A stretch of DNA of 64,000 nt from contig NZ_JACAOY010000008.1 of NCBI RefSeq assembly GCF_013385985.1, positions 77,025-141,024 on the forward strand. The letters run 5' to 3'. The first letter of the stretch is position 1, and every line of letters starts with the position of its first letter. The notes beneath the pieces were generated by a model. That model was not told where the DNA came from and did not search any database. It worked only from the letters and a program-made list of their open reading frames with translations. This stretch comes from Pseudomonas sp. B6002 (GTDB lineage: Bacteria; Pseudomonadota; Gammaproteobacteria; Pseudomonadales; Pseudomonadaceae). Both the position numbers and the translations under genes were made by a program. Below, piece after piece: positions 1 through 64,000 of the stretch.

Positions 1-884
1 TCGATAAACACCCGCAGCTTTGGCGGCAGGTACCGCGTGGGCGAATGCAGCAGCCAGGCCTCGCCATGGTACGAGGCGATGAAGTCCCACGCCGGCAGCA
101 CCTGCACCAGGCTCCCCTCCTCCAGCGCATGGCGCGCAGTGAAGTACGGCAAACTGCCAATCCCCACATGCTGCAACACCGCATCCAGCCGCACGCCCGT
201 GTGGTTCGCCGCGTATCGCCCGCGGACACCCACCGTTACCGCCTTGCCACCCTGGCGAAACTTCCAGCGTGAATCCCCCGGTGTCTCTCCCAGGTAGATG
301 CAACTGTGCTCAAGCAGATCATGGGGGTGACTCGGTGTGCCGTGCTTGGCCAAGTAATGCGGCGTGGCGCACAGCAAATGCTCGATGGGCAGCAACTGCC
401 GCCCCACCAACCCCGGTGGCGGGCTATCGGTGATGCGGATGCTCAAGTCGACGTTGTCATCAATCAGGTCCACCTGGCGGTCTTCAAGGATCAACTGCAC
501 ATCCACCTTGGGGTAGCGCCGCAGGAACTCCGGCATATGCGGGTGCACCACAAACCGCCCCACCGCCTTGGGCACGCTGACCCGCACCAGTCCTTCGGCT
601 TCATGGGTAAATTGGCCGCTGATCTCCATCACCGAGCGGGCCGCGTTGACCATTTCCTGGCAACGCTTGAACACCTCTTCACCGCCTTCGCTCAAGCGCA
701 ATTTGCGCGTGGTGCGCTGCAGCAGGCGGGTGGCCAGTGCCTTCTCCAGGCGCGAGATGCTGCGGCTCACCGCCGATGGAGAAACGCTCAACTGTCGCGC
801 CGCTTCGGAGAAGCTGCCGGTTTCCACCACCTTGACGAAAATCGCCATCTCGCCCAACAGTGGCAAAGGAAGATTGATGCTCAT
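1..884 (-). CDS. LysR-family transcriptional regulator (3' end cut by window edge)
   Basis: DNA-binding regulator of the LysR type. The N-terminal winged helix-turn-helix is visible at about residues 8-65 (FVKVVETGSFSEAARQLSVS, then PSAVSRSISRLEKAL), followed by the usual effector-binding region. About 294 codons are visible and the last ones read like a LysR C-terminus (LPPKLRVFID), so only a few residues are missing. I chose the ATG at 884. An in-frame ATG at 899 would add five residues and abut a palindrome at 900-920 that looks like its operator. It is divergent from the alanyl-tRNA editing gene, the usual arrangement for a LysR regulator and a target, but the ligand and regulon are unknown. 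Confidence 0.9.
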   Translation of the reverse strand, partial: MSINLPLPLLGEMAIFVKVVETGSFSEAARQLSVSPSAVSRSISRLEKALATRLLQRTTRKLRLSEGGEEVFKRCQEMVNAARSVMEISGQFTHEAEGLVRVSVPKAVGRFVVHPHMPEFLRRYPKVDVQLILEDRQVDLIDDNVDLSIRITDSPPPGLVGRQLLPIEHLLCATPHYLAKHGTPSHPHDLLEHSCIYLGETPGDSRWKFRQGGKAVTVGVRGRYAANHTGVRLDAVLQHVGIGSLPYFTARHALEEGSLVQVLPAWDFIASYHGEAWLLHSPTRYLPPKLRVFI

Positions 885-899
885 GACGCACAGGTCCAT

Positions 900-920
900 T
901 GATAATTGAACGGATTATCA
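900..920. promoter_or_regulatory. Candidate LysR operator palindrome
   Basis: TGATAAT, seven bases, ATTATCA: perfect seven-base arms in the intergenic space between the LysR gene and the divergent editing gene. The core fits the T-N11-A pattern common for LysR regulators. Assignment to this regulator is an inference from position. Confidence 0.5.
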
Positions 921-973
921 CCCATCTACGCACTATTTATACTGCCCGCAGAACCCTGATGCGGATGTAAACG

Positions 974-1615
974 ATGACCGAGCGCCTGTTTTTTACCCAC
1001 GACCACCTGACCGCCGAACTGGAGGTGCTAAGTTGCGCGCCCCATGAGGATCAGTTTGCGGTCACCCTGCAGTCGACGATCTTTCACCCCCAGGGTGGCG
1101 GGCAACCGTTCGACACCGGCTGGCTCGGCGACAGCCAGGTGCTGCGCGTCACTCAGGAAGCCGATCGCGTGGTGCATTACGTGGATCAACCTGTACAGCC
1201 CGGCCCGATCACGGCGCGGGTCGATGCACAACGTCGCGCCCTGCACACGCGCCTGCATTCAGCCGGGCATTTGATTGGCAATGCCGGTGAACGCCTGGGC
1301 TGGATGCCGATCAAGGCGCACCACTGGCCTGGCGAAGGCAAGATCACCTTCATCCGTGGGGAGGCGGCACAGGCCATGGACGCCGAGGCCCTTCAGCGCC
1401 AGGTGGATCAATGGATCGCCGCGGATTACCCACGCCACATGGCCCTGGAAGACGGCACCCGCGAAGTCGGTTTCGGCGAATTGCCCGCCTATGCCTGTGG
1501 CGGCACCCATGTGCAGGCGCTGAGCGAACTGGGCCAAGTGACCATCCTGGCCCTGTCCGAGAAAAAGGGCGCGCTGTCGGTGCGTTACAGCATCAACGAC
1601 AACACTGCCGTTTGA
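974..1615 (+). CDS. Alanyl-tRNA editing protein (AlaX-like)
   Basis: Free-standing relative of the AlaRS editing domain, which hydrolyses mischarged Ser- or Gly-tRNA(Ala) in the cytoplasm. The 213-residue protein has the Zn-binding signature of the tRNA_SAD domain: H95-x3-H99 (HSAGH) and C175 with H179 in CGGTH. An N-terminal beta-barrel segment carries the PQGGGQP motif (about 39-45) shared with AlaRS. It has no catalytic or anticodon domain, so it is an editing factor rather than a synthetase. The Shine-Dalgarno sequence is weak. It is divergent from the LysR gene and may be controlled by it. Confidence 0.9.
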   Translation: MTERLFFTHDHLTAELEVLSCAPHEDQFAVTLQSTIFHPQGGGQPFDTGWLGDSQVLRVTQEADRVVHYVDQPVQPGPITARVDAQRRALHTRLHSAGHLIGNAGERLGWMPIKAHHWPGEGKITFIRGEAAQAMDAEALQRQVDQWIAADYPRHMALEDGTREVGFGELPAYACGGTHVQALSELGQVTILALSEKKGALSVRYSINDNTAV

Positions 1616-1628
1616 TCGCCCCAATCCT

Positions 1629-1845
1629 GTAGGAGCCGGCTTGCCGGCGATGGCGGCCTTGAATCCTGCGTTGGACTCACGGGCCTCATCGCCGGCAAGC
1701 CGGCTCCTACAGGGCGATGGTGGCCTTGAATCCTGCGTTGGACTCTCGGGCCTCATCGCCGGCAAGCCGGCTCCTACAGGGCGATGGTGGCCTTGAATCC
1801 AGTGGTGGTCTCAGGGCCTCATCGCCGGCGAGCCGGCTCCTACAG
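1629..1845. repeat. REP array, four palindromic units in 66-67 bp tandem
   Basis: One forward unit (GTAGGAGCCGGCTTGCC, 1629-1651) is followed by three inverted copies ending at 1712, 1779 and 1845. The copies are separated by near-identical spacers containing GGTGGCCTTGAATCC. The unit period is 67 then 66 bp. This is the typical P. fluorescens REP family. The last copy runs into the 3' end of the phosphatase gene. It fills the gap between two convergent genes and may act as a transcription or mRNA-decay boundary. Confidence 0.92.
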
Positions 1846-3414
1846 TATCGTGGCGCCGGGGCGGCCGGGTTCGACCACGAAGGATTGGAGGGTGGAGAGC
1901 GTGGCCAAGGGATCGCGCGGGTCGCTGATCGCGCGCAGGTGGGTGAGCATGCACTGTTCCTGCAACTCCACCGAGACATACCCCCGCTGGCGACTGTCGA
2001 AAAACTTCACATGGGGGTTGAGCGGCAGAATGGCTTTGTACGGCTCATAGGGCGGGCCGTCGGAGGTCACCGATGAACCGACGAACTCGGTAGCCACCAC
2101 CGGCGAGTCCAAATCATTGGCGTCTGCGTGCAGGTCCGTGACCCAGAACGAATGAATATCGCCGCCCCAGAACACCGGATTCTTCAGGTCGTGCCGCTGG
2201 ATGGAGGCCAGCATTCGCTCACGATTGGCCATGTAGCCGTCCCACCCGTCCGTCCAGCGCCCCGGCTTGTGGTTGGTCAGGTCGCGCTGGGTCAACGGTG
2301 CAACGAGCAGGTCCTGTGCGATCACGTTCCACTGCGCAGGGGACTCGGCAAAACCTCGGTCCAGCCAAGCCTCCTGCTCCCAGCCGAGCATCGTGCGGCG
2401 AGGGTCGCGCAGGTCGGTGCAGCTGTTGTCGGCGATGTGCCCCTGGTGGCTGCCATTGGCCAAAATGCACGGTTGTTCGGAGCGGTACTGGCGACCATCC
2501 AACACGTGGAATCGCGCCAATCGGCCGTAGTCCAGGCGTCGGTAAATACGCATATCCGGGCCCTTCGGCAGGCTGCTGGCGCGCAGTGGCATATGTTCGT
2601 AGAAGGCCTGGTAGGCGGCGGCCCGCTGCTTGAGGAATTGCGCCACCGGAGTCTTCGGGTCCTGGGACCAGCGGTTGGCGTAGTCGTTCTGTACTTCGTG
2701 ATCGTCCCACGTCGCCACACTCGGCGCAGCGGCGTGCAGGGCCTGCAGGTCCGGATCGGTTTTGTACAGGGCATAGCGGTTGCGATAGTCACTCAGGCTC
2801 ACCGCATTGCCGCTGCCATGGGCGCGGAAAACTTTGCCCGAGTCGGCGGCATAGGAGCTGTCGTAGATATAGTCACCGAGGAAAAACACCAAGTCCGGCT
2901 GCTCGGCAGCCAGGTGACGGTAGGCACTGAAGTAACCGCGTTCCCAGTGCGAGCACGACACAAACCCTAACCGCGCCGACACCATCGCCTGCATAGGCGG
3001 CGTAGTACACGCACGGCCTACCGGGCTCTGCGCGCCCAGGCCTTCGAATTGGTACCAGTACGGCCTCCCCGCCTCCAGCCCCGCCACTTCCACATGCACC
3101 GAATGGGCAAAGCGTTCCGTCGCCGTGGCTTCGCCCTGCTTCACAATGCGCGTCATGGCCGCATCGCTGGCCACTCGCCAACGCACCGGCACCGGGCGGC
3201 GCAACCCGCCTCGCCCATCATCGGCATTGAACAACGGTGCCAGGCGCGTCCAGATCACGAAGCCATCAGGCAGTGGATCGCCGGAAGCCACGCCCAGGGT
3301 GAACGGATAGTCGACCCCGGCACTGCGTGCAAACGGGCTAAGGATCGAAAAAGCCGAGGCAACCGCCAGCCCCGTGAGAATCCGCCGACGGCCATGGTCC
3401 ACCTCGCCGTTCAT
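1840..3414 (-). CDS. phoD: PhoD-type alkaline phosphatase/phosphodiesterase, Tat-exported
   Basis: Secreted calcium/iron-type phosphatase of the PhoD family that releases phosphate from phosphate mono- and diesters outside the cytoplasm. The 524-residue protein starts with a twin-arginine signal (RRRILTG, residues 9-15, then a hydrophobic stretch). It carries the metal-site motifs LGDYIYD (about 179-185), TWDDHEVQNDY and WGGDIHSFW near the C-terminus. Its start overlaps the preceding GNAT gene by four bases (ATGA), so the two are probably co-transcribed. The TAG stop lies inside the terminal REP palindrome. It is divergent from the TonB/receptor/PLD cluster. No convincing Pho box was found by eye. 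Confidence 0.92.
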   Translation of the reverse strand: MNGEVDHGRRRILTGLAVASAFSILSPFARSAGVDYPFTLGVASGDPLPDGFVIWTRLAPLFNADDGRGGLRRPVPVRWRVASDAAMTRIVKQGEATATERFAHSVHVEVAGLEAGRPYWYQFEGLGAQSPVGRACTTPPMQAMVSARLGFVSCSHWERGYFSAYRHLAAEQPDLVFFLGDYIYDSSYAADSGKVFRAHGSGNAVSLSDYRNRYALYKTDPDLQALHAAAPSVATWDDHEVQNDYANRWSQDPKTPVAQFLKQRAAAYQAFYEHMPLRASSLPKGPDMRIYRRLDYGRLARFHVLDGRQYRSEQPCILANGSHQGHIADNSCTDLRDPRRTMLGWEQEAWLDRGFAESPAQWNVIAQDLLVAPLTQRDLTNHKPGRWTDGWDGYMANRERMLASIQRHDLKNPVFWGGDIHSFWVTDLHADANDLDSPVVATEFVGSSVTSDGPPYEPYKAILPLNPHVKFFDSRQRGYVSVELQEQCMLTHLRAISDPRDPLATLSTLQSFVVEPGRPGATIL

Positions 3415-3965
3415 GTGCGGGCCTCCCAGTCCTCACGCAACGCGGCGAAACCGAGCAAGTCTTCATACACGCCGTTCTTGAGAAACGCCCCGCGCATGCA
3501 GCCCTCATAGCGCAGGCCGATTTTTTCCATCACCCGTGCCGATTCCTTGTTGCGACCAAAGCACTGGCTGCCCACCCGATGCAGCCCGAGCTGCGTGAAC
3601 CCGTAACCGGTGACCGCACTCGCCGCTTCAGCGGCATAGCCCCGGTTTCGACAGCTCGCCGCGACCCAACCCCCAAGGTGGCCATAGTGATGCCGCGCAT
3701 TCAGACGCAAGCTGACGATGCCGATCAATTCGCCACTTTCCCGCAGGTGCATGCCGAGGCTGAGCAGGTCGCCTGCACGAAATTTATCGTCCATCGCACC
3801 AATAAACTCCTGCGCCGTTTCCAGCGTGTAGGGCGACGGAATGTTCGCCGTGTTGTCGGCGATTTTCGGCCCGTTGGCGAGGGTGGAAAGGGTCTCGGCC
3901 TGGGTCATTTCCAGCGCCCGCAATAGTAGTCGCGGTGTCGCCAAATGAGGCAGTGCGGTCGGCAT
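3411..3965 (-). CDS. GNAT-family N-acetyltransferase (RimJ/RimL-like)
   Basis: A 184-residue acetyltransferase that transfers acetyl from acetyl-CoA to an unidentified amine. The order is typical of the RimJ/RimL branch: TPRLLLRAL at the N-terminus, GxIGxxSL-type strand (GELIGIVSLRL) in the middle, then NRGYAAEAA as the acetyl-CoA loop and NKESARVMEKIGLRYEG near the C-terminus. I take the ATG at 3965; the TTG at 3995 would add an unusual N-terminus. The stop overlaps phoD's start, suggesting a two-gene operon. A role in phosphate metabolism is not implied by the fold. Confidence 0.85.
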   Translation of the reverse strand: MPTALPHLATPRLLLRALEMTQAETLSTLANGPKIADNTANIPSPYTLETAQEFIGAMDDKFRAGDLLSLGMHLRESGELIGIVSLRLNARHHYGHLGGWVAASCRNRGYAAEAASAVTGYGFTQLGLHRVGSQCFGRNKESARVMEKIGLRYEGCMRGAFLKNGVYEDLLGFAALREDWEART

Positions 3966-4155
3966 ACAGGGGGGCTCTCGAGATAAATTCTTCAAGAATG
4001 TAGCCCCTGTGTGTCAATTGCATTACGTCATAAAACTGCAAGGTAAATTGCCTGTAAGACGCGTCCTAGAGCCCTCAAAACGTCAATTAAAGTTAACCAA
4101 TCGGTCATTTTTGGTTGTTAGCGTGTCGCCCCTAATTCAACGACGGGGTAGCGGA

Positions 4156-4563
4156 ATGAGAACCTGGGATGAACCCAAGAAGCGCAAGGCACACATCGAA
4201 TTGATCCCGATGATCGACGTGATGATGTTCCTCCTGGTGTTTTTCGTACTCGTGAGCTTGAACGTGATTCCGGCCCTCGGCATGAAGACGCAACTGCCCA
4301 GCGCGAGCAGTTCGCAGCAGCTCAAACCACAGAACAAATTCATCCTGACGTTGGGCCTGGAAGGCCAACTGCAACTCGACGGCAAGGACCTCACAGTCGA
4401 TGCCCTGGTACCGGCGTTGAAGGCCGCCGAGAAGCCCGATACCAAGTCGACGATCATCGTCAATAGTGACAAGGGCGTGGAAGTGTCGCGCCTGGTGGAA
4501 GTGATGGACACCCTGCGCCTGGGTGGCTTCACCTCCGTGTCCATTGCCACGCGTAAGTCCTGA
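4156..4563 (+). CDS. exbD: ExbD/TolR-family energy-transduction protein
   Basis: Inner-membrane proton-channel partner that couples the proton motive force to TonB. The 135-residue protein has a short cytoplasmic N-terminus, one membrane helix with the essential Asp in IPMIDVMMFLLVFFV (D21), and a periplasmic C-terminal domain. The ATG at 4156 gives the standard ExbD start; an upstream in-frame start would add about 49 unrelated residues. It is the first gene of exbD-tonB-receptor-exbB, with tonB two bases downstream. The order is unusual: exbB normally precedes exbD, but here it comes last. Confidence 0.88.
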   Translation: MRTWDEPKKRKAHIELIPMIDVMMFLLVFFVLVSLNVIPALGMKTQLPSASSSQQLKPQNKFILTLGLEGQLQLDGKDLTVDALVPALKAAEKPDTKSTIIVNSDKGVEVSRLVEVMDTLRLGGFTSVSIATRKS

Positions 4564-4565
4564 TC

Positions 4566-5294
4566 ATGTACGTCCTGTTTCGTGCGCGTCAGCTGCTGGG
4601 CAGTGTCCCGGCCCTGATCGCCCTGGTGCTGATTGCACTGGGTATCCAGTCCCAGACCTTGAAGGTCGAACCCAAGTACGACGAGTCGGCGGTCGAGCTG
4701 GCGTTGGTCGAGCCCGAGCCGGAAGTGATCCCGGAACCGGTGGTGGAACAAGAGCCGCCCCCGCCAGTGATCGAGGACGAAGAGGCCGAGCCGGCCCCGC
4801 CGCCACCACCGCCCAAGCCGCAGCCAAAACCCAAGCCTGAGCCCAAGCCAAAACCTGTGCCCAAGCCCGTGGTCGCCAAGCCAACCCCAACACCGACGCC
4901 GCCTCCAGTGGCCGCCAAACCGGCCCCCGCCGCCGTGGCCCAGGCCGCGCCGACACCCGCACCGCCGGCGCCGCCGAAGGTCGACGGCCAGGCGCTGGAA
5001 GGCGGTTACCTCAAGGGGCTGCGCAACGAGTTAGACACCTACAAGCAGTACCCCACCGGCCGCCAGGCCTCCCTCGAACGCCCCAGCGGCGAAGTGGTGA
5101 TCTGGCTGCTGGTGGACCGCCAGGGTCGCGTTCTGGACTCCGGCTTGCAAACCCAGGCCTCGAGCATGTTGCTCAACCGGGCCGCCACCAACAGCTTGCG
5201 TCGTATCAAGCAAGTCAAGCCGTTCCCCGAGCAAGCCTTCGGGGGGCGCAATGAGCAGCGCTTCACCGCCACCTTCAACTACAGCGTGCAATAA
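4566..5294 (+). CDS. tonB: TonB-family energy transducer
   Basis: Periplasm-spanning protein that transmits energy to an outer-membrane receptor. The 242-residue protein has an N-terminal membrane anchor (about 10-30). A long Pro/Glu then Pro/Lys-rich spacer follows (about 45-140), with acidic EPEPEV and EPPPPVIEDEE runs and basic PKPKP repeats. The TonB C-terminal domain (about 150-242) contains a YP box-like LDTYKQYPTG and PFPEQAF. It lies between exbD and the receptor gene, so it is probably dedicated to that receptor. It is not the main chromosomal TonB, which normally sits elsewhere. Confidence 0.88.
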   Translation: MYVLFRARQLLGSVPALIALVLIALGIQSQTLKVEPKYDESAVELALVEPEPEVIPEPVVEQEPPPPVIEDEEAEPAPPPPPPKPQPKPKPEPKPKPVPKPVVAKPTPTPTPPPVAAKPAPAAVAQAAPTPAPPAPPKVDGQALEGGYLKGLRNELDTYKQYPTGRQASLERPSGEVVIWLLVDRQGRVLDSGLQTQASSMLLNRAATNSLRRIKQVKPFPEQAFGGRNEQRFTATFNYSVQ

Positions 5295-5318
5295 GCACCC
5301 GACACCAGGACGACAGTG

Positions 5319-7598
5319 ATGAGGTTCACACGGATTCATCTGGCACTCGTTGCCGCAAGCATGGGCCATGGAATGGTCATGGCCGACACCAGCGACAGCG
5401 ACGTCGGGACTATTGGGGTTCAGGGCAAGGCCACGGCAGGTGGCGGCTACATGGTGCAGGAAGAAAGCATCAAGGGCCGCTCCACCGTGACCAAGGAAGC
5501 GCTGGATAAGCAGACCGCCACCGGTAACGCGATCGACAAGCTCAAGTACACCCCGGGCCTGAACATCTCCAGCGAAGACAACACCGGCCTGTCGGGCTTC
5601 CGCTTCACCATGCGCGGGCTCAACTCCGACCAGGTGGGGATGTCGGTGGACGGCATGCCGATCAACGACTCCGGCAACTACGCGCTGTACTCCAACCTGC
5701 TGGGCGACCCGGAAAACATCGAGCAGATCTTCGTCACCCAAGGCTCGGCAGAAGCTGACGGCCCGCACATCGGCTCCAGCGGCGGCAACATCGGCATCGT
5801 GACCATTCGCCCGACCAAGGAAACCGGCGCGTTCGTCAAACAGGTCATGGGCAGCAACGCCACCCGCAAGACCTTCGCCCGCCTCAACAGCGGCGAGATC
5901 AACGGCCTGAGCAACTGGCTGTCGGTGTCTCATACAGAAGGTGACATGTGGCGCGGCTCGGGCGCCGTGCGGGCGGACAAGGTGGAGTGGAACAGCTTCT
6001 TCGACGCCGGCAACGGCAACACCGCCAACCTGATCCTCAAGTACCACGAGCAGGACAACAACAGCTACAGCCAGCTCACCAAGGGCCAGTTCCAGCAGAA
6101 CGGCCGCAAGTACGATCCGTACCCTGCCACGCCGACCGTGGGCAGCAACGGCAAGGTCAACAGCTACTACGCCCTGGCGCAGAACCCGTTCCAGACCTTC
6201 ACGGGGGTGCTCAATACCCAATTCAAACTGGCTGACAACCTGGCGTTGTCGGTGATCCCATATTACTACTGGGGCAACGGCAGCGGCGTGGGCTCGAACA
6301 GCTACGCGCTGAACCGCGGCTCCAACGCGGGCGGCGTGTTCGACTTGAGCAACCTGCCGACCGCGGCGCAGTACAACGCCGACGGTTCCTCAACCACCGG
6401 CGTGTACTACCGCCCTTCCCGCACCCAGACCTGGCGCCCGGGCATCACCACCAAGCTGAACTGGGACCTGGAAGAACACAGCCTGCAATTCGGCTACTGG
6501 TATGAGCGTGCGCGCCAAAGCCAGACCCAACCGTTCATTGCCCTCAAGAGCAACGGCAAGCCAACCGACACCTGGCCAGACGGCAACGCCGTGGTCGATG
6601 CCAACGGCAACACCGTGCAGGGTCGCGACCGCTTCACCGTCACCCCGGCGCAAAAAGTCTGGGCCCAGGACACCTGGTACATCAACCCGGACTGGACCCT
6701 GGTGGCGGGCCTCGCCTACATGAACGTCGAGCGTGACGGCACCAACCACGGCAGCCTCACCGAGCAGGCCGAGAAGCGTAACCAGACCTACAACAAGCTG
6801 CTGCCCAACGTCGGCCTCAAGTACCAGCTGGATGAGCGTGACCAGTTGTTCTACAGCCTGTCGCGCAACATGCGTATCCCGCAGAACTACGTGCTGTACG
6901 ACAAAGGTGCCGGCTCCATCGACGCCAAGCCGGAAACCAGCTGGAACCACGAGCTGGGCTGGCGCTACACCGATGAAGACATGACCGTGGCCGCGACCTT
7001 GTTCTACATGCAGTTCAAGGATCGCCAGGTGTCGTCCAAAGACATCAACGGCGACTTCGCCGACATCAACGCCGGCTCGGTCAACAACAGCGGCCTGGAG
7101 CTGGAATGGAGCGGCCTGCTGCCCAACCACTTCAACTACTACACCTCCTACACCTACACCAAGGCCGAGCAACAAGATGACCTGACCGTCTACAACGCCG
7201 GCAAGGCCATCCTTTTGCCCACCAGCGGCAAGCAGTTCGCCAACGTGCCGAAAAACATGCTGGCCGCCAACATCGGCTACGACGACGGGCGCTTCTACGG
7301 CACCTTCGGCGGCAAGTACACCAGCAAGCTCTACGGCGACCTGACCAACGACGAGGCGATCTCCGGGCGCACCGTTTTCAACGCCGGCGCCGGTATCTAC
7401 CTGCCGGTGGACAAGAAGGTGGTCAAGGACGCGACCCTGCGCCTGAACGTCGACAACCTGTTCGACAAGAAGTACCTGGACGGCGTGTACACCACCAAGA
7501 CCAACTCGGCCACCTACGGCGGTTTCCGCGACGGCGACCCGGCGTACATCGTGGGCCTGGAACGCACCGTGACGGTTTCCCTGGAAGCCAATTTCTAA
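5319..7598 (+). CDS. TonB-dependent outer-membrane receptor
   Basis: A gated 22-strand barrel for uptake of an unknown ligand. The 759-residue protein has a signal peptide ending near MVMA, a plug domain (about 50-170; DKLKYTPGLNISS, RGLNSDQVGMSVDGMPIND, GSSGGNIGIVTIRP) and a barrel ending in a terminal Phe (SLEANF). The ATG at 5319 has AGGA eight bases upstream; the GTG at 5316 is too close. It is flanked by its own tonB/exbD and exbB genes, which points to an energised uptake system. There is no sigma/anti-sigma pair and no evident Fur box, so a siderophore ligand is not specifically supported. Confidence 0.93.
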   Translation: MRFTRIHLALVAASMGHGMVMADTSDSDVGTIGVQGKATAGGGYMVQEESIKGRSTVTKEALDKQTATGNAIDKLKYTPGLNISSEDNTGLSGFRFTMRGLNSDQVGMSVDGMPINDSGNYALYSNLLGDPENIEQIFVTQGSAEADGPHIGSSGGNIGIVTIRPTKETGAFVKQVMGSNATRKTFARLNSGEINGLSNWLSVSHTEGDMWRGSGAVRADKVEWNSFFDAGNGNTANLILKYHEQDNNSYSQLTKGQFQQNGRKYDPYPATPTVGSNGKVNSYYALAQNPFQTFTGVLNTQFKLADNLALSVIPYYYWGNGSGVGSNSYALNRGSNAGGVFDLSNLPTAAQYNADGSSTTGVYYRPSRTQTWRPGITTKLNWDLEEHSLQFGYWYERARQSQTQPFIALKSNGKPTDTWPDGNAVVDANGNTVQGRDRFTVTPAQKVWAQDTWYINPDWTLVAGLAYMNVERDGTNHGSLTEQAEKRNQTYNKLLPNVGLKYQLDERDQLFYSLSRNMRIPQNYVLYDKGAGSIDAKPETSWNHELGWRYTDEDMTVAATLFYMQFKDRQVSSKDINGDFADINAGSVNNSGLELEWSGLLPNHFNYYTSYTYTKAEQQDDLTVYNAGKAILLPTSGKQFANVPKNMLAANIGYDDGRFYGTFGGKYTSKLYGDLTNDEAISGRTVFNAGAGIYLPVDKKVVKDATLRLNVDNLFDKKYLDGVYTTKTNSATYGGFRDGDPAYIVGLERTVTVSLEANF

Positions 7599-7615
7599 CT
7601 GCGAGGTAAGTGAAC

Positions 7616-8263
7616 ATGGACATGAATGTGCTCCACGACATCACGTTTTATGTGATGTATGCCGCGATGGCCATCGCGATCTTTATCACCATCGAGCGCG
7701 GGATCTTCTTCGCCTATGTGCGCCGCCAGGCACGCGCCTTGACCGAGGTGCTGGGCGCCAACGTGCACAGCGAACGCGACTTGCCGGAAAGCCTCACCCG
7801 TCGCGACAGCCTGCCGTTGACCATGGTGCTCCCGGTGCTGGCGCAAAAAGCCACCCACGGCTCGCGCAAAGACCTGGATGACGTGATCGAAACCCAGTAC
7901 CTGACCACCCGCGCGCCGCTGGCCCGCAGCCTGTGGATCATCGAGACCATCACCACCGCCGCCCCGCTGCTGGGCTTGCTGGGGACCATCCTGGGCATCA
8001 TCGACACCTTCAAGGCACTGGCCAGTGCCGGCGTGTCCGACCCGGGCCAGATCTCCGGTGGTATCGGTACGGCCTTGTTCGCCACCGGCCTGGGGATCGC
8101 CATCGCGCTGTTCTGCGTGGTGTTCCACAACTTCTTCCAGGACAGCCTGGAGCGCATCAACGACCAGCTGAAAATCCTGCTGATCCGCGCAGCCACCGGC
8201 GCCCGTGTGCAGGGTGAAGTCCCGCACCTGGTACCGACCCCGCTGCACAGCCGCACCGCGTAA
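7616..8263 (+). CDS. exbB: MotA/TolQ/ExbB proton-channel family protein
   Basis: Pentameric inner-membrane channel subunit that works with ExbD. The 215-residue protein has a first membrane helix at about 8-28. A cytoplasmic stretch follows, then two helices around TAAPLLGLLGTILGIIDTFKAL and GIGTALFATGLGIAIALFCVVF, the conserved ExbB/TolQ pore. The ATG at 7616 has GAGG at 7603-7606; the GTG at 7610 is only three bases from it. It follows the receptor gene by 17 bases and completes the exbD-tonB-receptor-exbB set. A strong terminator-like hairpin follows at 8271. Confidence 0.9.
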   Translation: MDMNVLHDITFYVMYAAMAIAIFITIERGIFFAYVRRQARALTEVLGANVHSERDLPESLTRRDSLPLTMVLPVLAQKATHGSRKDLDDVIETQYLTTRAPLARSLWIIETITTAAPLLGLLGTILGIIDTFKALASAGVSDPGQISGGIGTALFATGLGIAIALFCVVFHNFFQDSLERINDQLKILLIRAATGARVQGEVPHLVPTPLHSRTA

Positions 8264-8270
8264 TGATTCG

Positions 8271-8300
8271 GGCGGGCGCGCAATGCGCCCGCCATTTTTT
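8271..8300 (+). terminator. Rho-independent terminator-like hairpin after exbB
   Basis: GGCGGGCGC and GCGCCCGCC form a nine-base stem around GCAAT, followed directly by A and six T. It sits between exbB and the PLD-family gene on the same strand, so it should end or attenuate the TonB operon before that gene. Confidence 0.8.
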
Positions 8301-8314
8301 ACGAAGAGATCCCT

Positions 8315-9532
8315 ATGCCCATTCCCTTGAAATTGCGTATCGCAGGCCTTGCCGGTTTGCTCCTCAGTCCGCTTGCCCAGGCGGACTTTTCAATTGCGGG
8401 TTTTGAACTGGTGCACACCGTGCCCGTGGACACCGCGCTGGGTACCGCTGATTTACGTCAACCGGGACCGGTGTGGATCGAGCTGTTCGACGGCGCAAAA
8501 ACCTCCATCGACATTGGCCAGTTCTACGCGGCCGATCACTCGGGTTCGGTGATGGACAAGGTGATCGAACACCTGGAAGCCGCAGGCAAACGCGGTGTGA
8601 AGATTCGCTTTTTGCTGGAAGAAAAAGGCATCAAGCTGTCGGAAGCCTCCACCCTGGAACGCTTGCGCGCGATCCCCAACCTGACCTTTCGCGTACTGCC
8701 TTATGGGCAACTGAGCGGCGGCATCATCCACGCCAAGTACATGGTGGTGGATGGCAAGCAGGCGTTTATCGGCAGCCAGAATTTCGACTGGCGCTCACTG
8801 GAACACATCCACGAAACCGGCCTGCGCATCAGCGACGTCAGCGTGGTCGGCCAGGTACAGGCGATCTTCAATCAGGACTGGAACGCCCAGGCTGCCCTGA
8901 CAGAGCACAAGCCCGTGCCACTGCCAGCGAAAGGCGCAGAACCAGCACGCACCGGCAACTACCTGGTCGCCAGCCCGCAACGCTACAACCCTCCGGGAGT
9001 GGGTGACTCACAGCTGGAACTGCCACGCTTGCTGGGCGAGGCGAAAAAAGAGGTGCGCGTGCAATTGCTCGACTATGCACCGCTATCCTACGGACCCGAC
9101 CGGACACGTCCCTACTACGCGGTGATCGATAATGCCGTGCGTGCAGCGGCGGCGCGGGGGGTGTCGATCAAGCTGATGGTGTCCAACTGGAACACCGACA
9201 AGCTGGAACTGCCCTACCTCAAAAGCCTGGCCGTGCTGCCCAACGTGCAGGTCAAAATCGTCACCTTGCCCGAAGCCAAGCAAGGCTTTATTCCGTATGC
9301 ACGGGTGATCCACAGCAAGACGATGGAGATCGACGGGCAAGTGGCGTGGGTGGGTACCAGCAACTGGTTGGGCGGATATCTGGATAATTCACGCAACCTC
9401 GAAGTGGTGATGCGTAGCGAGGCGATGGCCAAGCGTATCGGCGAATTGCATGAGCAATTGTGGGATGGGCCCTACGCCAGCGCCTTGAACCTGACCGAAG
9501 ACTACCCCGAGCCCCACCCCGGCCAGCCTTGA
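8315..9532 (+). CDS. Secreted phospholipase D-family protein, two HKD motifs
   Basis: Predicted periplasmic phosphodiesterase/transphosphatidylase or nuclease. A signal peptide (cleavage near AQA, residue 23) is followed by two complete HxKx4D catalytic motifs: H139/K141/D146, with FIGSQNFDWRSL after it, and H333/K335/D340, with WVGTSNWLGGY after it. Two motifs in one 405-residue chain make a full active site. The GSxNxDWRSL and GTSNW patterns resemble the PLD3/PLD4-type branch, which includes 5'-exonucleases, more than the large bacterial phospholipases; this is from memory of the family. It lies 51 bases after exbB beyond a terminator-like hairpin. Confidence 0.88.
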   Translation: MPIPLKLRIAGLAGLLLSPLAQADFSIAGFELVHTVPVDTALGTADLRQPGPVWIELFDGAKTSIDIGQFYAADHSGSVMDKVIEHLEAAGKRGVKIRFLLEEKGIKLSEASTLERLRAIPNLTFRVLPYGQLSGGIIHAKYMVVDGKQAFIGSQNFDWRSLEHIHETGLRISDVSVVGQVQAIFNQDWNAQAALTEHKPVPLPAKGAEPARTGNYLVASPQRYNPPGVGDSQLELPRLLGEAKKEVRVQLLDYAPLSYGPDRTRPYYAVIDNAVRAAAARGVSIKLMVSNWNTDKLELPYLKSLAVLPNVQVKIVTLPEAKQGFIPYARVIHSKTMEIDGQVAWVGTSNWLGGYLDNSRNLEVVMRSEAMAKRIGELHEQLWDGPYASALNLTEDYPEPHPGQP

Positions 9533-9547
9533 CCCAGCCCTCCCCCT

Positions 9548-9647
9548 GTAGGAGCTGGCTTGCCAGCGAAAATAGCCCAGGCACCACAATTAGCCAGGCA
9601 GTGCGCATCATCGTTAAAGGCCATCGCCGGTAAGCCGGCTCCTACAG
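9548..9647. repeat. REP pair (inverted)
   Basis: A forward GTAGGAGCTGGCTTGCC unit and an inverted copy ending in CCGGCTCCTACAG are separated by about 55 bases. They lie between the PLD-family gene and the M20 peptidase gene. Confidence 0.9.
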
Positions 9648-9701
9648 GTCCGTGGGCAGGCGCTCGCTCGTGGAAAAAAGAGGTGGTAGTGTGTGGAAAT
9701 G

Positions 9702-9723
9702 TTTCTGACAGATTGATCAGAAA
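9702..9723. promoter_or_regulatory. Inverted repeat upstream of the M20 peptidase
   Basis: TTTCTGA, eight bases, TCAGAAA, located about 40 bases before the start codon and flanked by further A/T-rich partial symmetry (GAAAT on the left, TTTC on the right). It could be an operator; no regulator lies beside it. Confidence 0.3.
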
Positions 9724-9760
9724 TTTCCCACTCACTACCTGCAAAGGAATGCATCTCTCC

Positions 9761-11500
9761 ATGCACTTTCCACTCAAGAAACTGGTGGCGGCTACCCTGC
9801 TCGCGGCCAGCCTGTCGACCCTGTCCAACGCGGCCTTTGCCAACATTACCCCAGAGCAAAGCGCGCAGATTCTGCAGCAGTTCAACGAAACATCGGTCAG
9901 CGATTTCCGTGGTTTCCTCGGCGCCCTGGCCAAGGGCGACTTGGGAAAAACCAGCGACGTGGGCCCGGCAATCAATGGGTTCCTTGGCAACCAGACGCTG
10001 AACACCGACCAGCAGAACGAAATCAACCGCCTGCTGGGCATCTACACGCGGGTGAAGTACGGCAAGGCCGCCACCGAAACCCTGCGCGAGCTGGTGGAAA
10101 TCCCGACGTTCAACATTGAAGGCGTGCCGCAGTACAAAAACCCGGAATTCCTCAAGATCGCCGCCAAGATCCAGGAACTGGCAAAGGCCTTCAACCTGAA
10201 CTTCCGCAACATCGACAACCGCGTGTATGAAATTTCCCTGGAAGGCAGCGGCGATGAAGTGGTGGGCATCCACGCCCACGCCGACGTGGTACCGGTGACG
10301 CCGGAAAACTGGGTGCTCAAAGACGGCACCAAGCTCGACCCGTTCAAGGTCACGCTGATCGGCGACCGCATGTATGGCCGTGGCACCGAGGATGACAAGA
10401 ACGGCATCGTGGTGGCGATGTACGCCATGAAGGTGATCAAGGAAGAAAAGCTGCCGCTGGCGCGCACGTTCAAACTGCTGGTGGACACCACCGAAGAAAC
10501 CAACGGCGACGCGATCCCCTACTACTTCGAACACAACCCGACGCCGCAGTACAACCTGGCGCTGGACGGCGGCTACCCGGTGGTCATCGCCGAAAAAGGC
10601 TACGGCACGGTCATGGCCACCTTCCCGGTGCGCAAAGGAGAAGGCAAAGGCGCAGAAATCATTTCGATGACCGGCGGCATGGCCACCAACCAGATTCCCT
10701 CGGCGTCGGTGGCGACCCTGCTCAGCGACAAGCCGGCCGAGTTGGCTGCCAGCCTGCAAAAAGCCGGCACCGAGTATGCCAAGCGCAATGGCGCTAACTT
10801 CCAGGTCGACGCCAAAGTGGTCGGCAAAGAGGTCAAGCTGACAGTCACGGGTGTCTCGGCGCACTCCTCGGAACCGGAAGCCGGTATCAACCCCGTCGCC
10901 CGGATGCTGGGCCTGATCCACAGCCTCGAGGGCAAGGTGGCGCTCAAGCACAACCACATCACCGATGCGGCGCGCTATGCCGCCGACAACTGGGGCCTGG
11001 ACTACCTGGGTAATAAACTGGGGGTGGGTTTCTCCGATGCCTTCATGGGGCCGCTGACCACTTCGCTGACGTTTGTCGGCCAGGATGACAAAGCCTTCAA
11101 GTTGGCGGTCAACCTGCGTGTGCCTAAAGGCAAATCGCCGGAAAAACTCAAGGCCGAGATTGCCGACAAACTCAGTGCCTGGGACAAGAAAACAAAGGTG
11201 GCAGTGGGCTTCACTTACTCCGTTGCCGAACCGATGTACCGCAACCCGGAAGGCGAGTGGGTGAAGGCTTTGCTGGCAGTGGCCAGCGAGAACCTGGGCA
11301 TGAAGCACGAGTTTGGCACCTCGGCCGGCGCGACCTCCGTGCATGAGCTGCCCAACGGCGTGCAATTCGGCCTGGCACGGCCGGAAGTAAAGTACACCGG
11401 GCACACCGACAGCGAGTTCAAGACCGTCGACCAGTTCCTGCTGGACCTGCAGATTGTCACCGAGATGATGGGGCGTGTCGGGCAGTTGCCGAAGCTCTGA
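9761..11500 (+). CDS. Secreted M20-family metallopeptidase (dipeptidase-like)
   Basis: Zinc-dependent exopeptidase of the M20 clan, predicted in the periplasm. The signal peptide is MHFPLKK, a hydrophobic core, then cleavage near AFA. Metal and catalytic motifs follow in order: HAHADVVPV, YGRGTEDDKNG, and DTTEETNG with the general-base Glu pair. The dimerisation insert lies in the middle and GHTDSEF near the C-terminus supplies the last metal-side residue. It is 579 residues from the ATG at 9761. The ATG at 9749 touches the AAAGGA ribosome site and so cannot be used efficiently. It stands alone, with REPs before and a terminator after. The natural substrate is unknown. Confidence 0.9.
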   Translation: MHFPLKKLVAATLLAASLSTLSNAAFANITPEQSAQILQQFNETSVSDFRGFLGALAKGDLGKTSDVGPAINGFLGNQTLNTDQQNEINRLLGIYTRVKYGKAATETLRELVEIPTFNIEGVPQYKNPEFLKIAAKIQELAKAFNLNFRNIDNRVYEISLEGSGDEVVGIHAHADVVPVTPENWVLKDGTKLDPFKVTLIGDRMYGRGTEDDKNGIVVAMYAMKVIKEEKLPLARTFKLLVDTTEETNGDAIPYYFEHNPTPQYNLALDGGYPVVIAEKGYGTVMATFPVRKGEGKGAEIISMTGGMATNQIPSASVATLLSDKPAELAASLQKAGTEYAKRNGANFQVDAKVVGKEVKLTVTGVSAHSSEPEAGINPVARMLGLIHSLEGKVALKHNHITDAARYAADNWGLDYLGNKLGVGFSDAFMGPLTTSLTFVGQDDKAFKLAVNLRVPKGKSPEKLKAEIADKLSAWDKKTKVAVGFTYSVAEPMYRNPEGEWVKALLAVASENLGMKHEFGTSAGATSVHELPNGVQFGLARPEVKYTGHTDSEFKTVDQFLLDLQIVTEMMGRVGQLPKL

Positions 11501-11513
11501 TTACGCGATGAAA

Positions 11514-11546
11514 ACAAAAAGCCCGCCATGATGGCGGGCTTTTTGT
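11514..11546. terminator. Bidirectional terminator
   Basis: AGCCCGCCAT and ATGGCGGGCT form a stem flanked by A-run and T-run, between the M20 gene and the convergent small gene, so it can serve both strands. Confidence 0.9.
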
Positions 11547-11554
11547 TGGAAGGA

Positions 11555-11800
11555 TCAGTTCGGTGCAAGACCGCCCCGCTCCACCAGCGCCAGCTCGGGG
11601 AACTCGAACAACAAGGCCTTGTTGCCCCTGCCAATATGCTCCATCACCGCCAGCGTGATGTACTCGCGCACCATCCCGGTTGAGACGAAATACATGGCCC
11701 AGGCCTGCTCAGGTGTGCAGTGGCCAATCTGTTCTTCTATTTCCTTGTACGCTTTGTAGTCGTCCGGCTCCAAGCCGCGTGGGCAATCGCCTCGGCGCAT
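11555..11800 (-). CDS. Small conserved-looking protein of unknown function (81 aa)
   Basis: I do not recognise this family. The 81-residue acidic protein begins MRRGDCPRGLEPDDYKAYKE and contains a predicted helix-rich middle (EEIEEQIGHC-like and MVREYITLAVMEHIGRG). It has no signal peptide or membrane segment. The ATG at 11800 is preceded by a strong GGGAGGGAAG ribosome site, which supports it being translated. It lies 53 bases downstream of the polyamine-type binding protein gene on the same strand and is probably in its operon. The bidirectional terminator follows. Confidence 0.65.
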   Translation of the reverse strand: MRRGDCPRGLEPDDYKAYKEIEEQIGHCTPEQAWAMYFVSTGMVREYITLAVMEHIGRGNKALLFEFPELALVERGGLAPN

Positions 11801-11853
11801 GATTCTTCCCTCCCTGGAATGTCTTGAAGCCGGCACAGCATGTGAAACGCAGA

Positions 11854-12957
11854 TCAGGTGCCGCTTTTTACCTTGGTCCAGACACGGGTGCGGATGCGTT
11901 CCAACTTCAAGGGTAAAGGCTCCAATGGAACGAGCTCGGCGATGGTCGTTTTGTCTGGGTAGATCCACGGGTTGTCACGCAGCTTCTGCTCGACGAACTC
12001 GGTGGCGTCCTTGTTGGCGTTGGGGTACAGCGTGTGGTTCGAGCTCTTGGCAATTACCTGCGGCTCAAGCATGTAGTTGATGAAAGCCATGCCTTGCTTG
12101 GCGTGCGGGGCATCCTTGAGCAGTACGAAGTTCTCCGACCAGACCAGCGCGCCCTCGTGAGGCAGGCTGTAGGCAATGGTGCGGCCGGTGTTGTTCTTCT
12201 CGTTGAGGGCTTGCGCCGCCAGTGCACTGTTGGCCCAGCCGACGACGGCGCAAATGTTGCCGTCCGCCAGGTCGGCATCGATTCGCGATGAGTCGAAGTA
12301 GACGATGTAAGGGCGGATTTTCAGCAGCAGCGCCTGGGCCTTTTGGTAGTCCTCGGGGTTCTGGCTATTGCTGGGTAACCCCAAGTAATGCAGGGCGATC
12401 GAAATGATCTCGCTCGGCGAGTCGAGCATGGCCACGCCACACGACTTGAGCTTGCTGATGTTTTCTTCCTTGAAAATCAAGTCCCAGCTGTTCACCGGCG
12501 CGTTTTCGCCCAGCGCAGCCTTGACCTTGTCGACGTCATAACCGATGCCGGTGGTGCCCCACAGGTACGGCACGGCGTAAAGGTTGCCAGGGTCGTTGGC
12601 CTCGAGCAGCTTGAGCATGTCGGGGTCGATGTGGGAGTAATTGCTCAGCTGCTTGCGGTCCAGCGGCTGGAGGACGCCGGCCTTGATCAGGCCTGGCAAG
12701 GTGTTGGAGGTGGCGACGACGACGTCATACCCGGTGCGCCCGGCCATGACTTTGCTTTGCATGATCTCGGCACTGTCGAACGGGTCCATGTGCAGCCGCG
12801 AACCGGTCTTCTGCTCGAACTGCTTTGGGGTTTCCGGAGCGAGCAGGCCGAACCAGTTGTACAGGTACACACCAGGCGCTGCTGCCTGTGTCGCTGTACT
12901 GGTGCCAACAGCAAGGAGCGAGGCCAAAAAAATGGCTCGCAAATGTGATTTACTCAT
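11854..12957 (-). CDS. Polyamine ABC transporter periplasmic binding protein (PotF/SpuD-like)
   Basis: Periplasmic solute-binding protein of the spermidine/putrescine class. The 367-residue protein has a signal peptide (cleavage near TQA) and then the family start VYLYNWFGLLAPETPKQFEQKTG. The hinge and ligand regions GYDVVVATSNTLPGLIKAG and YLWGTTGIGYDVDKV follow, with the C-lobe CAVVGWANSALAAQ. I chose the ATG at 12957; the longer reading adds a non-signal extension. No permease or ATPase gene is adjacent, so it may serve a transporter encoded elsewhere or act in sensing. The LuxR-type regulator is divergent. Confidence 0.88.
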   Translation of the reverse strand: MSKSHLRAIFLASLLAVGTSTATQAAAPGVYLYNWFGLLAPETPKQFEQKTGSRLHMDPFDSAEIMQSKVMAGRTGYDVVVATSNTLPGLIKAGVLQPLDRKQLSNYSHIDPDMLKLLEANDPGNLYAVPYLWGTTGIGYDVDKVKAALGENAPVNSWDLIFKEENISKLKSCGVAMLDSPSEIISIALHYLGLPSNSQNPEDYQKAQALLLKIRPYIVYFDSSRIDADLADGNICAVVGWANSALAAQALNEKNNTGRTIAYSLPHEGALVWSENFVLLKDAPHAKQGMAFINYMLEPQVIAKSSNHTLYPNANKDATEFVEQKLRDNPWIYPDKTTIAELVPLEPLPLKLERIRTRVWTKVKSGT

Positions 12958-13037
12958 ATGACTATCCTTGTCAAAACGGTAGGCCCTCATGGCCTTCATT
13001 CGCTCGCTGGTGAATATACCGGGCATCGTTGAATAGT

Positions 13038-13057
13038 AAATACCTACAAATACTTAC
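13038..13057. promoter_or_regulatory. Tandem decamer between binding-protein gene and LuxR gene
   Basis: AAATACCTAC is followed without gap by AAATACTTAC (nine of ten bases identical), about 80 bases from each divergent start. It has the form of a direct-repeat regulator site; which protein binds is unknown. Confidence 0.4.
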
Positions 13058-13095
13058 CTTTGACCTGAAAATCCCTAACCCTAAAGGGGTAGAAA

Positions 13096-13887
13096 ATGTC
13101 GCTCGACCTTCATAACCTGGCCTGGCATCGATCAGCGGGGAAGCTGATCATGCAGTTGAATCGCCCAGCCTTCTGGAGCTCGCTGATTCGTGTACTGAAT
13201 GAATATGTGCAGATCGACAACTGGGTGGTCGTGGTGTTCAGCGACCAGCAAGTGCAAGTCATCTGCCTGCCGGAAGTGGTGGATTCCGAAGAAATCGACG
13301 CCTTTATTCATCGCTATATAAAAGGGCTGTACCTGCTGGACCCGTTTTATATCGCCAACCGGGAAAACCCGCAGACCGGCTTTTTTCACCTGCTGGACAT
13401 CGCGCCGGAACACTTCCTGACCACCGAGTACTACCACCAGTATTTCGCGCAATACATCACTGTCGATGAAGCGCAGTACAACGTGCAGCTCGACGCCGAC
13501 CGGACGCTGTGCATTTCGCTGGGCAGCAACGTGCGCTTCACTCAGGAACAGATCACGATCCTGGACATCATCAAGCCGTGGGTCACGGCCTTGATGCATC
13601 AGCGCATGAGCTTTGAAAGCGAAGTGGAAAAAAATCTCAGCGAACCACCGGCGTGGTCGGAAACGATTGTGCAGTTGGGCACGCAGGTCACCGCCCGCGA
13701 GAAGGATGTGCTCAAGTTGCTGTTGAGTGGTTTCTCCAACAAAGAGATTGCTGGCAAGTTGTCGCTGTCGGCGGAAACCATCAAGGTTCATCGGCGCAAT
13801 ATCTACAACAAGCTGAACATCAAGTCGCAGTCCGAGTTGTTTGCCCGATTCTTCATGCCCAAGCAGGAAACCCATGTATTGAATTGA
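13096..13887 (+). CDS. LuxR-type (FixJ/NarL fold) transcriptional regulator
   Basis: A 263-residue regulator with a C-terminal LuxR helix-turn-helix (about 200-255): TAREKDVLKLLLSGFSNKEI, then SLSAETIKVHRRNIYNKL. The N-terminal 190 residues are not a receiver domain (no phospho-Asp motif) and lack the acyl-homoserine-lactone signature as far as I can see, so the signal is unknown. It is divergent from the polyamine-type binding protein gene, with a tandem decamer in between, which suggests control of that gene. A hairpin and then a bidirectional terminator follow. Confidence 0.88.
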   Translation: MSLDLHNLAWHRSAGKLIMQLNRPAFWSSLIRVLNEYVQIDNWVVVVFSDQQVQVICLPEVVDSEEIDAFIHRYIKGLYLLDPFYIANRENPQTGFFHLLDIAPEHFLTTEYYHQYFAQYITVDEAQYNVQLDADRTLCISLGSNVRFTQEQITILDIIKPWVTALMHQRMSFESEVEKNLSEPPAWSETIVQLGTQVTAREKDVLKLLLSGFSNKEIAGKLSLSAETIKVHRRNIYNKLNIKSQSELFARFFMPKQETHVLN

Positions 13888-13889
13888 GT

Positions 13890-13910
13890 TCGGCGGCCCA
13901 GGGCCGCCGA
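13890..13910 (+). other. GC-rich hairpin after the LuxR-type gene
   Basis: TCGGCGGCCC and GGGCCGCCGA pair around one base. There is no T-run after it, so on its own it is not a standard terminator. Confidence 0.5.
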
Positions 13911-13930
13911 AACAATAAAACGCGCGCAAA

Positions 13931-13964
13931 CAAAAACGCCGATCATCACTGATCGGCGTTTTTG
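13931..13964. terminator. Bidirectional terminator between LuxR gene and tRNA cluster
   Basis: CAAAAACGCCGATCA and TGATCGGCGTTTTTG are perfect 15-base arms around TCAC. It can end the LuxR transcript on one strand and the tRNA transcript on the other. Confidence 0.92.
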
Positions 13965-13971
13965 TTGAATA

Positions 13972-14047
<76 letters not shown>

Positions 14048-14050
14048 AAA

Positions 14051-14126
14051 TGGCGTCCCCTAGGGGACTCGAACCCCTGTTACCGCCGTGAAAGGGCGGT
14101 GTCCTAGGCCACTAGACGAAGGGGAC
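14051..14126 (-). tRNA. tRNA-Glu(TTC), copy 3 in transcript order
   Basis: 76 bases with encoded CCA. Acceptor GTCCCCT pairs with AGGGGAC; the anticodon TTC lies in CCCTTTCACGG. Three bases separate it from the following tRNA-Gly. Confidence 0.97.
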
Positions 14127-14229
14127 ACGCTACTGAAACACAGGGTGTGTGTTCCAGTGCCCAGAGATTAAACCCGAAGGTTATGCCCTGGTTTCACTCA
14201 GTGCCGCCCGAAGGCCACACTGCTTAAAT

Positions 14230-14305
<76 letters not shown>

Positions 14306-14309
14306 AAAA

Positions 14310-14385
14310 TGGCGTCCCCTAGGGGACTCGAACCCCTGTTACCGCCGTGAAAGGGCGGTGTCCTAGGCCACTAGACGAAGGGGAC
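14310..14385 (-). tRNA. tRNA-Glu(TTC), copy 2
   Basis: Identical to the copy at 14051; separated by four bases from the following tRNA-Gly. Confidence 0.97.
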
Positions 14386-14489
14386 ACACAACTGAAACAC
14401 ATGGTGTGTATTTCAGTGTCCAGAGATTAAACCCGAAGGTTACGCCCTGGTTTCACTCAGTGCCACCCGAGGGCAACACTGCTTAAATT

Positions 14490-14565
<76 letters not shown>

Positions 14566-14569
14566 ATAT

Positions 14570-14645
14570 TGGCGTCCCCTAGGGGACTCGAACCCCTGTT
14601 ACCGCCGTGAAAGGGCGGTGTCCTAGGCCACTAGACGAAGGGGAC
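14570..14645 (-). tRNA. tRNA-Glu(TTC), copy 1
   Basis: Promoter-proximal tRNA of the six-gene array; identical to the other tRNA-Glu copies. Confidence 0.97.
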
Positions 14646-14707
14646 ACACGTACAACTTCACTGCTTAACCGCGTTTCGCTGTGTGCTTTCCGCGTTAAGT
14701 GGCGCGC

Positions 14708-14736
14708 ATTCTATGGATGGATTGAAAGGTCGTCAA
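14708..14736 (-). promoter_or_regulatory. Sigma-70 promoter of the tRNA array
   Basis: On the minus strand, TTGACG (14736-14731), 17 bases, TAGAAT (14713-14708), followed by a GC-rich GCGCGCC discriminator. That discriminator is typical of stable-RNA promoters under stringent control. It lies about 60 bases upstream of the first tRNA-Glu. Confidence 0.8.
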
Positions 14737-15003
14737 CCCCCAAGGATAAATTTATTAAAATCAATGACTTCGCCCCGCTTTCCGGGCCTTTGCGCACATT
14801 CTGCCCGTCCAGGCTTTGACGCCTATATTCTGGCGCCCGACAAGACGCTATAGTCCACCCCAGCAAATGATGGCAATGTGCATCTATGCAGGGAACGCTT
14901 ACCTATATAGAAGAAACTACCTGGGCAACTGGTCGATCAGTCCTATCCGCCAGATGGCTCAGTCACTACACTCCACTGCAAACCCTATTAAGAGGTCACA
15001 CCG
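14737..15003. other. Intergenic region between tRNA promoter and the 256-residue gene
   Basis: A divergent upstream region. Apart from the tRNA promoter at its left edge and the GAGG ribosome site at 14992, I see no gene or repeat. It presumably carries the promoter of the rightward gene, which I could not place securely. Confidence 0.4.
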
Positions 15004-15774
15004 GTGACACCACTCATGATCACCCTGCTGGTAATAGCCGGGATCGTAATACTGATCGCCATTGGCTACATGAACCACGTGGTGGAAAACAACAAACTGG
15101 AAAAGAAACGCACCGAGATCGAACTCAATGATCGGCTGCGTCGTTGCGGAGAAATCACCGAGACCTTTCCTGGCCAGTTGATGAGCCCGGCGCTCAAGCT
15201 GTTGCTGACCCGCCTGGAGCTGAACGTCAACCAGCGCCTGTTGAACCTCAACAAGACCAGTGCCCCCCTCAAGGCGCGCATCACCGAGCTGAGCGCGTTG
15301 ATCGCCCAGGGCGAGTCAATCCCGGTGGCCAACCCGCCTGCGCCGATCCAGACCGAAGCCAAGGCCAAGGACGTGCGTTTCCTGCTTGAAGCCCTGCACG
15401 GCCAGGTCACCCGCGCCGCCCAGGACGGTTTCCTGCCGGCCAACGAGGCCAAGCACTGGATCAAGGAAATCCGCCATATCCTGGTGCTGCTGCACATCGA
15501 GTTCTTCAACAACCTCGGCCAGCATGCCCTGCAACAAGGCCAGCCGGGCCAGGCGCGCCTGGCGTTCGAGCGTGGCGTACAGTATTTGCGCAAGCAGCCC
15601 GAACCGGTGGTCTACAGCGCCCAGCTGCAATTGCTGGAGAAACAACTGGCCCGCGCCAACTCCACCGTGCTGACCAACAGCAAGCCGGCTGAAGATGAGG
15701 TCAACGAATTGACCGAAGGCCTGAAAGTGGTCGACGCCGACGCCGACTGGAAAAAGAAAGTCATCTACGACTGA
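15004..15774 (+). CDS. Membrane-anchored protein of unknown function (256 aa)
   Basis: I do not recognise a named family. One N-terminal membrane helix (about 4-22, ITLLVIAGIVILIAIGYM) is followed by a long, probably cytoplasmic helical region. This region has heptad-like stretches (NKLEKKRTEIELNDRLRR; RLELNVNQRLLNLNK). A later segment (HALQQGQPGQARLAFERGVQYL) resembles a tetratricopeptide-type helix pair. The GTG start at 15004 has GAGG eight bases upstream, which decides it over the ATG at 15016. A distinctive inverted repeat follows the stop. Confidence 0.8.
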   Translation: MTPLMITLLVIAGIVILIAIGYMNHVVENNKLEKKRTEIELNDRLRRCGEITETFPGQLMSPALKLLLTRLELNVNQRLLNLNKTSAPLKARITELSALIAQGESIPVANPPAPIQTEAKAKDVRFLLEALHGQVTRAAQDGFLPANEAKHWIKEIRHILVLLHIEFFNNLGQHALQQGQPGQARLAFERGVQYLRKQPEPVVYSAQLQLLEKQLARANSTVLTNSKPAEDEVNELTEGLKVVDADADWKKKVIYD

Positions 15775-15775
15775 T

Positions 15776-15865
15776 TGTAGTGAGCGGGCTCGCCCCGCGC
15801 CGCGGAGTGTCAGGCACTGCAGTGTGTCAGGTTTGGCGCCGCGCGGGGCAAGCCCGCTCACTACA
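15776..15865. repeat. Inverted repeat of a second REP-like family
   Basis: TGTAGTGAGCGGGCT (15776-15790) and AGCCCGCTCACTACA (15851-15865) are perfect 15-base arms, continued inward by CGCCCCGCG/CGCGGGGC with a mismatch. The sequence differs from the GTAGGAGC and GTGGGAGC families elsewhere in the window. Confidence 0.85.
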
Positions 15866-15974
15866 GTTGGCATGGGCAGCACATCGCCACGAAATGCCAT
15901 CACTTTGCATCTATCCCCCCGCCCCCGAGTAGCGTAAAAAAGTGCCCCTCACTCCGTGAAGTTAGAGGCTCGCT

Positions 15975-16787
15975 ATGCCCGTCGCCGTGATTGATGGACA
16001 ACCGCTGCATTATGTCGACCAGGGCACCGGCCCGGTCGTCCTGCTGGGCTCGAGTTACCTGTGGGACCGCGACATGTGGGCCCCGCAAATCGAAGCCCTG
16101 TCGCAACAGTACCGTGTGATTGTCCCCGAGCTGTGGGGCCACGGCGAGTCAGGGCCGCTGCCGGCGGCGACCCAATCCCTGGACGGCCTCGCCCGCCAGG
16201 CCCTGGCCTTGCTGGATCAATTGGACATTGCACAGATCAACCTGGTGGGCCTGTCGGTCGGCGGCATGTGGGGTGCACGCCTGGCATTGCTCGCCCCCGA
16301 GCGCATCAACAGCCTGGTGCTGATGGACACCTATCTCGGTGCCGAGCCCGAGGCCACGCGCCAGTATTATTTCTCGCTGTTCAAGATGATCGAAGACGCC
16401 GGCGCCATTCCCGAGCCGTTGCTGGATGTGGTGGCACCGATCTTCTTCCGCCCAGGCATTGACCGTGAGTCAGCGCTGTACCAGGGCTTTCGCGCCGAAC
16501 TGCAAGCCTTCACGCGGGAACGCCTGCTGGACAGCATCGTGCCGCTGGGCCGGCTGATCTTCAGCCGTGCAGACATCCTGGACCAACTGCCACGCCTGGA
16601 CGCCGACACCACCCTGGTGATGTGCGGCGAGCAAGACAAGCCTCGCCCCACTGCGGAGTCCACGGAAATGGCCGAGCTGATCGGCTGCAGCCTGATCCTG
16701 ATTCCTGAAGCCGGGCACATCTCGGCCCGGGAGAATCCGGATTTCGTCAACGAAGCGCTGCTGACCTTCCTCGCCAACAACGCCTGA
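15975..16787 (+). CDS. Alpha/beta-fold hydrolase
   Basis: A 270-residue cytoplasmic hydrolase. The nucleophile Ser lies in GLSVGG (about residue 94). The oxyanion/N-terminal loop is LLGSSYLWDRDMW, an acid is likely in VMCGEQDKPRP, and the catalytic His is in EAGHIS near the C-terminus. The overall pattern resembles 3-oxoadipate enol-lactonase-like and haloperoxidase-like esterases, but no substrate can be assigned. It is a single gene between a REP-like repeat and a convergent chemoreceptor gene. Confidence 0.85.
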   Translation: MPVAVIDGQPLHYVDQGTGPVVLLGSSYLWDRDMWAPQIEALSQQYRVIVPELWGHGESGPLPAATQSLDGLARQALALLDQLDIAQINLVGLSVGGMWGARLALLAPERINSLVLMDTYLGAEPEATRQYYFSLFKMIEDAGAIPEPLLDVVAPIFFRPGIDRESALYQGFRAELQAFTRERLLDSIVPLGRLIFSRADILDQLPRLDADTTLVMCGEQDKPRPTAESTEMAELIGCSLILIPEAGHISARENPDFVNEALLTFLANNA

Positions 16788-16800
16788 TCGCCCTGCTGCC

Positions 16801-16833
16801 CTTTGATCGCCACCTGCACGGTGCGATCAAAGG
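16801..16833. terminator. Hairpin between convergent genes
   Basis: TTTGATCGC and GCGATCAAA form a nine-base stem with flanking C/G. It spans the stop codon of the chemoreceptor gene and follows the hydrolase gene. Confidence 0.6.
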
Positions 16834-18794
16834 CGGAAGTGCCCCACCATCCCCTGAAGTTCAGTACCCAGTTGCGCCAACTGGATGCTCGACGCGGCAT
16901 TGCCCTGCATGCTCAACGCCGATTGGTCGGCACTGGCGCGGATGCTGGTGACACTGCGATTGATCTCTTCAGCCACCGAACTTTGCTCTTCGGCCGCCGC
17001 AGCAATCTGCTGGTTCATCTGCTGAATCAATGACACGGCAGCGGCGATGCTGCCCAAGGCGCTCTCGGTTTCCAATGCATCACTGACCGCCAATTTCACC
17101 AGCTCGCCACTTTGCTGGATCTGTTGCACCGACGACTGCGCCGCACTGCGCAAGGTGCTGACCAGCCGCTCGATTTCCTCGGTCGACTGCTGGGTACGTT
17201 TGGCCAGCGCCCGCACTTCATCGGCGACCACCGCAAAACCACGGCCCTGCTCCCCTGCCCGTGCTGCCTCGATGGCGGCGTTGAGCGCCAGCAGGTTGGT
17301 CTGCTCGGCGACGCTTTTGATCACACTCAACACGGTGCCGATATTCTGGATTTCCGCACTCAGGCTTTCGATGCTCGCGCTTGCGCTGGTGCTGGAGGTG
17401 GCAAGCAATTCGATACGCTGCAAGCTCTGGCGCACCACTTGCTGGCCGCTATCAACCTTATCGTCGGCGGTCTGCGCGGCCTGGGCCGCCTCTTCGGCAT
17501 TGCGCGCCACGTCGTGCACGGTGGCGGTCATCTGGTTCATTGCCGTGGCCACCTGCTCGGTTTCTTCCTTCTGGCTGCTGACCTCGACATTGGTCTGTTC
17601 AGTGACACTGGACAGTGAGTGGGCCGACGCCGCCAGTTGCTCGATCCCGGCCTGCAAGCCGCTGACCATGTGGCTCAGCCCATTGCCCATCTGCTGCATC
17701 GCCTGCATCAATTGGCCGATTTCATCTCGACGGCTGACCTCCATCCGCCCACTCAAATCGCCGGAGGCAATTTGCTGGGCCACCGCGATCACACTGCGCA
17801 GTGGTGCAACGATCAAGCGGGTAATCACCCACGCCGCAATCAACCCCACCAACAGCGCCAGCGCCGACGAGCCGATGATCAGCATCGCGCTTTTCTTCAA
17901 TTGCGCCTGCATCGACTGATCTTCAGCGTCATAGGCCTGGTTCACCCGGCTGACCACTTGGTCGGCGCGATCATGCAATTGCTTGTAGACGACTTTTTCC
18001 TGGGCCAACAACCCGGTGTACTCACCAAGCTTTTCGCTGAACGAGGCGATATGCCCGGACACTTCATTGAGCACCGTCTGGTAGCCGGCATCCTTGACCG
18101 AGGTTTTCAGTTGTTCGACTTGAGCCAGGGCCTGGTCGGCCTGCTCGATCTTGCCTTGTTCGGCTTCGTCCGCATCGGCCTTGCGGCTTTGGTCCAGGCG
18201 CACCCGTGCTTCGTTCATAGCCTGCAGCATAAGCCGCGATACCTGACTGACCTGCCCGGCCTGCTCGATAAACTCGGCGCCCTCCTTGCCCTGGCTTTCC
18301 TTGAGCCCATAGGCACCGTCGTCGGCCAGACCGGCTTGCAACACATCAAGGTTATTGGCCACGCTGGACACCGACCAACTGGCCATTTCCAGAGCCAGGT
18401 CCTTGGTCTGGGTCAACTCGACGAACTCATCAAACGCCTTGCGATAGGCGGCCAGCGCCTGCTCGACGTCGGCCATCACCGGCACATTGGCGACGGACTG
18501 GGCCTTGAGACTGGCCGCCAGTGCGGCCAGGGCGTCGACGCTCTCGTGCAGGGCATCAACGGCTTTCGGATCGGCATGCAGCGCGTAGTCCTGCTCGATC
18601 AGGCGCACTTTGAGCAAGCCGCTGTTGAGCGAAGACATCGCCTTGAGCCCTTCGAAACGCTGGCCGACGGTCTGCAGCGACCACACGCCAATCGCCGCCA
18701 CCAACGCGGTCAGCAGCAGCACCAGGGTGAAGCCCAAGCCCAGTTTTTTTGCCATCCCGAGGTTGGCGAAACGTCGTTGCACGGCCGAAATCAT
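16827..18794 (-). CDS. Methyl-accepting chemotaxis protein, HBM-type sensor domain
   Basis: Transmembrane chemoreceptor that controls CheA and so flagellar motor bias. The 655-residue protein has a membrane helix (about 18-38) and a 240-residue all-helical periplasmic region. The size and heptads fit the helical bimodular (HBM) class known from McpS. A second helix (about 275-298), HAMP, and a cytoplasmic signalling tip ([33 protein letters not shown]) follow. I chose the ATG at 18794, with AGAGGA ten bases upstream. HBM receptors often sense organic acids; the ligand here is unknown. Confidence 0.9.
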
Positions 18795-18908
18795 TGCACT
18801 TGAGTCCTCTTGCAATGGCAGATGCCATCAAGCCCGATTTACCAATGGCGAGATTCGCAACCACGGAGCACCGACTCAAGACGCTGGCGCCGGAATAATG
18901 GCAAAAAG

Positions 18909-20321
18909 CTACACGCCCGTCGTTTTCAGAATGGTCGAGGTCGATCTGGCAGGCCCCATGACGCGGAACAACGCCAGCGCTCGCTGATCATCAGCATAGG
19001 CCACGTTGATGCGCAGCCAGTCACTCGGCTCTCCGTTCGGGCTGAACAACGCCCCGGGAGTCAACAGCACGCCGAGCCGCCGCGCCTGCGCCTGCACCCG
19101 TGCCGGCGCCACGGCGCCTGGCTTTGCCCACAGGAACATGCCGCCTGCAGGCACGGCGAACACCTTCCACTCCTCGTCTTCCAACACTTGCAACGTAGCA
19201 GCCATGTGCACAGCCAGCCGTTTGCGCAAGCGCTGTACCCATTTGCGATACGTGCCATTGGCCAGCAAGACGGCCACCACCGCCTCGGCAAACCGCGACG
19301 TGCCAATACCGGTCAGCGTCTTGAGGGTGACCAAGCGGGCAACAATCGCTGCGCTGGCACTGAGGTAACCCACGCGCAATGCGCTGCTCAGGGTTTTGGA
19401 AAAGCTCGAGACGTAGATCACCCGGCCATCATGGGGCAGCGCCGACAAGCGCACGCAACTGGCGTGCTGCAAGTCGCCATAGATGTCTTCTTCGATGATC
19501 AGAAAGTCTTCACTGCGGGCCAGTTGCAGCAAACGTTCGGCGACCTCGCGGCACAGGCTGGTGCCGGTCGGGTTGTGATACAGGCTATGGATGAACAGGC
19601 ACTTGGGCCGATGGTCTCGAAGCAGCGCTTCAAGCGTCGGGATATCCGGCCCCCCACGGGTGCGCGGCACTTCCAGCAGTGTGACGCCTTGAAACGCCAA
19701 CTGACGAAAGAGGTTGCCGTACCCCGGGGTCTCGACCACCACCGTGTCGCCGGCCTTGAGCAAGGTGCGTATCAACAGGTCCTGGGCATGGCTGGCACCG
19801 TGGGTGGTGACAATGCACTCCAGGCGGGTGGCAACCTGCAGGTGGTTCAGCCGTTTGAGCAGTTGTTCACGCAGTGCCGGCAAGCCCAGCGGCGAGCTGT
19901 AGTTGAACAGGCCTGCGGTGTCGGTACGGCTGACCTCGCGTATTGCGTAACTGATGTCGTCGCTTTCACGCCAGGCATCCGGCAGCCAGCCATTGCCTAG
20001 CTTCAGTTCGCCCAGCGGGCTGTCGGTAAAGCCCCCCCAGGCCTGCTCGGCGCCTTCATACCAATGGCCTTCGTGAACAACCGCTGGCGGGGCCACCATA
20101 AAACCAGACCCGTGCCGGGGCGAGAGCAGCCCTTGGGCCACCATGCGCTCGAACGCCTCGATCACATTGGACTGGCTGACCAGGTTATCGAGCGCCAATT
20201 GCCGCACAGACGGCAGACGTGTACCCGGGGCTGCCCCACTCGTGCGAATCCATTGCGCCACCGCGCTGACAATCTGCTGCACCACCGGTACAGGAGCCTG
20301 CCGATCGATTCCTAAATCCAT
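18909..20321 (-). CDS. MocR/GntR-type PLP-dependent transcriptional regulator
   Basis: Chimeric regulator: an N-terminal GntR winged helix (about 10-75; GTRLPSVRQLALDNLVSQ) fused to an inactive or regulatory class-I aminotransferase domain. The PLP Lys is K309 in SSFSKTLSSALRVGY. Cofactor-contact motifs NPTGTS and EEDIYGDL are also present. It is 470 residues, normal for the family. MocR proteins usually control a neighbouring amino-acid, vitamin or amine gene; the downstream chemoreceptor gene (same strand) and the upstream SDR gene are candidates, without further support. Confidence 0.9.
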   Translation of the reverse strand: MDLGIDRQAPVPVVQQIVSAVAQWIRTSGAAPGTRLPSVRQLALDNLVSQSNVIEAFERMVAQGLLSPRHGSGFMVAPPAVVHEGHWYEGAEQAWGGFTDSPLGELKLGNGWLPDAWRESDDISYAIREVSRTDTAGLFNYSSPLGLPALREQLLKRLNHLQVATRLECIVTTHGASHAQDLLIRTLLKAGDTVVVETPGYGNLFRQLAFQGVTLLEVPRTRGGPDIPTLEALLRDHRPKCLFIHSLYHNPTGTSLCREVAERLLQLARSEDFLIIEEDIYGDLQHASCVRLSALPHDGRVIYVSSFSKTLSSALRVGYLSASAAIVARLVTLKTLTGIGTSRFAEAVVAVLLANGTYRKWVQRLRKRLAVHMAATLQVLEDEEWKVFAVPAGGMFLWAKPGAVAPARVQAQARRLGVLLTPGALFSPNGEPSDWLRINVAYADDQRALALFRVMGPARSTSTILKTTGV

Positions 20322-20524
20322 GAGCCACCCACTTCAACTGTCTGTTATTCAACCCGCATGAGTTAAGCACAGAAGCCTGGCCTGGCTCGTTACCAACCTT
20401 TACTAAATTATTGATTCTATTGACTTATTTACTTAATGACACATATTCGCTCACGGCTTATAGCCAGCTTGGGAAACGCCCCACACCACCCAAAACTATT
20501 TCGAATGACGTAGGGCGTGCAGTC

Positions 20525-21286
20525 CTAGATCGCCGTCGCGCCACCGTCTACCGCCAGCGCCTGGCCAGTGGTGAACGCGGCGCCATCACTGCACAGGTAA
20601 AGCACCGCACTGGCGATCTCCTCGACTTTGCCAATGCGCCCCACCGGGTGCATGGCCGCCGCGAACTCAGCCTTGCGCGGGTCGGCCTCATAGGCACGGC
20701 GGAACATGTCGGTATCAATGACGGCCGGGCACACCGCATTCACGCGGATTTTCTTTTTCGCGTACTCGATGGCGGCCGACTTGGTCAGGCCGATCACTGC
20801 GTGCTTGGACGCCGCGTAAATGCTCATCTTCGGTGCCGCGCCCAAACCGGCCACCGACGCGGTGTTGACGATCGCACCGCCGCCTTGGGCCAGCAGCAAT
20901 GGCAACTGGTGCTTCATGCACAGCCAGACGCCCTTGACGTTCACCCCCATGATGGCGTCGAACTCGTCCATGCTGCCTTCGGCGAGCTTGCCCTTCTCGA
21001 TCTCGATTCCCGCGTTGTTGAACGCATAGTCCAGGCGACCATAGGCTGAGATCGTCTGTGCCATCAATTGCTGCACGTCCGCCTCCAGGGTGACGTTGCA
21101 GCGTACGAACAGCGCCTCGCCCCCGGCCTGCTGGATCAGCGCGACAGTGCCCTCGCCGCCCGCCACGTCCAGGTCGGCCACCACGACCTTCAAGCCTTCA
21201 GCAGCAAAAGCCAGCGCCGTGGCACGTCCAATACCGGCTGCCGCGCCAGTCACCAGGGCCACGTGGCCGGAAAACGTCATGCTCAT
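20525..21286 (-). CDS. Short-chain dehydrogenase/reductase (SDR)
   Basis: A 253-residue classical SDR. The NAD(P) motif TGAAAGIGRATA is at about 14-25, D and NNAG motifs (YAFNNAGIE) follow, the catalytic Ser is in NTASVAG and the catalytic pair in YAASK. The C-terminal GxxxxVDGG-type strand is ALAVDGGATAI. The substrate is unknown; the sequence resembles the glucose-1-dehydrogenase/FabG-like group. The ATG at 21280 is an alternative start. It is divergent from the MDR reductase gene. Confidence 0.9.
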   Translation of the reverse strand: MSMTFSGHVALVTGAAAGIGRATALAFAAEGLKVVVADLDVAGGEGTVALIQQAGGEALFVRCNVTLEADVQQLMAQTISAYGRLDYAFNNAGIEIEKGKLAEGSMDEFDAIMGVNVKGVWLCMKHQLPLLLAQGGGAIVNTASVAGLGAAPKMSIYAASKHAVIGLTKSAAIEYAKKKIRVNAVCPAVIDTDMFRRAYEADPRKAEFAAAMHPVGRIGKVEEIASAVLYLCSDGAAFTTGQALAVDGGATAI

Positions 21287-21515
21287 GGGGGGATGTCCTA
21301 TGCAAGAAATAACCGTCGCTGGAGTCTAGCCAACCGCAGGCTGGGCGCGTCAGCACTATCAGAAGGCCGGTTGGCGCTGTATGAGCCGCAGTGATAAAGC
21401 TGCCCGGCGCACTATCATCAATGCCTATCGCCGAGCATTCGCTCCCCTGGGCGAGCTTGCCCTCAGGCGGTTGAGGGTCTATCACTCTGGGTTCACTTCC
21501 AACAGAGTCCTTGCC

Positions 21516-22523
21516 ATGACTGCCCAGACCAATCGCCAGTTCCTGCTCGCCAAACGCCCGGTCGGCGCGGCCACGCGGGACACCTTCACCTACCAGGAAG
21601 TGCCGGTGGGCACACCCGGCGATGGGCAGGTGCTGGTGCGCAACGAATACCTGTCCCTGGACCCGGCCATGCGCGGCTGGATGAATGAGGGCAAGTCCTA
21701 CATCCCTCCGGTGGGTATCGGCGAGGTGATGCGTGCACTGGGCGTGGGAAAAGTAATTGCCTCGAACACCCCGAAGTTTGCAGTGGGGGACTACGTCAAC
21801 GGCGCCTTGGGCGTGCAGGATTATTTCCTCGGCGAGCCACGCGGCTTCTATAAGGTCGACCCGAAACTCGCCCCACTGCCGCGCTACTTGTCCGCCCTGG
21901 GCATGACTGGCATGACCGCCTACTTCGCCCTGCTGGACACTGGCGCTCCGAAGGCGGGCGAAACCGTGGTGATCTCCGGCGCAGCTGGCGCGGTGGGCAG
22001 CATTGCCGGGCAGATCGCCAAGCTCAAGGGTTGCCGCGTGGTGGGCATTGCCGGGGGCGCCGACAAGTGCAAGTTCCTGGTGGATGAATTGGGCTTCGAC
22101 GCCGCGATAGATTACAAAAGCGAAGACGTGCCCGCCGCCCTCAAGCGCGAATGCCCCAAGGGCGTGGACGTGTATTTCGATAACGTTGGCGGCGATATTC
22201 TCGACGCAGTCCTCAGCCGCCTGGCATTGAAGGCTCGCGTGGTGATCTGCGGCGCGATCAGCCAGTACAACAATAAAGAGGCGGTGAAAGGCCCGGCCAA
22301 CTATTTGTCATTGCTGGTCAATCGCGCGCGCATGGAAGGGTTTGTGGTGATGGACCACGCGGCGAACTTTGCCGCTGCCGGTAAGGAGATGGCCGGCTGG
22401 ATGGCCCAGGGCAAGCTCAAGAGCAAGGAAGATATCGTGGAGGGGCTGGAAACGTTTCCGGAGACGCTGATGAAGCTGTTCAACGGCGAGAACTTCGGGA
22501 AGCTGGTGCTCAAGGTCAACTGA
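21516..22523 (+). CDS. Zinc-independent medium-chain dehydrogenase (CurA/leukotriene B4 reductase-like)
   Basis: NADPH-dependent alkenal/one double-bond reductase type. The 335-residue protein has the family start NRQFLLAKRPVGAAT and LSLDPAMRGWMNE, which differs from zinc alcohol dehydrogenases. The Rossmann motif is ISGAAGAVGSIAGQIAKLKG and GVDVYFDNVGG is typical of the group. No zinc ligands are evident. The ATG at 21516 fits the family; an upstream in-frame ATG would add 45 unrelated residues. It is divergent from the SDR gene and followed by a REP pair. Confidence 0.9.
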   Translation: MTAQTNRQFLLAKRPVGAATRDTFTYQEVPVGTPGDGQVLVRNEYLSLDPAMRGWMNEGKSYIPPVGIGEVMRALGVGKVIASNTPKFAVGDYVNGALGVQDYFLGEPRGFYKVDPKLAPLPRYLSALGMTGMTAYFALLDTGAPKAGETVVISGAAGAVGSIAGQIAKLKGCRVVGIAGGADKCKFLVDELGFDAAIDYKSEDVPAALKRECPKGVDVYFDNVGGDILDAVLSRLALKARVVICGAISQYNNKEAVKGPANYLSLLVNRARMEGFVVMDHAANFAAAGKEMAGWMAQGKLKSKEDIVEGLETFPETLMKLFNGENFGKLVLKVN

Positions 22524-22534
22524 AACACCCCTTT

Positions 22535-22617
22535 GTAGGAGCCGGCTTGCCGGCGATGGCGGCCTTGAACCTGATGCAAGGCTGAGGGCGCTATCGCCGG
22601 CAAGCCGGCTCCTACAG
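22535..22617. repeat. REP pair (inverted)
   Basis: A forward GTAGGAGCCGGCTTGCC and an inverted AAGCCGGCTCCTACAG enclose a short spacer. They fill the gap between the convergent MDR and pyrF genes. Confidence 0.92.
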
Positions 22618-22629
22618 GGGATGTTTCGC

Positions 22630-23328
22630 TCAGGCGATTTCGGCGACGACTGCAGCCAGTGCCTTGGCAGGGTCGGCGGCCTGGCTGATCGGGCGGCCGA
22701 TCACCAGGTAATCGGAACCGGCGTCCAGCGCCTGGCGCGGGGTCAGGATGCGGCGTTGGTCATCCTGGGCGCTGCCTGCAGGACGAATCCCCGGGGTCAC
22801 CAGTTGCAACGATGGGTGAGCCGTCTTCAGGGCCTGGGCTTCCAGCGCCGAGCACACCAGGCCATCAAGGCCGGCTTTCTGTGCCAGGGCCGCCAGGCGC
22901 AGTACCTGTTCCTGCGGCTCGATGTCCAGGCCGATACCGGCCAGGTCTTCGCGCTCCATACTGGTCAGCACGGTCACACCGATCAGCAGCGGTTTAGGGC
23001 CACTGCGCTGTTCCAGCACTTCGCGGCACGCGCTCATCATGCGCAGGCCACCGGAGCAGTGCACGTTGACCATCCACACGCCCATTTCGGCGGCGGCCTT
23101 GACCGCCATGGCGGTGGTGTTGGGAATATCGTGGAATTTCAGGTCGAGGAATACCTCGAAGCCTTTGTCACGCAGGGTGCCGACGATTTCGGCGGCGCAA
23201 CTGGTGAACAGTTCCTTGCCGACCTTGACCCGGCAAAGCGTGGGGTCCAACTGGTCAGCCAGCTTCAGTGCGGCGTCACGAGTGGGGTAATCCAGGGCGA
23301 CGATGATAGGAGTCTGGCAGACGGACAT
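22630..23328 (-). CDS. pyrF: Orotidine 5'-phosphate decarboxylase
   Basis: Last step of UMP synthesis, converting OMP to UMP in the cytoplasm. The 232-residue TIM barrel carries the active-site signature [12 protein letters not shown], with the catalytic Lys and Asp pair. N-terminal PIIVALDYP and C-terminal VTPGIRPAG and DYLVIGRPI phosphate-binding loops are present. It appears to be a single gene with its promoter in the space before the two-component operon. Confidence 0.97.
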
Positions 23329-23587
23329 TGGAATGGGCTCTCAGGCAAGTCGAAATCGGCGCGGATTGTAGCGCAAGCGGCGCCGTTGCGGGATCCGATG
23401 ATCGGTAAATACTGACAGACCGCGTTGAGGCGGCCATTTTCGCCAATTGTATCGAGCCAGATACATTCACGACATGCCCTCAACACGCCCCCCGGCTAGC
23501 CTCGCCCCCACGACCGACCGTCCAGCACTTCCAGCCATGGGGCTGGGCGCCTATGCTGACAGCAACAACCAGGCAGATGATCGCACT

Positions 23588-24352
23588 ATGCATACTTCTT
23601 CAGTCTCTGTGAACGACGAGCAAAAAGGCGCTGTGATCGCCGACGAAAAGCGCTGGAACACCCGCGCCCTGATCGTCGATGACGATGTGCCGATCCGCGA
23701 ACTGCTGATCGATTACCTGGCACGCTTCAACATTCTTGCCGTCGGCGTGACCGATGGCGCCGCCATGCGCCAAGCCATGCAGGCCGAAACCTTCGACGTG
23801 GTGGTGCTCGACCTGATGCTGCCGGGCGAAGATGGCCTGTCCTTGTGCCGCTGGCTGCGCGCCGAATCGGACATCCCGATCCTGATGCTCACCGCACGCT
23901 GCGAACCCACCGACCGCATCATCGGCCTGGAGCTGGGTGCCGACGACTATATGTCCAAGCCTTTTGAGCCGCGCGAACTGGTGGCACGTATCCAGACCAT
24001 CCTGCGCCGGGTACGCGATGACCGCACCGAGCAGCGCGCCAATATCCGCTTCGACAACTGGCGCCTCAACAGCGTGCTACGCCAGCTGGTGGCCGACGAC
24101 GGCCTGGTCGTGCCGCTGTCCAACGCCGAGTTTCGCTTGCTGTGGGTGTTCATCGAGCGCCCGCGCCGCGTACTGAGCCGCGAACAATTGCTGGACGCCG
24201 CCCGTGGCCGCTCCATCGAAGCGTTTGATCGCAGCATCGACTTGCTGGTCTCGCGCCTGCGCCAAAAGCTGGGCGACGATCCCAAGGCACCGCAGTTGAT
24301 CAAAACCGTACGTGGCGAAGGCTACCTGTTCGACGCGCGGGATATCGGCTGA
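23588..24352 (+). CDS. OmpR-family response regulator
   Basis: A 254-residue regulator with a receiver domain (about 26-140; acidic pocket DDD at 31-33, phospho-acceptor D75 in VVLDLMLPGEDG, Lys in SKPFEP). The C-terminal winged helix ends GEGYLFDARD. A 20-residue leader precedes the receiver. The ATG at 23588 is preferred over longer readings. Its stop overlaps the kinase start by one base (TGATG), so the two form an operon. The signal and targets are unknown. Confidence 0.92.
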   Translation: MHTSSVSVNDEQKGAVIADEKRWNTRALIVDDDVPIRELLIDYLARFNILAVGVTDGAAMRQAMQAETFDVVVLDLMLPGEDGLSLCRWLRAESDIPILMLTARCEPTDRIIGLELGADDYMSKPFEPRELVARIQTILRRVRDDRTEQRANIRFDNWRLNSVLRQLVADDGLVVPLSNAEFRLLWVFIERPRRVLSREQLLDAARGRSIEAFDRSIDLLVSRLRQKLGDDPKAPQLIKTVRGEGYLFDARDIG

Positions 24353-25389
24353 TGCGCAACGCCTTCAATACGCTGTTCGGCAGGCTGTTCGGCGTATTGC
24401 TGGTGGCCATCGTGTTGGCACACGTGCTGGCGATCTTCTGGTTTCACCACTACGGCCCGCCACCACCACCGCTGGGTGAGACCTTCGTACAGCAGGCGGA
24501 CGGCACATTCACGCCCATCCATAAGAAACATCCTCGCCCATGGTTTGGCGGCCCTGTGGTGCCGCTGACCTTCCAGTTCATCTCGTTAATCATTGCGGCC
24601 TGGTATGGCGCCAAGTTGTTGAGCCGGCCGATCCAGCGCCTCAGCGCGGCAGCCGAGCGCTTGAGCGTCGACCTCGACAGCCCGCCCCTCAACGAGTCCG
24701 GACCTCGGGAAGCACGGCAAGCCGCATCCACCTTCAACCTGATGCAAAAGCGCATTCGTGAACAAGTCAGCCAGCGGGCGCGCATGCTCGGGGCGGTCTC
24801 CCATGATCTGCGCACCCCGCTGTCACGCCTCAAGCTGCGCCTTGAACAGATCGAGGACACCAAGCTGCAAGGCCAGATGCGCCAGGACCTGGACGACATG
24901 ATCGGCATGCTCGACGCCACCCTGAGCTACCTGCACGAACAACGCACCAGCGAAACCCGGCACTGGCTCGACGTGCAGGCGCTGGTGGAGTCCCTCAGTG
25001 AAAACGCCCAGGACCAGGGCTGTGACGTGCAATTTTCGGGCACCTGCGCGCCCTTGCAGGTGCAGCCCATGGCGCTGCGTTCATGCCTCAACAACCTGAT
25101 CGACAACGCCCTGCGCTACGCCGGCACCGCCCGCGTGGAACTGGCGGACAGCAAGGGCGCGCTGGTGATCCGCGTGATCGACCACGGCCCGGGGATTGCC
25201 GCCGACAAACGCGAGGCGGTGTTCGAGCCGTTTTTCCGGCTGGAAGGCTCGCGCAACCGCAATTCCGGTGGCGTCGGCCTGGGCATGACGATTTCCAAGG
25301 AAGCCGTGGAACGCCTCGGCGGCCACCTGAGCCTGGAAGACACCCCAGGCGGCGGCTTGACCGCCGTCATGTGGCTACCAAGAACCTAA
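24352..25389 (+). CDS. Sensor histidine kinase, partner of the preceding regulator
   Basis: A 345-residue inner-membrane kinase. It has two membrane helices (about 10-30 and 70-88) around a very short, Pro/His-rich periplasmic loop (HHYGPPPPPLGE...HKKHPRPWFGG). HAMP, the phospho-acceptor H151 in SHDLRTPLSRLKLR, the N-box NNLIDNALRYAG, DHGPGIAAD and GGVGLGMTISK follow. The small His-rich loop could bind a metal or respond to envelope state; that is only a suggestion. Confidence 0.92.
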   Translation: MRNAFNTLFGRLFGVLLVAIVLAHVLAIFWFHHYGPPPPPLGETFVQQADGTFTPIHKKHPRPWFGGPVVPLTFQFISLIIAAWYGAKLLSRPIQRLSAAAERLSVDLDSPPLNESGPREARQAASTFNLMQKRIREQVSQRARMLGAVSHDLRTPLSRLKLRLEQIEDTKLQGQMRQDLDDMIGMLDATLSYLHEQRTSETRHWLDVQALVESLSENAQDQGCDVQFSGTCAPLQVQPMALRSCLNNLIDNALRYAGTARVELADSKGALVIRVIDHGPGIAADKREAVFEPFFRLEGSRNRNSGGVGLGMTISKEAVERLGGHLSLEDTPGGGLTAVMWLPRT

Positions 25390-25407
25390 TCGCTGGCACG
25401 GCCCCCT

Positions 25408-25475
25408 GTAGGAGCTGGCTTGCCGGCGATGGCGGTCTGTCAATTTGCCAATATGCACCTGACAGGCCGCCATCG
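25408..25475. repeat. Single REP merged with a long hairpin
   Basis: GTAGGAGCTGGCTTGCC begins a REP unit at 25408 with no inverted REP partner. Its last bases join a separate inverted repeat (25427-25442 and 25460-25475; 15 of 16 pairs, GATGGCGG...CCGCCATC). It separates convergent genes and probably works as a transcript end. Confidence 0.8.
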
Positions 25476-25480
25476 ATCAG

Positions 25481-26542
25481 TCAGATCGATTTATCCTCAC
25501 GGCGGCCCTGGGCCTGGGTCGCACTCCAGTCCATCAACAAGCTATAGGCTACCGCGAGCAAGGTCGGGCCGATAAACAGGCCGATAAAACCAAAGGCGAT
25601 CAACCCGCCAAACACCCCGAGCAGCACGATCACCAGCGGCAGGTTGCCGCCCCGGCTGATCAGGTAGGGCTTGAGCACGTTGTCAACGCCGCTGATGATA
25701 AACGTGCCCCACACACCCAGGAACACTGCGTAGGTGTAGTCGCCCTTCCACGCCAGCCAGGCCGTTGCCGGGATCCACACCAGCGGCGGGCCCATGGGGA
25801 TCAGGCTGAGCAGGAAGGTCACGATGCCCAGCACCAACGCGCCCGGTACGCCTGCGATCCAGAAACCGATCAACGCCAGCAAGGCCTGTGCGGCGGCGGT
25901 GCCGATGACGCCGTTGACCACCCGTTGCACAGTGCCGGCCACCAGTTCGATGTAGTAACCGGCACGCTCGCCGATCAGGCGTTCCAGCAGGCGATGCACA
26001 AAGGTCGCCAGGCGCGGCCCGTCACGGTAGAAGAAAAACACGAACACCAGGCTCAGGGTCAGCTCAAGGATGCCGCCGCCGATCTGCGCACTGCGCGCCA
26101 GCAGCCAGTTGCCCACCTGCCCCAAATAAGGCTTGATGCTGACCATCAGCGCCGCGCCCTGCTGGTCGATGCTGTCCCAGGTCGCCACCAGCCGCTCGCC
26201 GATAAACGGGATCGAACCGAGCCAGGTGGGCGCTTCGGGCAGGCCATCGACCTGGATGTCCTTGATCAGGCCCACGGCGTCACGCACATGGTCCGCCAAG
26301 TTGAAGCCCAGCCACACCAGTGGCACCGCCACCAGCAACATCCAGCCCAAGGTCAGGATGCCCGCCGCCAGGGACTCACGGCCCCCCAGCCAACGGGTGA
26401 GCAAGCGCATCAGCGGCCAACTGGCGAAGGCCAGCACCGCGCCCCAGAACAGCGCCGACCAGAACGGCGCCATCACCCAGAAGCTGGCACCAAACAGCAC
26501 CAACAGCAGGATTTGCACCAGCAGGCGATCGTTATTGAGCAT
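25481..26542 (-). CDS. AI-2E (TqsA/PerM) family membrane permease
   Basis: A 353-residue inner-membrane protein with about eight hydrophobic segments: two at the N-terminus, one after the GGRESLAAG loop, and a cluster in the C-terminal half. The C-terminal half contains the family motif region ALLALIGFWIAGVPGALVLGI, SLIPMGPPLVWIP and GVFGGLIAFGFIGLFIGP. The family exports autoinducer-2 in E. coli (TqsA), but other members have different roles, so the substrate here is open. Confidence 0.9.
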   Translation of the reverse strand: MLNNDRLLVQILLLVLFGASFWVMAPFWSALFWGAVLAFASWPLMRLLTRWLGGRESLAAGILTLGWMLLVAVPLVWLGFNLADHVRDAVGLIKDIQVDGLPEAPTWLGSIPFIGERLVATWDSIDQQGAALMVSIKPYLGQVGNWLLARSAQIGGGILELTLSLVFVFFFYRDGPRLATFVHRLLERLIGERAGYYIELVAGTVQRVVNGVIGTAAAQALLALIGFWIAGVPGALVLGIVTFLLSLIPMGPPLVWIPATAWLAWKGDYTYAVFLGVWGTFIISGVDNVLKPYLISRGGNLPLVIVLLGVFGGLIAFGFIGLFIGPTLLAVAYSLLMDWSATQAQGRREDKSI

Positions 26543-26614
26543 TGGGTATCTCTGGAAGAGGTCTGTAAGAAGAGAGCTTAGGCGAACGGCGCGGGTCCGT
26601 TCGCCTGGTGACGC

Positions 26615-27433
26615 CTAGCGTATCAGATGCAGGTGCAGGCCTTTGGCAACATCGGTGCCGGTTTCCAGCCGGGCTGCGCGCACGCCGCTGTCGATCAAGC
26701 CCTGGCGCCACGCCTCGGCCGTAGGGCCGGTCAGGCTTACGCGCAAGGTAGCGTCGAGGTTCAAGCCACGGGAAATGAGGTTAAGCCAGGTGGCATCAGG
26801 CTCGACGCCCAATGTCGGGAAGTCCAGCTCGCCGGTGCTTTTCAACTCACGCAGCAAAGTGGCCGAGGTGGGCAGCAGGTCGCCCAGTGGCGCGCTGGCG
26901 TCCAGTTGTTCCACATGCAGGTAGGCGCGGCGGTTGCCCCGGGTGATGCCATACAGCGCCACCAGGGAATTGTCCTGGGGAGCGGCCAGGCGCAGCAGCA
27001 GGTATTCCTGTTGGCCGTCGGCGCCCACCAGTTTGGCATTGCCGAACACCTCGTTGGCCCACAGGCTGCTTTCGCCACAATCACGGGCCTGGCACCAGAA
27101 CAACAGTTGCGCGCCCTTGGCCTGCAACGCTTCACGGGTTGCGGTAAACGCCGCGCTGGAGGTGTGCTCCGGCGGCAGTTCGTAGGTAATGGCGGTGGTT
27201 TGCCCGCGCGCCGTGGCCTGGCCTTCATAGCGCAGCTGGCCGCTGATCTTGCGGATCGCGCCCATGGGGTAGATGCGTTCTTTTTCTTCGGCGGGGCGGT
27301 AGTCGACGATTTGCGCGTCGACCTGACGGGCCACGGTGGGCAGGTCTTGGCTACCCGGTACGTCGGCGGCGAACACCAAGGGGCTCAGCAGGCTCAGCCC
27401 CAGGATACGGAAACATCCTTTACGCACGCTCAT
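26615..27433 (-). CDS. DUF4892 domain protein, exported
   Basis: A 272-residue protein with a signal peptide (cleavage near VFA). Features seen are DYRPAEEKERIYPMGAIRKISGQLRYEGQ early, one Cys pair in FWCQARDCGESSLWANEVFGNA, and a C-terminal region ending LHLHLIR. This matches the DUF4892 family as I remember it (OmpA-domain-lacking form); the function is unknown. It probably sits in the periplasm. It stands alone between the permease and the hydrolase genes. Confidence 0.8.
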   Translation of the reverse strand: MSVRKGCFRILGLSLLSPLVFAADVPGSQDLPTVARQVDAQIVDYRPAEEKERIYPMGAIRKISGQLRYEGQATARGQTTAITYELPPEHTSSAAFTATREALQAKGAQLLFWCQARDCGESSLWANEVFGNAKLVGADGQQEYLLLRLAAPQDNSLVALYGITRGNRRAYLHVEQLDASAPLGDLLPTSATLLRELKSTGELDFPTLGVEPDATWLNLISRGLNLDATLRVSLTGPTAEAWRQGLIDSGVRAARLETGTDVAKGLHLHLIR

Positions 27434-27535
27434 CGGATCAACGCGCCTGGGCCACTGGAGGTCGAAGCAGTGTTGAGATTGTTCATGGTTGACTCCCTTT
27501 CAATCCGCCCAGCCTCGGCAGTTGACCCCGCCAAG

Positions 27536-28390
27536 TCAAGGCGTGGAGAAGAACCGATTGAAACAGTCTGCAACAAGGATCGCGCCGGGCTCGTCATTCA
27601 GGTGCAAATGATGGCCGCCCGGCAGCGTGGTCACGGTGAAGGGTAGCTGAGAAAGCAATTCGGGATGTTTCGCCAACATGCCGTCGGCGGCGACCACCAA
27701 CTGCGTGGGGCAACCGACGCGCCGCACGAAAGCCATCGCCTGTTCATCCGTCAGACGCATCGGCGAGGCCAAGGTCAATCGGCTATCGGAACGCCAGGTG
27801 TATCCCCCCGGCACCGGCATCAAACCGCGCTGGGCCAGCAGTTCGGCGGCTTCGCGACTGACCGCCACCACCCCTTTCATGCGCGCTTCCACGGCGCGAT
27901 CGAGGCTGCCGTACACCGGCTTTCGTTTGTCCTGCAGGCTCAACTGCGCCTGCAAGGCCATGCCCAAGCGCTCGGCGGCGTTCTCGCCACTGGCGGTCGG
28001 CGGGATCACGCCGTCGATCAATCCCAGGTGCGTCACCCGTTCCGGCAAGGCACCGGCCAGCACCAGGGAAACGATGGCACCGAGGGAGTGGCCAAGTAAT
28101 GCAAAACGTTTCCAGCCCAGTTGTTCGGCCACTTGCAGCACATCGTGGACGTAATCCCACAACGCATAACCTGCCCCGATGGGACGATGCGCCGAATGCC
28201 CGTGGCCGGCCATGTCCAGGGCGACAATGCGCAAGCCGGCCAACTTGGGCGCCAGGCGCGCAAAGCTGTTGGCGTTGTCCAGCCAGCCATGCAGGGCGAT
28301 AACCGGCAAACCGTCTTCGGGACCAAACAAGTGTGCCGCCAGCTCGATATGCGGCAGGCTCAAGCGGACTTCCTCGACCGGCGTGCTCAT
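27536..28390 (-). CDS. Alpha/beta-fold hydrolase (first of a tandem pair)
   Basis: A 284-residue cytoplasmic hydrolase. Motifs are ALHGWLDNANSF (HG oxyanion loop), DMAGHGHSAHRP, nucleophile Ser in LLGHSLGAIVSL, and catalytic His in LPGGHHLHLN near the C-terminus. The ATG at 28390 overlaps the stop of the upstream hydrolase gene (ATGA), so translation is coupled. The pair is conserved next to a hotdog thioesterase and an acyl-CoA synthetase, suggesting an ester or thioester substrate. Confidence 0.88.
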   Translation of the reverse strand: MSTPVEEVRLSLPHIELAAHLFGPEDGLPVIALHGWLDNANSFARLAPKLAGLRIVALDMAGHGHSAHRPIGAGYALWDYVHDVLQVAEQLGWKRFALLGHSLGAIVSLVLAGALPERVTHLGLIDGVIPPTASGENAAERLGMALQAQLSLQDKRKPVYGSLDRAVEARMKGVVAVSREAAELLAQRGLMPVPGGYTWRSDSRLTLASPMRLTDEQAMAFVRRVGCPTQLVVAADGMLAKHPELLSQLPFTVTTLPGGHHLHLNDEPGAILVADCFNRFFSTP

Positions 28391-29190
28391 GCGCAACTAC
28401 GCTCACGGGCGTCCCAGCGGGAGAACAGGTTTTTGATCAAGGTGGCGGTGTCCTGTGGACGCTCAAGCGGGAACATGTGGCCACCGGGCATGGTGAGCAT
28501 CTCGCCCATGGGCAGGCGGTCGACGCCGCTGGCATGGTGGCGCATCACCACTCGGCTCTGGCGACCGCGCACCACCGCCAGCGGCACCTTCAATTGGCGC
28601 ACCTGGCCGGGGCTGGTGTGAGGCACGCCGCGGTAGATGCTGATTTCAGTGGCCGGGTCGAAACGCAGGCGCAGGCGATCACCGACCTGTTGCAAGCCAT
28701 GTTGCAGGTACGCGTCGAAGCATTCGGGGTCGAACCCGCGAAACAGGGTTTTACCGGCGAAATAGCTGCGCGCGGAGGCCAGGTCAGTGAACTCTTCACG
28801 ACGGCCCAAGGTACGTCCAGCCGGCGTAAGTCGGTCGATGAACCCAAAGCGCTTGGCGGCGCGGATCACCCAGCGATCGGCCCGGGTCAGCACCGGCGAA
28901 TCCAGCATCACCACGCCGCGATACAACTGCGGGCAACGCATGGCCGCGTGCAAATGCAACACGCCGCCCAGGGAATGGCCCACGCCCCACACGGGTTCAG
29001 GTTGCAACTCCAGGTGGTGGATCAGTTCGTCCACCAGGTTCTGCCAGTTATCGTCCACCGGGAACCTGGGATCGTGACCGTGCTGCGGCAAGTGAGCCAC
29101 CGCGTATTCCGGGGCCAGGGCGGCAAACAACTTGCCGTAGGTGGCCGAAGGGAAACCATTGGCGTGGGCAAAAAACACGTGCTGCGACAT
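28387..29190 (-). CDS. Alpha/beta-fold hydrolase (second of a tandem pair, promoter-proximal)
   Basis: A 267-residue hydrolase with the start MSQHVFFAHANGFPSATY, nucleophile Ser in GVGHSLGGVLHLHAAM, and His in MPGGHMFPLERP. It is only distantly similar to its downstream neighbour, so the pair is not a recent duplication. It is translationally coupled to the next gene. The substrate is unknown; the FAHANGFP start occurs in a Pseudomonas esterase group. Confidence 0.88.
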   Translation of the reverse strand: MSQHVFFAHANGFPSATYGKLFAALAPEYAVAHLPQHGHDPRFPVDDNWQNLVDELIHHLELQPEPVWGVGHSLGGVLHLHAAMRCPQLYRGVVMLDSPVLTRADRWVIRAAKRFGFIDRLTPAGRTLGRREEFTDLASARSYFAGKTLFRGFDPECFDAYLQHGLQQVGDRLRLRFDPATEISIYRGVPHTSPGQVRQLKVPLAVVRGRQSRVVMRHHASGVDRLPMGEMLTMPGGHMFPLERPQDTATLIKNLFSRWDARERSCA

Positions 29191-29287
29191 ACGGGATCCA
29201 TCTACAAAAACAGAACTGAATTGTCACCAGCCCCGGGCAGCACAGCAATGACTGTAACTGCCAGGAATGATGACACTCACGCCATGC

Positions 29288-29731
29288 CTATCGTGCCGGC
29301 GGTTGCTCGCCCAGCGGCACTACGGCCATGGTCAGGCGCGAAACGCAGCTGGCCTTGCCCTCATCGCTGGTCAGGCGGATGTCCCAGACCTGGGTCGTCC
29401 GACCGATATGGATCGCCCGCGCCACCGCCGTCACCCGCCCGCTGCGCACACCACGCAGGTGGTTGGCATTGACCTCCAGGCCCACGCAATAGAATTTTTT
29501 CGGGTCGATGCACAGGTAGGCCGCCATGGAGCCGACGCTTTCAGCCAGCACCACCGAGGCGCCGCCGTGCAGCAGACCATAGGGCTGGTGGGTACGGTGA
29601 TCGACCACCATGCTGGCGGTCAGGGACTCTTCATCAAAACTTTCAAAACGGATATCCAACAATTCACCGATGGTGTTTTTCTGGATGGCATTGAGTTGTT
29701 CGATGTTGGGTTGGGTGCGCCACAAACTCAT
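29288..29731 (-). CDS. Hotdog-fold acyl-CoA thioesterase (PaaI/MenI-like)
   Basis: A 147-residue single-domain thioesterase. The active-site helix region is YGLLHGGASVVLAESVGSMAA, with the Glu expected for the EntH/MenI/YdiI type, followed by GLEVNANHLRGVRSGRV. It probably hydrolyses a CoA thioester in the cytoplasm. It lies 30 bases downstream of the acyl-CoA synthetase gene, so synthetase and thioesterase are made together. It corresponds by position to PA1618. Confidence 0.9.
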   Translation of the reverse strand: MSLWRTQPNIEQLNAIQKNTIGELLDIRFESFDEESLTASMVVDHRTHQPYGLLHGGASVVLAESVGSMAAYLCIDPKKFYCVGLEVNANHLRGVRSGRVTAVARAIHIGRTTQVWDIRLTSDEGKASCVSRLTMAVVPLGEQPPAR

Positions 29732-29761
29732 GGGTCAATCCTTTTTGGTTTTATGATGGCC

Positions 29762-31417
29762 CTAATCCTGCCACAGAACGGTTTCGGAACGCTCGCTCCA
29801 AGTCGGTAATTGTTCACCGTAAGTCGCCTCGATCACGCTGCGCTTGATCTTCAGCGTCGGGGTCATAAAGCCGTTTTCCACTGCCCAGTTGTCGTTGACC
29901 ACCACCAGGTGCTGCAGGCGTTCATGCTTGTCCAACGTCTGATTGACCTGTTCCAGCCAGCGCTCAAGGCTTCCCTGCAGCGCCTCGCGATTCTCCGCCT
30001 GGCCAACGGCCGACAGCACGCACAACCCCATCGGGGCAATCAGGCCATCCCCCACCACGCACACTTGTTCGATACGTGCGTGCTCGGCCAGGCGGTTTTC
30101 AATCGGCGCCGGGGCCACGTACTTGCCCTTGCTGGTCTTGAAGATTTCCTTGAGGCGCCCGGTGAGGCGCAGGCGGCCTTCAGCGTCCTGCTCGCCTTTG
30201 TCGCCGGTGCGCAGGTAGCCGTCATCGGTGAGGGTCTCGGCGGTTTTCTGTGGGTCCTTGAAGTACCCCAGCATCGTCGCGCCGCTGCGCACCTGCACTT
30301 CGCCCGACGGGTCGATACGCACTTCAACGCCGGGGCATGGCTGGCCGATCCAGCCGAGCTTCTGCTGGCCCGGTCGGGACACATGGGAATAACCGCAGGC
30401 TTCGGTCATGCCGTACACCTCCAGCACGTCCAACCCTAGACGCTGATACCAGCGCAGCAACGCCTCGGGCACGGGCGCGGCACCGGACAAGGCAATGCGC
30501 AACGCATCCAGCCCCAGGCCCGCCAGCACCTTATGGCCGATGCGCTTGCCGATAAAAGGCAGGCGCAGCAGGGTTTCCAGGCGTTTTTCCGGGACCTTGG
30601 CATAAACACCCATCTGGAACTTGGTCCAGATGCGCGGCACGCCGAACAACGCGGTCGGGCGCGCCCGGCGCAGGTCGGCCAGGAAGGTGTCGAGGCTTTC
30701 GGCGAAAAACACGGTTTGCCCGGTATAAATCGCCGCCATTTCCACAAACATCCGCTCTGCCACATGGCACAACGGCAGGTAGGACAACAGCCGGTCGTCC
30801 TCCCCCAGGCCGAACAATTCGGTGCCGCGCGTGGCGGCAAAACCCAGTGCACCGAAGGTCTGCATCACGCCTTTGGGCAAGCCCGTGGTGCCGGAGGTAT
30901 AGATGAGGGTGGCGAGGCTGGAGGCGTCAGGTGCAGGGCTGTCCTGGATGGGCGAACAGTTTTGCAAGTCGGCCCAGGTGAAATCGAAAGTGCCAGCCGG
31001 GCACAGCGGCAAGCTGATGGTCGGCACACTGTGTGGAATGCCGGGCGCCATGGCGGGCCAATCGTCGAGTTTGCCGATCAGCGCCAGCGCCGCCTCGGAA
31101 TGGGTGAGTACATGGGCCACCGAGTCAGCGGTGAGGTTGGGGTACAGCGGCACCGAGACGTGCCCGGCCATCCAGATCGCCAGGTCGGCGATGATCCAGT
31201 GCGCACAGTTTTTGGAAATCAGGGCGATGTGCGAGCCCTGGGGCAGCTCTCGGGCGCGCAGCCAGTGGGCGGCGCGACGGGCTTGCTGGCCGACCTCTTC
31301 CCAGGTGAGGGTTTGCACCTCACCGCCGCCAACGGGCTGCACAAGAAAGGTTTTGCGCGGGTGCCGCGCTTCACGTTCGAAGAAGACCTGCAACGGCAAA
31401 CGAAAAGCGACAGGCAT
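29762..31417 (-). CDS. AMP-forming long-chain acyl-CoA synthetase-like protein
   Basis: Activates a carboxylic acid with ATP and CoA. The 551-residue ANL enzyme has the P-loop LIYTSGTTGLPKGV (about 190-203), YGMTEACG, YLRTGDKGE and the hinge GRLKEIFKTSKGKYVAP. The C-terminal Lys region is TPTLKIKRSVIEATYG. The ATG at 31417 has AAAGGAG seven bases upstream; a longer start is not supported. It is distinct from the main fadD1/fadD2 pair. A long palindrome (31449-31470) sits in its promoter. The co-transcribed thioesterase suggests acyl-CoA turnover. Confidence 0.9.
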   Translation of the reverse strand: MPVAFRLPLQVFFEREARHPRKTFLVQPVGGGEVQTLTWEEVGQQARRAAHWLRARELPQGSHIALISKNCAHWIIADLAIWMAGHVSVPLYPNLTADSVAHVLTHSEAALALIGKLDDWPAMAPGIPHSVPTISLPLCPAGTFDFTWADLQNCSPIQDSPAPDASSLATLIYTSGTTGLPKGVMQTFGALGFAATRGTELFGLGEDDRLLSYLPLCHVAERMFVEMAAIYTGQTVFFAESLDTFLADLRRARPTALFGVPRIWTKFQMGVYAKVPEKRLETLLRLPFIGKRIGHKVLAGLGLDALRIALSGAAPVPEALLRWYQRLGLDVLEVYGMTEACGYSHVSRPGQQKLGWIGQPCPGVEVRIDPSGEVQVRSGATMLGYFKDPQKTAETLTDDGYLRTGDKGEQDAEGRLRLTGRLKEIFKTSKGKYVAPAPIENRLAEHARIEQVCVVGDGLIAPMGLCVLSAVGQAENREALQGSLERWLEQVNQTLDKHERLQHLVVVNDNWAVENGFMTPTLKIKRSVIEATYGEQLPTWSERSETVLWQD

Positions 31418-31448
31418 GGGACGCGCTCCTTTGTGTTCCGATGATAGC

Positions 31449-31470
31449 CAACCAAGCACTTGCTTGGTTG
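31449..31470. promoter_or_regulatory. Perfect 22-bp palindrome upstream of the acyl-CoA synthetase gene
   Basis: Nine-base arms CAACCAAGC and GCTTGGTTG around a four-base centre, 32 bases before the start codon. On the transcribed strand a TATAGT lies just before it, so a bound protein would cover the transcription start. The form is typical of TetR-family operators. Confidence 0.6.
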
Positions 31471-31502
31471 ACTATATAGCACACAAAAAGCCGCGATCGT
31501 TC

Positions 31503-31952
31503 CTACGGATTCTTCACACTGACCAGGCTCATCAGCCCCGCCAGCGGGAAGTCACCCTCCAATTCCGCCAGGCTGGCGGTGTGCATCGGTTGCGGTTGGC
31601 GCTGGTGGCCATGCTGCAAAAAGCTGATCAGGCTACCCACCAAAGGCTGGTGGCTGACCAGCAGCACATTGTCATCGGTGTCGAGTTTTTCCAGCACCTG
31701 CAACGGGTTGCCTTCGGGGGTCAGCCACGGCACCGTGCGGATCTGCGGCTCGAACCCCAACGCATCGCGCACCAGGTGCGCGGTCTGCTGCGCCCGCACA
31801 TACGGGCTGGCGATGATGGCGGCGATGGGCTGGCCGATCAGGTGCGCAGCACTGCGCAAGACTTCGCCACGGCCATGCTCGGTGAGGTTGCGTTCGGCGT
31901 CGGTGCGGGCGTGCCCTTCGGCCTCACCGTGACGCAAAATCCACAGTTTCAC
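31503..31952 (-). CDS. sixA: Phosphohistidine phosphatase SixA
   Basis: A 149-residue histidine phosphatase of the RHG branch that removes phosphate from phosphohistidine, in E. coli on ArcB and the nitrogen PTS protein NPr. It has the N-terminal LRHGEAE with the nucleophile His8, ASPYVRAQQTA and the second His in LLVSHQPLVG. It overlaps the upstream DUF4389 gene by four bases. Co-expression with a DUF4389 membrane protein and gpsA is a conserved Pseudomonas layout. Confidence 0.92.
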   Translation of the reverse strand: MKLWILRHGEAEGHARTDAERNLTEHGRGEVLRSAAHLIGQPIAAIIASPYVRAQQTAHLVRDALGFEPQIRTVPWLTPEGNPLQVLEKLDTDDNVLLVSHQPLVGSLISFLQHGHQRQPQPMHTASLAELEGDFPLAGLMSLVSVKNP

Positions 31953-32296
31953 AGTTTTGGCTCTTCATCGCGGGCCGGGTGCGGCGCAGGCGGCACGCTG
32001 TGCGCGGCTTCGCCTTCGGGTGCGCGTGGGGTCGGCCAATCGGCGAACGGCCATGGTTTTTGCTCGGTATGGAAGCTGCCGAAACGGCCGATCTGCGCGA
32101 GAAACTGGCTGAGGCTGTCGCCAAAATTCATCAAGCCAAGGTTCGGCGCGCTGTAGACCAGGCGATAAATCAGTTGCACCACCACCAGCGCACCCAGCAG
32201 AAACTGCGCGACTTGCCACACCAGGGCAAACACCAGCATCCACAGAATGCGCAGCAGGATGGACTCGTATTTAGGGGCGTCTTTCGGGTCGTTCAT
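31949..32296 (-). CDS. DUF4389 membrane protein
   Basis: A 115-residue protein whose N-terminal half holds a long hydrophobic region (ILLRILWMLVFALVWQVAQF and LLGALVVVQLIYRLVY), one or two membrane helices. It then has NLGLMNFGDSLSQFLAQIGRF, typical of DUF4389, and a Pro-rich tail. Function unknown. I chose the ATG at 32296, ten bases after gpsA. It is translationally coupled to sixA. Confidence 0.85.
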   Translation of the reverse strand: MNDPKDAPKYESILLRILWMLVFALVWQVAQFLLGALVVVQLIYRLVYSAPNLGLMNFGDSLSQFLAQIGRFGSFHTEQKPWPFADWPTPRAPEGEAAHSVPPAPHPARDEEPKL

Positions 32297-32306
32297 GGCG
32301 CGTTCC

Positions 32307-33332
32307 TCAGTTGAAACCACTGGTGGAAATAAAGTCGACATCGGTTTTCGGCTCAGCGCGCATCAGCAGCTCGATGACCTGGTTCAAGGTGCGCCCTTCA
32401 AACAGGATCGCGTGCAACCCGGCGACCAGCGGCATGTACACCCCAACTTCCTGGGCTTTGGCCTTCAAGACCTTGAGCGTGTTGACCCCTTCAGCCACTT
32501 CGCCCAGGCGCGTCACCGCGTCTTCCAGGCTCAATCCCTGGCCGAGCGCAAAACCGACTTGGTAGTTACGGCTCTTGGGCGACGAGCAGGTCACGATCAA
32601 GTCGCCCACGCCGGCCAAACCCAGGAAGGTCATCGGGTTGGCGCCCTGGTTCACCGCAAAGCGCGTCATCTCGGCCAGGGCGCGGGTGATCAGCATGCTC
32701 TTGGTGTTTTCGCCCATGCCGAGGGCGACGGCCATGCCAGCAATGATTGCGTAGACGTTTTTCAGCGCACCACCCAGCTCGACGCCAAAGCGGTCGCCGC
32801 TGGCGTAGACGCGAAAGGTGCGGCCATGCAACACGGCCTGGACGCGCTCGCACAGGGCCTCGTCTTCACTGGCGATGACCGTGGCGGTGAGCGCGTGTTC
32901 GGCCACTTCCCGCGCCAGGTTCGGCCCGGACAGCACGCCGATACGCGCCTTGGGGGCGATCTCTTCGAGGATCTCGCTCATCAACTTGAAGGTCTGCGCC
33001 TCGATGCCCTTGGTCAGGCTGACCAGCAGCTTGCCCGCCAGGCGTTCGGCATGGGGCGCGAGCACCGAGCGCAGGGCGCTGGACGGCAGCGCGACAAAGC
33101 ACAGGTCGCAGGCGGTGAGGGTTTCGAGCAAGTCGGTAACCGGCTCGACGGCCGGGTGCACCTTGATGCCTTTAAGGTAACGGGGGTTTTCCCGGTGCAC
33201 GCGAATGGCCTCGGCCTGCTCGGGATCGCGCATCCACTGGCGCACCGCGTGGCCGTTCTCAGCCAGCAGGTTAGCCACGGCGGTACCAAAACTTCCGCCT
33301 CCCAGGACCGCAATAGGGCGCTGTTCAGTCAT
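32307..33332 (-). CDS. gpsA: Glycerol-3-phosphate dehydrogenase [NAD(P)+]
   Basis: Makes sn-glycerol 3-phosphate from dihydroxyacetone phosphate for phospholipid synthesis. The 341-residue protein has the Rossmann motif [15 protein letters not shown] at its start, LVSLTKGIE with the catalytic Lys, and [10 protein letters not shown]-terminal substrate-binding region reads [12 protein letters not shown] and [12 protein letters not shown]. The ATG at 33332 gives the family start; a 47-codon extension is not supported. It leads the gpsA-DUF4389-sixA operon. Confidence 0.96.
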
Positions 33333-33527
33333 ATGCAATCCGTTAATCCATACCAGTGGCGATGGCGGCATTATACGGGGCGACCCGCTTGCGGCCAGCC
33401 CCCGTGTCAATTCACGCGCTTGTCGGAAAATGCCATGCCTGTGTGAAGTAAATGCAAGGGCGGCGACTGGCAAAAGGCCCCGCCTCAGTTAACATGGGCG
33501 GCTATCCGTAATTATCAAGGCCGTGCC

Positions 33528-35648
33528 GTGTATTTGGGCCCTCCTCCCCGCTCATCTGTGTTGTTGATGCTGTTGTGCAGTGCACCTGCGCTGGCTGATG
33601 ACCTGTTCCTGGACAGCCAGCCACTGCCGCAAGTGCTGACCGCCACCCGCCTGAAACAATCGGCCGCCGCCGTGCCGGGCAGCATGACCGTGATCGACAG
33701 CGAGCTGATCAAGGCCAGCGGCGCACGGGATATCAGCGAACTGCTGCGCCTGGTGCCGGGGATGATGGTCGGCTACACCACCGGCAACCAAGCGGCGGTG
33801 AACTACCACGGCACCAGCGCCAGCGATGCCCGACGCATGCAGGTGCTGATCGACGGGCGCTCGGTGTACCGCGCCGGTTTGGCAACCGTGGACTGGAGCG
33901 ATATCCCGGTGGCCATGGAGGATATCGAGCGCATCGAAGTGTTCCGTGGCCCCAACACCGTCAGCTATGGCGCCAATGCGTTGATGGCGGTGGTCAACAT
34001 CCTCACGCGTTCGCCGGCCAACAGCCAGGGCACGCGGGTCAAGGTCATCCGTGGCGAACGCGGGATCAACGACTTCTACGCCAGCCAGGGGGTGGGCTGG
34101 GAAACCGGTGATTTGCGCCTGTCCCTGTCGGGCCAGCAGGACGATGGTTTTGACAGCGATGCCACCGGCGCCGACCGCCGTGACAGCCGTCGCCTCAGCC
34201 GCTTCAGCCTGGCAGTGAGCCAGACGCTGAACGCGCAGCAGAGCATCGACTGGCAACTGGACGCTAAGGAAGGCACCAACCAGCGCCCCTACACCTACAC
34301 ACCGGTCTTCGCCGGGATTACCGAAGGCGGTACCAATTCTGACGTTACCGCCAAGGACTACGCCGGTTCCCTGCGCTGGAATTTCGACTTCAACCCGGAG
34401 CACAGCCTGTATATCCAGGGCTCGGCGCAGCAGTGGGATCGCCAACAGGTGTGGAAAGCCTGCGACGCCAAGGTGTCCTTCAGCCCGGAGCTGACCCGCC
34501 TGTGGCAGCTCAATCCCAACTACGCCGAACAATTGGCCCGGCACATGGACACCTACAGCCAGGGCTCCGCACCACCGGGCAGTGCCGCCGAGCAGGCCCT
34601 GGCCAATCAGGTGCTGGACCAGTGGCGCAATGGCGCCAGCCAGAGCGTGTGCGGTGACATCGACCAGAGCACCCGCGAAAGCCGCTACGACATCGAGGTG
34701 CAGGACACCCTCAGCCTGTCCGACAGCCTGCGCCTGGTCAGCGGCATGAATTACCGCTACGACCGCGCCGACTCCGACACCTACTTCAATGGCACCCTCG
34801 ACGACACCACATGGCGCCTGTTCGGCCACCTGGAATGGCGGGCCAGCGAACACTGGCTGCTGCAAGGCGGCGCGATGTACGAAGACACCCACTTGAGCGG
34901 CAACTCGCTGACGCCGCGGGTGGCGGTCAACTATTTGATCAACCCGCGCCACGGCCTGCGCGCGGTGTATTCCGAAGCGATCCGCTCGCCGGACATGTTC
35001 GAGAACAACGTCAACTGGAGCTACCGCGTCACCAACCTCAGTTCGCCGGCCTACGGGCAGAACTCCGGCCAGTACTTCGTGGTGACCCGCGGCCCGGGCA
35101 ACCTCGACAAAGAACTGATGCGCTCGCGGGAACTGGGCTACAACGGATTCTTTGCCGACCTCGGGCTGAATGTGGACGTGAAGCTGTTCTATGACGAAAT
35201 CACCGACATGATCAGCTCGCCCCTGCGCAACAACCAGTACATTGCCAGCAACGCCAACAGCTCACGCTTTACCGGCGCCGAAACCCAGTTCGACTGGCGC
35301 ATGAGCAACGCCGACCGCCTGCGCCTGACCTATGCTTACGTCGACACCACCGCCAGCAACCCACTGGACAAGCTGCAGACAGCGCGTAACAGTGGCTCGG
35401 CCGGTTGGCTGCGTGAATGGGGCCACGGCTGGTCCAGCGCGCTGTTCTACTATGGCGACGACGCACTCAATCAATATCGCTTCGAACGGGTCGACCTGCG
35501 GGTGGCCAAGCGCATAGCCCTGGGCAAAGCCAACGTGGAGCTGGCCGGCATGTTGCAAGAACGCCTCGATAACCAGCCCACCACCTGGGCCGACAACAAT
35601 TACGACCATCGCCATGTGCTCTATTTCAGCGCGGAGTTAGAGTTCTGA
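33528..35648 (+). CDS. TonB-dependent receptor of a receptor/binding protein/kinase operon
   Basis: A 706-residue outer-membrane receptor, starting at a GTG with AAGG seven bases upstream. It has a signal peptide (cleavage near ALA), a plug (about 30-155; LLRLVPGMMVGYTTGNQAAV, IEVFRGPNTVSYGANALMAV) and a barrel ending in a terminal Phe (SAELEF). It is followed one base later by a periplasmic binding protein gene and then a hybrid kinase gene, so it may capture the kinase's signal. The IEVFRGP region resembles receptors of the BtuB/heme class, but no ligand can be assigned. Confidence 0.92.
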   Translation: MYLGPPPRSSVLLMLLCSAPALADDLFLDSQPLPQVLTATRLKQSAAAVPGSMTVIDSELIKASGARDISELLRLVPGMMVGYTTGNQAAVNYHGTSASDARRMQVLIDGRSVYRAGLATVDWSDIPVAMEDIERIEVFRGPNTVSYGANALMAVVNILTRSPANSQGTRVKVIRGERGINDFYASQGVGWETGDLRLSLSGQQDDGFDSDATGADRRDSRRLSRFSLAVSQTLNAQQSIDWQLDAKEGTNQRPYTYTPVFAGITEGGTNSDVTAKDYAGSLRWNFDFNPEHSLYIQGSAQQWDRQQVWKACDAKVSFSPELTRLWQLNPNYAEQLARHMDTYSQGSAPPGSAAEQALANQVLDQWRNGASQSVCGDIDQSTRESRYDIEVQDTLSLSDSLRLVSGMNYRYDRADSDTYFNGTLDDTTWRLFGHLEWRASEHWLLQGGAMYEDTHLSGNSLTPRVAVNYLINPRHGLRAVYSEAIRSPDMFENNVNWSYRVTNLSSPAYGQNSGQYFVVTRGPGNLDKELMRSRELGYNGFFADLGLNVDVKLFYDEITDMISSPLRNNQYIASNANSSRFTGAETQFDWRMSNADRLRLTYAYVDTTASNPLDKLQTARNSGSAGWLREWGHGWSSALFYYGDDALNQYRFERVDLRVAKRIALGKANVELAGMLQERLDNQPTTWADNNYDHRHVLYFSAELEF

Positions 35649-35649
35649 C

Positions 35650-36579
35650 ATGGGCGATCAGTCACGGATGACCCTCCTCTTTGTTTCACGCCTGTGGCGA
35701 CGCGGCCTGCTGCTGGCGTGCCTGCTGTTGACCGCGCCGGCCTGGAGCGCCGACATCCTGCTGACCGCCGCCGAAGACAGTGCTGGGGTCCAGGCATTTG
35801 CCCAGGCGCTCGCCCAGCAGCGCCCCGAAGACCACGTCACGTTCACGGCGCTCAAGGACCTGCCTGCGCCGAACCAGCTGCCCTCCAACACACGCCTGAT
35901 CCTGCTGGACTTGCCCGGCCTCGACTGGCGCCTGCAAGACACCCAGGGCCCGCCGACCCTGGTGCTGCGCATCAGCCGCCTGCAAGCCCGACAACGCTTG
36001 GGCACCGCCCACCCGGCCAAAATCAGCCTGCTGTGGAGCGACCCTCCGCTGGAGCGCCAGTTGAACCTGATCGCCAGCATCCTGCCTCAGGCACGGCGCA
36101 TCGGCGTGCTCTACGGCGCCGACAGTGAGTTCCTGCTGCCGGAACTGCGCCAGTACGCGACGCCCAAAGGGTTGGAAATCGTGCCGCAGCGCTGGGACAA
36201 CATCAGCGACAGTCGGCCGTTGCAAACCCTGTTCAAAAACAGCGACGTGCTGCTAGGCCTCGATGACCCACAGCTGTACAACCCGAAAACCGCGAAGAAT
36301 TTGTTGCTCAGCAGCTACGCCCAGCAATTGCCGCTGATAGGGCCCAACGCAGGGTTTGTGCGGGCCGGCAGCCTGGCCAGCACCTACAGCGACCAGACCG
36401 ATTGGCTGGCTGTGCTCGACCGCCTGCTGGACCACCCGCCCGCCAACTGGCCGCGCACCTTGTACCCGGAACACTTCAAAGTCGTGGGCAACCCGCAAGT
36501 CGCGCGCTCACTGGGTATCGAACAGGTGGATGAAGTCGCCGTCGCCGCCCGCTTGGCCGAAGGAGAAAAACGCCCATGA
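35650..36579 (+). CDS. Periplasmic ABC-type substrate-binding-like protein
   Basis: A 309-residue exported protein: a signal peptide with [19 protein letters not shown] and a two-lobed binding fold. The motifs [50 protein letters not shown] and [13 protein letters not shown] resemble the ABC_sub_bind family (PF04392). No permease or ATPase gene is nearby. Its stop overlaps the hybrid kinase start (ATGA), so it is probably a sensory partner for that kinase rather than a transport component. An internal ATG at 35668 is an alternative start. Confidence 0.85.
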
Positions 36580-38477
36580 CCTTGCGTCGTCGTTGGGACA
36601 TCAACACCCGCACCCAGCTCATTACCCTGGGCCCGGCGCTGTTGCTGACGTTGCTGTTGATCAGCTTCTTTACCTTCGTGCGTATCCAGGACCTGCGTCA
36701 GGAACTGGATCACACCGGCCAACTGATCGCCAACCAACTGGCACCGGCCACCGAGTACGGGGTGATTTCCGGCAACAATGATGTGCTCGACAGCCTGTTG
36801 CGCGCCACGTTGGCCACGCCCCATGTGCGCTTCCTGGAAATCCAGGACAGCACCGAGAACATCCTGGTGTACGTCGAACAACCGTCGGAAAAACACGACC
36901 GCTCGTTGTCGGTCAAAGTCTTCCAGGCGCCGATTCGCCTGCAACACATCCAACTGGGCAATGACTTCTTCCAAGACAACCTGAACGAACCCAAGGCGCC
37001 CCGCGCGGACTACCTGGGCCGCGTGATCGTCGGCATGTCCAACGATGCCTTCAGCCAGCGCCAGCAGGAGATCCTGTTCAAGGCCGGCATCCTCGCGCTG
37101 TTCGCCCTGCTGTTTACCTTCCTGCTCGCGCGGCGCCTGGCGGCCAGCCTGTCGCAGCCGATCAGCGCCATGGGCCACGCGGTGAAGGCGATCCAGCAAG
37201 GGGATTATCAGACGCCCCTGCCGATTGTGGATGACTCCGAACTGGGCGACCTGTCGCGGCATATCAACAACCTGGCCGAGGGCCTCAACCAGGCCAGCCG
37301 CGAACAGCAGCAGGCCATGGCGCAACTGATCCAGACCCGCGAAGAAGCAGAACGGGCGAACAATGCCAAGTCGGACTTCCTGGCGATGATGAGCCACGAA
37401 CTGCGCACGCCGATGAACGGCGTGCTGGGCATGTTGCAGCTGCTGGAAACCACCGAGATGACCGAGGAGCAGACCGAATACGCGGCGCTGGCCTCCGAGT
37501 CCACCGAACACCTGCTCAAAGTCATCAACGACATCCTCGACTTCTCCCGTATCGAGCGCGCCGCGCTGGAGCTGGAACATATCCCGTTCAACCTCGCCGA
37601 GCTGATCAGCAGCTGCGCTCAGGCGTTCCAGCACAGTGCCCAACAGCGCGGGCTAGCCCTGGAACTGCCGATTCCGGCAGGTATGGCCTCGTTGCGCGTG
37701 CAGGGCGACCCGACGCGCATCCGCCAGATCCTGGTGAACCTGATCGGCAACGCGCTGAAGTTCACCGAGCACGGCACCGTCACGGTCGAACCCCAGTGGC
37801 AGACCCTGGACCACGAGTTGGTGTGGTTCACCTGCACCGTGCGCGACAGCGGCATCGGGATTTCCGCGGAACGCCTGGAGCTGATGTTCGACGCATTCCA
37901 GCAGGCTGACAGTTCCATTTCAAGACGTTACGGCGGCACCGGCCTGGGATTACCAATCGCCCGCACACTGGCCGAACGCATGGGCGGCACGCTGCGCGCC
38001 CAGAGCGAAGAAGGCCGGGGCTCGGTGTTTACACTGGAAATCCCACTGGCCATCGACCAGCACAGCTTGCCCGCCATCACCCTGGACGCCAGCGGTAAAG
38101 GCAGTGCCGGGGAGGGTCGGCATGTGTTGCTGGTGGAGGACAACCCGGTCAATCGCACCGTGGTCGAGGCCATGCTGCGCAGCCTGGGCTTTGAAGTGAG
38201 CCTGGCCACCGACGGTGCCGAGGCGATCCGCAGCGCCGAGAGCCTGATTTTCACGGCCATCCTGATGGACTGCCGCTTGCCGCTGATCGACGGTTACGAA
38301 GCCACCCGGCAGATCCGTCAACTGCCGGGCTGCGCCGACCTGCCGATTATTGCCCTGACGGCCAACGCCTTGCAGGGCGACCGCGAAGCCTGCCTGGCAG
38401 CCGGAATGAACGATTACCTGGCCAAGCCGTTCAAACGCACGGATTTGCAGCAAATCCTGCAGCGCTGGGTGCAATAG
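36576..38477 (+). CDS. Hybrid sensor histidine kinase (PA1611-like, GacS/BarA type)
   Basis: Inner-membrane sensor kinase. The 633-residue protein has membrane helix 1 (about 13-37) and a periplasmic domain like the BarA-type N-terminal sensor. Helix 2 (about 168-186), HAMP, and phospho-acceptor H274 ([15 protein letters not shown]) follow. The ATPase motifs are [20 protein letters not shown] and [11 protein letters not shown]-terminal receiver has D565 ([14 protein letters not shown]) and Lys in AKPFKRTD. It lacks an Hpt domain. By position it matches PAO1 PA1611, reported to interact with RetS and the HptB branch in biofilm control. Coupling to a binding protein and a receptor is notable. 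Confidence 0.92.
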
Positions 38478-38575
38478 CGCCGCGCCATCAGCCAACTCCG
38501 ACTGGCATCAAAGACGAAAGTGCGGCAGTCTTAGGCACCCGAACGGGCCGATAAACAGGCCCGGTTTAAAATTTC

Positions 38576-38593
38576 AGTGAACAAGTGTACATT
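38576..38593. promoter_or_regulatory. Candidate DesT-type operator upstream of fabA
   Basis: AGTGAACAAGTGTACATT lies about 130 bases before fabA. It matches 14 of 18 bases of the reverse complement of the P. aeruginosa DesT palindrome as I remember it (AGTGAACGCTTGTTGACT). DesT represses unsaturated fatty acid genes. Confidence 0.45.
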
Positions 38594-38725
38594 CAGTGCC
38601 TTGACGCTGTGACTTTCACTACAACGCAATAGTCTATGTGTAGGCTGCCGGTATGAGGCGTAACGCTTCAGTCGGTTCGGGAAGATTTGCCCTACCCTGC
38701 CGCATGGGATTATTGAGGAGCTCGC

Positions 38726-39241
38726 ATGACCAAACAAAACGCCTTTACTCGGGAAGACCTGCTGCGCTGCAGTCGCGGTGAGCTGTTCGGCCCAGGTAAC
38801 GCGCAACTGCCCGCCCCGAACATGCTGATGGTGGATCGCATCACCCATATCAGCGAAGAGGGTGGCAAGTACGGCAAAGGTGAATTGGTCGCCGAGCTGG
38901 ATATCACCCCGGACCTCTGGTTCTTCGCCTGCCACTTCGAAGGTGACCCTGTGATGCCAGGCTGCCTGGGCCTCGACGCCATGTGGCAACTGGTCGGTTT
39001 CTACCTGGGCTGGCAAGGCCTGCCGGGCCGCGGTCGCGCCCTGGGTTCGGGCGAAGTGAAGTTCTTTGGCCAGGTACTGCCAAGCGCCAAGAAAGTCACT
39101 TACAACATTCAAATCAAGCGCGTCCTCAAGGGCAAGCTGAACCTGGCCATCGCCGACGGTTCGGTGACTGTCGACGGTCGCGAGATCTATACTGCCGAAG
39201 GCCTTCGGGTCGGCGTATTCACTTCCACTGACAACTTTTAA
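38726..39241 (+). CDS. fabA: 3-hydroxydecanoyl-ACP dehydratase/isomerase
   Basis: Dehydrates 3-hydroxydecanoyl-ACP and isomerises trans-2- to cis-3-decenoyl-ACP, the entry to anaerobic-type unsaturated fatty acid synthesis. The 171-residue hotdog enzyme has catalytic H70 and D84 in [24 protein letters not shown] lies just upstream of the ATG. fabB follows after 11 bases, giving the standard fabAB operon. A candidate DesT site lies upstream. Confidence 0.98.
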
Positions 39242-39252
39242 GGGTTATCCGC

Positions 39253-40473
39253 ATGCGCCGCGTCGTTATCACTGGTCTGGGCATCGTTTCTTGCCTGGGC
39301 AATGACAAAGAGACCGTCACCGCTAACCTGCGTGCAAGTCGCCCTGGCATCCGCTTCAACCCGGAATATGCCGAAATGGGTCTGCGTAGCCAGGTTTCCG
39401 GCTCCATCGACCTGCCCCTCGAAGAACTGATTGATCGCAAGATCTACCGCTTCGTCGGCCACGCTGCCGCCTATGCCTACCTGGCCATGAAAGACGCGAT
39501 CGCCGACTCCGGCCTGAGCGAAGACCAGGTATCGAACGTACGCACCGGCCTGATCGCCGGCTCCGGCGGCGCATCGACCCTGAACCAGATGGAAGCGCTG
39601 GACATCCTGCGCGAAAAAGGCGTGAAGCGCGTTGGCCCGTATCGTGTTACGCGGACCATGGGCAGCACCGTTTCGGCCTGCCTGGCCACGCCGTTTGCAA
39701 TCAAGGGCGTGAACTACTCGATCTCCTCCGCGTGCGCCACCAGTGCTCACTGCATCGGTACTGCGGTTGAGCAGATCCAACTGGGCAAGCAGGACATCGT
39801 GTTCGCCGGCGGCGGTGAAGAAGAACATTGGAGCCAGTCGTTCCTGTTCGACGCCATGGGCGCCCTGTCCACCCAGTACAACGAAACCCCGGAAAAGGCC
39901 TCCCGCGCCTACGACGCCAAGCGTGACGGTTTTGTCATCGCCGGCGGTGGCGGCATGGTAGTGGTCGAGGAGCTGGAACACGCTCTGGCCCGTGGTGCCA
40001 AGATCTACGCGGAAATCGTCGGCTACGGCGCGACTTCCGACGGCTATGACATGGTTGCCCCAAGCGGTGAAGGCGCCATCCGTTGCATGCAGATGGCAAT
40101 GTCCACCGTGGATACCCCAATCGACTACCTGAACACCCACGGCACTTCGACTCCGGTCGGCGACGCCAAGGAAATGGAAGGCGTGCGTGCGGTATTCGGC
40201 GACAAGGCGCCGGCCATCAGCTCCACCAAGAGCCTGTCGGGTCACTCCCTGGGCGCCGCTGGCGTTCACGAAGCGATCTACTGCCTGCTGATGATGGAAG
40301 GCAATTTCATTGCCGGTTCGGCCAACATCGACGAAATTGATCCGGTTGTGGCTGATATGCCGATCCTGACCAAGACCGTCGAGAACGCAAAAATCGACAC
40401 CGTGATGAGCAACAGCTTCGGCTTCGGTGGCACTAACGCCACCCTGGTGCTGAAACGCTGGCAGGGCAAGTAA
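39253..40473 (+). CDS. fabB: 3-oxoacyl-ACP synthase I
   Basis: Elongates cis-3-decenoyl-ACP and saturated acyl-ACPs. The 406-residue thiolase-fold enzyme has the nucleophile C161 in [10 protein letters not shown], His in [11 protein letters not shown], His in GHSLGAAG and the C-terminal glycine-rich [11 protein letters not shown]. It is the second gene of the fabAB operon, closed by a terminator 22 bases after the stop. Confidence 0.98.
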
Positions 40474-40494
40474 GGCCTGCAGCTTGATTGAATG

Positions 40495-40525
40495 AAAAAG
40501 CCCCGACTGGTTCGGGGCTTTTTTA
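40495..40525 (+). terminator. Terminator of fabAB
   Basis: AGCCCCGA and TCGGGGCT pair around CTGGT, with an A-run before and a T-run after. Confidence 0.92.
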
Positions 40526-40556
40526 TGGGCAATCAATTCAGGACCGAGTCGTCTGC

Positions 40557-40637
40557 ATCGCAGGCAAGCCAGCTCCCACAGTGACCGCAATCCTTCAGGA
40601 TGTACTCGGTCACTGTGGGAGCTGGCTTGCCTGCGAT
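40557..40637. repeat. REP pair of the GTGGGAGCTGG family
   Basis: ATCGCAGGCAAGCCAGCTCC and its inverted partner enclose a spacer that itself contains TGACCG/CGGTCA symmetry. It lies between fabB and the convergent chemoreceptor gene. Confidence 0.92.
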
Positions 40638-40659
40638 TGGGCCAACGAGAGCTTGCGCC

Positions 40660-42285
40660 CTACACCGAAAAGCGCGCCACCATGGTGTTCAAATCCATCG
40701 CCAACCGCGACAGCTCCTGGCTCGCCGCACTGGTCTGGTTCGCCCCGGTGGACGTCTGGTGCGCCAAATCGCGAATATTCATCAAATTGCGATCCACCTC
40801 TCGCGCCACTGCCGCCTGCTGCTCAGAGGCACTGGCAATCACCAGGTTGCGCTCATTGATCAGGGTAAAGGCCGAGGCAATTTCCTCCAGCGCCGTGCCC
40901 GCCGATTTGGCGATATCCAGGGTGGAGCGTGCACGGCTGTTGCTCAGTTGCATGGAATTGACCGCCTGGTCGGTGCCCTGCTGGATCCCGCTGATCATCA
41001 CCTCGATTTCCTGGGTCGATTGCTGGGTGCGATGGGCCAACGCGCGTACCTCGTCGGCCACTACCGCAAAGCCGCGCCCGGCATCCCCGGCCCGTGCAGC
41101 TTCGATGGCGGCATTCAGTGCGAGCAAATTAGTTTGCTCGGCAATCGAGCGAATCACGTCCAACACCTTGCTGATGCCATAGACCTTCTGCGCCAGGTCC
41201 TCCACCTGCGTGGCATTGGCCGTTACGTCCGAAGCCAGGGCTTCGATCGACACCACCGTCTGGTGCACCTGCTCGCGCCCGTGCTGGGCGATGCGGTCTG
41301 ACTCGCGGGACGCCTGGGACGTGGCCACCGCATTGCTTGCCACCTCCTCCACCGCCGCTGTCATCTGGTTCACCGCCGTGGCGGCCTGCTCGATCTCCTG
41401 GTTCTGCTGATGCAGCCCGCGGGTAGCGTCTTCGGTCACACAACTAAGCTCCTCAGAGGCCGAGGCCAATTGGTTCGAGGACTCGGCAATCCGCCGGATA
41501 GTGTCGCGCAGGTTCTCCTGCATGCCCTTGAGCGCCTGCTGCAATCGCGCAGGCTCGTCCTTGCCGGTGACGCTGATCTCGCCCGTCAGGTCGCCGCTGG
41601 CCACGCCTTGGGCGACTTTCAGCGACTGGGCCAGCGGCAGCACAATGCTGCGCGTCAGCCACACCGCCAGGCCGATGGTGATCAGCGCCGTCAGCACAAT
41701 CATGCCGACCACCCAGCTACGGGACTGGCTGAACACGCTTTGCGCGAGGTTTGCCGCATGGTTGGCATTGGTTTTGTTCAACTCGACCAGGTCGTGCAAG
41801 GTGCCGGCCATTTCATCGGCCAACTGGTTCATCTCACCGTTGACCACTTTGATCGCGTCTTCCAACTGATTGGCCTTGGAAAACCCCATGACCTGCTCCT
41901 GGCGCTGCAGGTATTGCTGCTCCTGGGCCTTGAAGCGATCAAACAGCGCGTGCTCTTCAGGCAGCACGATCAGCGCTTCATAGAGGGTTTGGGCGTGGTG
42001 CAAGCCACTTTTGAGGTCGACCAGCTTCTGTTCATTCTGTGCCAGTGCCTGCGGGTCGCGATTGACCAGCAAGCGCAGGGTCAGCGCGCGCACCCGCAGC
42101 AGGTCCTGGCTCATCTCCCCCACCGCCATCACGCTGGGCAGCCAGTTGTTTTCCACCTGGTCCGACTGCTGGCGCATATTGGCCATCTGCAACAGGGCAA
42201 AACCGCCCAAGGCGAACACCATCAACGCCAGCACGCCGAAGCCCAGACCGGCGCGGGGGGCGATATTCAGACTACGGATACTCAT
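40660..42285 (-). CDS. Methyl-accepting chemotaxis protein, four-helix-bundle sensor
   Basis: A 541-residue transmembrane chemoreceptor. It has membrane helices at about 10-32 and 188-210 with a 155-residue helical periplasmic domain (4HB size). HAMP and the signalling tip ([33 protein letters not shown]) follow. I chose the ATG at 42285, with AAGGAA upstream; longer readings are not supported. Same position as PA1608. Its C-terminus (MVARFSV) lacks the pentapeptide that tethers CheR/CheB. Confidence 0.92.
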
Positions 42286-42493
42286 GCCTGGATTCCTTCC
42301 AAATGCGCTGCATCCACCTGCAGCAGGTCTCATGAAAGGTATCGGCCCTTGTCCTTTTTTGCGTAAGACCAAAACGCGATATCAATACGCAGCACAATCG
42401 CGACGGCATTGGATGGATAAATACGGAACACCACAGTGCCAGCATGCTCTATACCTTCATGACCCTTTCTCCTGCCGCCCTGTGAGGTTCACC

Positions 42494-42910
42494 ATGCCTG
42501 TTACCGTCAATACCCTGAACCACGACAACTTCCGCCACAGCGTGAACATCAATAACCACGAGCTGTTCACCGACCTGCCCAAGAGCCTGGGCGGCGACGA
42601 TTCGGCGCCCTCCCCCCATGATTACTTCGACGCCGCCCTGGCCTCCTGCAAGGCATTGACGGTGAAGCTCTACGCGCAGAAAAAAGACATCCCGCTGACC
42701 GGTGTGACCGTCGAGGTGACCCATGACAGCAGCGAAGAGCAAAAGGGCAAATACAAACTCAACGTTAAACTCACCCTCAAGGGCGTGCTGACTGATGAGC
42801 AGCGCGACGAACTGCACCGCGTGGCCGACCGCTGCCCCGTGCACAAGCTGATGACGACTGCAGAAGTCAGCATCGAGACGAAGCTGTCGGAAGGCGCCTT
42901 CAGCCAGTAG
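42494..42910 (+). CDS. OsmC/Ohr-family peroxiredoxin-like protein
   Basis: A 138-residue cytoplasmic protein with the two conserved Cys of the family: ASCKALTVKLYA (peroxidatic side) and DRCPVHKLM. The family reduces organic hydroperoxides; this subgroup (with PSPHDYFDAALASC) is closer to OsmC-type YhfA-like proteins than to Ohr, so the precise substrate is uncertain. The ATG at 42494 has GAGG upstream. It precedes the pirin gene by 65 bases on the same strand. Confidence 0.9.
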   Translation: MPVTVNTLNHDNFRHSVNINNHELFTDLPKSLGGDDSAPSPHDYFDAALASCKALTVKLYAQKKDIPLTGVTVEVTHDSSEEQKGKYKLNVKLTLKGVLTDEQRDELHRVADRCPVHKLMTTAEVSIETKLSEGAFSQ

Positions 42911-42975
42911 CAGCAACCTGGCATCGAGCGGGTTATGCTCAAGAGGCCTCTAACCCGCTCAGACAGGGACGCCCC

Positions 42976-43842
42976 ATGACCACCCTCACCGTGATCCGCC
43001 CTCGCCCCGAAGATGTCGAGGGCCAGCCGATCCTGCGCCCGCTGCCCTCGCGGGAATGCCGCAGCGTTGGCCCCTTTGTGTTTTTTGACCATATGCTGCT
43101 CACCCGCTACGCGCCGGGCAGCGGCATGAATATCCGCCAGCATCCGCATATCGGGCTATCGACCCTCACCTACCTGTTTGAAGGCACGTTGCAACACAAG
43201 GACAGCCTGGGCTCGGACCAAGTGGTGCAGGCCGGCGATGTCAGCTGGATGACCGCCGGCAGTGCCATCGCCCACGTCGAGCGTACGCCCGAGGCGGTCA
43301 AGGCCAGCGGTTTCAGCCTGCACGGCCTGCAAGTGTGGCTGGCCTCCCCCAAAGACCACGAAACCGGCCCAGGGCATTACAGCCATCACCCGGCAGCGAG
43401 CTTGCCGGTCAGCGACAATCTGGGGGTGCAGATCCGCCTGATCGCCGGCAGTGGGTTCTGCCTCAAATCACCGGTCCCGGTGCTTTCGCCCACGTTGTAC
43501 GCCGATGTGCAGATGCAGACGGCCACCACCTTGCTGATCCCGGACGAGCACGATGAGCGGGCGGTGTATGTGCTGGAGGGCGACGCGCAATTGGACGGTG
43601 AAGCGCTGGAGGTGCACAGCCTGGTGGTATTGCCGGCCGGCCGGGAAATGACCCTGTTTGCCGAAAGCGATTGCCACCTGGTGGTGTTTGGCGGTGCGCC
43701 GCTGGATGGGCCACGGCGAATCAACTGGAATTTTGTGGCGAGTGATCCGGCGGTGATCGAGCAGGCCAGGCAGCGCTGGGCGGCTGGGGATTGGCCGACG
43801 GTGCCGGGTGAATCCGAGAGAATTGAGTTGCCGGTGAGATAG
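42976..43842 (+). CDS. Pirin family protein
   Basis: A 288-residue bicupin. The N-terminal cupin carries the metal-site pattern FVFFDHM, then HPHIGLSTLTYLFEGTLQHKDSLG, with the His/Glu ligands complete. The C-terminal cupin (about 180-280; VYVLEGDAQLDGEALEVHS) lacks an obvious metal set. Bacterial pirins include quercetin dioxygenases and redox regulators of enzymes; no partner is indicated here. Two REPs follow. Confidence 0.9.
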   Translation: MTTLTVIRPRPEDVEGQPILRPLPSRECRSVGPFVFFDHMLLTRYAPGSGMNIRQHPHIGLSTLTYLFEGTLQHKDSLGSDQVVQAGDVSWMTAGSAIAHVERTPEAVKASGFSLHGLQVWLASPKDHETGPGHYSHHPAASLPVSDNLGVQIRLIAGSGFCLKSPVPVLSPTLYADVQMQTATTLLIPDEHDERAVYVLEGDAQLDGEALEVHSLVVLPAGREMTLFAESDCHLVVFGGAPLDGPRRINWNFVASDPAVIEQARQRWAAGDWPTVPGESERIELPVR

Positions 43843-43854
43843 TCATCGCCGGCA

Positions 43855-43902
43855 AGCCGGCTCCTACAGGTTAATAAATGTGGGAGCTGGCTTGCCTGCG
43901 AT
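43855..43902. repeat. Two adjoining REP units of different families
   Basis: An inverted GTAGGAGCCGG-type unit (43855-43869) is followed after eleven bases by a forward GTGGGAGCTGG-type unit (43880-43902). They fill the convergent gap between the pirin and dienelactone hydrolase genes. Confidence 0.85.
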
Positions 43903-43909
43903 GGGGCCA

Positions 43910-44635
43910 TCAGGCCTTGAACACTTCATCCAGCAAATTGTGCATCGAGGTGAACGCCCGCTTGGCGGTCTTGGCGTCGTACATCATCTTGCCCGGCACG
44001 TTGGCGTGCGGGTCGGTGAAGGAATGCACCGCACCGCCGTAACTCAGCAGTTGCCAGTCCACACCGGCCGCGTTCATTTCTTCCTCGAACTTCGGCAGTT
44101 GCTCTTTCGGCACCAGTGGGTCGGAAGCGCCGTGCAGCACCAGCACCGAGCCCTTGACGTGTTTCGCGCCGTCCGGGTTCTGGGTGTCGATGGTGCCGTG
44201 GAACGATACGGCCGCCTTCAAGGGTGCACCGGTACGCGCCAGTTCCAGCGAGCAGAAACCGCCAAAGCAGAAGCCGAAAGTCGCCAGTTTCGAGGTGTCC
44301 ACCTCAGCCTGGCCCTGCAGTTGTTCAAACGCTGCCTGCATCAGTTTGAGCAACTTCGGGTTGTCGTTCTTCAACGGCATCATCGCCGCGCCGGCTTCAT
44401 CGCCATTCGACGGACGCACGGTCTGCCCGTACAGGTCGGCGATCAGCACCACGTAGCCCTTGCTGGCCACGCTCTTGGCGATCTCTTCAGCACCTGCACT
44501 CACACCCATCCAGTTCGGCGCCATCAACAGGCCTGGCAGCGCCCCTTTGTGGCTGGCATCGAACGCCAGACGGCTTTCATAAGACTGGCCATCAATCTGA
44601 TAGACCACGGAACGTACAGTGACTTGGCTCATCAT
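43910..44635 (-). CDS. Dienelactone hydrolase family protein
   Basis: A 241-residue alpha/beta hydrolase of the DLH family. The nucleophile is C123 in GFCFGGFC rather than Ser, Asp is in LHGASDPLVP and His in AVHSFTDPHAN. Substrates in this family range from dienelactone to other small esters; no aromatic pathway is nearby, so a housekeeping or detoxification role is as likely. Two ATGs are adjacent (44635 and 44632); GGAG spacing favours 44632. Confidence 0.88.
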   Translation of the reverse strand: MMSQVTVRSVVYQIDGQSYESRLAFDASHKGALPGLLMAPNWMGVSAGAEEIAKSVASKGYVVLIADLYGQTVRPSNGDEAGAAMMPLKNDNPKLLKLMQAAFEQLQGQAEVDTSKLATFGFCFGGFCSLELARTGAPLKAAVSFHGTIDTQNPDGAKHVKGSVLVLHGASDPLVPKEQLPKFEEEMNAAGVDWQLLSYGGAVHSFTDPHANVPGKMMYDAKTAKRAFTSMHNLLDEVFKA

Positions 44636-44660
44636 TTACTCCAGTTGAGGTGCACTAGAA

Positions 44661-44690
44661 CGAAAAAACCCGCCGAAGCGGGTTTTTCTA
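44661..44690 (-). terminator. Terminator of htpG
   Basis: AAAAACCCGC and GCGGGTTTTT pair around CGAA just after the htpG stop. Confidence 0.9.
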
Positions 44691-44698
44691 CAACGGTG

Positions 44699-46603
44699 TT
44701 AAACCGACAGTTCAACCAACAGCTTGTTCAGTCGGCGCACGTAGGCGGCCGGGTCTTTCAGGCTGTCGCCAGCGGCCAGGGCCGCCTGGTCGAAGAGGAT
44801 GTGCGACAGGTCGCCAAAACGCTCTTCGCTCTGCTCGCCGTCGAGTTTCTCGATCAGCGGGTGAGCCGGGTTGAATTCGAAGATCGGCTTGGAATCCGGC
44901 ACCTTCTGACCGCTGGCTTCAAGGATCTGGCGCATCTGCATGCCCAGGTCCTGCTCGCCGATGGCCAGGATCGCCGGGGAATCGGTCAGGCGGTGCGATA
45001 CACGCACTTCGCTGACGGCATCGCCCAGGGCGGTCTTGATGCGCTCGACCAGGCCTTCTTTGGCCTTCGCGGCTTCTTCGGCTTCCTTCTTCTCTTCTTC
45101 GGAGTCCAGGTTACCCAAGTCCAGGTCACCACGGGCCACGTCGACGAAGGACTTGCCGTCGAACTCGCTGAGGTAGCTCATCAGCCACTCGTCGATACGG
45201 TCGGTCAGCAGCAGCACTTCGATGCCTTTCTTGCGGAAGACTTCCAGGTGCGGGCTGTTCTTGACCTGAGCGTAGGTTTCGCCGGTGAGGTAGTAGATCT
45301 TGTCCTGACCTTCCTTGGCGCGTGCCAGGTACTCGGCCAGGGACACCACTTGCTCACCACCCTCTTCCTGGGTCGAAGCGAAGCGCAGCAGGCCAGCGAT
45401 TTTTTCCTTGTTGGCGAAATCTTCAGCCGGGCCTTCTTTCATCACCTGGCCGAAGTTTTTCCAGAAGCCTTTGTATTGCTCAGGCTCGTTCTTCGCCAAT
45501 TTTTCCAGCATGTCGAGTACACGCTTGGTCAGCGCCGACTTCATGGAATCGATGATCGGGTCTTTCTGCAGGATTTCCCGCGACACGTTCAGCGACAGGT
45601 CGTTGGAATCGACCACACCCTTGATGAAGCGCAGGTACAACGGCAGGAAGGATTCCGCCTGGTCCATCACGAACACGCGCTGCACATACAGCTTCAGGCC
45701 TTTCGGCGCTTCACGCTGATACAGGTCGAACGGCGCACGGGCTGGCACGTACAGCAACGAGCTGTATTCCAGCTTGCCTTCGACCTTGTTGTGGCTCCAG
45801 CTCAGCGGGTTTTCGTAATCGTGGGCGATGTGCTTGTAGAACTCCTGGTATTCCTCGTCTTTGACTTCAGTACGAGGACGGGTCCACAAGGCGCTGGCAC
45901 GGTTGACCACTTCCCATTCCTGGGCAGGTTTTTCCTCACCTTCGGCAGCGGCCTGTTCTTTCGGCAGCTCGATCGGCAAGGCGATGTGGTCGGAGTATTT
46001 CTTGATGATGTTGCGCAGGCGGTAACCGTCGGCGAACTCATCTTCAGCGGATTTGAGGTGCAGCACGATGCGGGTGCCACGGTCAGCCTTGTCGATGGTG
46101 GCGATTTCGAACTCGCCCTCACCTTTGGAAGCCCAGTGCACACCTTCGCTGGCAGCCAAACCGGCGCGGCGGCTGAACACTTCAACCTTGTCGGCAACAA
46201 TGAAGGCCGAGTAGAAGCCCACGCCGAACTGGCCGATCAGGTGCGAATCTTTCTTCTGATCGCCCGACAGGTTTTTCATGAAATCGGCGGTGCCGGATTT
46301 GGCGATGGTACCCAGGTGGGTGATCGCGTCTTCGCGGCTCATGCCAATACCGTTGTCTTCAAGGGTGACGGTCTTGGCGTCCTTGTCGAAGCTCACGCGG
46401 ATTTTCAGTTCGGCGCCACCTTCCAGCAACTCAGGCTTGGACAGGGCTTCGAAACGTAATTTGTCGACAGCGTCAGAGGCGTTCGAGATCAATTCGCGAA
46501 GGAAGATTTCCTTGTTGGAATACAGCGAATGGATCATGAGGTGCAGCAGTTGCTTCACCTCGGTCTGGAAGCCCAGGGTTTCCTTTTGAGTTTCCACACT
46601 CAT
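44699..46603 (-). CDS. htpG: Chaperone HtpG (Hsp90)
   Basis: ATP-driven cytoplasmic dimeric chaperone. The 634-residue protein has the GHKL ATP site ([41 protein letters not shown]), a middle domain, and a C-terminal dimerisation domain ending NKLLVELSV. The length equals the P. aeruginosa protein. The ATG at 46603 gives the conserved [16 protein letters not shown] start. A heat-shock promoter is visible upstream. Confidence 0.98.
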
Positions 46604-46669
46604 GGTCATCAAACTCCAATTGGATGGCAATGGCCGCCCTTCGAGGTGGGCGGCGGGTTGTCATCAAAG

Positions 46670-46695
46670 TTGGGGGCTAAGACAGGGATTTCAAG
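46670..46695 (-). promoter_or_regulatory. Sigma-32 heat-shock promoter of htpG
   Basis: On the minus strand, CTTGAAA (46695-46689), 12 bases, CCCCCAA (46676-46670), close to the RpoH consensus CTTGAAA / CCCCAT. It is about 67 bases before the start, and its -35 overlaps the stop codon of the upstream thioesterase gene. Confidence 0.8.
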
Positions 46696-47143
46696 GGCGC
46701 ACCGATTCCTCAATCTTGAAATGTGCACGGGCGGTGGCAATCGGTTCGGCTGGAGTGCTCTGCCAGGCGGTGATCGCCACGTTCGCCACACGCCGCCCCT
46801 GTCGCCATACCTGGCATTTGGCGTAGGTGTCGCGGGCCTGCCCGGCGCGCAGGTAGTCCAGGGAGAAGTCGATGATTTTCGGCAGCCCCGGCGAGCCGGT
46901 GAAGACCAGCAGGTGCAGGGCCGCTGCTAGCTCCATGAAGCCGGCAATCACGCCACCGTGCAGCGCCGGCAATATGGGGTTACCAATATTGTCCTTGTTG
47001 GCTGGCAGGCGAAACAGCAGCTCGTCGCCCAAACGGGTGCATTCAATGCCGATCAGCTTGGCGTAGGGAATCAGGTTGAGCAGCGCCTCGTAATCACCAC
47101 GCTCGTGAGCCTGCTCGAGGCGGGTCTTGAACCGGTGTGTCAT
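46691..47143 (-). CDS. Hotdog-fold thioesterase-like protein
   Basis: A 150-residue PaaI-type protein. Motifs are ALHGGVIAGFMELAAALHLL (the active-site helix, with Glu) and KIIDFSLDYLRAGQARDTYA. It is probably a cytoplasmic acyl-CoA thioesterase of unknown substrate. Its start overlaps the stop of the upstream hotdog gene (ATGA), so the two are co-translated and may form a hetero-oligomer. The ATG at 47143 is chosen by this coupling. Confidence 0.85.
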   Translation of the reverse strand: MTHRFKTRLEQAHERGDYEALLNLIPYAKLIGIECTRLGDELLFRLPANKDNIGNPILPALHGGVIAGFMELAAALHLLVFTGSPGLPKIIDFSLDYLRAGQARDTYAKCQVWRQGRRVANVAITAWQSTPAEPIATARAHFKIEESVRP

Positions 47144-47616
47144 GCCTGCGCCCCCTTGATGGTGTTGCCCAGCCCTTGCGCGCCTTTGAGGCGCTTGCCC
47201 ATGCGCATGAACGTGCCCACGACATGGGCGATAGGTTGCTGCGGATCGTCCTGATAGGCGAAGCCGCGGGTGAAGATCACGTCGGTGGTCACTCGGTAAC
47301 ATTGCGCGAAGCCGTAGACCGGCTTGTGGGGTTCGGCGGGGTGCATGTAGTCAACGCGCAGGTCGAGGGTCGGGCAGACCTCGAATTCCGGCAACACGCA
47401 CAGGGTGGCCATGCCGCAAGCAGTATCCATCAAGGAGGTCAGCGCGCCGCCGTGGATCACTCCAGTCTGGGGATCGCCGACGATATGGGCGCTGTAGGGC
47501 AACATCAGTGTCATGCCCTCCTCGCTGGCCTGATGAGCGGTAATGCCCAATACCTGGCAATGGCGCAAGGCCGATACAAAGCGCGTCGCACGCTCTAACA
47601 GGGGATTTTCGGTCAT
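47140..47616 (-). CDS. Hotdog-fold thioesterase-like protein (first of pair)
   Basis: A 158-residue PaaI-type protein with VIHGGALTSLMDTACGMATL (Asp in place of Glu at the catalytic helix, as in PaaI proper) and TLDLRVDYMHPA. It is paired with the next gene by a four-base overlap; the two are clearly different sequences, so an old duplication or a heteromer is likely. The ATG at 47616 is preferred over an extension starting at 47706. Confidence 0.85.
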   Translation of the reverse strand: MTENPLLERATRFVSALRHCQVLGITAHQASEEGMTLMLPYSAHIVGDPQTGVIHGGALTSLMDTACGMATLCVLPEFEVCPTLDLRVDYMHPAEPHKPVYGFAQCYRVTTDVIFTRGFAYQDDPQQPIAHVVGTFMRMGKRLKGAQGLGNTIKGAQA

Positions 47617-47773
47617 TATTTTCAGACTCTTATTAGTGTTGATCCGCAAAATGGTCGAGGCAGATAAAGTTCCTGCCCGCGCGCGATTTATATATCTATG
47701 AAACAAAAGGAACTAATGCCGAACCGCCATGCTCGAAAGGCCAGTAGATATCTTCAATAAGGAGAAACACCCC

Positions 47774-48025
47774 ATGCGCAAGACTTTAGCTATTTCCATG
47801 ATGCTCGCCGCTGCCCTCGGTCTCGCTGCCTGCGACAAGAAATCCGAAGACAAAGCCCAAGACGCCGCTGCACATTCCGAGCAAGCTCAGAAAGACATGG
47901 CGAAGGCTCAGGATAAAGTGAACGACGCTGCGAAAGAAAACGCCGATGCTGCCAAAGCTCAGGCTGAATCGAACGCAGCCGCCGCCAAAGAAGCAGCACC
48001 TGCTACCCCTGCCACCGGTTCTTGA
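47774..48025 (+). CDS. Small Ala-rich lipoprotein
   Basis: An 83-residue predicted lipoprotein. The signal has the lipobox LAAC with the lipidated C20, followed by a charged Ala/Lys/Asp/Glu-rich helix (about 24-75; QDAAAHSEQAQKDMAKAQDK) with coiled-coil character. It resembles the OprI-like helical lipoprotein class only in composition. AAGGAG lies upstream of the ATG and a terminator follows, so it is a monocistronic gene. Function unknown. Confidence 0.82.
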   Translation: MRKTLAISMMLAAALGLAACDKKSEDKAQDAAAHSEQAQKDMAKAQDKVNDAAKENADAAKAQAESNAAAAKEAAPATPATGS

Positions 48026-48054
48026 GACCGCGGCTTGAAATAGCTTTGTTGCAA

Positions 48055-48090
48055 TAAAGAAAGCCCGCTTAGATAGCGGGCTTTTCTTTG
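48055..48090 (+). terminator. Terminator of the small lipoprotein gene
   Basis: AAGCCCGCT and AGCGGGCTT pair around TAGAT, followed by TTCTTT. Confidence 0.85.
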
Positions 48091-48127
48091 TCTGCTGTTT
48101 TTAGTTCGCGTGTTAATACTGAATGGA

Positions 48128-48865
48128 TTAAGCAGGTTCTTTGGCGGGCTCGGGCAACGGTGTATCCGTGGGGGTATAGACCATCACCTGCAGTACATCG
48201 GAGTGAAACTCACGCCGGTACAACACCAACACCACCCCGCTGCTCATCAACATGAACAACCAGGGGCTGACAAACCACGCGAGCATGGTCATGCCGAAGT
48301 AATAAGAGCGCAGGCCAAAGTTGAACTGGTTGGCCGCCATGGAAATCACCCGCGCCGCGCGAAGGGCAAACGCATTGCGCTCCTGCTCTGACACATGTCG
48401 TTCACCGATCATCGGCGCCGATCCCACCAGCACCGCCGCAAAGTTGTATTGACGCATGCACCAGCTGAACGTGAAGAACGCGTAGACAAACACCAGCGCC
48501 AGGCACAGCAGCTTGATTTCCGACATACCCTGGGACGCCTGCTGCACCATGGGGATGTCCGCCAGCAACGACACCGCCCGCTCCGAAGCGCCGAGGACGG
48601 TGAGAATGCCGGCCAGGATGATCAAGGTGCTGGACGCAAAGAACGACGCGTTGCGCTCCAGGTTGCCGATCACACTGGCGTCGGCGATACGGTTGTCGCG
48701 CAGCAGCATGCGGCGCATCCAGTCTTCGCGGTACAGGTGCAACACACTGGCCAGGCAAGCCGTGTCCCGGGCCTTCCAGGTGGCATAACGGGTGTAGCCG
48801 CCCCAGCACAGGGCAAACCAGAAGGCGGCGAGCAGGTGGATCTGGTTGTTTTCGATGAACGACAT
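48128..48865 (-). CDS. DUF599 membrane protein
   Basis: A 245-residue inner-membrane protein with about four hydrophobic segments (about 8-25, 70-95, 110-135, 180-205). The family signature region includes HLLAAFWFALCWGGYTRYATWKA near the start, FSWCMRQYNFAAVLVGSAP in the middle and NQFNFGLRSYYFGMTMLAWFVSPW. Function is unknown for DUF599. Confidence 0.88.
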   Translation of the reverse strand: MSFIENNQIHLLAAFWFALCWGGYTRYATWKARDTACLASVLHLYREDWMRRMLLRDNRIADASVIGNLERNASFFASSTLIILAGILTVLGASERAVSLLADIPMVQQASQGMSEIKLLCLALVFVYAFFTFSWCMRQYNFAAVLVGSAPMIGERHVSEQERNAFALRAARVISMAANQFNFGLRSYYFGMTMLAWFVSPWLFMLMSSGVVLVLYRREFHSDVLQVMVYTPTDTPLPEPAKEPA

Positions 48866-48906
48866 GCGGGTCCTTGTGCGTTACAGGAGTGACGAGCACG
48901 GCCCTT

Positions 48907-48995
48907 GTGGGAGCTGGCTTGCCTGCGATAGCGGGGTATCAGCCAGCCTGTTCAGTGGCTGACACACCGCTATCGCAGGCAAGCCAGCTCCCACA
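48907..48995. repeat. REP pair of the GTGGGAGCTGG family
   Basis: Forward GTGGGAGCTGGCTTGCC and its inverted copy enclose a spacer that is itself palindromic (CGATAGCGG ... CCGCTATCG). It lies between the DUF599 gene and brnQ. Confidence 0.92.
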
Positions 48996-49066
48996 CTGAC
49001 CGCATTTCAATTTTGGAATGCTGTTTCGACGCCAGTTCAGGTGAAAAGACACTGCCTGATGCCCAT

Positions 49067-49102
49067 AAAAAATGCCCCGTATCGATTGATACGGGGCATT
49101 TC
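49067..49102 (-). terminator. Terminator of brnQ
   Basis: AATGCCCCGTATC and GATACGGGGCATT are perfect 13-base arms around GATT, with a T-run on the minus strand. Confidence 0.92.
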
Positions 49103-49123
49103 GGTACAGCGCGTAGCCGTGGG

Positions 49124-50437
49124 TTAAGCGATGGCTTCGCTGCGCTTGCCCAGCATACGGTCAACCACCACTGCGACGACCAGCGTCATTACCGAAGGCA
49201 CCAGCCACGCCAAGCCCTGTTCGCTCAGCGGCAGGTGCGCCAGTTGCGATGGCATCCAATCCGCCAGGCCTGCGCCCTTCAGTGCGTCGATGCAACCAAA
49301 GATGAACGACACCAGCATCACCGGCCCCACGATACGGCCTTGCTCCTGCCAGAAGTCTTTGCAGAAGCTCAGGGCCACCAGCACGATGCACGGTGGGTAG
49401 ATCGCAGTGAGTACCGGGATCGAGAACGCAATCAGCTTGGTCAGGCCCAGGTTGGACACGAACAGCGAGAACAGCGCCAGGATCACCACCAGTGTCTTGT
49501 AGGACAGTGGCAGGATACGGCTGAAGTACTCGGCGCAAGCGCAGGTCAGGCCGACGGCGGTCACCAGGCACGCCAGGGAGATCAGCACGGCCAGGAAGCC
49601 GCTGCCCAGGGAGCCAAAGGTGTGTTGCACATAGGCGTGCAGCACCGCTGCACCATTGCTGGCACCGGCGGCAACCGCGTGGCTGCCCGAACCGAGGCGG
49701 AACAGGCTGATATACACCAGGGCCAGGCCGACACCGGCGATCAAGCCAGCGATGATGGCGTAGCGGGTGATCAGTTTTGGCGACTCGACGCCCCGGGAGC
49801 GGATCGCGTTGACGATCACGATGCCGAACACCAGCGCGCCGAGGGTATCCATGGTCAGGTAACCATTGATGAAGCCTTGGGAGAACGGTGCAGCTACGTA
49901 TTCCGGCGTTGCCACACCCACTTCACCGGCCGGCAAGGCAAATGCGGCGATACCCAGGATGGCCAGGGCGATGATCTTCAGCGGTGCGAGGAAGCGCCCC
50001 ACGGTGTCCAGCAGTCGGCCTGGGTACAGGGACACAAAGAACACCACCAGGAAGTACACCGAGCTGTAGAGGAACAGCGCGAGCGGGCTTTCGCCGGTCA
50101 GCGGCGCCAGGCCCACTTCAAAGGACACGGTCGCGGTACGCGGGGTGGCGAACAGCGGCCCTACCGCCAGATACGCCGCCGCCGCGAGCAGGCCACCGGC
50201 GATCTTGCCGATCGGGCTACTCAACGCGTCCATGCCGCCACCGACCTTGGCCAGAGCGATCACGGTGACCACCGGCAGACCCACTGCCGTGATCAGGAAG
50301 CCCAGCGCTGCCATCCAGACGTGAGGCCCGGACTGCAAACCAACGATAGGCGGGAAGATGATGTTGCCGGCGCCCACGAACAGGGCAAACGTCATAAAGC
50401 CCAACGCCAGGATATCCTGGCTTTTCAACACTTTCAT
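49124..50437 (-). CDS. brnQ: Branched-chain amino acid transporter
   Basis: Sodium- or proton-coupled inner-membrane permease for leucine, isoleucine and valine (LIVCS family). The 437-residue protein has about 12 membrane segments, starting [22 protein letters not shown], the family signature, followed by [17 protein letters not shown]. The ATG at 50437 gives the same length as the Pseudomonas BraB/BrnQ proteins; the 73-codon extension upstream is not supported. Same position as PA1590. Confidence 0.95.
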
Positions 50438-50681
50438 TTGAGGAAATACCACACTACTGAATCGGAATTTAGAGAGGGATTCCCTATGGATGAGGGAAAT
50501 ACTGCCGGCCCTTATGGCGGCCGACCGGTCTAGCGCGGGGCTTCCTTTTGGGATGCGCACGCATAAAGAGGCGGGTAGGTTACAGAAATTGGCTGACGAA
50601 CGCACTGTTGCGGGGCGAACTGTCCGATAAGCGACATCTTCATGTCGCGTTTTCATACCTTATTGGACAACCCGACCCCAT
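50438..50681. other. brnQ upstream region
   Basis: About 240 bases without a gene before the REP pair. I see short symmetry (GGGATTCCCTATGGATGAGG, CGACATC...GATGTCG at 50632-50647) but no recognisable riboswitch or leader peptide with Leu/Ile/Val codons. Confidence 0.35.
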
Positions 50682-50770
50682 GTGGGAGCTGGCTTGCCTG
50701 CGATAGCGGTGTGTCATCCAGCATTTTCGTTGGCTGACGCACCGCTATCGCAGGCAAGCCAGCTCCCACA
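50682..50770. repeat. REP pair of the GTGGGAGCTGG family
   Basis: Forward and inverted units enclose a spacer with CGATAGCGGTG/CACCGCTATCG symmetry; the layout is nearly the same as at 48907. Confidence 0.92.
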
Positions 50771-50812
50771 GTTGACCGAGTAGACACCCAAAAAATGGGC
50801 AAACGCGGAAAG

Positions 50813-50842
50813 CACAAAGGCCACCCGAAGGTGGCCTTTGTG
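50813..50842 (-). terminator. Terminator of the sucABCD operon
   Basis: CACAAAGGCCACC and GGTGGCCTTTGTG are perfect 13-base arms around CGAA, just after the sucD stop. Confidence 0.88.
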
Positions 50843-50870
50843 TTGGTAAAGCATCAGCTAAGCGCGAGGC

Positions 50871-51752
50871 TTACTTGACAGCCCAACCGGTCAGCTCGGC
50901 CAGGGCCTTGCCGATGTCTGCCAGCGAACGCACGGTTTTAACGCCTGCGTCTTGCAGAGCAGCGAATTTCTCGTCTGCAGTGCCTTTGCCGCCAGAGATG
51001 ATTGCGCCAGCATGGCCCATGCGCTTGCCAGCAGGGGCAGTCACACCAGCGATGTAGGAAACTACCGGCTTGGTCACGTGTGCCTTGATGTAGGCAGCCG
51101 CTTCTTCTTCAGCCGAACCGCCGATCTCACCGATCATCACGATCGCTTCGGTCTTCGGGTCTTCCTGGAACAGCTTCAGGATGTCGATGAAGTTCGAGCC
51201 TGGGATCGGGTCACCGCCAATGCCGACGCAAGTCGACTGACCGAAACCGGCGTCAGTGGTCTGCTTAACAGCTTCGTAGGTCAGGGTGCCGGAACGGGAA
51301 ACGATACCGACTTTGCCTGGCAAGTGAATGTGACCTGGCATGATGCCGATCTTGCATTCGCCTGGAGTGATCACGCCTGGGCAGTTAGGGCCGATCAGGA
51401 CTACGCCCAGCTCGTCGCACTTAACTTTAGCGTCCAGCATGTCCAGGGTAGGAATGCCTTCGGTGATGCAGACGATCAGCTTGATGCCGCCGAAGGCCGC
51501 TTCCAGGATCGAGTCCTTGCAGAAAGGAGCTGGAACGTAGATCACGCTGGCGGTGGCGCCAGTGGCAGCTACAGCGTCTTTCACGGTGTTGAACACTGGC
51601 AGGCCCAGGTGCTCGGTGCCGCCTTTGCCCGGCGTTACGCCGCCAACCATCTTGGTGCCGTATTCGATGGCTTGCTGGGTGTGGAAACTACCTTGCGAAC
51701 CGGTAATACCCTGGCAGATAACTTTGGTGTCTTTATTGATCAGGACGCTCAT
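50871..51752 (-). CDS. sucD: Succinyl-CoA synthetase alpha subunit
   Basis: Converts succinyl-CoA to succinate with ATP or GTP formation. The 293-residue subunit has the CoA-binding N-terminus ([14 protein letters not shown]), the Rossmann-like middle and the phospho-His in [14 protein letters not shown]. Its start overlaps the sucC stop by one base (TAATG), so translation is coupled. Confidence 0.98.
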
Positions 51753-52918
51753 TATTTGCCCTCCGCAGCTTTAACAACTTGTTGAGCAGCGTCGGTCAGG
51801 CTGGTAGCCGCGATGATGTTCAAACCGCTTTCTGCCAGTACTTTAGCGCCCAGTTCAGCATTGTTACCTTCAAGGCGAACAACAACCGGGATTTTAACGC
51901 CGACTTCTTTCACTGCACCGATGATGCCTTCGGCAATCATGTCGCAACGAACGATGCCGCCGAAGATGTTGACCAATACTGCAGCGACGTTGGAGTCGGA
52001 CAGGATGATCTTGAAGGCTTCAGTCACGCGTTCTTTGGTAGCACCACCACCTACGTCGAGGAAGTTGGCTGGTTTGCCGCCATGCAGGTTGACGATGTCC
52101 ATGGTACCCATGGCCAGGCCAGCACCGTTGACCATGCAACCGATGTTACCTTCCAGGGCTACGTAGTTCAGTTCGAACTTGGCAGCGTGCGCTTCGCGCG
52201 GATCGTCTTGCGACGGATCGTGGAAAGTCTTCAGCTTAGGCTGACGGTACATGGCGTTGGCGTCGATGTTGATCTTGGCGTCCAGGCAGTGCAGATCGCC
52301 GTCAGCCTTGATCACCAGCGGGTTCACTTCCAGCAGGGCCAGATCGTGATCCTGGAACAGTTTGGCCAGACCTACGAAGATCTTGGCGAACTGGGCAACT
52401 TGCTTGCCTTCCAGGCCCAGCTGGAAAGCCAGCTCGCGACCCTGGAATGGCTGAGCGCCAACCAGTGGATCGATGGTGGCTTTCAGAATTTTTTCTGGGG
52501 TTTCGTGAGCGATTTTCTCGATGTCCACGCCACCTTCGGTGGAAGCCATGAACACGATGCGACGGCTCGAACGGTCAACGACAGCGCCCAGGTACAGCTC
52601 TTTAGCGATATCAGTGCACGATTCAACCAGGATCTTGGTGACTGGTTGGCCATTGGCATCAGTCTGGTAAGTCACCAGACGCTTGCCCAGCCACTGCTGT
52701 GCGAAGGCCTTGGCGTCTTCTTTGCTGCGAACCAGCTTAACGCCGCCCGCTTTACCGCGACCACCGGCGTGAACCTGGGCTTTGACAACCCACTCAGTGC
52801 CGCCGATTTTGTCGCAAGCTTCTGCTGCTGCTTCCGGGGTGTCTACTGCGTAGCCCTTGGATACTGGCAGGCCGTATTCAGCGAACAGCTGCTTACCCTG
52901 ATACTCGTGAAGATTCAT
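51752..52918 (-). CDS. sucC: Succinyl-CoA synthetase beta subunit
   Basis: ATP-grasp subunit of succinyl-CoA synthetase. The 388-residue protein starts [19 protein letters not shown] and has [14 protein letters not shown] for nucleotide binding. [10 protein letters not shown] and [13 protein letters not shown] follow, with the C-terminal [11 protein letters not shown]. The ATG at 52918 matches the family. It follows lpdG after about 200 noncoding bases with two strong, mutually exclusive hairpins. Confidence 0.98.
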
Positions 52919-52995
52919 GCTTTTTACCGTCTTCGTTAGGTACTGCGCATTCGGCGCTGCGCTCATTATGAGTGCCGCGCCACCTGTGACTGCTG

Positions 52996-53075
52996 CTTGC
53001 GCAACTTGCGGGGCTTAACGCCCGTAAAGCTGCGCAAGACTGCGTCCAGCGGATATTCCGCGGTGAGTCTTGCGC
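52996..53075 (-). other. Intercistronic stem-loop region between lpdG and sucC
   Basis: GCGCAAGACT (53032-53041) and AGTCTTGCGC (53066-53075) are perfect ten-base arms enclosing GCGGA-TAT-TCCGC. The sequence TGCGCAAG (53031-53038) can instead pair with CTTGCGCA (52996-53003), which encloses GGGC-TTAAC-GCCC. The two folds exclude one another. Confidence 0.7.
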
Positions 53076-53122
53076 GCAAGGCTCACGACGGGCAACTCCG
53101 CCGTGGTTTCTTATTATCTCGC

Positions 53123-54655
<1,533 letters not shown>

Positions 54656-54658
54656 CTA

Positions 54659-55882
54659 TCAGATATCCAGCAGCAGACGAGCCGGGTCTTCCAGCAGGTT
54701 CTTGATGGTCACCAGGAAAGTCACGGCTTCTTTACCATCGATCAGGCGGTGATCGTAGGACAGCGCCAGGTACATCATCGGACGGATCACGACCTGGCCG
54801 TTGATGGCCATCGGACGCTGGATGATGTTGTGCATGCCCAGGATCGCAGCTTGTGGTGGGTTGACGATCGGAGTCGACATCATCGAACCGAAGGTACCAC
54901 CGTTGGTGATGGTGAAGGTACCGCCGGTCATCTCGTCGATGGTCAGCTTGCCGTCACGGGCTTTCTTGCCGAAGGTGGCGATGCCGCCTTCGATTTCAGC
55001 CAGGCTCATCAGTTCGGCGTTACGCAGAACCGGAACCACCAGGCCGCGGTCGCTGGACACGGCAACGCCGACGTCTGCATAGCCGTGGTAAACGATGTCG
55101 TTGCCGTCGATCGAAGCGTTGACTGCCGGGAAGCGTTTCAGCGCTTCGGTGGCCGCTTTCACGAAGAAGGACATGAAGCCCAGACGCACGCCGTTATGGC
55201 TCTTCTCAAAGAGATCCTTGTACTTCGAACGCAACGCCATGACTTCGGTCATGTCGACTTCGTTGAAGGTAGTCAGCATCGCCATGTTCGATTGTGCTTC
55301 AACCAGGCGCTTGGCCACGGTGGCACGTACACGGGTCATCGGAACGCGCTTCTCGGTGCGGTCGCCAGCAGCGAACACAGGCGCAGCAGCAGCCGGGGCA
55401 GCAGCCTTGGCAGGTGCGGCAGCTGGAGCGTTCTTCTTGGCTTCAACAGCCGCAACCACGTCTTCCTTGGTGATGCGACCATCTTTGCCGGTGCCTTTTA
55501 CGGAAGCCAGGTTGATGCCGTTCTCTTCAGCCAGCTGACGGGCAGCCGGTGCAGCGATCGGGTCTTCAGCGCCAGCAGCCGGAGCGGCAGCTGGAGCAGC
55601 GGCGGCGGCCGGTGCAGCAGCGGCAGGAGCAGCGGCAGCAGCGCTGCCCTCTTCGATCGAACCCAGAACCTGGTTCGACAGAACGGTAGCGCCTTCTTCG
55701 GCAACGATTGCGCCCAGTACGCCGTCAGCTTCAGCCAACACTTCCAGAACGACTTTGTCGGTCTCGATGTCGACGATCAGGTCGTCACGCTTTACGGCGT
55801 CGCCTGGTTTCTTGTGCCAAGTGGCAACGGTGCCATCGGCAACCGATTCCGGGAATGACGGGGCTTTGATTTCGATAGCCAT
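54659..55882 (-). CDS. sucB: Dihydrolipoamide succinyltransferase (E2)
   Basis: Core of the 2-oxoglutarate dehydrogenase complex. The 407-residue protein has a lipoyl domain with K43 ([11 protein letters not shown]), an Ala/Pro-rich linker (about 80-105) and a peripheral subunit-binding domain ([30 protein letters not shown]). A second Ala/Pro linker follows, then the acyltransferase domain with [12 protein letters not shown] (catalytic His). The linkers cause the low-complexity stretches near 55380-55660. Confidence 0.98.
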
Positions 55883-55926
55883 TATCTGTGGGTCCTTAAA
55901 ATTCGGTTTCAGTCAGCGCGAAGGCG

Positions 55927-58758
55927 TTAAACAGTGAAAGCATCTTGCAGCAGTTTTTCCTGCTGCTCGGCGTGCATCGACGCATAACCACATGCAGGTG
56001 CAGCAGAAGCATCGCGACCGGCGTACTCCAGGTTCAGCGCCTTGTTGTGGTTACCCATGCTGCGACGCAGGTGATGCTGGCTGCTGTACCACGCGCCCTG
56101 GTTCATCGGTTCTTCCTGGCACCACACCACGTTAGTGAGGTTGGTGTAAGGCGCGATGGCCTCCATCAGGTCGTCTTCCGGGAACGGGTAAAGCTGCTCG
56201 ATACGCACGATGGCGATGTCTTCGCGGCCTTCGGCACGGCGTTTTTCCAGCAAGTCGTAGTAGACCTTGCCACTGCACAGGATCAGGCGAGTCACCTTGG
56301 CCGCGTCCAGCGCGTCGATTTCCGGGATCACGGTCTGGAACGAACCATCCGCCAGATCTTCCAGGGTCGAGATGGCCAATTTGTGACGCAGCAGCGATTT
56401 CGGGGTCAGCACTACCAGCGGCTTGCGCAGCGGGCGGATCACCTGGCGACGCAGCAAGTGGTAGATCTGGGCCGGGGTCGTCGGCACGCACACCTGAATG
56501 TTGTGCTCGGCGCACAGCTGCAGGTAACGCTCCAGACGGGCCGAGGAGTGCTCAGGCCCCTGACCTTCATAACCGTGTGGCAGCAACATGGTCAGACCGC
56601 ACAGACGGCCCCACTTGTGCTCGCCGCTGGTGATGAACTGGTCGATCACTACTTGAGCACCGTTGGCGAAGTCGCCGAACTGGGCTTCCCAGATCACCAG
56701 CGCGTTTGGCGTGGTGGTCGAGTAACCGTATTCGAACGCCAGTACGGCTTCTTCGGACAGGAACGAATCGTACAGGTCGAAACGCGGCTGGCCTTCGTAC
56801 AGGTGTTGCAGCGGTACGTAGGTGGTTGCGTCTTTCTGGTTGTGCAGAACCGCGTGACGGTGCGAGAACGTACCACGGCCGATGTCCTGGCCAGTCATGC
56901 GGATCGGGTGACCTTCGAACGCCAGGGTCGCGTACGCCATGGTTTCAGCGTAACCCCAGTTGATCGGCAGGCCGCCGGCTTGCATCTTCTGACGGTCTTC
57001 GTAGATCTTCGCAACCTGGCGCTGTACGACGAAGCCTTCCGGGATTTCCAGCAGCTTGGCAGACAGTTCCTGCAGGGTCTTGAGGTCGAACGACGTGTCG
57101 TGACGGGCAGTCCAGCCGTGGCCCAGATACGGGCGCCAGTCCACAAACAGCTCTTTGTTCGGCTCTTTAACCAGGCTCTTCACAACATGCAGACCGTTGT
57201 CCAGCGCGTTGCGGTATTCGTCGACTTTCGCCTGAACACGCGCATCGTCAACCACACCGGCCTTGGTCAGGCTTTCGGCGTACAGCTCACGGGTAGTGCG
57301 CTGCTTGGTGATCTGCTGGTACATCAACGGCTGGGTGCCGCTTGGCTCGTCCGCTTCGTTGTGACCGCGACGGCGGTAGCAAACCAGGTCGATGACCACG
57401 TCACGCTTGAACTGCATGCGGTAGTCGACAGCCAGTTGGGTCACGAACAACACGGCTTCCGGATCATCACCATTCACATGGAGGATCGGCGCCTGGATCA
57501 TCTTGGCAACGTCGGTCGCGTACTCGGTAGAGCGTGCGTCCAGCGGGTTGCTGATGGTGAAGCCCACCTGGTTGTTGATGACGATGTGAACGGTGCCGCC
57601 GGTCTTGAAGCCGCGAGTCTGCGACATCTGGAACGTTTCCAGGACCACGCCTTGACCGGCGAATGCCGCGTCACCGTGGATGGAAATCGGCAGGACCTTC
57701 TCACCGGTAGCGTCGTTGCGACGATCCTGACGTGCACGGACCGAACCCTCGACCACCGGGGAAACGATTTCCAGGTGGGATGGGTTGAAGGCCATGGCCA
57801 GGTGAACTTCACCGCCGGTGGTCATCACGTTGGACGAGAAGCCCTGATGGTATTTAACGTCACCGGAACCCAGCTCGACCTTCTTCTTGCCTTCGAACTC
57901 GTCGAACAGCTCACGCGGGTTCTTGCCGAAGGTGTTGACCAACACGTTCAGGCGACCACGGTGGGCCATGCCGATCACGATTTCCTTGGTGCCGTAGGAA
58001 CCGGAACGCTGGATCAGCTCGTCGAGCATCGGGATCAGGCTTTCGCCGCCTTCCAGGCCGAAACGCTTGGTGCCCGGGTATTTGGTACCCAGGTATTTTT
58101 CCAGGCCTTCAGCGGCGGTCACGCGCTCAAGCAGGTGGCTGCGAACATCGGCGGACAGAACCGGACGGCCACGCACGCCTTCCAGGCGATGCTGGAACCA
58201 GTGGCGCTGCTCGGAATCGGTGATGTGCGTAAATTCAGCGCCGATGGTGCGGCAATATGTCTGCTGCAACGCTTCGTGAATTTCGCGTAGGCTCGCTTCC
58301 TCTTTGCCGATGAACAGGTCGCCGGCACGGAAGGTCGTATCAAGATCGGCATTGGTCAAGCCGTAATGATTGATCGACAGGTCTGCAGGTGCAGGACGCT
58401 TCCAGAGCCCCAGCGGGTCAAGCTGGGCCGCCTGGTGGCCACGCATCCGGTAGGCCTGGATCAGTCGCAGTACTTCAACTTGCTTCTTCTCGTGCTCGCT
58501 GCTCACGCTACCGGCGGAAACCGGCTGGGCGCGGCGCTGGTTCTTTGCCAGCAGCACAAACTGATCGCGAATTGTTGCATGCGATACATCGGTGGCAGCG
58601 TTGCCGTCTGAAGACAACGTCTGAAATTTGGTGCGCCATTCTTCTGGCACAGCGTTAGGGTCGTGCAGGTAGAGCTCATAAAGCTCTTCCACATAGGCAG
58701 CGTTACCACCTGAAAGATAGCCGCTGTTCCACATGCGCTGCATCACGCTTTCTTGCAT
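55927..58758 (-). CDS. sucA: 2-oxoglutarate dehydrogenase E1
   Basis: Thiamine-diphosphate enzyme that decarboxylates 2-oxoglutarate and reductively succinylates the E2 lipoyl group. The 943-residue protein starts MQESVMQRMWNSGYLSGGNA and has GMAHRGRLNVLVN and SIHGDAAFAGQGVV for cofactor binding. RRGHNEADEP follows, then the C-terminal VIWEAQFGDFANGAQVVID. The ATG has GAGGGT nine bases upstream. It is the first gene of sucA-sucB-lpdG-sucC-sucD. Confidence 0.98.
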   Translation of the reverse strand: MQESVMQRMWNSGYLSGGNAAYVEELYELYLHDPNAVPEEWRTKFQTLSSDGNAATDVSHATIRDQFVLLAKNQRRAQPVSAGSVSSEHEKKQVEVLRLIQAYRMRGHQAAQLDPLGLWKRPAPADLSINHYGLTNADLDTTFRAGDLFIGKEEASLREIHEALQQTYCRTIGAEFTHITDSEQRHWFQHRLEGVRGRPVLSADVRSHLLERVTAAEGLEKYLGTKYPGTKRFGLEGGESLIPMLDELIQRSGSYGTKEIVIGMAHRGRLNVLVNTFGKNPRELFDEFEGKKKVELGSGDVKYHQGFSSNVMTTGGEVHLAMAFNPSHLEIVSPVVEGSVRARQDRRNDATGEKVLPISIHGDAAFAGQGVVLETFQMSQTRGFKTGGTVHIVINNQVGFTISNPLDARSTEYATDVAKMIQAPILHVNGDDPEAVLFVTQLAVDYRMQFKRDVVIDLVCYRRRGHNEADEPSGTQPLMYQQITKQRTTRELYAESLTKAGVVDDARVQAKVDEYRNALDNGLHVVKSLVKEPNKELFVDWRPYLGHGWTARHDTSFDLKTLQELSAKLLEIPEGFVVQRQVAKIYEDRQKMQAGGLPINWGYAETMAYATLAFEGHPIRMTGQDIGRGTFSHRHAVLHNQKDATTYVPLQHLYEGQPRFDLYDSFLSEEAVLAFEYGYSTTTPNALVIWEAQFGDFANGAQVVIDQFITSGEHKWGRLCGLTMLLPHGYEGQGPEHSSARLERYLQLCAEHNIQVCVPTTPAQIYHLLRRQVIRPLRKPLVVLTPKSLLRHKLAISTLEDLADGSFQTVIPEIDALDAAKVTRLILCSGKVYYDLLEKRRAEGREDIAIVRIEQLYPFPEDDLMEAIAPYTNLTNVVWCQEEPMNQGAWYSSQHHLRRSMGNHNKALNLEYAGRDASAAPACGYASMHAEQQEKLLQDAFTV

Positions 58759-58945
58759 GCTTGGTCACCCTCGATTTGGGGACACCACCGGCGAAAACAC
58801 CGAGTTTGCTTGCAAAAGGCCAAGTGCAGCGACCAAAACAAGCCACTTAGGATCACGCTGATAGTTCGGGTACCAACCCGAATGCCCCTGCTTGTCTCAT
58901 TTCTTCAAAATAAGAGCCGCGGCTTTGTAAGTCGCTGCTCAAGTT

Positions 58946-58979
58946 AAAACTACGGCGCCGGTTGAAGCCTGCGCCGTAG
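58946..58979 (-). terminator. Terminator after sdhB
   Basis: On the minus strand, CTACGGCGC and GCGCCGTAG pair and are followed by TTTTAACTT. This separates the sdh operon from sucA, although read-through is possible. Confidence 0.75.
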
Positions 58980-59019
58980 CATTTACGGGCACAACGGTCC
59001 TGCTTTGCTACAACGTCAG

Positions 59020-59724
59020 TTACACGCCGCTTTGCAGCAGCATGTTACGGATGTGACCAATGGCCTTAGTCGGGTTCAGGCCTTTGGGACATACGTTGAC
59101 GCAGTTCATGATCCCGCGGCAGCGGAATACGCTGAACGGGTCATCCAGTGAAGCCAGACGCTCGGACGTCTTGGTGTCACGGCTGTCTGCCAGGAAGCGA
59201 TAGGCTTGCAGCAGCGCAGCTGGACCCAGGAACTTGTCCGGGTTCCACCAGAAGGACGGGCACGAGGTCGAGCAGCAAGCGCACAGGATGCACTCGTACA
59301 GACCGTCGAGCTTTTCACGCTCTTCAGGGGACTGCAGACGCTCGATGGCCGGAGCCGGCGTGTCGTTCTGCAGGAACGGCTTAACTTTCTCGTATTGCTT
59401 GTAGAAGATGCTCATATCGACGACCAGGTCACGGATAACCGGCAAACCTGGCAGAGGACGAACGATCAGCTTGTTGCCTTTGACCACGGCCGACAGCGGC
59501 GTGATGCACGCCAGGCCGTTTTTGCCGTTGATGTTCATGCCGTCGGAACCGCAGACACCTTCACGGCAAGAGCGACGATAGGAGAAACCTTCGTCCTGCT
59601 CTTTGATCAGTGCCAGTACATCCAGCACCATCAGGTCTTTACCACCGGTATCGACCTGGAATTCCTGCATGAACGGCGCGGCGTCCTGATCAGGGTTGTA
59701 GCGATAAACACTGACTTTCAACAT
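59020..59724 (-). CDS. sdhB: Succinate dehydrogenase iron-sulfur subunit
   Basis: Carries electrons from FAD to ubiquinone through three Fe-S clusters. The 234-residue protein has a [2Fe-2S] set (CREGVCGSDGMNINGKNGLAC) and [4Fe-4S]/[3Fe-4S] sets (CILCACCSTSCPSFWWN; CRGIMNCVNVCPKGLNP). The ATG at 59724, giving MLKVSVYRYNP, is preferred; a GTG nine bases earlier lies inside the ribosome site AAGGGTGG. Fourth gene of sdhCDAB. Confidence 0.97.
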   Translation of the reverse strand: MLKVSVYRYNPDQDAAPFMQEFQVDTGGKDLMVLDVLALIKEQDEGFSYRRSCREGVCGSDGMNINGKNGLACITPLSAVVKGNKLIVRPLPGLPVIRDLVVDMSIFYKQYEKVKPFLQNDTPAPAIERLQSPEEREKLDGLYECILCACCSTSCPSFWWNPDKFLGPAALLQAYRFLADSRDTKTSERLASLDDPFSVFRCRGIMNCVNVCPKGLNPTKAIGHIRNMLLQSGV

Positions 59725-59735
59725 GGCAGCCACCC

Positions 59736-61508
59736 TTAGTAAGTCCGAATCTTCGGTTCAAACGTCGGAACCGTCTTCGGCGAGAAGTTCACGGCACGCT
59801 TGGTTACGCGCTTGTCACCCGGGAAGTACAGGGTGTGGCACAACCAGTTTTCGTCGTCGCGATCTTCAAAGTCTTCACGGGCGTGGGCGCCACGGGATTC
59901 TTTACGAACCTCGGCCGCGATGGCAGTCGCTTCGGCCACTTCCAGCAGGTTTTGCAGCTCAAGGGCTTCGATACGAGCGGTGTTGAACGCCTGGCTCTTA
60001 TCGTTGATCTTGACGTTGGCGATGCGCTTGCGCAGATCCGCCAGCTGGGCAATACCCTTCTGCATGTATTCGCCGGTACGGAATACACCGAAGTAGTTCT
60101 GCATGCAGCTTTGCAGCTCGCGACGCAGGGTGGCTACGTCTTCGCCATCGGTACGTTCGTTCAGGGCGTTCAGGCGCGCCATGGCCGCGTTGATGTTGGC
60201 TTCGGTAGCGTCGTCGTAATGGATACCGTCGGTCAGCGCCTTTTCCAGGTGCAGGCCGGCAGCACGGCCGAATACCACCAGGTCGAGCAACGAGTTGCCG
60301 CCCAGACGGTTGGCACCGTGAACCGATACGCAAGCCACTTCACCCACTGCGAACAGGCCAGGGATGATGGCGTCTTTACCTTCGCTGTCCTGGGTGATCG
60401 CCTGGCCATGAATGTTGGTGGCAACGCCGCCCATCATATAGTGGCAAGTCGGAACAACCGGAACCGGAGCAACGACCGGGTCAACGTGCGCGAACGTCTT
60501 GGACAGTTCGCAGATACCTGGCAGGCGGCTGTGCAGCACTTCCTCACCCAGGTGATCGAGCTTGAGCAGTACGTGGTCGCCGTTAGGGCCACAGCCGTTG
60601 CCGGCGATGATTTCCTTAACCATCGAGCGAGCAACAACGTCACGACCCGCCAGGTCTTTCGCGTTCGGAGCGTAACGCTCCATGAAACGCTCGCCGTGCT
60701 TGTTGATCAGGTAACCACCTTCACCACGGCAACCTTCTGTCACCAGCACACCGGCGCCGGCGATGCCGGTCGGGTGGAACTGCCACATTTCGATGTCTTG
60801 TACCGGTACGCCAGCACGCAGTGCCATGCCAACGCCGTCGCCGGTATTGATCAGGGCATTGGTGGTCGACGCGTAGATACGGCCTGCACCGCCAGTCGCC
60901 AGAACGGTAGCATTGGCGCGGATGTAGGTGGTTTCACCGGTTTCGATGCAGATGGCGATCACGCCAACAAATGCACCGTCGGCGTTCTTCACCAGGTCTA
61001 CCGCGTAGTACTCGTTCAGGAACGTGGTGCCGGCTTTCAAGTTGCCCTGATAAAGGGTGTGCAGCAGCGCGTGACCGGTACGGTCGGACGCCGCGCAGGT
61101 ACGGGCAGCCTGGCCGCCTTTACCGTAATCCTTCGACTGACCGCCGAATGGACGCTGGTAAATACGACCTTGCTCGGTACGGGAAAACGGCAGACCCATG
61201 TGGTCCAGCTCGAACACCGCGGCCGGGCCTTCTTGACACATGTATTCGATAGCGTCCTGGTCACCGATGTAGTCGGAACCCTTGACGGTATCGTACATGT
61301 GCCAGCGCCAGTCATCGTTCGGGTCGGCGGACGCGATGGCGCAGGTGATGCCACCCTGGGCCGATACGGTGTGGGAACGCGTTGGGAACACCTTGGTGAT
61401 CACGGCAGTCTTGTGACCACCCTGAGCCAGCTGCAGCGCTGCGCGCATGCCAGCACCGCCGCCACCAATGATGATGGCGTCGAAGGAAATAGTTGGAATG
61501 TTAGCCAT
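59736..61508 (-). CDS. sdhA: Succinate dehydrogenase flavoprotein subunit
   Basis: Oxidises succinate to fumarate. The 590-residue protein has an N-terminal dinucleotide motif ([15 protein letters not shown]), the covalent FAD His in [11 protein letters not shown], the substrate region [21 protein letters not shown] and the capping-domain signature ([14 protein letters not shown]). It lies three bases after sdhD and eleven bases before the sdhB start, so the complex is made in one transcript. Confidence 0.98.
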
Positions 61509-61511
61509 GAA

Positions 61512-61880
61512 TCAGATACCCCAAAGAATCTGCACACCCCAGACGAAGTAAGCGAACATTGCAACGCCGCAGACTGCCTGGAAGAGGAAACGTACTGCGG
61601 TCGCGGACTTGCCCAGCGCCATCGGCGTCAGGTAGTCGGTCGCGATGGTCCACATGCCAACCCAGGCGTGAGCGCCCAGGGCTACAAGGGCCAGCAGACT
61701 GAAGATTCGCATCGCATTGTGGGAAAACAGGCCATGCCATTGCTCATAGCTGATGCCTGGATTTGCGACGAGGTATCCGATCAGGAAAATGAAATAAGCC
61801 GCGAGAACGACCGCAGACACACGCTGTGCCATCCAGTCATAGAGGCCCGAACGCGAAAGGTTCGTAACGCTGGTTACCAT
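61512..61880 (-). CDS. sdhD: Succinate dehydrogenase membrane anchor subunit
   Basis: A 122-residue anchor with three membrane helices (about 18-38, 55-80, 92-115) and the heme/quinone-side His in the second helix (LVALGAHAWVGMW). The ATG at 61880 has AGGAG seven to eight bases before it, lying within the last codons of sdhC. The coding regions overlap by seven bases. Confidence 0.95.
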   Translation of the reverse strand: MVTSVTNLSRSGLYDWMAQRVSAVVLAAYFIFLIGYLVANPGISYEQWHGLFSHNAMRIFSLLALVALGAHAWVGMWTIATDYLTPMALGKSATAVRFLFQAVCGVAMFAYFVWGVQILWGI

Positions 61881-62248
61881 ATCCAAACTCCTGCCAGAAC
61901 GATCAGCACCACGGAAATGGCGATGATGATTTTCGAGCCCAGGCGGCCGCCTTCCAGCGTCTCACCGATACCCGCATCCATGATCAAGTGGCGCACACCG
62001 GCAACCAGGTGATACAGCAGAGCGGACAGGAGGCCCCATGCTACGAACTTGGCCAGCGGGCTGGTCAAGCATGCCTTCACCTCGGCGTAACCTTCCTCGG
62101 AACCCAGGGATTTGCTCAATGCATAAAGCATGATGCCCAAGCCCAGGAACAGGATGATGCCGGAAACACGGTGCAGGAACGACGTAACGCCGGTGATGGG
62201 GAGTTTGATGGTCCTTAGGTCTAGGTTTACAGGTCGTTGGCTATTCAC
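61874..62248 (-). CDS. sdhC: Succinate dehydrogenase cytochrome b556 subunit
   Basis: A 124-residue anchor subunit with three membrane helices. The family start is RPVNLDLRTIKLPITGVTSFLHRVSG, with the heme His in LLYHLVAGVRHLIMD. A GTG at 62248 is the only in-frame start close to the conserved RPVNLDL segment, but it has no Shine-Dalgarno. An upstream GTG (62261) has AGGGG at ideal spacing but is put out of frame by a run of seven A. First gene of sdhCDAB. Confidence 0.92.
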   Translation of the reverse strand: MNSQRPVNLDLRTIKLPITGVTSFLHRVSGIILFLGLGIMLYALSKSLGSEEGYAEVKACLTSPLAKFVAWGLLSALLYHLVAGVRHLIMDAGIGETLEGGRLGSKIIIAISVVLIVLAGVWIW

Positions 62249-62383
62249 GGCTTTTTTTCACACTGAAGAGCCCCTAACAATCAGGGCAAAGTTGTTGGGG
62301 AGTGCACTGGTCAGGTAAGCACCACCCAGGGAGTGCGACCCCCAATGAAAGCAAGCCCAAAAGCCCTTGGCGGTCGGTGGCCG

Positions 62384-62412
62384 AGTATAGACAGTTAGGT
62401 TACTAATGACAA
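62384..62412 (-). promoter_or_regulatory. Sigma-70 promoter of sdhCDAB
   Basis: On the minus strand, TTGTCA (62412-62407), 17 bases, TATACT (62389-62384), about 135 bases before the sdhC start. The sdhC leader lies between; the remainder of 62413-62526 shows no gene. Confidence 0.75.
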
Positions 62413-62526
62413 CGCGCCGTCCTCACCCTAATAGCTGATTGCGCTGGCGGTATAAAAGGCGTAAATGGCAGTCAATTTCGAGGAAAAAGTACGGTTAAAG
62501 CCTTCTGGCGCAAGACTTTAGGCAAA

Positions 62527-62554
62527 TTGACATCTGGATTTATATCAATATAGT
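62527..62554 (+). promoter_or_regulatory. Sigma-70 promoter of gltA
   Basis: TTGACA (62527-62532), 16 bases, TATAGT (62549-62554), about 58 bases before the gltA start. It faces away from the sdhC promoter in the same intergenic region. Confidence 0.78.
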
Positions 62555-62612
62555 GGTGCGGGCCCTGCGTGGGGGGTCTGTCTGATGATTTGAAGCATAA
62601 ATAGGAGGCCAC

Positions 62613-63902
62613 ATGGCTGACAAAAAAGCGCAGTTGATCATCGAGGGCGCAGCCCCCGTCGAGCTGCCCATTTTAACCGGCACCGTTGGTCCCGATGTTA
62701 TCGACGTACGGGGCCTGACGGCCACGGGCCGTTTCACTTTCGACCCAGGCTTCATGTCGACCGCCTCTTGCGAGTCGAAGATCACCTATATCGATGGCGA
62801 CAATGGCATTCTGCTGCACCGGGGCTACCCGATCGAGCAGTTGGCCGAGAAGTCGGACTACCTGGAAACCTGCTACCTGCTGCTAAATGGCGAATTGCCA
62901 ACCGCTGAGCAGAAAGCCAAGTTTGTCAGTAATGTGAAGAACCACACCATGGTTCACGAGCAGTTGAAGACCTTCTTCAACGGCTTCCGTCGCGACGCCC
63001 ACCCGATGGCGGTCATGTGCGGCGTGGTCGGCGCCCTGTCGGCCTTCTATCACGACTCCCTCGACATCAATAACCCGCAGCATCGCGAAATCTCCGCGAT
63101 CCGCCTGGTTGCCAAGATGCCGACCCTGGCCGCGATGGTGTACAAGTACTCCATGGGCCAACCCATGATGTACCCGCGCAACGACCTGTCGTATGCGGAA
63201 AACTTCCTGCACATGATGTTCAACACGCCGTGCGAGATCAAACCGATCAGCCCGACACTCGCCAAGGCCATGGACCGGATCTTCATCCTCCACGCCGACC
63301 ACGAGCAGAACGCATCGACTTCCACCGTGCGTCTGGCCGGCTCTTCGGGTGCCAACCCGTTCGCCTGTATCGCCGCCGGTATCGCCGCACTGTGGGGCCC
63401 TGCCCACGGCGGTGCGAACGAAGCCGTACTGACCATGCTCGATGAAATCGGCGATGTGTCCAACATCGACAAGTTCATCGCCAAGGCCAAGGACAAGAAC
63501 GATCCGTTCAAGCTGATGGGCTTCGGTCACCGGGTCTACAAGAACCGCGACCCACGCGCCACCGTGATGAAGCAGACCTGCGACGAAGTGTTGAAGGAAC
63601 TGGGCATCAAGAACGATCCGCAACTCGAACTGGCCATGCGCCTGGAAGAGATCGCCCTGACCGACCCGTACTTCATCGAACGCTCGCTGTACCCGAACGT
63701 CGACTTCTACTCGGGGATCATCCTCAAGGCGATCGGCATTCCAACCAGCATGTTCACCGTGATCTTCGCCCTGGCGCGGACCGTGGGCTGGATCTCCCAC
63801 TGGAAAGAAATGCTCTCCAGCCCGTACAAGATTGGCCGCCCGCGCCAGCTGTACACCGGCTACGAGTCGCGTGACATCACCCAGCTGGAAGACCGCAAGT
63901 AA
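62613..63902 (+). CDS. gltA: Citrate synthase (type II)
   Basis: Condenses oxaloacetate and acetyl-CoA. The 429-residue protein has the length of the hexameric, NADH-sensitive Gram-negative enzymes. Motifs include [21 protein letters not shown], the His in [12 protein letters not shown], and the catalytic [20 protein letters not shown] is placed seven bases before the ATG. It is divergent from sdhCDAB, as in other pseudomonads. Confidence 0.98.
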
Positions 63903-63926
63903 GCCGCTAACGGCTTGATTGCTCTG

Positions 63927-63957
63927 AATAAGGCCTCCCTAACGGAGGCCTTATTCG
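63927..63957 (+). terminator. Terminator of gltA
   Basis: GAATAAGGCCTCC and GGAGGCCTTATTC are perfect 13-base arms around CTAAC, followed by G and T residues. Confidence 0.85.
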
Positions 63958-63992
63958 TTTCTGCGCCCCCCCCCTACAACACCACCCCCTCT

Positions 63993-64000
63993 GTAGGAGC
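63993..64000. repeat. Start of a REP unit at the window edge
   Basis: GTAGGAGC, the first eight bases of the GTAGGAGCCGG family, cut by the end of the window. Confidence 0.6.

Follow-up and report, generated by a model that had tools for sequence, protein, structure and literature searches.

Gene content and layout of the locus

In the window, i.e., the whole stretch of 64,000 nucleotides analyzed here, genes for ExbD, TonB, a TonB-dependent receptor and ExbB precede a gene for a phospholipase D (PLD)-superfamily enzyme, and a pair of genes runs in the opposite direction upstream of them:

1840..3414, minus strand: phoD, alkaline phosphatase/phosphodiesterase type (PF09423, 8.9e-111; PF16655, 6.6e-30; twin-arginine signal by eye)
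3411..3965, minus strand: GNAT acetyltransferase gene (PF13302, 1.3e-23; reading frame checked)
4025..4042, plus strand: Pho-box-like site ACGTCATAAAACTGCAAG, from a matrix of putative Pseudomonas phoB/phoX sites
4080..4112, plus strand: PhoB-type tandem array of three 11-base units, ACGTCAATTAA AGTTAACCAAT CGGTCATTTTT, from an array score
4156..4563, plus strand: exbD (PF02472, 5.4e-32; over cut-off)
4566..5294, plus strand: tonB, proline-rich (C-terminal PF03544, 6e-5; TIGR01352, 4.7e-5)
5319..7598, plus strand: TonB-dependent receptor (PF07715 Plug, 5.5e-15; PF00593 barrel, 2.2e-42; over cut-off)
7616..8263, plus strand: exbB (PF01618, 2e-26; over cut-off)
8271..8293, plus strand: terminator-like hairpin, then ATTTTTT, between exbB and PLD
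8315..9532, plus strand: PLD-superfamily enzyme gene (PF13091, 2.5e-36; signal peptide by eye)

Open reading frames, protein families and intergenic gaps (2, 24, 17 and 51 bases from exbD through to PLD) confirmed the tight packing described in the initial annotation; a GTG at 5316 is a possible alternative start of the receptor. The two intact HKD motifs that it had noticed in the signal-peptide protein lie at residues 139 and 333, and the absence of sigma and anti-sigma genes holds for the eight proteins family-scanned between 1840 and 11500. The C-terminal match of tonB is short (23.9 bits vs. a cut-off of 24.6 for PF03544, and 23.6 vs. 27.1 for TIGR01352); its position, length and proline-rich linker agree with the assignment. 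ExbB and ExbD score below the cut-offs of the finer NCBIfam exbB/exbD/tolQ/tolR models, as does PhoD with the NCBIfam PhoD model (491 of 1000 bits). The GNAT gene, probably an incidental neighbor, is situated 5' of phoD with an overlap of 4 bases, and the pair is divergent from the exbD operon. The window cluster showed neither a nucleoside transporter gene nor deo genes, no PF02872 5'-nucleotidase was found in the genome, and no Rfam elements besides six tRNAs were detected in 1700–15000. Overlooked in the earlier reading were the divergent GNAT-phoD pair (1840–3965), a conserved block upstream of exbD and the hairpin at 8271–8293.

Conservation and distribution

Each of exbD, tonB, exbB, PLD and phoD is present in all 43 uncut named Pseudomonas loci, the receptor in 42 and the GNAT gene in 41 (none is labelled in L159). 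Since the cluster is conserved across genomes of the genus, chance grouping is excluded. Lack of conservation of PLD with the receptor had been set beforehand as refuting the interpretation; instead, both genes are kept in 42 of the 43 loci. The gene order had been described as unusual and rearranged; the term rearranged did not hold, as relatives belonging to two further families in the class also have exbD-tonB-receptor-exbB, and the odd order of the window cluster is a conserved one.

Among 150 genomes sampled from the genus, the receptor (at least 79% identity) occurs in 21 and PLD in 22, namely the same 21 and one more (G044) in which PLD stands without the receptor. Receptor-less PLD was also encountered in 4 of 11 cases of the phylum sample (G182, G362, G434, and G445), and in G496 the two genes lie on different contigs. 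A search of the class with the L146 receptor as query (E 1e-100) matched, among 369 genomes, only that of the window, and the receptor family is therefore rare.

The PLD-superfamily enzyme

The closest solved chain is that of SpPLD from Serratia plymuthica (7e0m; 2e-174, residues 25–403), a close homolog, and the next matches are PLD4 (1.4e-35), PLD3 (1.5e-31 and weaker) and the poxvirus nicking-joining enzyme (9e-29). With the 5'-3' exonucleases PLD3 and PLD4 (8v05, 8v08, 9vbj, and others; E down to 1e-35) the window enzyme shares two HKD-type motifs, a near whole-length alignment and the stretch that follows the first HKD motif, but unlike them it is bacterial, carries a predicted signal peptide and shares its operon with TonB-system genes. 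In genomes of family f20 a PLD gene likewise follows exbD…receptor-exbB, and the one compared (locus L144) is equally close to SpPLD (2e-176). In contrast to the reading that we favor, SpPLD is described as a lipid enzyme in the accessible part of its report, which does not deal with genomic context but notes nuclease-like loops and a positive patch unsuited to acyl chains, and whose authors raise the question whether it is a nuclease (PMC8004604). By this kinship, the window enzyme is probably an exonuclease like PLD3/PLD4.

Genomic company of related receptors and PLDs

In a second type of Pseudomonas cluster (L086–L091) a 5'-nucleotidase gene directly follows exbB in six of six loci (PF02872 confirmed by family scan in L086 and L089). 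Beyond it, L091 encodes a cytidine deaminase (cdd), a NupC homolog, and deoC, deoA and deoB, and genes of similar size to these continue the cluster in L089–L090. In L159, PhoD, exbD-tonB-receptor (79%)-exbB-PLD and a 5'-nucleotidase form a single cluster, and L146 has the order exbD-tonB-receptor-exbB-5'-nucleotidase-PLD. In Duganella/Massilia the 5'-nucleotidase gene adjoins PLD in 6/7 loci and an adenosine-deaminase-family gene is found in six; Duganella clusters contain a 5'-nucleotidase, the PLD homolog, an S1/P1 nuclease, a guanine deaminase and an adenosine-deaminase-family protein, with the S1/P1 nuclease gene 3' of PLD in L048, the sole locus scanned for it. A Bmp/PnrA receptor gene lies in L050, an acid phosphatase-like gene adjoins PLD in L151, and the best NCBIfam model for the Duganella ABC permease is a putative B6 transporter, below cut-off. 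Seven of the nine 5'-nucleotidase genes in 27 Pseudomonas genomes, partly picked for having one, lie in such clusters.

Other relatives keep different company. A potassium transporter gene adjoins PLD in L148, and no nucleotide gene was recognized beside PLD in L147 or L148 among the genes labelled or scanned; L144–L145 (family f20) have neither an adjoining 5'-nucleotidase nor a Pho array. Five single receptors (L092, L163–L166) have no exb, tonB or 5'-nucleotidase genes alongside. The family scans of neighbors left out L152, L153, L157, L162 and most genes of L147–L149 and L151, and the neighborhood survey left out L150, L154, L155, and L156. Receptor relatives were compared by tree, and a comparison of conserved residues and charge among receptors was uninformative on ligand.

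Promoter region and regulation

The plain Escherichia coli Pho-box consensus gave five window sites at three mismatches, none in the promoter, against 7.9 expected, and a softer score gave 42 window sites of at least 12/18, one of them in the promoter. We therefore turned to a matrix of putative Pseudomonas phoB and phoX sites, followed by a score for 11-base arrays. The sites used for training were the best consensus matches upstream of these genes rather than proven ones, and exclude the phoX promoter of the window genome (best site 10/18) and phoX loci L095, L108, L111, and L112. The Pho-box-like site ranks eighth of 127,966 window positions, yet is outscored by 16 of the 17 training sites, and is the best site in just part of the orthologs. 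The tandem array reaches a moderate score (11.1; p = 0.010 vs. 500 shuffles); L076 carries a stronger array at the same place and L073 a stronger one in the same 11-base register slightly upstream. In 50 distinct ortholog rows (three distant orthologs and five second-type rows left out), conservation per 10 bases is 0.87–0.98 in the block 4059–4148, which contains the array, vs. 0.63–0.85 in 4009–4058. Elsewhere, arrays were found in L159 (p = 0.003), in Duganella (two-unit site, p below 0.004) and, with five units, in L086/L087 and the five single receptors (p 0.003 or less), and none in L088, L051 and others among the relatives scored. The idea of a response to low phosphate thus gains from PhoB-type arrays before several operons, moderate in the window, but is weakened by their absence in other relatives; transcription of the exbD operon is probably raised by PhoB. 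Term counts found no TonB or Exb words in the main texts of two Pseudomonas Pho-response papers.

As expected from the initial annotation, no Fur box is evident: the best site matches 10 of 19 positions of the Fur consensus, fewer than the 10.6 that shuffles give on average (p 0.94). In the genome, the conserved core of the promoter was matched exactly once and with three mismatches four times, vs. six matches for the reversed control, and it therefore defines no regulon.

Proposed function and alternative readings

The initial annotation had proposed a dedicated energizer with a periplasmic phosphodiesterase for a phosphodiester-containing ligand such as phospholipid headgroups or nucleic acid pieces. 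The general proposal is supported as an inference, PLD and receptor being kept together in 42 of 43 loci, and of the two ligands we favor nucleic acid pieces, because the clusters of relatives encode a nuclease and 5'-nucleotidases as well as a transporter for nucleosides and enzymes of their catabolism, and because the enzyme resembles the PLD3/PLD4 nucleases. We thus consider it likely that the cluster is a phosphate-responsive system scavenging phosphate from nucleic acid by TonB-driven uptake of nucleotides or oligonucleotides and their periplasmic cleavage. The receptor would carry nucleotides or short DNA/RNA pieces over the outer membrane, powered by the cluster's own ExbB-ExbD-TonB motor; PLD would trim the imported pieces in the periplasm, PhoD, or among the relatives a 5'-nucleotidase or an acid phosphatase, would release phosphate, and the nucleosides would then enter via transporters encoded elsewhere.

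The ligand might instead be a different phosphorylated compound of a nucleoside (for instance NAD, a nucleotide sugar or a cyclic nucleotide), as the 5'-nucleotidases of the relatives match UshA, NAD nucleotidase and 2',3'-cyclic phosphodiesterase models, all below cut-off; we regard this as unlikely, given that deoC-deoA-deoB in L091 point to deoxynucleosides and the S1/P1 nuclease of L048, together with PLD, to polymers.

Scavenging of phospholipids or glycerophosphodiesters, with PLD freeing headgroups and the receptor importing a lipid-derived phosphodiester, would fit the superfamily name, the below-cut-off matches of PLD to cardiolipin synthase models, its weak match to the poxvirus envelope phospholipase OPG057 (9e-9) and the fatty-acid CoA ligase gene preceding the receptor-less PLD of L147. 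PhoD enzymes can also act on diesters. However, among the labelled or scanned genes of clusters with receptor and PLD, none was recognized as a gene for lipid, glycerol-phosphate or choline, and the nearest kin of the enzyme after SpPLD are nucleases. SpPLD itself was deposited as a phospholipase, but its loops differ from those of lipid-active PLDs; the accessible part of its report gives no activity on phospholipids (PMC8004604). We find this reading improbable.

It is equally improbable that the receptor, driven by a TonB motor of its own, is one for siderophores or other metal, with PLD and PhoD as mere neighbors or handling phosphate released elsewhere: it matches the siderophore-receptor model TIGR01783 (140.9 bits, below the 223.5 cut-off), and genes that usually accompany iron systems occur near relatives (ECF sigma, FecR and PepSY upstream and an STN receptor downstream in L086–L087, from a family scan in L086 and, for PepSY, also in L087; ECF/FecR/PepSY-type genes, by look and place, near L087 and L092), but no Fur site was found, PLD stays with the receptor in 42 of 43 loci, and nucleotide genes adjoin the relatives.

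Relation to known systems

Passage of food DNA and nucleotides over the outer membrane of bacteria without natural competence is poorly known. Xanthomonas reportedly pairs the TonB receptor PhuR with a phytase, a phosphate-freeing enzyme, for inositol phosphate; the likeness to our cluster lies in this pairing. In P. aeruginosa, the PhoD homolog EddA shares its operon with a nuclease for eDNA, and the EddA-EddB pair goes with growth in which eDNA is the only source of C, N or P (PMC4899797). The window similarly pairs a PhoD-type phosphatase with a predicted nuclease, but EddA and EddB are exported, and no TonB receptor or motor is mentioned in the accessible text (PMC4899797). In the model for DNA-eating E. 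coli (EndA, porins/HofQ, NupC), DNA is cut in the periplasm and nucleosides enter via NupC; the outer-membrane step differs in being assigned to porins or HofQ, and “TonB” is absent from the main text (PMC9273947).

In the open-license literature searched, we found no TonB receptor reported to take up nucleic acids, nor a description of a powered entry route for DNA or RNA as food, a use that the window system most likely serves. We tentatively raise, as possible rather than probable, that it represents the first class of TonB-dependent transport to carry nucleic acid. A motor-driven outer-membrane receptor would then bring in oligonucleotides for food, partnered in the periplasm by a bacterial exonuclease of the PLD3/PLD4 type, and the class would have two branches, one for phosphate that is driven by PhoB and one for carbon/nitrogen that is linked to deo genes. 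If true, the outer-membrane step would gain a new explanation in a dedicated powered receptor, the structurally solved SpPLD would be given a suggested role, and phosphorus recycling from extracellular DNA would be tied to a cluster countable in metagenomes.

The hairpin between exbB and PLD

The hairpin has the longest stem among 11 terminator-like sites in 1500–10000, where shuffles give 8.8. In 21 chosen orthologs 97.3% of cells are paired, and three pairs show changes in both partners, in a single sequence apiece; several loci carry other palindromes. The hairpin may act as a partial terminator or as an element for processing or stability, and may lower or separate the expression of PLD.

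Cluster organisation and conservation

The genome bearing the window measures 6.68 Mb, and at 4156-9532 five genes, exbD, tonB, a TonB-dependent receptor, exbB and a PLD-superfamily enzyme (PLD), run in one direction. The tight packing described in the initial annotation holds from exbD to exbB (gaps of 2, 24 and 17 bases); exbB and the PLD gene are 51 bases apart. Two further features, both absent from that annotation, belong here, the first separated from exbD by 190 intergenic bases:

1840-3965, opposite strand: GNAT acetyltransferase and PhoD-type alkaline phosphatase genes, divergent from exbD
8271-8293, exbB-PLD gap: hairpin, a ten-pair stem followed by ATTTTTT

A PLD-based scan of named genomes gave 53 loci (46 Pseudomonas, 7 Duganella/Massilia), and 43 uncut Pseudomonas loci remain when those cut by contig ends (L007, L010, L012) are left out. 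PhoD, exbD, tonB, exbB and PLD are present in all 43, the receptor in 42 and GNAT in 41, in constant order and orientation. The sole receptor-less locus is that of P. spelaei (L039); its tonB-exbB gap (9185-9290) keeps a short remnant resembling the last codons of the receptor in an otherwise intact cluster. Among 150 evenly drawn genomes of the genus, 21 carry the receptor at no less than 79% identity and 22 carry the PLD, namely the same 21 and G044, in which the PLD stands alone with the other cluster genes not within 19 kb; eight more genomes carry only a receptor relative (at most 60% identity), without a PLD match. The supposed pairing of enzyme and receptor is thus borne out within the genus (42/43 uncut loci, 21/22 PLD genomes of the genus sample). 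One receptor orthologue (L070, genome G119) has a single internal stop codon. Across 398 genomes of the phylum (E up to 1e-50), PLD and receptor were each detected in 11 and both in seven, close together in six of these and on separate contigs in G496; PLD occurred without receptor in G182, G362, G434 and G445, and the receptors without PLD (G194, G446, G468, G514) are remote (26-31%).

The gene order had been regarded as rearranged. However, exbD-tonB-receptor-exbB recurs in second-type Pseudomonas clusters, which have a related receptor (L086, L087, L088, L090, L091; the L089 sequence ends before exbD), and in L145 (family f20) and L146 (family f29), and is therefore an inherited unit; in L144, also of f20, tonB was missed by the ORF caller.

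The hairpin may uncouple expression of PLD from that of the transporter genes. In 21 chosen orthologues 97.3% of its cells are paired, and three pairs are changed on both sides, each in one sequence only; some loci have different palindromes in this gap.

The PLD enzyme

Both HKD motifs, previously noted as intact, are complete, and both were matched in 13 of 13 tested relatives. Among solved structures, the Serratia plymuthica enzyme SpPLD (7e0m) is closest, at 2e-174. PLD4 comes next, then PLD3 and the nicking-joining enzyme of poxviruses, with far weaker matches to the poxvirus envelope phospholipase OPG057 and to NucT; the L144 PLD gives a similar picture. All NCBIfam matches of the window PLD (DrmC, cardiolipin synthase, NucT) were under cut-off. 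SpPLD is described as having nuclease-like loops and a positive patch, and its authors close by asking whether it hydrolyses nucleic acid; in the consulted sections of that paper we found no activity measurement (PMC8004604). Immediately 3' of PLD, L144 (6534-7910) encodes a phytase-like esterase domain protein (PF13449), and in L151 (8223-8756) a HAD acid-phosphatase-family gene (PF03767) adjoins a receptor-less PLD.

Nucleotide-related neighbours

A 5'-nucleotidase gene, identified by similarity, lies immediately 3' of exbB in all six second-type loci (L086-L091); PF02872 is above cut-off for those of L086 and L089, and finer NCBIfam models for this type stayed under theirs. It is followed in L091 by cytidine deaminase, a NupC homologue, deoxyribose-phosphate aldolase, thymidine phosphorylase and phosphopentomutase, all above cut-off. 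NupC is also above cut-off in L089, which has a purine-nucleoside-phosphorylase-family gene as well, and both L089 and L090 contain genes matching those of L091 in size and position. L088 has a xanthine permease close by and an AphA acid phosphatase upstream. In L159 (receptor 79% identical to the window's), PhoD, exbD, tonB, receptor, exbB, PLD and 5'-nucleotidase form one cluster; L146 reads exbD-tonB-receptor-exbB-5'-nucleotidase-PLD.

In the seven Duganella/Massilia loci, with genes labelled by similarity to those of L048 and L050, PLD adjoins a 5'-nucleotidase in six; the loci also contain an adenosine-deaminase-family gene (6/7), guanine deaminase (5/7) and one type of ABC permease (5/7). 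Nucleosides are the likely, though not certain, substrate of this transporter, since its L050 binding protein is of the Bmp/PnrA family, yet the permease itself best matches an NCBIfam model for a putative B6 transporter, at a score below cut-off. An S1/P1 nuclease gene lies directly 3' of PLD in L048, and genes similar in size alone lie 3' of PLD in L049, L050, L051, L053 and L054. None of these partner genes was found in L052. A receptor homologue was detected in L048 and L049 only; in the Massilia loci L050, L051, L053 and L054 its place, before 5'-nucleotidase and PLD, is held by a 1139-1140-residue protein, which in L051 (4706-8128, ~1140 residues) has barrel and carboxypeptidase-regulatory domains.

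PF02872 was searched in 30 genomes. Three belong to other families and 27 to the genus, the latter comprising G044, 17 genomes that carry a receptor relative and 9 with neither. The count is not blind, because the six L086-L091 genomes were chosen in the knowledge that they have the gene; it shows how few 5'-nucleotidase genes sit outside clusters. The 27 hold nine genes in eight genomes, seven of them inside the receptor cluster (G009, G051, G061, G086, G108, G130, G134), the others being a second G134 copy and one in G012. With ~20 kb making up 0.3% of a genome of this kind, the linkage is far beyond chance, despite the kinship of the genomes. Nucleotidase-linked receptors fall on more than one branch of the receptor tree, with long-branch warnings. 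Counter-evidence comes from G374 and G485, with five PF02872 matches and none near the cluster; in G323 one of two lies inside it. The window genome itself yielded no PF02872 5'-nucleotidase.

Promoter and control

A Pho matrix trained on putative sites of phoB and phoX (17 distinct ones) ranked 4025-4042 eighth in the window, scoring under 16 of the 17 training sites. Arrays were scored as 7-base half-sites at 11-base spacing, with p values uncorrected for several array lengths and orthologues that are not independent. The window has ACGTCAATTAA-AGTTAACCAAT-CGGTCATTTTT at 4080-4112 (p 0.010, 500 shuffles), and block 4059-4148 is conserved (0.87-0.98) above the remaining intergenic region. Seventeen promoters were scored: of 12 window-type ones chosen from 64, 11 have a three-unit array at p <0.04, and L039 follows at 0.044. 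The L076 array is stronger than the window's in the identical place, and that of L073 is stronger and slightly upstream, in register. Two of five second-type promoters (L077, L078) have strong arrays, the other three not. In a second set of 18 promoters, compared with 300 shuffles, five-unit arrays (p 0.003 or less) were present in L086 and L087 and at all five single receptors. L159 showed a three-unit array (p 0.003), the Duganella loci L048 and L049 have a site of two units (p below 0.004), and L090, L091 and L146 weak arrays; none was found in L088, L144 or L145, nor before the 5'-nucleotidase of L048 and L051.

As the initial annotation stated, no Fur-like site was found. An iron system might be suspected from L086, where a domain scan places an ECF sigma/FecR/PepSY group upstream and an STN receptor downstream, surroundings usual for iron systems and resembled, by look, in L087. 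The Pho arrays and 5'-nucleotidase of both loci argue that their middle part is not one. The single receptors (L092, L163-L166) have no exb, tonB or nucleotidase adjoining; each is 3' of its own Pho-type array of five units, and the main cluster is present in the same genomes.

Proposed uptake of nucleotides

The cluster probably serves phosphate-responsive, TonB-driven uptake of nucleotides or oligonucleotides with periplasmic cleavage. Receptor and motor would bring these in, PLD would trim them, PhoD or 5'-nucleotidase would free phosphate, and nucleosides would enter through inner-membrane transporters. The reading is limited to the nearer receptor clade, since no nucleotide genes were found near the receptor relatives L093-L094 (33-36%). 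More tentatively, and at slightly less than even chances, it would be the first TonB-dependent transport class for nucleic acid, with a PLD3/PLD4-type exonuclease as partner and PhoB-driven phosphate and deo-linked branches. Both estimates are held down by the B6-model permease and by L147, where a fatty-acid CoA ligase, a lipid-type neighbour, precedes a receptor-less PLD.

Our search of open-licence papers found no report of TonB uptake of nucleic acid. According to excerpts of the sources, EddA-EddB of P. aeruginosa is a precedent for a PhoD protein paired with a DNA nuclease (PMC4899797); Pseudomonas exoproteomes become enriched, on phosphate depletion, in proteins that include a PhoD, which may differ from the product of the cluster's phoD (PMC5082522); and the E. 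coli DNA-eating model differs in that passage of the outer membrane falls to porins or HofQ (PMC9273947).

Other features of the window

REP-like palindromes lie at 1617-1855 (three tandem units ~67 bases apart, extending to the phoD 3' end) and at 9545-9648, and some orthologues have similar ones between exbB and PLD. The protein at 974-1615 resembles, by eye, an alanyl-tRNA editing domain, and a like protein adjoins phoD in L039. Downstream of the cluster is an M20 dipeptidase gene, and a tRNA-Glu(ttc)/tRNA-Gly(gcc) pair is repeated three times in tandem at 13972-14645 on the minus strand.
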